Source: a virus. From it: a stretch of 23,139 nucleotides of DNA. Position numbers and translations under genes: made by a program. Below the pieces are notes generated by a model, which searched no databases, was not told the origin of the DNA, and saw nothing but the letters and a program-made list of their open reading frames with translations. The stretch spans positions 1 through 23,139 of IMG/VR virus record IMGVR_UViG_3300025164_001380; one strand, written 5' to 3'. Of the stretch, positions 1 to 23,139 are shown one piece after another (the stretch's first letter is position 1; every line of letters starts with the position of its first letter).

Positions 1-240
1 CGGGATGGCGAGCGCAGCGGTGAAGAGGAAGCCGCAGGCGTTCCCGTCGATGTCGGCGGCGGACATGGCGAGGCGATACTGTCCGTTGCCCATCTCATCG
101 ATGGTGCCGGTCACGGCCTGCTGAGCGTTGCCGTCCCGGGTGACGAATCCGGAGACGGCGGCGCCCAGCAGGGCCGCGCCCGTGTTCACGTTGATGAGGG
201 CGAAGTCCACATACTGCGCCGCCGTGTTCCGCAGGTACAT
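1..240 (-). CDS. Partial phage structural protein (N-terminal 80 residues)
   Basis: The gene starts at the ATG read from position 240 and runs off the left edge of the window without a stop, so only its first 80 codons are seen. The peptide begins MYLRNTAAQYVDFALIN and is rich in short beta-prone stretches (Ala, Gly, Thr, Val) with no catalytic motif. A GGGAGG ribosome binding site lies about 5 nt before the start, and the stop of the upstream 88-aa gene is 1 nt away. Its position at the end of the tail genes and the beta-rich N-terminus suggest a tail, baseplate or fibre-associated component. I do not recognise the family, and the missing C-terminus prevents a firmer call. Confidence 0.6.
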   Translation of the reverse strand, partial: MYLRNTAAQYVDFALINVNTGAALLGAAVSGFVTRDGNAQQAVTGTIDEMGNGQYRLAMSAADIDGNACGFLFTAALAIP

Positions 241-241
241 C

Positions 242-508
242 TCAGCCTCCCAGGACGCTCTTGATGCCGGCCTTAGACTGCCCGCCGAGTTCTCCGCCGG
301 CGAGGATGGTGGATTCCCGGCCCCGCCGCCGGCGCAGCTCCTGGGCCTGGGCGGAGATGTCCCCTGTCTCGGCCGGCAGGGGGGCCAGTACCGGCGGGGG
401 CGGCGGGAGCTGTATGACGGTCGCCTTCGGCTTGCCCCCGAACATTCCGAAAATGCTGGCGGCGGCGCCAATGGCGCCAAAGAGACTGGACCAGTCAGGG
501 CTCTCCAT
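242..508 (-). CDS. Small phage protein with Gly/Ala-rich N-terminus and basic RRRRGR motif
   Basis: An 88-aa protein preceded by a near-perfect AAAGGAGGAGG ribosome binding site. The first 25 residues are a short Trp/Phe/Gly/Ala-rich segment (SLFGAIGAAASIFGMFGG) that could insert in a membrane or pack as a hydrophobic helix. A proline run follows (PPPPP near residues 35-39), then a basic stretch RRRRGRESTIL and a Gly-rich end. From memory, short proteins with a C-terminal R-R-x-G-R-x-S-T-I-L motif recur in podophage tail and portal modules, where their role is unassigned. The gene sits between the 779-aa tail candidate and the next structural gene, with only short gaps. A virion-assembly role is likely; a specific function is not supported. 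Confidence 0.7.
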   Translation of the reverse strand: MESPDWSSLFGAIGAAASIFGMFGGKPKATVIQLPPPPPVLAPLPAETGDISAQAQELRRRRGRESTILAGGELGGQSKAGIKSVLGG

Positions 509-520
509 CGGCCTCCTCCT

Positions 521-2860
521 TTAACTCGGCATGTTCTGCGTTTCCACCGCCGGGACGGACATCTGGCCGTCCTGGTACTGCACATGAATGCCGTTGCTAT
601 CCGGCGTCTTGCCCACCCGGGGATAGCGGGGATCGGCGGGCGTGTTCACGTCGTTCACCCGCTGCATGGTGCCGGCCGCCGAGAAGGCCAAGGCCTTCTT
701 CAGCGTGAGATCCACACCCTGGCCCAGCGTCACGCCCATGGTGTCTCCCCCAGCGTATTGGAAGCGCAGCTTGCTCATCAGGAGATCCAGGTCCATCAGC
801 GGATCCGGGCCCACGTGGATCTCGTCCACGGAGGCCTGGTCGATGGCGTAGCGGGCGAGGTTCTGGCGGTCCAGCAGGGCCAGGGCATCGGGAAAGGCCC
901 GCTCGCGGATCAGCACCCAGCGAGAGCCCAGGAACAGGAAAGATTTGCGGGCGGGCAGATTCTCGACGTCCCCCGCCTCTTGTAGGGAGCCATCCGCGAG
1001 GAGGTTCGCAAGCCGCGAAAACTCCCCTGAGCGCTGGATGACCATGGCGAAGTGCGGGATGGTGTCAGCCACCGGATGCTGCGGGGTATCGTGGAAGAAC
1101 TCCTGATCACGGATGATGTAATGGTCTGTGTGACCTCCGGGACTCCCACCCCCTGGCGATTCGCCCGCGCCCGCGGCCCCCGTATCCGTGAAGCTGATGG
1201 AGTTCGCAGGCCCGGCCACGCGGGACCACGCGCCGCTGGGGTGCTTGCGCCGGTAGAGCCGGAAATCTCCCGCGGGTGATCCGAAGGCATTCAGGCCGGA
1301 GATGCCAACGCTCTTGGTCGCGTCGTCCACGCGGAACAGCATCCGGCGACCTGGGCTCAATGAGAGGCCAGCCTGTGCCGGGGTCCAGGTGGTTTGGTAC
1401 TCATAAACGCCGGTCTCCGGCCAGGCTCCGCCGCCGGCCACGTCCGTGAAGACCAGAGACACGTTCGTGCTGAAGGCGTCTGGGGCGACCAGCGCCTGCG
1501 GTGCCACCATGAGCACGGAGCGCCATACACCACTGAATTCGTTGAACACCACCTCATGCGTTTGCGCGATGCGCTCGCGGTGCATCAGGGCGGTCGTCGC
1601 CGTCCATTCGGTCTTCCACGGCTCCGCCAGGTACGGGTTCGCCGGCAGCGTATCCATGATCAGGCCATACCAAGGCACTCCGAGCGTGCCGACACCGGGA
1701 GTCCAATTCGTCTCCGAGACGGTCCCTATCACGAAGTTCAGCGTGGGGGTGATGCCACCCGGGCATCCCCCACCAGGGGGGTCGATCTGGTTGAATCCCC
1801 GATTCAGGCTGCCCCAGTAGACCGCCCAGGCCAGGCTGGTGGACGCCGCAATCGTCCGCAGCACCACCGTCTTGGTCGTCAAATTCACGACGTAGTAATA
1901 GGGAAATCGAAACACGGACCCAATGACGGCACTGCTGAAATTCTGCTGGTTGCGGTAATTCCCATAGTTGCTTTGCGGTACGGTGAACTCTCCGAACCAG
2001 TCGTTCACGATGGCCGTCACCGGGCCCACGCCGCCGGTGAACCCCGTGAGCGTGATATCCGTGAGCGGCAACTCACATCCCGAGAGCCCCGTGTAGAGCG
2101 CCAGCACTTCCAGGTTGCCGCTCCCATCCAGGCGCGGGTAGATCGAGAGGGGATTCGAGATACCGTACTGCACCTGCGTGGGCGAGAGGGCATTGATCCC
2201 CGTGACCACCAGCCCATCACCAGCCAGCCCCACCGAATCAATCACACAGTCTCCACCTAGATTCACGTCCCAGGTCTCATCGCGCCGGATCAGGTTCTCG
2301 AACACCTCAAGGTTCAAAGTCCGCAGGATCACCTCGTTGGTCCGCGCCGTCGTCCGGCTTACCTCCGTCATGGCCAGCTTCGGCAGCACCGGGCTCTCTC
2401 CGTAGGGGATGGTGACGGTCTCTGCACCAACCTGGCCCCCGTAGGAGAACTCCACCATTGTTACTTCGTCAATTCCGAATGTCGGGAAGAAGGTCTCGAA
2501 CTCGCCCTTGATGATGTCCGTGGGTGCCACCCACACCACGACGAAGCGTGAGGGGTTCCCGTCCACGAAGCGCACATGGGGGAAGTTCGGCCATCGGCTA
2601 GATCGCTGGGGGAACCTATAGCCCACATTCTCGCCCACGTCGTAGTCATCCAGGGTGAAACTCGGGGCGCCGAAGTCGGCGGTAAGGTCCCTGGCGAACA
2701 CGCCGCCATCGGTCCTGGACAGGATCAGATAGGTGTGGCCCTCGATGAATCCGTCCGCCGCGCGGATGAACAGCCCGATGCTGGTCATGTCCGCTGGGCC
2801 CGCTGGACCCGGAGGGAGTGGAGGCCAGGGACACCTCGCGTTGTCGGTCACCCATGGCAT
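521..2860 (-). CDS. Large putative tail protein (779 aa)
   Basis: A 779-aa protein whose ATG overlaps the stop of the repeat-protein gene upstream (TAATG), which implies translational coupling. The N-terminus is proline-rich to about residue 24; an alternative start is Met25. Most of the chain is beta-rich with many Gly, Thr, Tyr and Asp residues. Around residues 540-570 a stretch containing FRLYRRKHPSGAWSRV followed by SFTDTG looks like a fibronectin-III-like strand pair. The last 200 residues (from about IIRDQEFFHD) are more helical and may form a separate assembly domain. Length and position resemble podophage tail-tube or tail-hub proteins, but I cannot place it in the T7 gp12 family or any other with confidence. 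Confidence 0.7.
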   Translation of the reverse strand: MPWVTDNARCPWPPLPPGPAGPADMTSIGLFIRAADGFIEGHTYLILSRTDGGVFARDLTADFGAPSFTLDDYDVGENVGYRFPQRSSRWPNFPHVRFVDGNPSRFVVVWVAPTDIIKGEFETFFPTFGIDEVTMVEFSYGGQVGAETVTIPYGESPVLPKLAMTEVSRTTARTNEVILRTLNLEVFENLIRRDETWDVNLGGDCVIDSVGLAGDGLVVTGINALSPTQVQYGISNPLSIYPRLDGSGNLEVLALYTGLSGCELPLTDITLTGFTGGVGPVTAIVNDWFGEFTVPQSNYGNYRNQQNFSSAVIGSVFRFPYYYVVNLTTKTVVLRTIAASTSLAWAVYWGSLNRGFNQIDPPGGGCPGGITPTLNFVIGTVSETNWTPGVGTLGVPWYGLIMDTLPANPYLAEPWKTEWTATTALMHRERIAQTHEVVFNEFSGVWRSVLMVAPQALVAPDAFSTNVSLVFTDVAGGGAWPETGVYEYQTTWTPAQAGLSLSPGRRMLFRVDDATKSVGISGLNAFGSPAGDFRLYRRKHPSGAWSRVAGPANSISFTDTGAAGAGESPGGGSPGGHTDHYIIRDQEFFHDTPQHPVADTIPHFAMVIQRSGEFSRLANLLADGSLQEAGDVENLPARKSFLFLGSRWVLIRERAFPDALALLDRQNLARYAIDQASVDEIHVGPDPLMDLDLLMSKLRFQYAGGDTMGVTLGQGVDLTLKKALAFSAAGTMQRVNDVNTPADPRYPRVGKTPDSNGIHVQYQDGQMSVPAVETQNMPS

Positions 2861-4875
2861 TAGGGCGAGACCTCATCGTGTTTCCCGATCATGATCGGGG
2901 GCGGCACCCACCAGGGATGTGAACCGAAGGGATGGTTGGGCGGCGGCGCAGCCGACGGCAGCAGATAGGCGGTCACCGCCGTCGCTCGGCCGGGCGCCCG
3001 ATTCGGCAAGAGGTTGCCGATCTCGATGGGCCGCGGGAGCACCGGGAGGTACAGATCGAGGACCCCCGGTTGGAAGAGGGTGTAGGCGGATCCCCCCGCC
3101 CGCGGACCCGGAGCCCGCTCGGGAACGAGGCTCCCGATCTCGAGGACGAGCGGGACGCCTGCCAGTTCGCGCCCGAAGAAGATGTAGGCGGAGCGTGCCG
3201 TCTGCGGCCCCGGGGCGCGATCCGGGAAGAGGCGCAGCACGGTGACGGGGACATCGGCGTACTCCCCCACCTGTGGGTAGGCCCACAACTGGAAAGCCGT
3301 GGAGGCGATGGAGCGTCCTGGTGCCCGTTCTGCGAACAGGGACCTGACAGTCGTGGCCACCTGCCCGCCGTAGAGTTCGACCGGGAACGGCACCAGTTGG
3401 TAGGCCGTCCTGGCGGTCGCAGGCCCAGGGGCGCGGTCGGGAAGCAGGTGTCCGAAGCCCGTGGGCGTCGGGGCCAGCGGGTAGAGATCCGGGCCTCCCG
3501 CGAGGAACCATCCAGGCGCGGCGGTTTTGGCTCCCGGCGCTCGGTCTGGAAGGAGCGACCGGACCGTTGACGGGACCTGCCCACCGTACAACTCGACCTG
3601 GAAGGCCCGGATGGTGTAGGCGTCTGGAGAGGTGGACAACCCGGGGGCCCGGTCGGGCAGGAGGCTGAGGATTTCGAGAGGCTTCCCCCCGTACAGTTCG
3701 ATGGGCCAGGGCTGTACCCCATAGGCCGTCGCCGCCGTCCGACTGGCACCAGGCGCCCGCTCGGGGAACAGGCGTCCGATTTCGATGGGGACGCTACCCA
3801 GGGTGTAGAGATCGGGCGTTCCAGAAAGGAACCATCCTGGGGAGGCAGTCTTGGCACCAGGAGCCAGCTCGGGCAGGAGGAACCGAGCCGCCGGAGGGAA
3901 CGGAATCCCCAGGTCCACCACGCCCGTCCGCATGAACGAGTAGACAGCCTCGGATGCCCGTGGGGTGTACGCCCGGTCGGGCAGGAAAGACCCGATCTCG
4001 ATGGGGCGCTCGGGGAACCCCAGGGCGCCATACTGCGACCACGAGGAGAAGAGTCGGGCGGACAGGACACGATGCGGGAAGGTCGCAAAGCCCGCGGGCA
4101 GAGCCTCCACCACACCCTCTGGTGGGACGGGTAGGAATGGGATGCCATAGGCAGTTTGCGGAGCCCACCAGCGATGAGGGCTTCGAAGGGTGCGGTGGAC
4201 ACCTCCCCCATAGTACGGTGACACGGCGGCGGTGTAGAGGTCGGGCGTGCCGGGCACCAGGAGCTTGAAGGCGGAAGAGCCGACCGCTGGTCCGGGGGCG
4301 CGATCAGGTAGCAGTCGGGACGGCGGTGCCCCCCCATAGAGTTCCACTGGCCAAGGACGAAGACCGTAAGCCGTGGCGGCAGTGCGCGATACGCCGGGCG
4401 CGCGGTCGGGAAGGAGGGACAGGACCTCTTCCGGCTTCCCACCGTACAGTTCCACCGGCCAGGGGCGGATGCCGTAGGCCGTAGCCGCAGTACGCTCCGG
4501 TCCCGGGGCTCGGTCGGGAACCAGTGAGCCAATCTCAAGGGGCCGTGTGGATGGGATGATCGGCTGGACCTTGAGTTCATACGCAGCCAGGCTGGCCTGC
4601 CGCCGCTCCCAGCGGGCGTACATGCGGAGGACGCCGCCACCGCGGAACGGAGACTCCACGGCTGGGGCAGCGTAGAGATCGACGGACCCAGGCCACGCGA
4701 TGTCATAGGCGGTGCGAGCAATGTCCCGGCCGGGAGCGCGCTCAGGACAGATGCACCGGACAGGCAGCGGGACCTGGCCACCGTACAACTCGGGCTGCCG
4801 ATTGAGCCACCACCAGGCCCACGGCGCCGCCGCAGGTCCACGTCGTGACTGCTGCCAGAAGAGATAGTCCGCCAC
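2860..4875 (-). CDS. Protein of 36-residue RAPG repeats (671 aa)
   Basis: A 671-aa protein starting at GTG (TGATGTG context: the upstream methyltransferase stop is 1 nt away); an ATG two bases earlier is in another frame. Nearly the whole chain is a degenerate repeat. Each unit carries P-[DE]-R-A-P-G, then about 8 residues to an S/T-A-Y/F or P-G-W aromatic site, then a V/I/D-E/D-L-Y-G-G-like strand and a hydrophobic E-I-G-S-L or V-R-S-L linker. RAPG-type cores begin at residues 46, 122, 158, 192, 301, 337, 373, 409, 445, 481, 517, 553, 587 and 626; spacing is exactly 36 from 301 to 553. Two or three degenerate units fill 46-122 and 192-301. There is no signal peptide and no enzyme motif. A repetitive virion fibre, solenoid or tape-like protein is the best guess; no family is recognised. 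Confidence 0.85.
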   Translation of the reverse strand: MADYLFWQQSRRGPAAAPWAWWWLNRQPELYGGQVPLPVRCICPERAPGRDIARTAYDIAWPGSVDLYAAPAVESPFRGGGVLRMYARWERRQASLAAYELKVQPIIPSTRPLEIGSLVPDRAPGPERTAATAYGIRPWPVELYGGKPEEVLSLLPDRAPGVSRTAATAYGLRPWPVELYGGAPPSRLLPDRAPGPAVGSSAFKLLVPGTPDLYTAAVSPYYGGGVHRTLRSPHRWWAPQTAYGIPFLPVPPEGVVEALPAGFATFPHRVLSARLFSSWSQYGALGFPERPIEIGSFLPDRAYTPRASEAVYSFMRTGVVDLGIPFPPAARFLLPELAPGAKTASPGWFLSGTPDLYTLGSVPIEIGRLFPERAPGASRTAATAYGVQPWPIELYGGKPLEILSLLPDRAPGLSTSPDAYTIRAFQVELYGGQVPSTVRSLLPDRAPGAKTAAPGWFLAGGPDLYPLAPTPTGFGHLLPDRAPGPATARTAYQLVPFPVELYGGQVATTVRSLFAERAPGRSIASTAFQLWAYPQVGEYADVPVTVLRLFPDRAPGPQTARSAYIFFGRELAGVPLVLEIGSLVPERAPGPRAGGSAYTLFQPGVLDLYLPVLPRPIEIGNLLPNRAPGRATAVTAYLLPSAAPPPNHPFGSHPWWVPPPIMIGKHDEVSP
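2989..4740 (-). repeat. Array of about 17 imperfect 36-codon (108-nt) repeats
   Basis: This interval spans the first to last RAPG-type core inside the 671-aa gene. From 3975 down to 3208 eight consecutive cores are exactly 108 nt apart. Elsewhere spacings are 34, 36, 38-39 or multiples of about 36 residues, as expected after small indels. Neighbouring units differ at many synonymous positions while keeping P-D/E-R-A-P-G, the aromatic site and L-Y-G-G. That pattern fits an old array held by selection on the protein and not a recent DNA expansion. Confidence 0.85.
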
Positions 4876-4876
4876 A

Positions 4877-5452
4877 TCAGCGTCTCGTCATCACCCACAC
4901 GCCGCAGGGGCACGGGATCATCACCTTGTCCCACGCAGCGCCCAGCTTCCCCCAGTGGTACACGTCCTGGGGATCGTGAGCGTTGTGCGCTACCACGACG
5001 GCACGCGGCGTCAGAAACGGGACGAAGTGCTCCAGTTCCGATAGGCGATCATCCCCGCCGTCGATGAACAGGAGGTCGATAGGATGGTCCCATGGCGTGG
5101 AGCGGGCATCGTCATGCCGCACGGTCACGAAGGAATCCAGTTCTTCCACCTCCAGGAACTTCGCCGCTTGCTCGCAGCACTCCTGCTGGATATCGAACGT
5201 CCAGACATGCCCGAGGCCGTTCTCTCGGCAGCCGAGTGCCATCATCCCCGCCGAGTGGCCGAGATACGTCCCCGTCTCCACGATGACCTTGGGCTTGAGC
5301 AGCACCACCAGCGCCTTCAGGAACTCCCACGTCTCCACCTCGGAAGCCCAGGCGTCCAGTTCCGTCCAGCGCCACGGCTCCGGGCAGAGGTCCCACGGCT
5401 GGACGGGGGCCTGCTTGAGCTGCGCCCAGGTGGTGAAGGGGGGGCGCCTCAT
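4877..5452 (-). CDS. Class I SAM-dependent methyltransferase (191 aa)
   Basis: The start chosen is the ATG at 5452, which overlaps the upstream TGA as ATGA and has GGAGGG about 11 nt ahead; an in-frame ATG at 5503 would lie inside the Tat-protein gene. Residues 56-67 (VIVETGTYLGHS) match motif I of the Rossmann SAM-binding fold, FDI at 86-88 fits the acidic end of strand 2, and DLLFIDGG at 126-133 matches the motif of the Methyltransf_24 / cephalosporin-hydroxylase-like group. The substrate is unknown; members of this group often modify sugars or small molecules. It is coupled to the Tat-signal gene and, beyond it, the glycosyltransferase gene, so a role in glycan modification is plausible but inferred. 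The C-terminus contains a CPC pair. Confidence 0.85.
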   Translation of the reverse strand: MRRPPFTTWAQLKQAPVQPWDLCPEPWRWTELDAWASEVETWEFLKALVVLLKPKVIVETGTYLGHSAGMMALGCRENGLGHVWTFDIQQECCEQAAKFLEVEELDSFVTVRHDDARSTPWDHPIDLLFIDGGDDRLSELEHFVPFLTPRAVVVAHNAHDPQDVYHWGKLGAAWDKVMIPCPCGVWVMTRR

Positions 5453-5838
5453 CGAAGTTTCGCGCCCTCCCTGCGTCCGCCGGAAGACCCCAGGAAGCTC
5501 CAAAGGCCTCCCCTGTTATCCATCACGACTCCCCCTGCGAATGTTTCGAGAAGTTGGTGTCCGTCGTGTATGTAGCAACCCTCCCCAGGCGCAGCCACCC
5601 ACCTCATATGCGCTTGCTGTCCGATGGCGAAGTCCAGTAGCTTCTGGCCCCCGGCTCGCTCAACGGAGAAACGCAATCCCTCGTGTGGATCAAGCGTCAC
5701 GATCCTGGCCGGTGCTGGTGTCCAGAGGACTTCTCCGCCTGACGCCTGGAGCGCCGCGCCAGCCCCCAGGCCGGCGATAGCCCCAGCGATCCCTTTGAGT
5801 ATACCGCGCCGAGAAACCAACCCGTCAAAGTCCTTCAT
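5449..5838 (-). CDS. Small protein with Tat-type signal peptide
   Basis: A 129-aa protein starting at the ATG at 5838, which overlaps the glycosyltransferase stop (ATGA); it overlaps the methyltransferase start in the same way at its end. The N-terminus is a textbook twin-arginine signal: S9-R10-R11-G-I-L-K, then a hydrophobic Gly/Ala segment (about residues 17-31) and an A-L-Q-A cleavage-like site near residue 32. The mature part of about 97 residues has no recognised domain; it contains two His residues and ends in a basic tail. Tat export implies that it folds, perhaps around a cofactor, before crossing the inner membrane. A Tat-exported protein in a phage late operon is unusual. It could instead be a membrane-anchored protein using the segment as an uncleaved helix. 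Confidence 0.8.
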   Translation of the reverse strand: MKDFDGLVSRRGILKGIAGAIAGLGAGAALQASGGEVLWTPAPARIVTLDPHEGLRFSVERAGGQKLLDFAIGQQAHMRWVAAPGEGCYIHDGHQLLETFAGGVVMDNRGGLWSFLGSSGGRREGAKLR

Positions 5839-6551
5839 CGCGTCCACTTCTCCTGCTTGCTGAGGTCGATGTGGATGTTCGTGCGGGCGAAGTCGAACCG
5901 CACATCGATGCCATCCGGCGGCGCGGGCCACACACTACAGGGAGTGATGTGGCCGATCTTGTTGTCGCAGTCCACCCAGATTTTGTACCCGGCCTCGATC
6001 ACCTTCTTGCTGAAGTTCGTATCCTCCTGCATGTGGCCCCGGTCCAGTTGGCCGGGGTCGAACCAGTGCTCCTTCAGCGCCTCCAGCACCGGGCGGCGCA
6101 CAAGCAGGCCCGCCCCCCCGATCACCTGGGTCTCCTGCAAGCCGTGCAGGGCGATCTTGCTCCAGGGGCGCCACTTGCTCCCGGCGTTCCAGACGGTCTC
6201 GTCCCCGTTGTGGTTGGGCTCCAACGAGATGGCGTGGAAGGGCGGGTAACGCATCGAGCACAGGGGCGCCACCACATCCAGCTTGCGGTCCAGGAGCCGC
6301 ATGAGCAGGTCCCCGTCCCACACGTGGTCATCGTCGCTAAAGAACACCCACTGCATGTTCGGGTCGTTGAGGGCCTGACGAATGATGTTGTTCCGGTTGA
6401 CGCAGATATCATAGCCACGCTCCCAGGCCGCCACGGAGTACATAGGGCTCATCATGTTCTGGAGCGAGGCCACGAACTCCGTGTAGCGCGTGAGGTCGCC
6501 ACTCGTGATGCCGATCACTCCGGGCGGGTGGTCACTTTGGACGAAGAGCAT
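5835..6551 (-). CDS. GT-A-type glycosyltransferase (238 aa)
   Basis: The ATG at 6551 is preferred because GGAGGTGG lies 4-6 nt upstream; a longer reading starts at 6584. The protein shows GT-A nucleotide-sugar transferase features: WVFFSDDDHVW (residues 68-78) contains the D-x-D metal and nucleotide-sugar site, GGAGLLVRR (145-153) is the acceptor-side loop, QED (175-177) is a candidate catalytic acid region, and H201 in K-I-G-H-I fits the late His often seen in these folds. There is no membrane segment, so it would act in the cytoplasm. Its stop overlaps the Tat-protein start. Possible targets are virion proteins, phage DNA or host envelope precursors; the sequence does not decide between them. 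Confidence 0.85.
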   Translation of the reverse strand: MLFVQSDHPPGVIGITSGDLTRYTEFVASLQNMMSPMYSVAAWERGYDICVNRNNIIRQALNDPNMQWVFFSDDDHVWDGDLLMRLLDRKLDVVAPLCSMRYPPFHAISLEPNHNGDETVWNAGSKWRPWSKIALHGLQETQVIGGAGLLVRRPVLEALKEHWFDPGQLDRGHMQEDTNFSKKVIEAGYKIWVDCDNKIGHITPCSVWPAPPDGIDVRFDFARTNIHIDLSKQEKWTR

Positions 6552-6669
6552 CAGCCACCTCCATAACGACGAGGACACGCCCACACTTCCAGCACTGAAC
6601 CGTGCCGGGGCGCGGTCCAGGCCGGTACGAGCAGAGACAGGTACGCGGACTAGTCTTCAGACCAGGCAA
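6532..6669 (-). CDS. Candidate mini zinc-ribbon protein (45 aa, TTG start)
   Basis: In the gap between the 156-aa gene and the glycosyltransferase, a reading frame from a TTG at 6669 to the TGA at 6532-6534 encodes CLC (residues 12-14) and, 14 residues later, CWKC. This four-cysteine arrangement is typical of a small zinc knuckle. It overlaps both neighbours, has no clear ribosome binding site, and its start is uncertain. It is listed because two other Cys-rich small genes lie close by. It may be spurious. Confidence 0.3.
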   Translation of the reverse strand: MPGLKTSPRTCLCSYRPGPRPGTVQCWKCGRVLVVMEVADALRPK

Positions 6670-7120
6670 GTCCGAACGTCGCGCTGCTGGCCGTGACCCC
6701 CTGGTCGTTGTTGCACCAGATGCCGTCCGTGGGTGCGGCCCCCGCCAGCGCCACCCACTCCTCGCCCGGAGCCGCCAGCCACCGCCCGATGCCCCCGTGC
6801 GCGTTCCAGGCGGTGGCATACAGCGCAATCGGCGCGGCGTAGGAGCCCCCGGTCTGCGGCGCGGAGTTGAGCACCCGCAACCTGGCGGTCGGCGGGTTGC
6901 TGCCGCCGCTCAGGATGGTGGCGCTCAGGTTGGTGGTGGTCCCGGTGATCGCCGTCTGCGAGCGGGTCCACCGCGTGAGCATGGCCGTGGTGGTGGTCAG
7001 GAACCCCCCCCACGACACTTCGAGCACGCGCCCGAAGTACCCCGCCGTCTGCGCGAACAGGATGGTGTTCGTCGCGGCGGGCGTGTACAGCCCCGTGTTG
7101 CTGTAGAAGATGTTCGCCAT
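6650..7120 (-). CDS. Putative virion protein (156 aa)
   Basis: A 156-aa protein starting MANIFYSN with a purine-rich GGAGAGGAG ribosome binding site. Composition is high in Thr, Ala, Gly, Ser and Trp, with alternating hydrophobic residues consistent with an all-beta fold, and there is no export signal or catalytic motif. The C-terminal part has a D-x-I-W-C-N-N motif that is also found as D-T-W-C-N-N in the 235-aa protein at 10751-11458. This hints at a shared structural element among the surface proteins. Its location among beta-rich genes suggests a tail or capsid surface protein. No named family is recognised. Confidence 0.7.
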   Translation of the reverse strand: MANIFYSNTGLYTPAATNTILFAQTAGYFGRVLEVSWGGFLTTTTAMLTRWTRSQTAITGTTTNLSATILSGGSNPPTARLRVLNSAPQTGGSYAAPIALYATAWNAHGGIGRWLAAPGEEWVALAGAAPTDGIWCNNDQGVTASSATFGLAWSED

Positions 7121-7126
7121 GACCTG

Positions 7127-7381
7127 TTACTCCTCTCCTGGAAAGATGTGAAAGCGTCCCGTGTCCGTCATCCGCATGTAGAACGTGCCCAGGTCTTGCT
7201 TCGCGTGCCGCGAGCACAGCCACACCATGCGCCGCCGCACTGGCTGCTCGTCCAGCGCCCGCAGGCAGACCCAACACCGATCAGCGCCGGTGTCGGCGGG
7301 CACCTCTGGCGCCCCTTCCTCCCGAGGGGCAGGGTGCTGGCGCAGGTAGATGGCCTTGTCGGCGGCCTGGTCGATGTTCAT
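7127..7381 (-). CDS. Small Cys-containing protein (84 aa)
   Basis: The start is the ATG at 7381, overlapping the stop of the neighbouring zinc-ribbon gene (ATGA); the longer upstream frame is an out-of-frame shadow of that gene. The N-terminal half is charged and proline-rich. The C-terminal half has a C-W-V-C pair followed about 20 residues later by L-C-S-R-H, which gives a C-x2-C...C-x2-H set suited to one zinc ion. No enzyme motif is seen. Coupling to another cysteine-rich gene suggests the two work together, perhaps in nucleic-acid or protein binding. The function is unknown. Confidence 0.7.
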   Translation of the reverse strand: MNIDQAADKAIYLRQHPAPREEGAPEVPADTGADRCWVCLRALDEQPVRRRMVWLCSRHAKQDLGTFYMRMTDTGRFHIFPGEE

Positions 7382-7647
7382 GTCCCGATCTCCTTCTGCA
7401 TCCGATCCCACTGCTGGTCGATCTTGCGCTTGAAGTTCTCGCATCCGTGGACCGCCATGCGGGCCGCACAGTGAACACAGAGGGGACCGAAACACGCATG
7501 GCAGAATCCGCCCTCTTCGCGCCACGTTTTGGCGTACACCACGGCCTGGCAGTGGCAACAGGCACGGGTTTCTCGCTCCACCACGCGCCCATACTTTCGC
7601 TGGACGCTGGGGGGGGAGGCCCTATGGTCGATCACCTCGTAGCCCAC
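7378..7647 (-). CDS. Small zinc-ribbon protein (89 aa, GTG start)
   Basis: The frame is open from an ATG at 7662, but the in-frame GTG at 7647 is preferred: GGAGG lies 8 nt upstream, and it overlaps the stop of the beta-helix gene as TAGTG, the linkage style seen across the window. The protein holds C-C-H-C, then C-H-A-C about 16 residues on, then C-V-H-C and a later Cys, enough for two zinc sites of ribbon or treble-clef type. The C-terminal 20 residues are charged and helical. Such mini zinc proteins are common in phage late regions, with roles mostly unassigned. The next gene starts inside its stop codon. Confidence 0.75.
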   Translation of the reverse strand: MGYEVIDHRASPPSVQRKYGRVVERETRACCHCQAVVYAKTWREEGGFCHACFGPLCVHCAARMAVHGCENFKRKIDQQWDRMQKEIGT

Positions 7648-9488
7648 TAGCCGTACCTCCATGAGGAGCGGTCGATGGTCGTGGTGTGACCCACCAGAGA
7701 ACCCTCGGCTTGTTGCGCGACGAGTTCAAACGCACCCATATCCCAACCATCTCCTCGCGGTCTATCGCCGTTGTCCTGGTCCACCTGGACACTGATGCCG
7801 TAGTTCGCCAGGAACGTGGCATAGGCAGCAGCGAGCGTTCCAGCGTCCTTCGCTGGGGACCCCGTAAGGAGGCGATAGTTGTCCTGGGGGGCGGCGACAA
7901 ACAACGGGTCATTTGTGGTCGCATGAGCGCACTGGCCCTGACCACTTTGGAATCCCGCCAGTGTGGTATACGTTGCTTGCGCCCAACGGGTGAACCACGA
8001 TTGCACCCCAGGATGCAGCAGCGCGTAATCCATCGACATGTACGCGCCAGGAGCTTGACCCATGTTTGTGAACCTCGCTTGAGGTGCCCCGCCCTCTGGC
8101 GCCTTTAGGAAGGCGATGATGTCGTTCAACGAGTGCATGCCGTCCGGATTGAATACGCACTCGATCCCGTTATGGACATTGGCAAGGGTGTTGTTGACCG
8201 TGAAAAGGTTGCCACCTGGCGCAGCGTGCCGTGTGATGCCCCAACCATTCGGGCTGCCCCAGTGTGGATAATCCTCCAACCAGTCCGTGGGGTTCTGGTA
8301 GGTATCGTGAATGAGATTGCCAATCATGTAGCTGTTCATCGTCGCGTCGGAGGCGCCGGAATCGCTCGCGCGCGTCCCGTTGCCGCAGTCGAAGAAATGA
8401 TTGAAGATTAACCACATGCGGTCCTTCGCGTACTGGTATGCGATGGCCTCGCCCGCACTGCCGCCGTGTCCCCGACAGAAGTTGAAGGTGTTCTGGGAGC
8501 ATACGATGTCCACGCATTGCTTTAAGCCAATCGGGGCCTGACGATTTTGTCCTCCCGTGCAGCGGCCGACATAGATGTGATTGATATACCCCATCTCCGA
8601 AGCATCCTGGATGGGTCGTCCGGTGGTCTGGATCAGGTTTCCGCTGATCAATTGCCCATCACATTCGAGCACCCACACATTCTTGATTTCCGTCGGTGGC
8701 GTCCGGGAGTACAGGCTCAGGCCGATTCCATGGTAGTCCTGGTCGATGAAGTCCCAGGTCTCGAAGTTCATGCCGAGGTTATTGAAGACACACCGCAGAA
8801 ACAGAATGTCGTTGATGACGGCGCCCTGAGCAGGCGTAATGCCTGTGGCTGAGTTTGCCGAGACGAAGGGCAGGTCCCGGAACGTGCAATCTCGAACGCA
8901 AAGGTGGTGCGTTCCCGTCCCCACCACACCGATCCCCGCACTCGATGCGCCCTCGAACACCAAGTTCTCGAAGATGGTATAGACCAGCCCGATTGTTCCG
9001 CCTCCGTTGGAGGTGTTCCACGCACCGCTGATGGACGGAAGGTTCCCTGCAACACCACGAACAACGGCGGGATTCCCAGCCGTCCCACCACCCGTAAAGA
9101 TCACGTCTGCCGTGTACGTTCCAGGGTCGATCTGGATCACGTCCCCAGGACTCAACGTCTTCGTCCCTGAGAGCGTCGTCACGGTTTCGGTCGCCGCACC
9201 GGCCGCCTCGGTAATGCCGAAGGACGGCATGGGGATGCCGATGGGCGGAGCCCACACCCCACCCCGTGGCGGGAAGGCCAGCATACGCCGCGTGCGCTCT
9301 GACAGGAAACGGTAGGTGTCCGCAACGACGGGTGCGAGACAGCCCTTCTTGGCGTAGTACCACGTCTCCCGCAGCACATCGGCCACATCGCGTGGGGCGC
9401 GTTCGAGGATGTGACCGTGGGTGCGTCCCGCCGAGGAGACAGGCAGGTGACGCCACCAGGGGACTCCGACTAGGCGATACGCCCTCAT
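7647..9488 (-). CDS. Right-handed beta-helix protein (613 aa), possible tailspike or depolymerase
   Basis: The start is the ATG at 9488, overlapping the upstream stop (ATGA); a longer frame to 9626 is not supported. An N-terminal region of about 100 residues is helical and basic. From about residue 110 the chain is a parallel beta-helix: SPGDVIQIDPGTYT is a typical first rung, followed by rungs rich in V/I-x-N/D-C/N-x-F (for example NLVFEG, VRDCTF, FLRCVF, IVCSQNTF, FNHFFDC). The last 70 residues (NDPLF, then GSPAKDAGT, then GDGWDMGAFEL) resemble choice-of-anchor Q domains of secreted bacterial proteins. Phage beta-helix proteins often bind or cleave surface polysaccharide; catalytic residues cannot be assigned here. 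Its neighbours are beta-rich structural genes, which supports a virion location. Confidence 0.8.
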   Translation of the reverse strand: MRAYRLVGVPWWRHLPVSSAGRTHGHILERAPRDVADVLRETWYYAKKGCLAPVVADTYRFLSERTRRMLAFPPRGGVWAPPIGIPMPSFGITEAAGAATETVTTLSGTKTLSPGDVIQIDPGTYTADVIFTGGGTAGNPAVVRGVAGNLPSISGAWNTSNGGGTIGLVYTIFENLVFEGASSAGIGVVGTGTHHLCVRDCTFRDLPFVSANSATGITPAQGAVINDILFLRCVFNNLGMNFETWDFIDQDYHGIGLSLYSRTPPTEIKNVWVLECDGQLISGNLIQTTGRPIQDASEMGYINHIYVGRCTGGQNRQAPIGLKQCVDIVCSQNTFNFCRGHGGSAGEAIAYQYAKDRMWLIFNHFFDCGNGTRASDSGASDATMNSYMIGNLIHDTYQNPTDWLEDYPHWGSPNGWGITRHAAPGGNLFTVNNTLANVHNGIECVFNPDGMHSLNDIIAFLKAPEGGAPQARFTNMGQAPGAYMSMDYALLHPGVQSWFTRWAQATYTTLAGFQSGQGQCAHATTNDPLFVAAPQDNYRLLTGSPAKDAGTLAAAYATFLANYGISVQVDQDNGDRPRGDGWDMGAFELVAQQAEGSLVGHTTTIDRSSWRYG

Positions 9489-10591
9489 AGATACGTTGCC
9501 AGCGCTTGGCCTACGGGTTGCGCCGCTCCACCGGCCGTCCAGTCCCCCAAGTACAGCCCCATCACCGGCCGCCGGGTGGGCACGTCCGTCCATGCGCCCG
9601 CATCGGTGCGGGTGGACAGGTAGCACTGCGTACCATAGGGCAGACAGGTCAGGTCGCCAGCCGTCTCGAACTCCAGTGTGTCCAAGGCATCGTCCTGCCC
9701 TGTCGCGCCGCCGCTGTTGAGGAACAGGCTCAGTCGATACTCGCTCCCAAAGTTCAGCGTGGACAGTGTAACCTCGTCAAAGTAAAAGGAGCATAGGCGT
9801 TCGGTGTTTTGCGACGTGGTGAGTTCGCTGTGGTCGATCGTCACGGTTTGCAGGGCCGTGGTCCCATCGTAGAGCGTGAGCGTCGATGTCAGTGCGGCCG
9901 CGCCGACCCGCCACGACAAACGACCGCCGGCCACCGTAAACGTCGATCCGTACCCTGCGTCGAAGTTGAACCTCATCGCATACTCGTCGGGAGTATCGGC
10001 GTCATCGAACAGGGTGGTCGTGTAGGCCTTCAGCGGGAACCCATAGGTTTTGCTGGCGCTCCGCAGGCCGAAGACGGCTTTCTCGGACTGGTGGGCCCGT
10101 GATCCGGCGTTGTTCTGGATCGCGTAGGGCCGCACGTGAACAGGTCCAAGCTGCGTGATGTGCGTCGTGTACGAACTATTATTGGTCCCGTCAATCGTTC
10201 CGGAGTCATAGGCGATCACGATGGCGACGAGTTGCCCCCGCGTGAGCGCGATGCTGTTATCTAACGTGACGGCGCGGATAGTGCCGTCCCATGTGGCGTC
10301 TGCGGGTGGGGTGAACGTCACGGATGCGGGACTGCCGCCGCCGAGAATGGTGCCGTTGGGGGCCCCTGTTGTGTTGTTCACCCCCTGCAAACTGGCCTTG
10401 AACGTCGGTGGGGTCCCCGTGCGTAGGCCGTATCGGAAGAGGATGGTCGTGATCGTCGCGGCCTCGGGCATCTGGAACACCCACTCCGCGGCGTCCGTGG
10501 CCGCGTCCAGCACGAAATTCGTCATGGTCGGCGTCACACCGTCAAGGGTGATCCCCGTATCACCAAACAGGCCGCGTGCGAAGTCGGTCAT
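9485..10591 (-). CDS. Putative virion surface protein with jelly-roll-like modules (368 aa)
   Basis: A 368-aa protein with an ATG at 10591 and a GGGGAAGTGAG ribosome binding site. It is almost entirely beta-prone: an N-terminal stretch of about 150 residues (ATITTILFRYGLRTG, then VTFTPPADATW) reads like a lectin or CBM-type sandwich. A second module at about 170-330 contains YGFPLKAYTT and a strand-rich block with TLTLYDGTT. No signal peptide or catalytic motif is visible. Its stop overlaps the start of the beta-helix gene, so the two products may form one appendage or receptor-binding complex. A carbohydrate-binding role is inferred from fold-like patterning only. Confidence 0.7.
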   Translation of the reverse strand: MTDFARGLFGDTGITLDGVTPTMTNFVLDAATDAAEWVFQMPEAATITTILFRYGLRTGTPPTFKASLQGVNNTTGAPNGTILGGGSPASVTFTPPADATWDGTIRAVTLDNSIALTRGQLVAIVIAYDSGTIDGTNNSSYTTHITQLGPVHVRPYAIQNNAGSRAHQSEKAVFGLRSASKTYGFPLKAYTTTLFDDADTPDEYAMRFNFDAGYGSTFTVAGGRLSWRVGAAALTSTLTLYDGTTALQTVTIDHSELTTSQNTERLCSFYFDEVTLSTLNFGSEYRLSLFLNSGGATGQDDALDTLEFETAGDLTCLPYGTQCYLSTRTDAGAWTDVPTRRPVMGLYLGDWTAGGAAQPVGQALATYL

Positions 10592-10592
10592 C

Positions 10593-10754
10593 TCACTTCC
10601 CCTGCGTCACCGGCAGCAGCCACTCCGCCAGGAACCGCCAGAAGTACGAACTCGCCGCCAGCGCCGCCAGCACTGGCGCCACCACCCGCGCCAGCCACCA
10701 GTGGACACGATCTTGGCGGCGGCGGCCGGTGTGGCGTGGGGCGTGGGGGCTCAT
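10593..10754 (-). CDS. Small single-pass membrane protein (53 aa)
   Basis: A 53-aa gene whose ATG at 10754 overlaps the upstream TGA (ATGA) and whose stop is 1 nt from the next start. The N-terminus is strongly basic (R and H in the first 18 residues). Residues 19-47 form a Trp/Ala/Leu-rich hydrophobic stretch (WWLARVVAPVLAALAASSYFW then FLAEWLLP) that suits one transmembrane helix with a cytoplasmic N-terminus. Size and topology would fit a small holin-like or envelope protein. No endolysin is present in the window to support a lysis role, so the call is limited to membrane protein. Confidence 0.65.
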   Translation of the reverse strand: MSPHAPRHTGRRRQDRVHWWLARVVAPVLAALAASSYFWRFLAEWLLPVTQGK

Positions 10755-11458
10755 GGGACACTCAGCATCGCCCGACCGGCCCGTGTCTCCTCGGGGTTCA
10801 TGGCGGGGTAGATGGCGATCATCTGGCTCGTCCAGGCCAGCGATTGGTCGGTGTTGAAAGTATTCGGGTCCTCGGTTGTGACGTTCGCCTGCCGGGAGGC
10901 GGAGGCGATCTGCGCGTTCGTGGTGGGGAGTCCGCTCGTGCCCGTGGTCTTCTGGACGAGGGCCCCATAGGCCGGGCTGCTCGGGGCGTTGTTGCACCAG
11001 GTATCGTCGTCGTCTTCCTCCCCCCCCTGGACGAAGAGGGCAAGGAAGAGAAAGTCTTGCGGCCCGCCGCCGGGGGTGATCGAGGGCGGATCGGGGTTCG
11101 CATTGGTGGCCGTGGCCGCCGTGCCAATGGCGGGGGCGGTGGCGTTCTCGGCCCCGGCGATGCTGTAACTCAGGTGGCACGACTTGGTGTTGGAACTCGT
11201 GCCCACGGTGATCGTCGTGCTCTCCGCCCCGCTGTCGATGTGCCACGCGGCATCCATGCAGCGGTTGGTCTGCTCGTTCTTGAAGCCGGTGATGGGGGCG
11301 TAGCCTGCGGGCCAAGTGATCGTCTGGCCCGTGATGACGTAGCCGAACAGGACGACGACGAACCGCCCCGGCACGCCCACCGAACGGGAGACCGCGTGCG
11401 ACGAGGTGGCGGTCGTCTGGCTGGACTCCCGCTGGCCCAAGATGGTGGGAAAGGCCAT
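10751..11458 (-). CDS. Putative virion protein (235 aa)
   Basis: A 235-aa protein beginning MAFPTILGQ. It is beta-rich with frequent Thr, Ser, Ala and Gly. A central N-P-D-P-P-x-I-T-P-G-G-G motif is followed by an aliphatic strand (FLFLALFVQGG) and an acidic run of four Asp before W-C-N-N. I recall similar arrangements in many uncharacterised proteins of environmental phages, but no function is known to me. There is no export signal. The gene starts 3 nt after the stop of an exported-protein gene and ends inside the start of the 53-aa membrane protein. It probably belongs to the structural surface set. Confidence 0.65.
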   Translation of the reverse strand: MAFPTILGQRESSQTTATSSHAVSRSVGVPGRFVVVLFGYVITGQTITWPAGYAPITGFKNEQTNRCMDAAWHIDSGAESTTITVGTSSNTKSCHLSYSIAGAENATAPAIGTAATATNANPDPPSITPGGGPQDFLFLALFVQGGEEDDDDTWCNNAPSSPAYGALVQKTTGTSGLPTTNAQIASASRQANVTTEDPNTFNTDQSLAWTSQMIAIYPAMNPEETRAGRAMLSVP

Positions 11459-11461
11459 GCC

Positions 11462-11839
11462 TCACCGTGTCGGCGCGAAGCAGGTGACGATCAGGGTGCC
11501 CGTGGCGGCGTTGCCGACCGCGCGCACGCGCGAGGGCTGGGCGACGACCATGACGTCGCCGATGGCGAAATTGTTGTCGGTCGAGGCCGGCGTGCCCGCC
11601 GTCACCCCCAGTTTCAGGAACATGGCCCCCGTGAGGACCTGGATCATGCCCGGGTACTCGGGTTCGCCGGTCGTGCCCCCGGGCCGGCAGACCGTGGCCG
11701 GCAGGTTGACCGCCGCGTAGGGCGTCACGGTGACGGACCCGGTGGCGAACGGGTAGCCGAGGGTCCAGTCCTGGGGCCAGGTGAACGCCAGGAGCCAGCC
11801 GGACAGGATGGCCAGGGCCATCAGGAGCGGACGTTTCAT
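11462..11839 (-). CDS. Small Sec-exported protein (125 aa)
   Basis: A 125-aa protein with a Sec-type signal: M-K-R-P start, hydrophobic core LLMALAILSGWLLAF, and possible cleavage or membrane retention near residue 20. The mature part is beta-rich, contains one Cys in TVCRPGG and one near the C-terminus (VTCFAPTR) that could form a disulfide in the periplasm, and includes the segment F-A-I-G-D-V-M-V-V. Its start overlaps the O-antigen ligase-like stop (ATGA). The other exported protein in the cassette (12834-13310) has a comparable size, cysteines and I-T-A-G-D-V-I-I-V, so the two may be distantly related. Function unknown; periplasm or outer surface is the expected location. Confidence 0.75.
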   Translation of the reverse strand: MKRPLLMALAILSGWLLAFTWPQDWTLGYPFATGSVTVTPYAAVNLPATVCRPGGTTGEPEYPGMIQVLTGAMFLKLGVTAGTPASTDNNFAIGDVMVVAQPSRVRAVGNAATGTLIVTCFAPTR

Positions 11840-12852
11840 GGGGCCCTCCGGGTGGCGAACGCCAGCGCCGGCAGCGCCAGCACGGCCACGGCGGGAAGCT
11901 GGAAGGGGAACATGCCCAGGGACTCGATCAGCACGGCCGCCAGCAGGGCGGCGGACTCGGGCGCCTGGAAGGCCCGGCGGTGGGACCAGAGCCAGGCTCC
12001 CACCAGGGCCAGCGCGACCAGACCCCCCTCATACCCAAGCTGCAACAGGTCATTGTGCGCTGCGTCAAAGCGTTGGTGCTGCCCAACGCGAGGCTGGGCC
12101 ATGCCCCACGACCCGATGCCCTTGCCGAAGACCAGACCACCCCGGGCCCACTCGGTGACCGCCCAGCGCCAGATGAGGAGGCGCTCGAAGACGGGTTGGA
12201 GGCCCCCGCCGCGGTGCCACCAGGCGAGGGCCACGAAGGCGCCTCCCGACAGGATCCACCGCCAGCCCCAAGGGAACCGCACGGCGGCGGCCGCTGTGGC
12301 CGCCAGGGCCGCCAAGAAGGACTTGGTGGCCAGGATGCCGATGGCGAAGGCCGGCAGGAGCCAGACGGGCGACCAGACGGAGGCGATGGCCAGGTAGGCC
12401 CCCGCATAGTTCGAGTTGCCCAGCGTGCCGCCAGACCAGGCGCCCCAGGTGAACCCCGGCAGGCCAGCGGCGTGGGCGATCACCCAGGCCGCCTGCACCA
12501 GGCCCACGGCCAGCGCCACGCAGCGCAGGCGCAGGCGCCAAGGGTTCCCCAGCGCGCCGGCACCGGCGTAAAGGCCCAGGCCGAGGATGGCGAACACGAC
12601 GGTATTGAACCCATCGGGAAAGGGCGTGACCAGCATCCGGAGGATCAGGTAGGCCCCCAGGAGCCCAGCCCAGAGGTCGCCCGACGAGGCGCAGACGGCC
12701 AAGAGCATCCCCATCAGCAGGACGTAGGACACGGGGACGGCCTGGACGACGAGATGGCCGGCCGGGGTGGCCGCCAGGCCGTACCAGAGGGGCACGATGG
12801 CCATCAGGGCTGCCAGGAGTGCGCCGCGGATGGCTAAGCCGTGCCCATGCAC
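11836..12852 (-). CDS. O-antigen ligase/polymerase-like membrane protein (Wzy_C type)
   Basis: A 338-aa protein with many hydrophobic helices spaced over its length (about 8-10 transmembrane segments). Diagnostic features of the WaaL/Wzy_C superfamily are present: G-T-L-G-N-S-N-Y-A at 142-150, an Arg-rich loop with E-R-L-L-I-W-R-W at 223-230, and the periplasmic H-N-D-L-L-Q-L-G-Y-E-G-G at 266-277, followed by a final hydrophobic block. Family members join or extend undecaprenol-linked glycan in the periplasm. It is somewhat shorter than typical chromosomal ligases, which have about 10-12 helices and 400 or more residues. The start is a GTG at 12852 overlapping the preceding gene; Met17 (12804) is an alternative. 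In phages such genes could alter receptor glycans or block superinfection; this is inference. Confidence 0.85.
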   Translation of the reverse strand: MHGHGLAIRGALLAALMAIVPLWYGLAATPAGHLVVQAVPVSYVLLMGMLLAVCASSGDLWAGLLGAYLILRMLVTPFPDGFNTVVFAILGLGLYAGAGALGNPWRLRLRCVALAVGLVQAAWVIAHAAGLPGFTWGAWSGGTLGNSNYAGAYLAIASVWSPVWLLPAFAIGILATKSFLAALAATAAAAVRFPWGWRWILSGGAFVALAWWHRGGGLQPVFERLLIWRWAVTEWARGGLVFGKGIGSWGMAQPRVGQHQRFDAAHNDLLQLGYEGGLVALALVGAWLWSHRRAFQAPESAALLAAVLIESLGMFPFQLPAVAVLALPALAFATRRAP

Positions 12853-13310
12853 TGGTAGGCGATCCGATCGCTGGTGGCGACCCCGGTGGCCACGATGATA
12901 TTCATGGTGGTCGTCCCGGTATCCACCTGTTGCACCACGCTGCCGGCGGTGCCGGTTTGCTTCTGGGCGAGACAGGATGGCGCCGCGGTCCAGGCGGTGT
13001 TGAATGTCAAGCTCAATGTCGTCGCCACGGTGCCCCCCAGGGTGATGACCCCCGCGGAATCATTGCCCCGGATGGTGTGCGTGGTGCCGCACCCGGCGTA
13101 GGTCGCCGCGCAGGTGGGCGGCGTGGCGGCCAGCAGGCGGATGCGGCTGTTGTTCGTCAGACGCAGTCCCGCCGCATCCACGATGATCACGTCCCCCGCG
13201 GTGATCCCGCCCAGGGTCGGAATGGGGTAGAGCCAGGTGCCATCGGTGGCCCACAGCGTGCCCGCCACCAGCAGGAGGGACACCAAGGCGATCAGCAGCG
13301 TCTTCTTCAT
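12834..13310 (-). CDS. Small Sec-exported beta-rich protein (158 aa)
   Basis: A 158-aa protein with a clear Sec signal peptide: M-K-K, hydrophobic LLIALVSLLLVAGTL, and an L-W-A cleavage-like site at about residue 21. The mature chain is Thr/Ala/Gly-rich and beta-prone, with four cysteines (two in a TCAATYAGC cluster, one in PSCLAQ and one near the end) that could form disulfides after export. GGAGG lies 6 nt before the ATG. It is the first gene after an 11-bp GC hairpin and its 3' end overlaps the O-antigen ligase-like gene. An envelope role beside that protein is plausible; no family is recognised. Confidence 0.75.
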   Translation of the reverse strand: MKKTLLIALVSLLLVAGTLWATDGTWLYPIPTLGGITAGDVIIVDAAGLRLTNNSRIRLLAATPPTCAATYAGCGTTHTIRGNDSAGVITLGGTVATTLSLTFNTAWTAAPSCLAQKQTGTAGSVVQQVDTGTTTMNIIVATGVATSDRIAYQCMGTA

Positions 13311-13320
13311 CGGGCGCCTC

Positions 13321-13352
13321 CAGGGGCCCGGGGCCGATCCCCGGGCCCCCTG
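13321..13352 (-). terminator. Very strong GC hairpin between capsid-region and exported-protein genes
   Basis: An 11-bp perfect inverted repeat (23-33 paired with 39-49 of the 13300 block) with a 5-nt loop, extendable by two more pairs across a single bulged C. It lies between the stop of the 168-aa head gene and the ribosome binding site of the 158-aa gene. No U-tract follows on the minus strand, so it is not a canonical intrinsic terminator. It may act as a partial terminator or as a 3' stabiliser of the capsid mRNA. Confidence 0.6.
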
Positions 13353-13366
13353 CTAAGGGTCGCGTG

Positions 13367-13873
13367 CTACGGCGAGACCTGGCAGATGACCAGGAATCCG
13401 TGGAGCTGCGCCGCCGCCGGGATCGTATCGCCGGCCACGGTGGCCAGGATCGTCACGCCGGTCTGGCTGTTGAACAGGCTGAAGCCGCCGGTGTTGGCGA
13501 TGGTGGCCGCCACGTAGTCGGAGCCGAGGTAGGCATCCCCGGCCGACGACACGTCCACGTTGTCATCGAAGAGGTTGTCATCGGCCACCACGGCCACCAG
13601 GTCGAAGCCCGTGTAGGCGGCATAGCCGATGTCCAGGGTCCGGGCGGCACCGAACGCCGACCAGCTCATGCGGGAGAGCGTGGGGAACAGGTACACCTGC
13701 CCCGAGGGCAGGCGCCGCAGCGCGACGGTGGACCCGATGTCGCCGGCCACAGAGCCCATGGTGAAATCGAAGGGCAGGACCTGCAGGCCGAAGTTCTGCG
13801 TGACGAAGTCCTGGATCTTCGGCGCCTGCTGCTCCTGGGTGTACTGGGTGCTGTAATCGGTGCGGACGGCCAT
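13367..13873 (-). CDS. Putative head protein, possible capsid decoration (168 aa)
   Basis: A 168-aa protein encoded directly after the major capsid gene, with a GGAGGG ribosome binding site 8 nt before its ATG. The N-terminus is polar and helical (TQEQQAPKIQDFVTQ); the rest alternates beta strands, aromatic residues and Asp-rich turns such as DDNLFDDNVD. It has no signal peptide and no enzyme motif. Position immediately downstream of the capsid gene and moderate length match decoration or head-stabilising proteins of podophages. The assignment rests on position and composition only. Confidence 0.65.
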   Translation of the reverse strand: MAVRTDYSTQYTQEQQAPKIQDFVTQNFGLQVLPFDFTMGSVAGDIGSTVALRRLPSGQVYLFPTLSRMSWSAFGAARTLDIGYAAYTGFDLVAVVADDNLFDDNVDVSSAGDAYLGSDYVAATIANTGGFSLFNSQTGVTILATVAGDTIPAAAQLHGFLVICQVSP

Positions 13874-13892
13874 GCGTCACACCCTCCATTCA

Positions 13893-13907
13893 CCCGCCGC
13901 GGGCGGG
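13893..13907 (-). other. Short GC hairpin just after the capsid gene
   Basis: A perfect 6-bp stem (CCCGCC/GGCGGG) with a 3-nt loop begins 1 nt after the capsid gene stop codon. No U-tract follows, and the next gene starts 20 nt downstream. It could slow decay of the capsid message or reduce read-through. Confidence 0.4.
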
Positions 13908-13908
13908 G

Positions 13909-14817
13909 TTACAGGTTCTCCTGCAGGTACTGGACCTCCACCACGCGCTCGCCATCGCGCCGCACGGCGCCGCCCATGAGCTCGCCGTAGACCTGCCAGG
14001 AGTACGACAGGTCCGGGCGCTCGGAGATGCGGATGGTCTTGTCCTCGCCGATGCCCAGGCCCACGGCGCCGCGTTCCATGGCGACCCCCGAGACCACGCC
14101 GGCGGTCACGGACATGAGGGCCGAATCCACCATCGTGAAGTCGAACCCCAGGTAGGTGTTGACGTCGCCTTTGACCAGGGCCCGCACGGTGTTGTAATCC
14201 GCGCTGGTGACCTCGGTGGTGGCCAGCAGGTTCTCCTGCCCGAAGGAATCCCACACGAACACCCGGTCGCTGCCCACCATCAGCGCGTCCAGGATGTTCT
14301 TGGCCTGGCGCAGCTTGGCGATGGTCAGCCCCACGGCGCCGGAGGCGATCCGGTGGGAGACAGCCTTCCGGTCCGTCACGGGCCAGGTCTCGGTGCCCGA
14401 ATGCGTGGCGTCGCCGCCCGGGCCGATGGGCCCAGTGATCGCCGTGCCCAAGGCGGCCTGGAGCACGAACCGATCCCACTGCCGGCCGATGGCGGCCGCC
14501 AGGGCCTTCACGTAATCGCTGGTGGGATCCGTGATCAGGGTGGGCTTGATGCTGCGGTCCAGGTAGATGTTGGCCTGATAGGGCGCCAGGGTGGCCCAGC
14601 GCCGCGTGTGCTGGGGGTCCATGTTCGGGGTCGGGGCGTTCTGGCCCGGCTTGGGGGCCATCTCGACCATGCCGATCCGGTCGAACGACACCGACTCCCC
14701 GCGGACGTTGTCCTCGGTCCGCGCCCAGCCGCGCAGCCGGCTCTCCGTCTGCTGCGCTCGCATGAGCACCAGCTCGGTGTACGCCTTGATCTGTACGGCA
14801 GTGATGCTGTCAGCCAT
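13909..14817 (-). CDS. Major capsid protein (302 aa)
   Basis: The ATG at 14817 is chosen because GGAGGGG lies about 8 nt upstream; the frame is open to 14850. The protein begins MADSITAVQIKAYTELV and resembles the phage capsid proteins found next to connector and scaffold genes in podophages (HK97-like fold expected). An extended helical N-arm is followed by a Thr/Pro-rich loop (KPGQNAPTPNMDPQH), a spine-helix candidate with DYVKALAAAIGRQWDRFVLQAAL, and a C-terminal beta region ending VEVQYLQENL. The gene order scaffold, capsid, decoration candidate supports the call. Its long hairpin-rich leader suggests tuned expression. The exact family cannot be confirmed without a search. Confidence 0.85.
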   Translation of the reverse strand: MADSITAVQIKAYTELVLMRAQQTESRLRGWARTEDNVRGESVSFDRIGMVEMAPKPGQNAPTPNMDPQHTRRWATLAPYQANIYLDRSIKPTLITDPTSDYVKALAAAIGRQWDRFVLQAALGTAITGPIGPGGDATHSGTETWPVTDRKAVSHRIASGAVGLTIAKLRQAKNILDALMVGSDRVFVWDSFGQENLLATTEVTSADYNTVRALVKGDVNTYLGFDFTMVDSALMSVTAGVVSGVAMERGAVGLGIGEDKTIRISERPDLSYSWQVYGELMGGAVRRDGERVVEVQYLQENL

Positions 14818-14861
14818 GTCGCGGTCCCCTCCGTAAGATGCGGAAACCACTCATCTCACGG

Positions 14862-14976
14862 GAGGTTGCCCGCAACCTCGCGGACCTCCCTTCCCCCTGC
14901 GGGGGGCCTCGGCGCCTCTTTCGGCGCGCGTCAGCCGGACTGTCGCTTCCTCGGCGGAAGCAACAGTTGTCCGGCT
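14862..14976 (-). promoter_or_regulatory. Capsid-gene leader with four successive hairpins
   Basis: The 157-nt gap before the capsid gene holds four inverted repeats in minus-strand order: 14976-14933 (8-bp outer stem with an inner 6-bp stem, starting inside the scaffold stop), 14927-14912 (5 bp), 14905-14893 (5 bp of pure G/C) and 14879-14862 (7-bp perfect stem with a 4-nt loop). None has a clear U-tract. The ribosome binding site GGAGGGG follows at about 14830. The arrangement suggests attenuation, RNA processing or message stability control that makes capsid protein more abundant than scaffold. No promoter hexamers were convincing. Confidence 0.5.
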
Positions 14977-15850
14977 ACTTTCGCAGCGGCGCAGGACTCA
15001 ACTGCGCCAGGATCCCCTGGTACTCCTTCAGCAACGCCGCGTGCTTCGCGGGGTTGAGGGCCGCCTCGCGGTCGTTGCCAAAGGCGGGATCGGCCATGAT
15101 CTCGGCCTTCCGCTTCTCCAACTGTTCCCCGGTGGGCGATCCCAGGGTGAGTTGCGCGTCGATGTGGCCGCTCTCGGCCAGGTCCTCCCCGACCTTGGCC
15201 AGGAAGGCGATCAGATCGGGATGGCTGCCGAGCCGCGTCCGGTCGAAGACCGTCTGCAGGCTTTCCGGCAGCTCCGTCTCCCACACCTTCTTGGCCAGGG
15301 CCAGGCGCCGATTGAAGGTGGGCTCGCCCCATTCCTCCTTCAGCTCGTTGAGCTTGGCCCGGTAGCCCTGATCCAGGGCCGCAAGCTGCGCCTGGGAATA
15401 CTCCGCGAACCCCTGGACGATGGCCTGGGCCGCGGGCGCCGGGATGTTGAGCCGATGGAAGAGCGGCGTGAACTGGCCCACCGCCTCGACCGGCACCAGG
15501 TCGGCCAGGTCCTCGGAGACCTGGATCTGGTAGCCCTCCGCCGCCTCGGGCACGCCGGTGGCCTTCCGGAAGGCCGCCACCTCGGCGTCGTTCAGCTTGC
15601 CCTGCGCGTCCGGGACGGGCAGCTTGACGTGGCCCTCGAGCTTCCCGGTGTAGGCCTTCTCTACCTCGAGGTACGACTTGGCCAGCGCGTCCACGCCCTT
15701 GAACTTCTCCAGACCCTTGTGGGCCTTGAGGTCGTCCGGAAGACCCGCCCGCCAATCCGCTGCGGGCTCCGCAGGCGAAGCGGGCGCCGCCGGCGGCGAG
15801 GTCTCCGGGGGACTGGCGGGCGGGGTCTCGGTGACCATCTCGAAGGCCAT
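14975..15850 (-). CDS. Capsid scaffolding protein (291 aa)
   Basis: A 291-aa protein with a Pro/Ala/Glu-rich, disordered N-terminus (about residues 6-31), then a charged, mostly helical body: WRAGLPDDLKAHKGLEKFKGVDALAKSYL-like sequence around residues 33-62 is typical of podophage scaffold or head assembly proteins. A long helical region with many Lys/Glu/Ala and C-terminal helices ending APLRK follows. Scaffolds guide capsid assembly and leave before DNA packaging. The start at 15850 has GGAGGG 9 nt upstream. It sits between the Bbp19-like gene and the major capsid gene, the usual place for a scaffold. Confidence 0.8.
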   Translation of the reverse strand: MAFEMVTETPPASPPETSPPAAPASPAEPAADWRAGLPDDLKAHKGLEKFKGVDALAKSYLEVEKAYTGKLEGHVKLPVPDAQGKLNDAEVAAFRKATGVPEAAEGYQIQVSEDLADLVPVEAVGQFTPLFHRLNIPAPAAQAIVQGFAEYSQAQLAALDQGYRAKLNELKEEWGEPTFNRRLALAKKVWETELPESLQTVFDRTRLGSHPDLIAFLAKVGEDLAESGHIDAQLTLGSPTGEQLEKRKAEIMADPAFGNDREAALNPAKHAALLKEYQGILAQLSPAPLRK

Positions 15851-15854
15851 CAGG

Positions 15855-16166
15855 TCATCCCTCCATCATCGAGCTCTTGGCGAATTGCGGGGTCTCCCTG
15901 GGGGCCCCCAGCTTCCCGCCCTCCTCGGCGTGCTGGAGGATGTGCAGGAGCATCAGGCGAGCCCCCTCGTTGAGCAGGACCCGGTACGGATCGATGCACC
16001 CCTGCAGGTCTCCCTCCCCCACGGTGGTCCGGTCCGCGCAGCAGCGGTGCCGCAGGTCCTCCAGCACGATCTTGCCCGCGGGTGACGACGCCACGTCGTG
16101 ATACGCCCGCAGGAGGCGCTCCCGGGCCCGAGCGCGGTCCCCGGCCCCGCGATCAACGGCGATCAT
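15855..16166 (-). CDS. Bbp19-like phage protein (103 aa)
   Basis: A 103-aa, mainly helical protein. The stretch AYHDVASSPAGKIVLEDLRHRC, then a Gly/Asp loop, then YRVLLNEGARLMLLHILQH matches the pattern of the Bbp19 family: a segment ending in G-x-x-V-L-x-D-L, then N-E-G-x-R and a terminal helix. Family members are small proteins of podophage head modules, usually between connector and scaffold genes, with no assigned biochemical role that I know of. The gene overlaps the preceding 85-aa gene by 14 nt and ends 4 nt before the scaffold start. Confidence 0.75.
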   Translation of the reverse strand: MIAVDRGAGDRARARERLLRAYHDVASSPAGKIVLEDLRHRCCADRTTVGEGDLQGCIDPYRVLLNEGARLMLLHILQHAEEGGKLGAPRETPQFAKSSMMEG

Positions 16167-16410
16167 GGCCTCCGTTCGCCGCCTTCGGGATCATGGTGGG
16201 CACGACGATCGATGGCGCGTCCTTCCGCCGCTGGTTGAACTGCGCCTCGATGATGCGCTTCGCCTGGTCCACCAGGATCATCGGCACGGCTTCCGGGTGG
16301 AGATTCGTGCTCCACTGCACCTGCACGGCGGCGCCGTGCGCGGTGATGCTGATCTGCCAGGTGGGCTGGGCGGCCCGCTCCACGGCCCGATCCAGGGGGT
16401 TCTCGGTCAT
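16153..16410 (-). CDS. Small head-module protein (85 aa)
   Basis: An 85-aa gene whose ATG at 16410 overlaps the connector stop (ATGA). The product starts MTENPLDRAV and contains a beta hairpin-like middle (WQISITAHGAAVQVQW), a helix (MILVDQAKRIIEAQFNQRRKD) and a short strand with VVPTMIP. No membrane segment or catalytic motif is seen. Coupling to the connector gene and position before Bbp19 imply a head-assembly or DNA-entry role. The family is not recognised. Confidence 0.65.
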   Translation of the reverse strand: MTENPLDRAVERAAQPTWQISITAHGAAVQVQWSTNLHPEAVPMILVDQAKRIIEAQFNQRRKDAPSIVVPTMIPKAANGGHDRR

Positions 16411-18074
16411 GCCGGGATCTCCTCCGCGGCGCCCGCGTGCAGCGCCTGCACCATGGGAGCCGCCTTGCCGGCCCCTTCGGCCACCGCCATCAGGTCCATC
16501 TTCTGCTGCTGGGCCGCCTGCGCCTGGATCCGCTGCTGGCGGATCTGCTCCACGGCATCCTTCCCTCGGGTGACGCTGGCCGGCACGCCGTAGCCCCGGG
16601 CCACCACCAGGGCCTCCTGGTCGAAGTCGAAGTTGTCGAGCACGCTCTGGTCGTTGGGGTTCATCTGGAGCACGGTCTGTACCCAGAGGTTCTTCTGGGC
16701 GATCCCCGTCAGGGTCTCGGCCTCCTGGGCGCGGGCCATGGGGCCCAGGTACTTGATGTGCATCTCCACGCCGGGCATCCGCAGGCCCGGCGGGGGCGGG
16801 GGCAGGCCGCCGGCCCGCGCCAGCATCCGGGCCGTGCGCTCGATGATGGGAGCGTGCAGCTCCCCCGTGACGCGCCCGTAGGCGGGCCCCAGGAGCTTGA
16901 ACTCCTGTTCCACGCGCTTGGCCACCTCGAAGGCGGTCATGTAGCTGGGCCCCTGGGTGCTGGGGGGCAGGGCCTGGATCTGGTCCACGAAAAAGATTTT
17001 CCGGATTTTCGTCTCCAGCCGGTCGAAGCTCATCTTGGCCACGTCGTAGCGGACCCCGGAGGGCAGGGTCCAGACGCCCTGCTTGTCGCGGACCACGTTC
17101 CGGGCCAGGGGTTCCCACAGGAGGTCTCCGACCACGGTGCGGTCCAATTCGAAGAGGGGCGGCGCGATGTCCAGGGCCAGACCCTGAAGCAAGAGCTCAA
17201 CTTCCCGGTTCAAAGTCTTGATATCCGGGAGCGCCAGATGGCCCTGGCCGCGCCCATAGGTCTCCCCCGGCTGTTTGCGCCAGCGCCACACCGCGCCCGG
17301 GAACTCCTCGTAGCCCCCCTCGCGGATGATGTGCTTGCGCTCCACGTCCACCCAGCAGGAGGCGAAGGGCTTGTTGCGCCGGTCGCGCCGGCCGTAGCGC
17401 TCGTCCCGATCGTTCCGCGGGTAGATGGCGTGGAGAAGCGTCACCAGGTCGTCCGGCTTCTCCGTGACTTTCTCCTGCAGATCCGCATGGTTGGCCTCGC
17501 CCCACTCCCGCAGGCAGGCCCGGACGGTCATCACCGACTGGTAAAAAAGCACGTCCACCCGCCCCTTCTCGTTCTCCGAGATCCCGTAGGTGCCGATGGG
17601 CAGCGCGGTGAAAAGGGGGCGGGGTGGCAGGCCGGGTGTCGCGGCGGTCTCCTCCTCCTCGATGATGGCCGCGGTGCCGAACACCGGGCCCTCCAGGTAG
17701 GTCTCCCCGATCTCGTAATGGAAATTGCTGCTGTCCAGGACCCGGGTGACCCGGCGGGCCACCGCTTCCAGCCAGTCCTGCACCGCGTTGTCCTCGTTCA
17801 ACTCCTCCGGGGTGACGTAGAAGGTGAACCACTTGGTGGAGGGGTTGCTGAGATTCCCGTGGAGGCTGGAGGCCAGGAGCGTGGGCGCCGTGATGCCCTC
17901 GGAGTCGAAGAGTTGCCGGGTGATGCGGACCCCGGGGATGGTGAGGTTGATGGCCATGGCCCGGGTCGGCAACAGGTAGTTCGCCAACTCCAGGAAGTCC
18001 GCGTCCCAGTTCGTCCGGCGGTCGGCGTCCAGCCGGTCCCACCGGGCCAGGAGAGCCTTCACGTCTGCAGGCAT
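16407..18074 (-). CDS. Head-to-tail connector / portal protein (555 aa)
   Basis: A 555-aa protein of the podophage head-tail connector family (Pfam Head-tail_con type), whose dodecamer forms the DNA channel at the head vertex. Supporting features are an N-terminal helix with LLARWDRLDADRRTNWDADFLELANYLLP, a conserved GITAPTLLASSLHGNLSNPSTKWF block at about residues 58-83, a wing region with YLEGPVFGTAAI, a central YGRGQGHLALPDIKTLN segment, and a Gln/Ala-rich C-terminal tail beginning near EQIRQQRIQAQ. Length agrees with the family (about 500-700 residues). The ATG overlaps the upstream stop as TGATG. It follows the terminase genes in the usual order. Confidence 0.92.
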   Translation of the reverse strand: MPADVKALLARWDRLDADRRTNWDADFLELANYLLPTRAMAINLTIPGVRITRQLFDSEGITAPTLLASSLHGNLSNPSTKWFTFYVTPEELNEDNAVQDWLEAVARRVTRVLDSSNFHYEIGETYLEGPVFGTAAIIEEEETAATPGLPPRPLFTALPIGTYGISENEKGRVDVLFYQSVMTVRACLREWGEANHADLQEKVTEKPDDLVTLLHAIYPRNDRDERYGRRDRRNKPFASCWVDVERKHIIREGGYEEFPGAVWRWRKQPGETYGRGQGHLALPDIKTLNREVELLLQGLALDIAPPLFELDRTVVGDLLWEPLARNVVRDKQGVWTLPSGVRYDVAKMSFDRLETKIRKIFFVDQIQALPPSTQGPSYMTAFEVAKRVEQEFKLLGPAYGRVTGELHAPIIERTARMLARAGGLPPPPPGLRMPGVEMHIKYLGPMARAQEAETLTGIAQKNLWVQTVLQMNPNDQSVLDNFDFDQEALVVARGYGVPASVTRGKDAVEQIRQQRIQAQAAQQQKMDLMAVAEGAGKAAPMVQALHAGAAEEIPA

Positions 18075-18241
18075 CAGCCCTTCCCCATCACGCTGCGCCG
18101 CCGCCGCTTCTTCCGCTTGTTCATGGTGGCGTAGAACACCGCCTCGCCCTTCTCCGCCCCGTACTCCTTCGCCATCGCGGCATGCGCCTTGGCCGCGCCC
18201 CCCTTGCCGCCGAAGTGCCGATCGTACTTGCTCAGGGGCAC
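18074..18241 (-). CDS. Small basic phage protein (55 aa, GTG start)
   Basis: A 55-aa gene starting at GTG with GGGAGG 7 nt upstream and ending in a TGATG overlap with the connector start. The sequence PLSKYDRHFGGKGGAAKAHAA continues into an A-M-A-K-E-Y-G-A-E-K-G-E-A-V-F-Y-A-T-M-N motif and a strongly basic K/R run (KRKKRRRR). I recall very similar mini-proteins (S-K-Y-D-x-x-F-G-G...Y-G...K-G-E-x-V-F-Y-A-T) beside connector or terminase genes in several phages; the role is not known to me. The basic tail suggests nucleic-acid binding, perhaps in packaging. Confidence 0.8.
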   Translation of the reverse strand: MPLSKYDRHFGGKGGAAKAHAAMAKEYGAEKGEAVFYATMNKRKKRRRRSVMGKG

Positions 18242-18242
18242 G

Positions 18243-19691
18243 TCAGCGCCTCCCGCTCACCCCGGCCCCGTGCGGATCCCAGGTGCTCTGCGCGTAGCGC
18301 TGGGGCGGCCGGTAGTCGCGGCCCTCGTTGTGCTCCGTGGGGCACACCGCGAAGGTCCGGAAGGCGTCCGCGGCGTGGCTGTGCTCGTCATGCACCGGCT
18401 CCTTGCCGTATTCCTGCTTCCGCTCCTCCCAGGCGTAGTGGTAGGCGCCCAGGTGGTCCAGGCCAGCCCCGCAGGTCGTCTCGTGGAAGTAGCAGCGGCT
18501 GAAGAGCCGGCGGGCCATGTCGATCCCCTCGGCCACCAGGAGCTTGGGGGCCACCCGGAAGTCCAGCCCCAACTCCCGGGCCACCTCGCGCCGCGTCTGG
18601 CCCCGCTGGCTGCTGTATTCCACGATCTCCAGATCATGGGGGCCCGTGTGGTCCCCGTAGACGTAGGGCCGCCCCGTCTCCCCCGGCCGCCGCACCTGCA
18701 CCACGTGGGCGAAGTGGTGCAGGCCCTTGCCCCGCTCAAAGAGGAAGTCGATGAAATTGAACCGCCGGCCGTCCGTCTGGTAGAACCAGATGGCGGTCCC
18801 ATCCGACAGCCCGATGTCCCAGGCCGTGTGGACCCGGAGGTCCGCCCGGTATGGGAACGCCCCGATCCGCCCCTCCTTCCGGGCGGTGGTGATCACGTCC
18901 CCGTACACCGTGCCCCGCAGGAAGCCCTCGAAGGAGCAAAAGTATTCCTGCTGGATGATCTCCTCGGCGCGCCCCGCGGCCCGCAGGGCCTGGATCTGCG
19001 CGGCGCTCACCACCGGGGTCCCCGCCTCGCCCGGCGCATCCTTCTTCGTGTCGTCCACCGTGAGCACCTGCGTGAACCAGGTCTGGGGTTGCCCCTGCGC
19101 CATCTTCCACATGGTGTGCGCGTGGTTCTTACCCTCGGGAGTGAAGATGAACACGGCCCATCCTTGGTTCGTGAGCAGCCGGGGCTCCGCGATCTTCGTG
19201 TACATGCTCTCCGGGATGTGCGGCCACTCCGAGAACACGATCCCCGCCGGGTTCATGCCCCGGTGCCGGTCCGGATCGTCCGCCCCGATGAGCTGCCACG
19301 TCGCCCCCGCCGTGTGGGTTCCCACCGGCTTGAAGCGAATCATCATCTCCGTCTCGTTCTTCTCCACCACGAGCTCGGGCGGGAAGATGTCCAGGAACGG
19401 CCGCCCCTGCTCATCCAACCCATCCCACAGCATCCGCCGCCCCTGCGCCGCCTCCGGGTAGACGAAGTAATAGTTGCCCGGCCGCTGGAGCATGAGGATC
19501 ACTGTCGCGTAGAGGGTGGTGTAGTCCTTCCCCGCCCCCCGATGCCACACGGCCATGAACCGATCGAAGCGATGCCCCAGCAGGGCCGCCAGCAAGGGCC
19601 GCTGGTACGACCGCGGCCACGTGTCCGCATCCAGGCTGATGGTGCTGCGCTGCGGCAGGTGCAGCGCCTCCGTGCGTCTCCGTCGCGCCAT
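18243..19691 (-). CDS. terL: Terminase large subunit (482 aa)
   Basis: The packaging motor ATPase and nuclease. ATPase motifs: Walker A variant H-R-G-A-G-K-D at 50-56, Walker B I-V-F-S-E-W at 151-156 with catalytic Glu155, and coupling motif I-F-T-P-E-G at 182-187. The RNase H-like nuclease shows A-W-D-I-G at 290-294 (Asp292), Y-G-D-H-T-G at 345-350 (Asp347) and H-A-A-D-A-F at 439-444 (Asp442), the three metal-binding acidic sites. Length fits the family. The ATG at 19691 forms TGATG with the short ORF upstream. A small basic gene follows after 1 nt. Family subgroup and packaging mode cannot be told from sequence alone. Confidence 0.93.
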   Translation of the reverse strand: MARRRRTEALHLPQRSTISLDADTWPRSYQRPLLAALLGHRFDRFMAVWHRGAGKDYTTLYATVILMLQRPGNYYFVYPEAAQGRRMLWDGLDEQGRPFLDIFPPELVVEKNETEMMIRFKPVGTHTAGATWQLIGADDPDRHRGMNPAGIVFSEWPHIPESMYTKIAEPRLLTNQGWAVFIFTPEGKNHAHTMWKMAQGQPQTWFTQVLTVDDTKKDAPGEAGTPVVSAAQIQALRAAGRAEEIIQQEYFCSFEGFLRGTVYGDVITTARKEGRIGAFPYRADLRVHTAWDIGLSDGTAIWFYQTDGRRFNFIDFLFERGKGLHHFAHVVQVRRPGETGRPYVYGDHTGPHDLEIVEYSSQRGQTRREVARELGLDFRVAPKLLVAEGIDMARRLFSRCYFHETTCGAGLDHLGAYHYAWEERKQEYGKEPVHDEHSHAADAFRTFAVCPTEHNEGRDYRPPQRYAQSTWDPHGAGVSGRR

Positions 19692-19885
19692 CAGTCCCGC
19701 TTCCCCCCGGGATCGTCGCGGACCATGGCAAGGATTTTCTTGGCGCGGATAAAGTGGGCCATGGGCGCGAAAACGCGGGGGGGTGTACTACGCGTGGGGG
19801 GCATCCCACGCCCTTGCGAGGGGCGCGATTTTTGCCCCTCCCCCCCCCTCGGATCTCCCAATCTGGCCCTGCAACCCTTCAGCAC
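19691..19885 (-). CDS. Possible short ORF between terminase genes (64 aa, GTG start)
   Basis: A frame of 64 codons exactly bridges the terminase genes: its GTG overlaps the small-terminase stop (TAGTG) and its TGA overlaps the large-terminase start (TGATG), the same coupling used by real genes here. The product is basic, Pro/Arg/Gly-rich in the first 40 residues, and ends with a plausible helix (FIRAKKILAMVRDD). It runs through long C/G homopolymers and three hairpins, so the region could be a structured leader whose open frame is chance. A shorter start at Met42 would give only the helical end. Confidence 0.35.
   Translation of the reverse strand: MLKGCRARLGDPRGGEGQKSRPSQGRGMPPTRSTPPRVFAPMAHFIRAKKILAMVRDDPGGKRD
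19766..19840 (-). other. Three clustered hairpins between terminase genes
   Basis: Perfect inverted repeats occur at 19818-19840 (7-bp stem, 9-nt loop), 19792-19811 (7-bp stem, 6-nt loop) and 19766-19777 (CGCG stems around a 4-nt A/T loop), together with runs of eight or more C and seven G. They lie just upstream of the large terminase gene. Candidate roles are an mRNA regulator, a partial terminator, or a packaging (pac/cos) recognition region, since such sites often lie in or near small terminase genes. Confidence 0.5.
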
Positions 19886-20424
19886 TACTGTTGCACTTCG
19901 ACTTCAATCGCTTTCGATTCGGGCACTTGCAGCTCACGCATCGGCATGATCACCACCGTGACGGCAGATCCCGAGGCCCGCTCGTGGCCCACCCCGTGGA
20001 CCCGCAGGCCGATCTCGGCGGCGCGCAACCGCGCATCCGTGTCGGGCTCCTCGATCCGTTCCCTCCCACCCCGCTCACCCTCCACCACAACCATCCGCGT
20101 AATATTCGCATCCAACCCTTGCCTCACGGTCCGAATAATCGCCGGCAGCGTCAGCCCTTCCCGCTCCGCCACCTCCGCCGCGTGCGCCTTCACCGTCTCC
20201 GCTTGAGCACCGCCTTGGTGGGCGTATCCTGCCACCCGCAGGGCGGCCGCCACGCTCGCAGCCGCACCGCTCACCAGAGCCGCAGCGGCCGCGTCCATGC
20301 GCTCGCTGGGCCCGCCCGTGGGTGGCGGCAGATAGTCCGAGTGCCCATCTGGCCCACGCTGGAGTACCAAATCATCGCGCTTCCGCTTGACAGAAGGCCT
20401 GCGACCACTGCCAGGACCACCCAT
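19885..20424 (-). CDS. Probable terminase small subunit (179 aa)
   Basis: The start at 20424 is chosen because the protein then begins MGGPGSGRRPS, a typical phage packaging-protein start, and GAGGT lies 5 nt upstream; the frame is open to 20523. A central Ala-rich helical region (about 45-70) precedes a segment AIIRTVRQGLDANITRMVV and the motif EEPDTDARLRAAEIGLRVHG, which resembles the C-terminal oligomerisation part of small terminases that recognise phage DNA. A short strand-rich tail follows. Its position directly before the large terminase supports the call. A classical N-terminal helix-turn-helix is not obvious, so some doubt remains. Confidence 0.7.
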   Translation of the reverse strand: MGGPGSGRRPSVKRKRDDLVLQRGPDGHSDYLPPPTGGPSERMDAAAAALVSGAAASVAAALRVAGYAHQGGAQAETVKAHAAEVAEREGLTLPAIIRTVRQGLDANITRMVVVEGERGGRERIEEPDTDARLRAAEIGLRVHGVGHERASGSAVTVVIMPMRELQVPESKAIEVEVQQ

Positions 20425-20721
20425 GCTGACCTCGTGACGCACTACTGCCCGCGGGGCGCACGCCCGACCTGAGAGAGATCGGGCGGGGGCAGGTGAGTCC
20501 CGGCTAGGTCGCCGGCATCGCATATGCTCCCAGGCGGGCGCAGTACCGCTGCGCTCTAGCGCGTCTCACGACGGGCCAACCTCAACGTTGGGGCCCAAGA
20601 ACGTCCCTCCGGTCCATCCTGCCGCCCCTACTCACACCGTAAGAAAACCGCCCTGTCAAGGAAAAAGCGCTGGGAGGCCCATAAATGGGCCAGGTCCGAT
20701 CCACGGCCACCACCCTAGCCG
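20425..20721 (-). promoter_or_regulatory. Gene-free stretch upstream of the packaging genes
   Basis: About 300 nt with no credible gene. It holds a perfect 7-bp inverted repeat with an 11-nt loop at 20461-20485; a competing GGGC/GCCC hairpin at 20454-20465 that shares one arm with it; a 7-bp palindrome around AA at 20676-20691; and a minus-strand TTGACA at 20659-20654. The -10 position 17 nt downstream reads TGTGAG, a poor match, so a host-type late promoter is only a possibility. This is the largest gap in the window and the natural place for a late-operon control region. Confidence 0.45.
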
Positions 20722-21024
20722 CTACCGCTCCAGAACGCGCGGGGGGGCCCTCCGTACGCGCCTGGGAGCCATCTGCGGGACTGGTTCGTGTCCCAACATG
20801 TAGGCTCGCTGGCGAGCGGTCAGCGCAGGACCGGAACAAAAGAGCCTATCGCGCCAATGTGTCTTCCGCTCCGCCACGAACAAGTGGCCTATTTCCTTGA
20901 TCTTAGCGGCAGTCGTACATTGCCCACACTGAGGCCAGAACATCGGGATGGGGGCCGGCAGGAGATCCTTGCACGTCCGGCACACCTGATACCGGGTGCC
21001 GTAAGCGTCAAACACGACCGTCAT
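20722..21024 (-). CDS. Small zinc-ribbon protein (100 aa)
   Basis: A 100-aa protein starting MTVVFDAYGTRYQV. It has C-R-T-C at residues 15-18 and C-G-Q-C about 15 residues later, a four-cysteine zinc-ribbon pattern, then a basic, Arg-rich C-terminal half. The gene overlaps the preceding 89-aa gene by 17 nt. Such ribbons usually bind nucleic acid or support regulatory complexes. It is the last gene before the intergenic gap, so a role in switching to late transcription is possible but unproven. Confidence 0.7.
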   Translation of the reverse strand: MTVVFDAYGTRYQVCRTCKDLLPAPIPMFWPQCGQCTTAAKIKEIGHLFVAERKTHWRDRLFCSGPALTARQRAYMLGHEPVPQMAPRRVRRAPPRVLER

Positions 21025-21277
21025 CGGTCAGCTCACCGCGGCGCGCCTGCGCCTGCCGCTCATACCACTCCACAATGCCTTCGCGTTTGGCCTGGTCCCA
21101 CGATTCCACGCCGTGCCAGATGCTCTCGGTGCCGTGGGCCATCAGGTCGATCACGGCCCACATGGTGGCCGCAGCCTCCTTGCGGCCCAGGTAGCGGCCC
21201 GCAGGAAAGCTGGGCTTCCAGGTGCGGCCCAGCTCCCCGCCCTCGTCTCCGGCCTGGCGGTCACGCGCCTTTGGCAT
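21008..21277 (-). CDS. Hypothetical small protein (89 aa)
   Basis: The ATG at 21277 is chosen for its strong GGGGAGGAGG ribosome binding site; the open frame continues to 21382 without support. The product is hydrophilic and helical: a charged N-terminus (MPKARDRQAGDEGG), then MWAVIDLMAHGTESIWHGVESW and an amphipathic basic-acidic helix to the end. No cysteine cluster, membrane segment or enzyme motif is seen. It overlaps the replication gene upstream by 17 nt and the zinc-ribbon gene downstream by 17 nt. It is probably part of the DNA-metabolism unit; function unknown. Confidence 0.65.
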   Translation of the reverse strand: MPKARDRQAGDEGGELGRTWKPSFPAGRYLGRKEAAATMWAVIDLMAHGTESIWHGVESWDQAKREGIVEWYERQAQARRGELTDDGRV

Positions 21278-21959
21278 GGTGCCTCCTCCCCATCTCCACG
21301 GCCCGCTCCAGCCACGACCGCATGAACCGGCCCAGGCCCTTGGGTGTCGGACGGCGGCTGGGATTCGCCTCCAGCCAGGCATCCGCTTTGCGGATCTCGT
21401 CCTCGAAGAACAGCCAAGGGTACTGGTCGTAGGCCCGTTCCAGCGTCTGCCACAGTCCGGCGCATCGGCCGTTTCCTAGCGGCTGCAGGTGACGGGTCTC
21501 TGCCAGCCAGGCAGCAAGGGTGGGCGGAATGGGCGCGGCCGGCTTGCCCGGCTCCGCGCCTACGTCTTTTCCCTCTCCTCTCTTCTCTTCTCCTCTCTTC
21601 TCTTCTCCTCTCCTCTTAGACCGTTTCATTTGGCGAAATTTGCGAACTCTGGCGGTGCTGAAATCCCCTTGGTATTTCGCCCAGTTGCGAAATGAAACGA
21701 CTGTATTCGTTCCAAGTGAAACAGTGAGATTTGGCATCTCCTCAATGCACGCGATCATGTGCTGAAAATCGTCGCACTGAAGCATCGAAACCAGTATCTT
21801 TGCCGGTGAAACGAGCGTAACCGTTCCATCTTGGCCATGGGCCTTGGTGTAGGTGCCCAGCTTGCACCACCGGCCGAACTGGGCGATGGACAAGTTGTCC
21901 AAGGACGGGTCGGCCAACGCGCTCACCCATAGCTTGAACCAACGGCCTTGGTCGGCCAT
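21261..21959 (-). CDS. Phage replication protein, replisome-organiser-like (232 aa)
   Basis: The N-terminal 100 residues (MADQGRWFKLWVSAL, then LSIAQFGRWCKLGTYTKAHGQDGTV) resemble the winged-helix N-domain of phage replisome organiser / DnaD-like proteins that bind the origin and load helicase. A basic linker at about 112-130 (R-R-G-E-E-K repeated) follows, encoded by a 15-nt DNA repeat. The C-terminal part has IRKADAWLEANPSRRPTPKGLGRFMRSWLERA, similar to the end helices of helicase-loader proteins. The gene starts 3 nt after the methyltransferase stop. The role is inferred from fold-like pattern and context; a transcription regulator is an alternative. Confidence 0.65.
   Translation of the reverse strand: MADQGRWFKLWVSALADPSLDNLSIAQFGRWCKLGTYTKAHGQDGTVTLVSPAKILVSMLQCDDFQHMIACIEEMPNLTVSLGTNTVVSFRNWAKYQGDFSTARVRKFRQMKRSKRRGEEKRGEEKRGEGKDVGAEPGKPAAPIPPTLAAWLAETRHLQPLGNGRCAGLWQTLERAYDQYPWLFFEDEIRKADAWLEANPSRRPTPKGLGRFMRSWLERAVEMGRRHHAKGA
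21574..21617 (-). repeat. In-frame 15-nt polypyrimidine/polypurine repeat (about 2.9 copies)
   Basis: Two identical 15-nt units and a third with slight change lie inside an uninterrupted pyrimidine run at 21565-21617 (purine on the coding strand). Each unit equals five codons and encodes R-G-E-E-K, so copy-number change keeps the frame. It forms the linker of the replication protein. Confidence 0.85.
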
Positions 21960-21962
21960 GGA

Positions 21963-23117
21963 TCAGAACTCGAACAGGCCCAACTGCCCCTCGGCCACTT
22001 CGTCCACCGGATCCAGCTCGGGGTGCTGGATGCGCCGCCGCGCCATCTCCTCGGGCTTCAGTTCGATGCCGATGAAGTCGCGTCCGAGATGCCTGGCCAC
22101 CACGCCCACCGTCCCCGAGCCACAGAACGGATCAAGAACTCGGCATGGCTGGCGCTCGGGATCGTAGAGTTGGGCACAGCGACAGGTGGGGCGCCAGCCA
22201 ATGGTGTTACGTTGATAGGTGGTCTGGAGTTTTCGAAACCCAGAATCGCTTGTCCGACTCCTCCCACTTTCCGCGCTCCGCTGCATGTCCATGCCCAGCG
22301 TTCCACCCGCGGCCTCCACGATCCGCTCCCACGATGCCCCGCAATGCGCGCAACAGCCCTTGGCCGAGGTGCCGGCCAAGATACAGGGCAGCACGAGCCT
22401 GCGGGGGAAGGTGGCGAAATGGGCCTCTGGGAAGGGCTCGGTGGGGATGGTCCAGACCGTGCGGAGGTTGCGGCCGGCTGGGTGAATGAAAGAAGGACAC
22501 TTCCACGCGGCCTTCCCTTCGACGAGATTTCCTGAAGTTGCCGCAGCCACCAATCGTTTCTCTTTCCATCCATCCCATCCGGTCACCTCCCGCACCGCAT
22601 CCGCGTCGTAGTAGTACCTCTCGCTCTTCGTCAGCAGGAACACGTACTCATGCGCCTTCGTCGGCCGATCCGTCACGCTCTCAGGCATGGGATTCGGCTT
22701 GGCCCAAATGATGTCCGAGCGCAGCCACCAGCCATCGGCTTGGAGGGCAAAGGCGAGGCGCCAGGGCATACCGATGAGGTCTTTGGGCTTGAGGCCTAGA
22801 GGAACACTCATAGGCATGTCGTTGCCAACATCCACGTTTTTGTTATCTCGGACTTGGTAGGTCCGCTTTGCTGCGTACCCATCCCCCATGTTCACCCAAG
22901 ACGTCCCATCCCCCCGCAACACGCGGCGCACCTCCCGGAACACCTCCACCATCTTCGCCACGTACTCCTCGGGCGTGGGTTCGAGGCCGAGCTGGCCGGC
23001 CACCCCGTACTCCCTCAAGCCCCAATAGGGCGGGCTGGTCACGACGCAGTGGACGTACTCATTGGGCAGGGTGCGAAGGATGGTCAGGGCATCGCCTTCG
23101 TGGATAGTCCAAGTCAT
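21963..23117 (-). CDS. DNA methyltransferase, beta class (384 aa)
   Basis: A site-specific DNA methyltransferase acting on an exocyclic amino group (N4-cytosine or N6-adenine). T-S-P-P-Y-W-G-L-R-E-Y-G at 27-38 is catalytic motif IV, and D-P-F-C-G-S-G at 329-335 is the SAM-binding motif I; motif IV before motif I is the beta-class order. Residues between about 250 and 325 contain C-C-A-H-C and C-R-C, a zinc-knuckle-like insertion, probably within the target-recognition part. Length is normal for phage enzymes. No restriction endonuclease is nearby, so protection of phage DNA from host restriction is the likely role. The ATG at 23117 has a G-rich upstream run. Confidence 0.9.
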   Translation of the reverse strand: MTWTIHEGDALTILRTLPNEYVHCVVTSPPYWGLREYGVAGQLGLEPTPEEYVAKMVEVFREVRRVLRGDGTSWVNMGDGYAAKRTYQVRDNKNVDVGNDMPMSVPLGLKPKDLIGMPWRLAFALQADGWWLRSDIIWAKPNPMPESVTDRPTKAHEYVFLLTKSERYYYDADAVREVTGWDGWKEKRLVAAATSGNLVEGKAAWKCPSFIHPAGRNLRTVWTIPTEPFPEAHFATFPRRLVLPCILAGTSAKGCCAHCGASWERIVEAAGGTLGMDMQRSAESGRSRTSDSGFRKLQTTYQRNTIGWRPTCRCAQLYDPERQPCRVLDPFCGSGTVGVVARHLGRDFIGIELKPEEMARRRIQHPELDPVDEVAEGQLGLFEF

Positions 23118-23139
23118 CCCCCCAGCCCCGCCGCACGCA

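Follow-up and report, generated by a model that had tools for sequence, protein, structure and literature searches.

A gene on the minus strand of a virus record of 23,139 bases (the window, meaning the whole stretch of DNA analysed here) encodes a protein built from a unit of 36 residues around a P-D/E-R-A-P-G core, which we refer to as the RAPG protein. The array of units is old and is maintained by selection on the protein, with synonymous sites near saturation, and the repeat appears to be a new sequence family in the collections searched, as distinct from a new kind of system. Our preferred reading, to which we give a probability of about 0.4, is that the RAPG protein is a virion appendage built of repeats and specific to its lineage, with host contact as its probable function. 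Phages commonly encode proteins built of repeats in their host-recognition regions. The features that bear on the argument are collected in Table 1.

Table 1. Position of the RAPG gene, its groups of repeat units and the annotated genes around it.
Feature	Position in window	Strand	Basis or remark
phrog_831 protein	242..508	minus	PHROG match
779-aa ORF	521..2860	minus	ATG overlaps RAPG stop (TAATG)
RAPG-repeat ORF, 671 aa, GTG start	2860..4875	minus	codon-position pattern and pS>pN in that frame only
Last two units, residues 573-645, cores 585, 624	2941..3159	minus	HMM 49, 46 bits
Eight consecutive units, residues 287-572, cores 299-551 exactly 36 apart	3160..4017	minus	autocorrelation, HMM
Three units, residues 108-213, cores 120, 156, 190	4237..4554	minus	HMM 58, 59, 36 bits
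N-terminal unit standing alone, residues 32-67, with PERAPG core at 44	4675..4782	minus	HMM 57 bits
SAM-dependent methyltransferase, Methyltransf_24	4877..5503	minus	E 2.7e-15; directly upstream of RAPG gene
Glycosyltransferase-like protein	5835..6584	minus	phrog_1574 E 1e-6; GT2 E 9e-4, below Pfam cut-off
Major capsid protein, phrog_3437	13909..14850	minus	E 8.6e-57; head-side cassette border
Portal / head-tail adaptor, phrog_332	16407..18074	minus	PHROG match

The record, a metagenome contig, is probably a fragment, and the ORF at its end (1-240) is cut off. Along the minus strand, the gene order is DNA methyltransferase, small ORFs, TerL, portal, a Bbp19-like protein (PF25181), a scaffold-like protein (phrog_3742), capsid, about a dozen further ORFs and phrog_831. 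The portal and capsid share ~30-38% identity with their counterparts in Pelagibacter phages (HTVC010P and Baldr, for example), and Vibrio phage phiVC8 also falls within this range, for the portal only. The phrog_332 portal, the phrog_3437 capsid, the Bbp19-like gene and the order TerL-portal-scaffold-capsid are together the features of an HTVC010P/phiVC8/BPP-1-type podovirus, and we assign this short-tailed phage to that group. A CCTCT/TCTCCTCTCTTCTCT microsatellite at 21572-21616 lies inside the ORF at 21261-21959 and encodes a K/R/E/G-rich stretch.

When the RAPG protein is scored against itself with BLOSUM62, the four best autocorrelation values fall at 36, 72, 108 and 144 residues (-0.03 to -0.32), all above the best value from 200 shuffles (-0.61), which bears out the 36-residue period proposed in the first-pass annotation. 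A unit HMM with the consensus gpvPleigsLLPdRAPGpstAstAYqLrawPgvld identifies 14 significant units of 36-59 bits each, with cores at residues 44, 120, 156, 190, 299, 335, 371, 407, 443, 479, 515, 551, 585 and 624, together with two degenerate units at residues 93 and 241, and in the N-terminal part RRGPAAAPWAWWWLNRQPELYGG resembles one more, incomplete unit. The earlier count of about 17 units therefore stands for 14 that are clear, the remaining two or three being degenerate. The eight cores that had been numbered 301, 337 and so on to 553 are indeed spaced exactly 36 apart, those numbers marking the R of the motif and the core P lying at 299 to 551. The P-D/E-R-A-P-G that had been ascribed to each core holds for most of them, the imperfect ones being PDRAYT (299), PELAPG (335), AERAPG (515) and PNRAPG (624).

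Between directly adjacent units the interval is exactly 36 in 8 of 11 cases and 34, 34 and 39 in the other three. Inside the unit, the offset of an LY motif varies from 21 to 24 residues and the rest of the unit compensates, such that the sum stays at 36; shuffled pairings match the eight intervals of 36 in 0.16% of trials (p=0.0016), and the same p is obtained without units 299 (DLG) and 551 (ELA), in which the assignment of the motif is less certain. From the constant length and the compensated inner shifts we infer that the units pack against each other, which suggests packed units rather than loose beads. The array also has regular units of fixed length without identity at the DNA level, which is one feature of the solenoid class alongside the stacking of units in three dimensions.

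Tandem Repeats Finder detects no DNA-level tandem array at the RAPG gene, so the repeat is visible in the protein only; many synonymous codons are used for the core residues Pro, Arg, Ala and Gly. Over the 91 pairs of units, mean pS is 0.66 and mean pN, which refers to the 25-residue unit, is 0.44, with pN below pS in 89 pairs, and the eight codons of the LLPDRAPG core form the best conserved stretch (pS 0.67, pN 0.16). These values agree with the purifying selection that had been deduced earlier from synonymous divergence. Adjacent units are no closer to each other than distant ones (mean identity 0.34 vs 0.35), which dates the array as old and, with the lack of a tandem array, rules out a recent expansion of the repeat at the DNA level.

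The plus-strand frame across 2860-4875 is interrupted by internal stops, and in neither of the remaining two frames of the minus strand does pN fall below pS. One of these, the +1 frame, holds a 653-aa ORF (2973-4934, minus) with a TGATG start that overlaps the RAPG gene, and it is very improbable that this is the true coding frame and the repeat a by-product. Inside the RAPG gene the ORF runs for 633 codons without a stop, which only 1.7% of synonymous shuffles equal; however, its pN equals its pS (0.50, 0.50), unlike the RAPG frame, and its GC by codon position (0.59, 0.76, 0.71) is unlike that of the other genes. We reject it as a coding frame since it carries no coding signal.

The first-pass annotation had recognised no described family, and our searches point the same way. 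The RAPG protein matches no family of Pfam, PHROGs or NCBIfam up to an E-value of 1 except for phrog_8375 at chance level (0.39), and no relative was found among PDB sequences, by tblastn on phage and plasmid records, or in viral contigs and genome contigs by direct and profile searches. A profile search of 32 related records, which had no positive control, returned no counterpart. Of two spaced DNA patterns for the core, one gave zero matches and the other a single match (L075), which we rejected as two DRAPG pentapeptides paired by chance (5.5 bits); such back-translated patterns require a short, near-exact core, and distant relatives with a different core would escape them. The DNA of the gene is present in one contig only among the records searched, in collections that may omit records very near the window's own, and two near-identical contigs, IMGVR 3300025327_000178 and 3300025314_000221 (L005, L070), stop short of it. 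The DNA methyltransferase of the window (21963-23117, minus) differs in length from that of L070 (4529-5710) and is 89% identical to it over 393 aligned positions, although the contigs are otherwise near-identical.

Three related phages (G002, G004 and G005; TerL ~42% identical to that of the window phage) have the capsid gene, then a variable gene set and then the tail-tube genes phrog_394 and phrog_376, with a phrog_831 gene directly preceding phrog_394 in G004. Their cassettes correspond in place, not in sequence. None of the window proteins scanned, the RAPG protein and the 779-aa ORF included, matched either of these two PHROG profiles (tail tubular proteins A/B), and the tail-tube genes should lie past window position 1, beyond the end of the contig. 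Synteny would then place the RAPG and 779-aa genes at the tail-side end of the variable cassette. The placement of the gene in a tail module by the first-pass annotation is therefore only partly right: the late, structural region holds, but a tail module is not demonstrable for a gene inside a variable head-to-tail cassette.

The 779-aa ORF, likely a partner translationally coupled to the RAPG gene, has no family match and no relative in our searches and is not the tail nozzle by PHROG profile. At the other end of the RAPG gene, the methyltransferase stop lies 1 nt before the GTG start, and the gene is co-directional with its neighbours and apparently coupled. The cassette also encodes a beta-helix protein and further appendage-like ORFs. 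GC3 is 0.91-0.93 in the capsid, scaffold, portal and TerL genes and 0.72-0.81 in the RAPG gene, in the 779-aa and beta-helix ORFs and in the ORF at 9485-10591; the lower values would be compatible with separate acquisition. Within the cassette there is also a 338-aa polytopic membrane protein (11836-12852, minus) that matched nothing in Pfam, NCBIfam, PHROGs or PDB sequences; its AHNDLLQLGYEGG stretch may resemble O-antigen polymerase/ligase (Wzy/WaaL) proteins. Three small ORFs (5449-5931, 11462-11839 and 12834-13310, all minus) have signal-peptide-like N termini, the first with a weak Tat signal match below the cut-off (TIGR01409, E 0.017), and exported proteins would be odd between head and tail genes.

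We propose that the RAPG protein, whose gene lies in the capsid-to-tail-tube cassette, may be an accessory, virion-borne part of the short-tailed phage. Its ~16 units of 36 residues would stack into a stiff, elongated, solenoid-like rod on which the same surface patch (D/E-R-A-P-G with an aromatic residue) recurs many times, and the repeated patch could make a many-point contact with the host surface, plausibly with glycan. We give the packed rod about even odds, and regard a virion part with host contact as somewhat less probable than that. The host-contact role draws its support, by analogy, from the variable cassettes and from the unrelated repeat proteins of relatives (G002, G008), taken together with published work on marine phages (PMC3909814). 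The fibre, the length-determining scaffold and the glycan-binding solenoid put forward in the first-pass annotation are candidate roles. A bolder version, in which a Pro/Gly-rich 36-residue unit with a DRAPG turn constitutes a new repeat fold and forms a long rod, either as a many-site receptor-binding appendage or to set a length, we consider unlikely.

What counts against a rod on the virion is a proline content of 15%, the lack, at both ends of the protein, of a domain recognisable as an adaptor or as receptor-binding, and AlphaFold pLDDT values of 31 for the whole chain and 28 for four units queried with four paralogous rows. The composition (with glycine at 10%), the failure of AlphaFold to give a structure and the superior conservation of the short core (pN 0.16 vs 0.44 for the 25-residue unit) would suit a flexible, partly disordered array of L-L-P-D/E-R-A-P-G motifs, with a single partner molecule, for instance a subunit of the capsid or of an appendage, bound at each motif. 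We think such an array doubtful, as the exact spacing of 36 and the compensated inner shifts persist despite near-saturated synonymous divergence, hydrophobic and aromatic positions outside the core are also conserved, and the mean hydropathy of 0.49 is above the Uversky disorder boundary of 0.42. Moreover, AlphaFold without homologues commonly fails even for folded proteins.

The neighbouring genes might instead indicate a non-virion protein of an envelope-modifying cassette, which would alter the host surface with the methyltransferase, glycosyltransferase and membrane protein, its repeats acting as a scaffold in the cell, for example in superinfection blocking. The SAM methyltransferase is adjacent, the glycosyltransferase-like gene is nearby and the polytopic membrane protein and signal-peptide-like ORFs share the cassette; as a rule methyltransferases and glycosyltransferases are not virion proteins, and the cassette may thus serve another role. 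However, the beta-helix protein and other appendage-like ORFs share it too, and by inspection the RAPG protein has no signal peptide or membrane segment, so we hold this account to be unlikely. That the protein is instead a structural tape or ruler running along the capsid or neck, with one unit per subunit contact, is in our view improbable. The strict period, the lack of a recognised receptor-binding tip and a gene position between head and tail genes would be consistent with it, but a needed capsid part is expected to be conserved together with the capsid, and HTVC010P and Baldr, whose capsids are similar, have no counterpart by profile in the search that had no positive control.

With its strict period, its conservation and the lack of a detectable relative in the collections searched, the RAPG unit is well suited to structural work on what may be a new repeat fold, and the protein offers a way into the question of how new parts of the phage surface are built; it would be of modest interest if it proved to be one more private protein of a fibre-like kind. 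Among known repeats, those of TPR, PPR, Sel1 and HEAT proteins have ~34-40 residues and those of beta-propellers ~40, and the RAPG unit has only its length in common with them, whereas it is Pro/Gly-rich, has the RAPG core and matches no Pfam, NCBIfam or PDB sequence. The 246-aa repeat protein of G002 (L059 3593-4333, minus; period 22/44) ends the capsid-to-tail-tube cassette of that phage, like the RAPG protein in position, but it is Ala/Val/Gly/Ser-rich and unrelated in sequence, and its gene lies directly before the tail-tube gene, whereas in the window the 779-aa ORF and the phrog_831 gene intervene. In G008, a repeat protein with an 86-residue period (L067 9044-10630, minus) adjoins the capsid gene and has a weak minor-tail match. 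Host-recognition genes are reported to be enriched in the variable islands of marine phages, among them relatives of HTVC010P, and the repeat patterns in the tail fibres of these phages are fibre-specific, with no sequence similarity between them (PMC3909814). The fibres of HTVC010P-type pelagiphages described there share with the RAPG protein a private repeat pattern and a place in a variable island, although they keep a T7-type N-terminal domain (PF03906), to which the RAPG protein gave no Pfam match. Unless a structure shows otherwise, the RAPG protein is best filed with the repeat-built accessory proteins of phages.

Follow-up and report, generated by a model that had tools for sequence, protein, structure and literature searches.

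A glycosyltransferase and methyltransferase gene pair among the structural genes of an uncultured virus, a candidate cassette for virion decoration

Three overlapping genes, for a glycosyltransferase (GT), a small protein with a Tat-like signal and a methyltransferase (MT), lie on the minus strand of the 23,139-base stretch analysed here (the window), which comes from an uncultured-virus record and encodes a terminase, a podovirus-type connector, a scaffold-like protein and a capsid protein on that same strand. This raises the question as to whether the three genes serve one pathway, as proposed in a preliminary description of the locus, and what such a pathway would modify. The genes are where that description had placed them, as open frames running from 6551 to 5835, 5838 to 5449 and 5452 to 4877, with an ATGA overlap at each junction and a repeat-protein gene directly following, the GTG start of which lies one base past the MT stop. 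The features considered below are:

5835-6551, minus strand: GT, predicted GT-A glycosyltransferase, 238 aa, with an ATG start and GGAGGT upstream (translation, profiles, AF2 model, PDB matches)
5449-5838, minus strand: Tat-like ORF, 129 aa, with SRRGILK, a hydrophobic stretch and then about 97 aa (translation)
4877-5452, minus strand: MT, predicted SAM-dependent methyltransferase, 191 aa, stand-alone Methyltransf_24 (translation, PF13578, viral-contig relatives)
5835-5838, minus strand: ATGA overlap of GT and Tat-like ORF (sequence)
5449-5452, minus strand: ATGA overlap of Tat-like ORF and MT (sequence)
2860-4875, minus strand: repeat-protein gene, 671 aa, degenerate PDRAPG-type core matched 13 times (sequence)
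6650-7120, minus strand: gene for a 156 aa protein upstream of GT, candidate acceptor (homologue upstream of GT-GT-MT in contig L154)
7378-7662, minus strand: Cys-pair (zinc-ribbon-like) protein, 94 aa (L154 has a similar protein in the equivalent position)

The tight coupling of the three genes had been taken as a sign of a common pathway. Within a hand-made list of 29 genes for the window, an exact four-base overlap occurs in 6 of the 28 neighbouring pairs, and the spacing is between -20 and +6 in 20 of them. Close packing is therefore general in this genome, and the overlaps alone say little about a pathway shared by GT, the Tat-like ORF and MT.

The identity of GT is clearer from its predicted structure than from family profiles. 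Against Glycos_transf_2 (PF00535) it scores 19.7 bits (E 8.6e-4), below the curated cut-off of 23.3 bits, so that it is not filed as a member, and phrog_1574, a family without assigned function, matches residues 63-203 (E 8.8e-7). An AF2 model built on nine phage sequences (pLDDT 82.5, pTM 0.81) predicts with good confidence a GT-A Rossmann-type fold, and its top matches in a PDB fold search are GT-A enzymes, including the GT-like domain of LH3 (Z 19.3), STIV A197 (Z 17.8, rmsd 2.5 over 169 residues), mimivirus R699 (Z 17.6) and COLGALT1 (Z 16.2). These four share the GT-A fold with GT at only 10-16% identity, and the fold alone gives neither donor nor acceptor. In BFVD the model is matched best by a phage protein that bears the name Methyltransferase FkbM and contains the matched GT region. 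In all 10 aligned sequences R53, D73, D75, D177, F180, D194 and H201 are invariant, D73 and D75 forming the D-x-D metal/nucleotide motif noted in the preliminary description. The motifs of GT map as follows:

6335-6327, minus strand: D-D-D, codons 73-75
6026-6021, minus strand: E-D, codons 176-177
5954-5949, minus strand: G-H, codons 200-201

The fold and the invariant D73, D75, D177 and H201 make it likely that GT is an active GT-A enzyme. Its codon usage fits the phage (GC3 0.90, own-frame z 11.7, 0 of 300 shuffles scoring as high). An ORF just upstream at 6532-6828 was set aside as non-coding (z -1.4, with 279 of 300 shuffles scoring as high).

For MT, the proposed Methyltransf_24 assignment is borne out by PF13578 (E 2.2e-15, 57.9 bits, above the curated cut-off of 26.3). 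The protein shares its stand-alone form and a VVETGTYLG-type motif with its phage relatives, and its codon usage likewise fits the phage (GC3 0.85, own-frame z 9.5, 0 of 300 shuffles as high). In an alignment with four of these relatives the motif is placed as:

5281-5249, minus strand: VETGTYLGHSA in MT, codons 58-68

O-methyltransferases also match MT in database and profile searches, and weak matches to rhamnosyl O-methyltransferase models are a lead only for sugar methylation. Among PHROG profiles, MT matches one for a DNA methyltransferase (E 5.5e-4) and GT has a weak match to an HMC glucosyltransferase (E 0.33), which could suggest that GT glucosylates modified DNA bases and that MT is a nucleic-acid methylase. 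Both matches are weak, however, and MT is matched better by O-methyltransferases; moreover, the two genes are neighbours of late structural genes, and no enzyme that hydroxymethylates bases was seen in the 23 kb window. We find this explanation hard to credit.

To what extent do GT and MT travel together in other phages? Scans of viral contigs with either protein as a single query returned no relatives, and alignment-based scans were needed. Two scans gave 41 MT loci, of which 38 were searched with the GT profile and Glycos_transf_2 after the copies L148-L150 had been left out; dropping the near-duplicates L167, L175 and L184 left 35 de-duplicated contigs. A GT lies within 1 kb of MT in 12 of these and within 3 kb in 16, the remaining 19 having no GT found inside 3 kb. 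With MT placed at random on these contigs, the mean counts are 3.2 (1 kb) and 7.5 (3 kb), and none of 2000 draws reaches the observed values. Some of the 12 close pairs involve other GT types, and a few of the contigs are large and rich in such GTs, so that most weight falls on L154, L155, L162 and L165, clear cases with this type of GT in which GT and MT are adjacent and in the same order. When GT is taken as the starting point, the association is looser. Of 50 contigs carrying distant relatives of GT (50 of the 80 contigs listed), none contained PF13578, and the MT profile matched in 0 of 84 distant GT loci, among the matches listed. The loci in question, among the matches listed, are mostly cyanophage-type and match only the C-terminal third of GT, and both counts thus describe distant relatives. 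The cyanophage family (T4-like GC 102; S-SSM7 and Sf-FS3) is of the same type as GT, at 20-27% identity, and is encoded close to baseplate genes; unlike the window, the cyanophage loci examined have no MT of this kind. Of the two closest relatives of GT, one (L154) has an MT and the other (L186) has none in the stretch examined.

These data bear on the simplest alternative, in which the three genes are unrelated accessory genes of a compact late operon, and GT and MT act on different substrates. The close packing throughout the window is in line with it, as are the distant GT relatives without an MT and the lack of any relative of the Tat-like ORF (see below). On the other hand, GT and MT are adjacent in the same order in L154, L155, L162 and L165, and 12 of 35 MT contigs have a GT within 1 kb against 3.2 at random; we regard unrelated genes as an unlikely explanation, albeit one to be taken seriously. 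The pair is not a trait of the whole phage lineage, a possibility that was discarded on the terminase-related contigs. None of 38 such contigs matched Glycos_transf_2, the GT profile or PF13578 (38 of 53, the 15 left out all being under 8.1 kb), and no profile match was found in the examined stretches of any of the 53 terminase-related loci. GT and MT are therefore accessory to the lineage, and occur as a pair within structural modules across many phages that are not related.

The gene order around the pair is informative. L154 encodes, in order, a Cys-pair protein, a homologue of 6650-7120, a 229 aa ORF, two GTs that overlap by 4 bases, an MT, a 387 aa ORF and a tail-spike-like gene, followed by what look by eye like lysis genes. 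Its first GT, second GT and MT are 49%, 42% and 41% identical to their counterparts in the window. The order Cys-pair protein, 6650-like protein, GT and MT is thus common to both. There is no Tat-like ORF and no repeat protein in L154; the second GT occupies the place of the Tat-like ORF, and the gene downstream of MT differs from the repeat-protein gene of the window. Tandem GTs amid structural-looking genes are also present in L186 (37% identity, second-closest GT relative). In four further contigs (L155, L162, L165 and L176) a major head protein gene (PHROG) comes first, then a small protein or two, a GT, and either one MT or two; the GT ahead of MT in L176 was identified by eye, and that contig has a Glycos_transf_2 gene behind MT. 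In addition, the six best viral-contig relatives of GT from the first scan (L059-L064) adjoin head or packaging genes, confirmed with PHROG for the four tested and read by eye for L061 and L063. Hence, the proposal of one pathway for the trio holds in part. It is supported for GT and MT by their excess proximity, by the GT-GT-MT arrangement of L154 and by the phages with capsid, GT and MT genes in a row, and it is not supported for the Tat-like ORF.

Several other genes were seen at such loci. In L059 (5989-7313) the GT is followed by a sulfotransferase-like gene (Sulfotransfer_2, E 6e-9), and in L062 (5692-8707) by two more GT-like genes (by eye), in both cases just behind the capsid gene. 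In L156 (3958-6507), three successive genes encode a capsid protein, an MT and a UDP-glucose/GDP-mannose dehydrogenase-like protein, so that a nucleotide-sugar enzyme accompanies the capsid gene. In Synechococcus phage Sf-FS3 (L056, 4371-6198), the same type of GT, the fold of which resembles that of collagen glycosyltransferases, has a prolyl 4-hydroxylase-like gene a short distance upstream. Finally, the DNA methyltransferase of the window (21963-23117, minus strand) has a 49% identical relative in L147 (4745-5902), where a relative of MT is encoded as well.

Taken with the gene order, the enzyme families suggest that GT and MT form a two-enzyme cassette for virion decoration, in which a sugar is placed on a particle protein and then O-methylated, with a small surface, head or tail protein as the acceptor and the Tat-like ORF as an accessory gene. 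We lean towards this reading with slightly more belief than doubt. The cytoplasmic GT-A enzyme, expressed late, would take the sugar from a nucleotide-sugar donor and attach it to a protein of the assembling particle, or to a sugar already bound to such a protein, and MT would subsequently O-methylate that sugar; the Tat-like protein would not be needed for either step. A lone GT requires a donor sugar made by the host, and this counts against the proposal, as do the distance of the pair from the capsid gene and the usual lack of an MT beside distant GT relatives.

Such an arrangement has precedents. In Corndog, according to the published account (PMC4351075), the O-methyltransferase gp35 and the transferases gp36-gp38 are encoded between portal and protease, and capsid modification was proposed. 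A later note (PMC11600133), citing Freeman 2023, states that enzymes of this kind modify capsid and tail tube, and a Rhodococcus phage survey (PMC13313380) suggests likewise for phages that have a GT together with a methyltransferase. By gene order, GT and O-methyltransferase genes lie within the structural module in the window, and also in L154, L155, L162, L165 and L176, as in a Corndog-type virion glycosylation cassette. As described, Corndog (of the cluster O mycobacteriophages) resembles the window in having an O-methyltransferase and glycosyltransferases (gp36-gp37) in the virion structural operon, a likeness of published gene content and location. It differs in its four genes between portal and protease, its long tails and its prolate heads, whereas the window has one GT and one MT far downstream (~7 kb) of the capsid gene at 13909-14850, a podovirus-type connector and the Tat-like ORF in between. 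Thermobifida phage P1312 also has an O-methyltransferase and a glycosyl/glycerophosphate transferase together, shortly after the tail genes, although its match to MT is at chance level (E 9). A literature search of partly available texts returned no description of a GT, Tat and MT trio. If virion decoration is right, modification of virions with a sugar plus a methyl group, which is on record for some actinobacteriophages, would occur in many unrelated phages of the environment as well, with the enzymes encoded just behind the capsid gene. The surface chemistry of their particles could then be predicted from gene order even for uncultured phages, and small pairs of enzyme and acceptor would be gained for laboratory testing.

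Which protein would be modified? The preliminary description named the repeat protein as a possible target, its gene directly following the trio. The codon score of that gene (0.065) is below that of most window genes. The protein matches no Pfam or NCBIfam family, and no relative was detected in the loci searched; with a different gene after MT in L154, its role as a pathway member or target is not supported, and we consider it a neighbour. What L154 shares is the upstream gene, 6650-7120, and not the repeat protein, making the upstream gene the conserved neighbour of the cassette. The two homologues are 35% identical (E 2.8e-5, tblastn and alignment), and 6650-7120 contains 22% Ser+Thr. Two other proteins, 9485-10591 and 10751-11458, are equally rich in these residues, and composition alone thus does not single out 6650-7120. 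On the basis of its kept neighbourhood and its composition, 6650-7120 is nevertheless a candidate acceptor, and a small surface protein of this kind or another head or tail protein would be a likelier substrate than the repeat protein. The Cys-pair protein at 7378-7662 is 31% identical over 55 aa to its L154 counterpart (blastp, E 3e-6 for that single comparison).

The Tat-like ORF stands apart from its neighbours. Its score against TIGR01409 is marginal (16.5 bits, E 0.008, for a cut-off of 16.7 bits), and searches of phage records (E up to 10), viral contigs and genomes gave no relative. Its codon signal is weak (GC3 0.65; own-frame z 1.9, equalled or exceeded in 8 of 300 shuffles), unlike that of the 21 other window genes tested, all of which have z values of 4.3 or more, and a single-sequence model reaches a pLDDT of 44. 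We regard it as a gene that is either weakly supported or foreign in composition. The start and stop overlaps on both sides suggest that a real gene is likelier than a chance frame, and the preferred reading is a recent or foreign insertion that, if expressed, would give a small exported or membrane-anchored protein. The trio as a conserved three-gene unit was rejected on the missing relatives and the second GT in L154; what recurs is GT with MT, while the Tat-like gene moves independently. The claim that the exported protein belongs to the pathway has thus found no backing, and the Tat-like ORF is most likely an independent accessory gene sitting in the operon.

The full model of the preliminary description, in which the substrate of GT and MT is either the Tat-exported protein or the repeat protein, draws on the direct adjacency and overlap of the genes, and the Tat pathway exports folded proteins, so that modification prior to export would be possible. 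The L154 arrangement, the atypical codon signal of the Tat-like ORF with its Ser+Thr content of only 7%, and the repeat protein without relatives all argue against it, and we judge it very unlikely. Its most specific form, in which the folded Tat cargo would be glycosylated and methylated in the cytoplasm and then exported, to become a surface glycoprotein (e.g. for the exclusion of competitors) or to attach to particles at lysis, is the least probable reading considered here; if true, it would mean a phage-made glycoprotein exported by Tat.

A rather different alternative is that the genes serve to remodel a surface polysaccharide of the host, such as the O-antigen, for instance so that other phages are excluded, with the Tat-like protein and the product of 11836-12852 (minus strand) acting outside the cytoplasm. 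The latter is a 338 aa multi-membrane protein which, by eye, we take to resemble an O-antigen polymerase or ligase (GTLGNSNYAG; R..IWRWAV; AHNDLLQLGYEGG), a pattern that would speak for such remodelling together with the Sec-like signals of two further proteins in the same module. Searches with 11836-12852 gave no Pfam match (E up to 1) and no PDB or plasmid match, so that an O-antigen ligase identity could not be shown. In other phages the cassette adjoins capsid genes, and by eye no membrane glycan gene lies beside it in L155, L162, L165 or L176. Host-surface remodelling is therefore improbable in our estimation, and virion decoration remains the preferred reading.

Irrespective of its function, a multi-membrane protein such as 11836-12852 is unusual inside a phage structural module. 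The two small structural-module proteins with Sec-like signal peptides, as scored with a home-made test, are encoded at 12834-13310 and 11462-11839 (both minus strand). Similar signals were seen in terminase-related phages (L004, 2617-4185; L050, 754-1428; L020, 981-1391), some of them on fibre- or spike-like proteins, and by eye on a protein of L154 (7707-9353). From these sequences, predicted secretion signals appear to recur on late phage proteins. A 53 aa ORF with one hydrophobic stretch at 10593-10754 (minus strand), overlapping the preceding gene by 4 bases, is possibly holin-like by eye.
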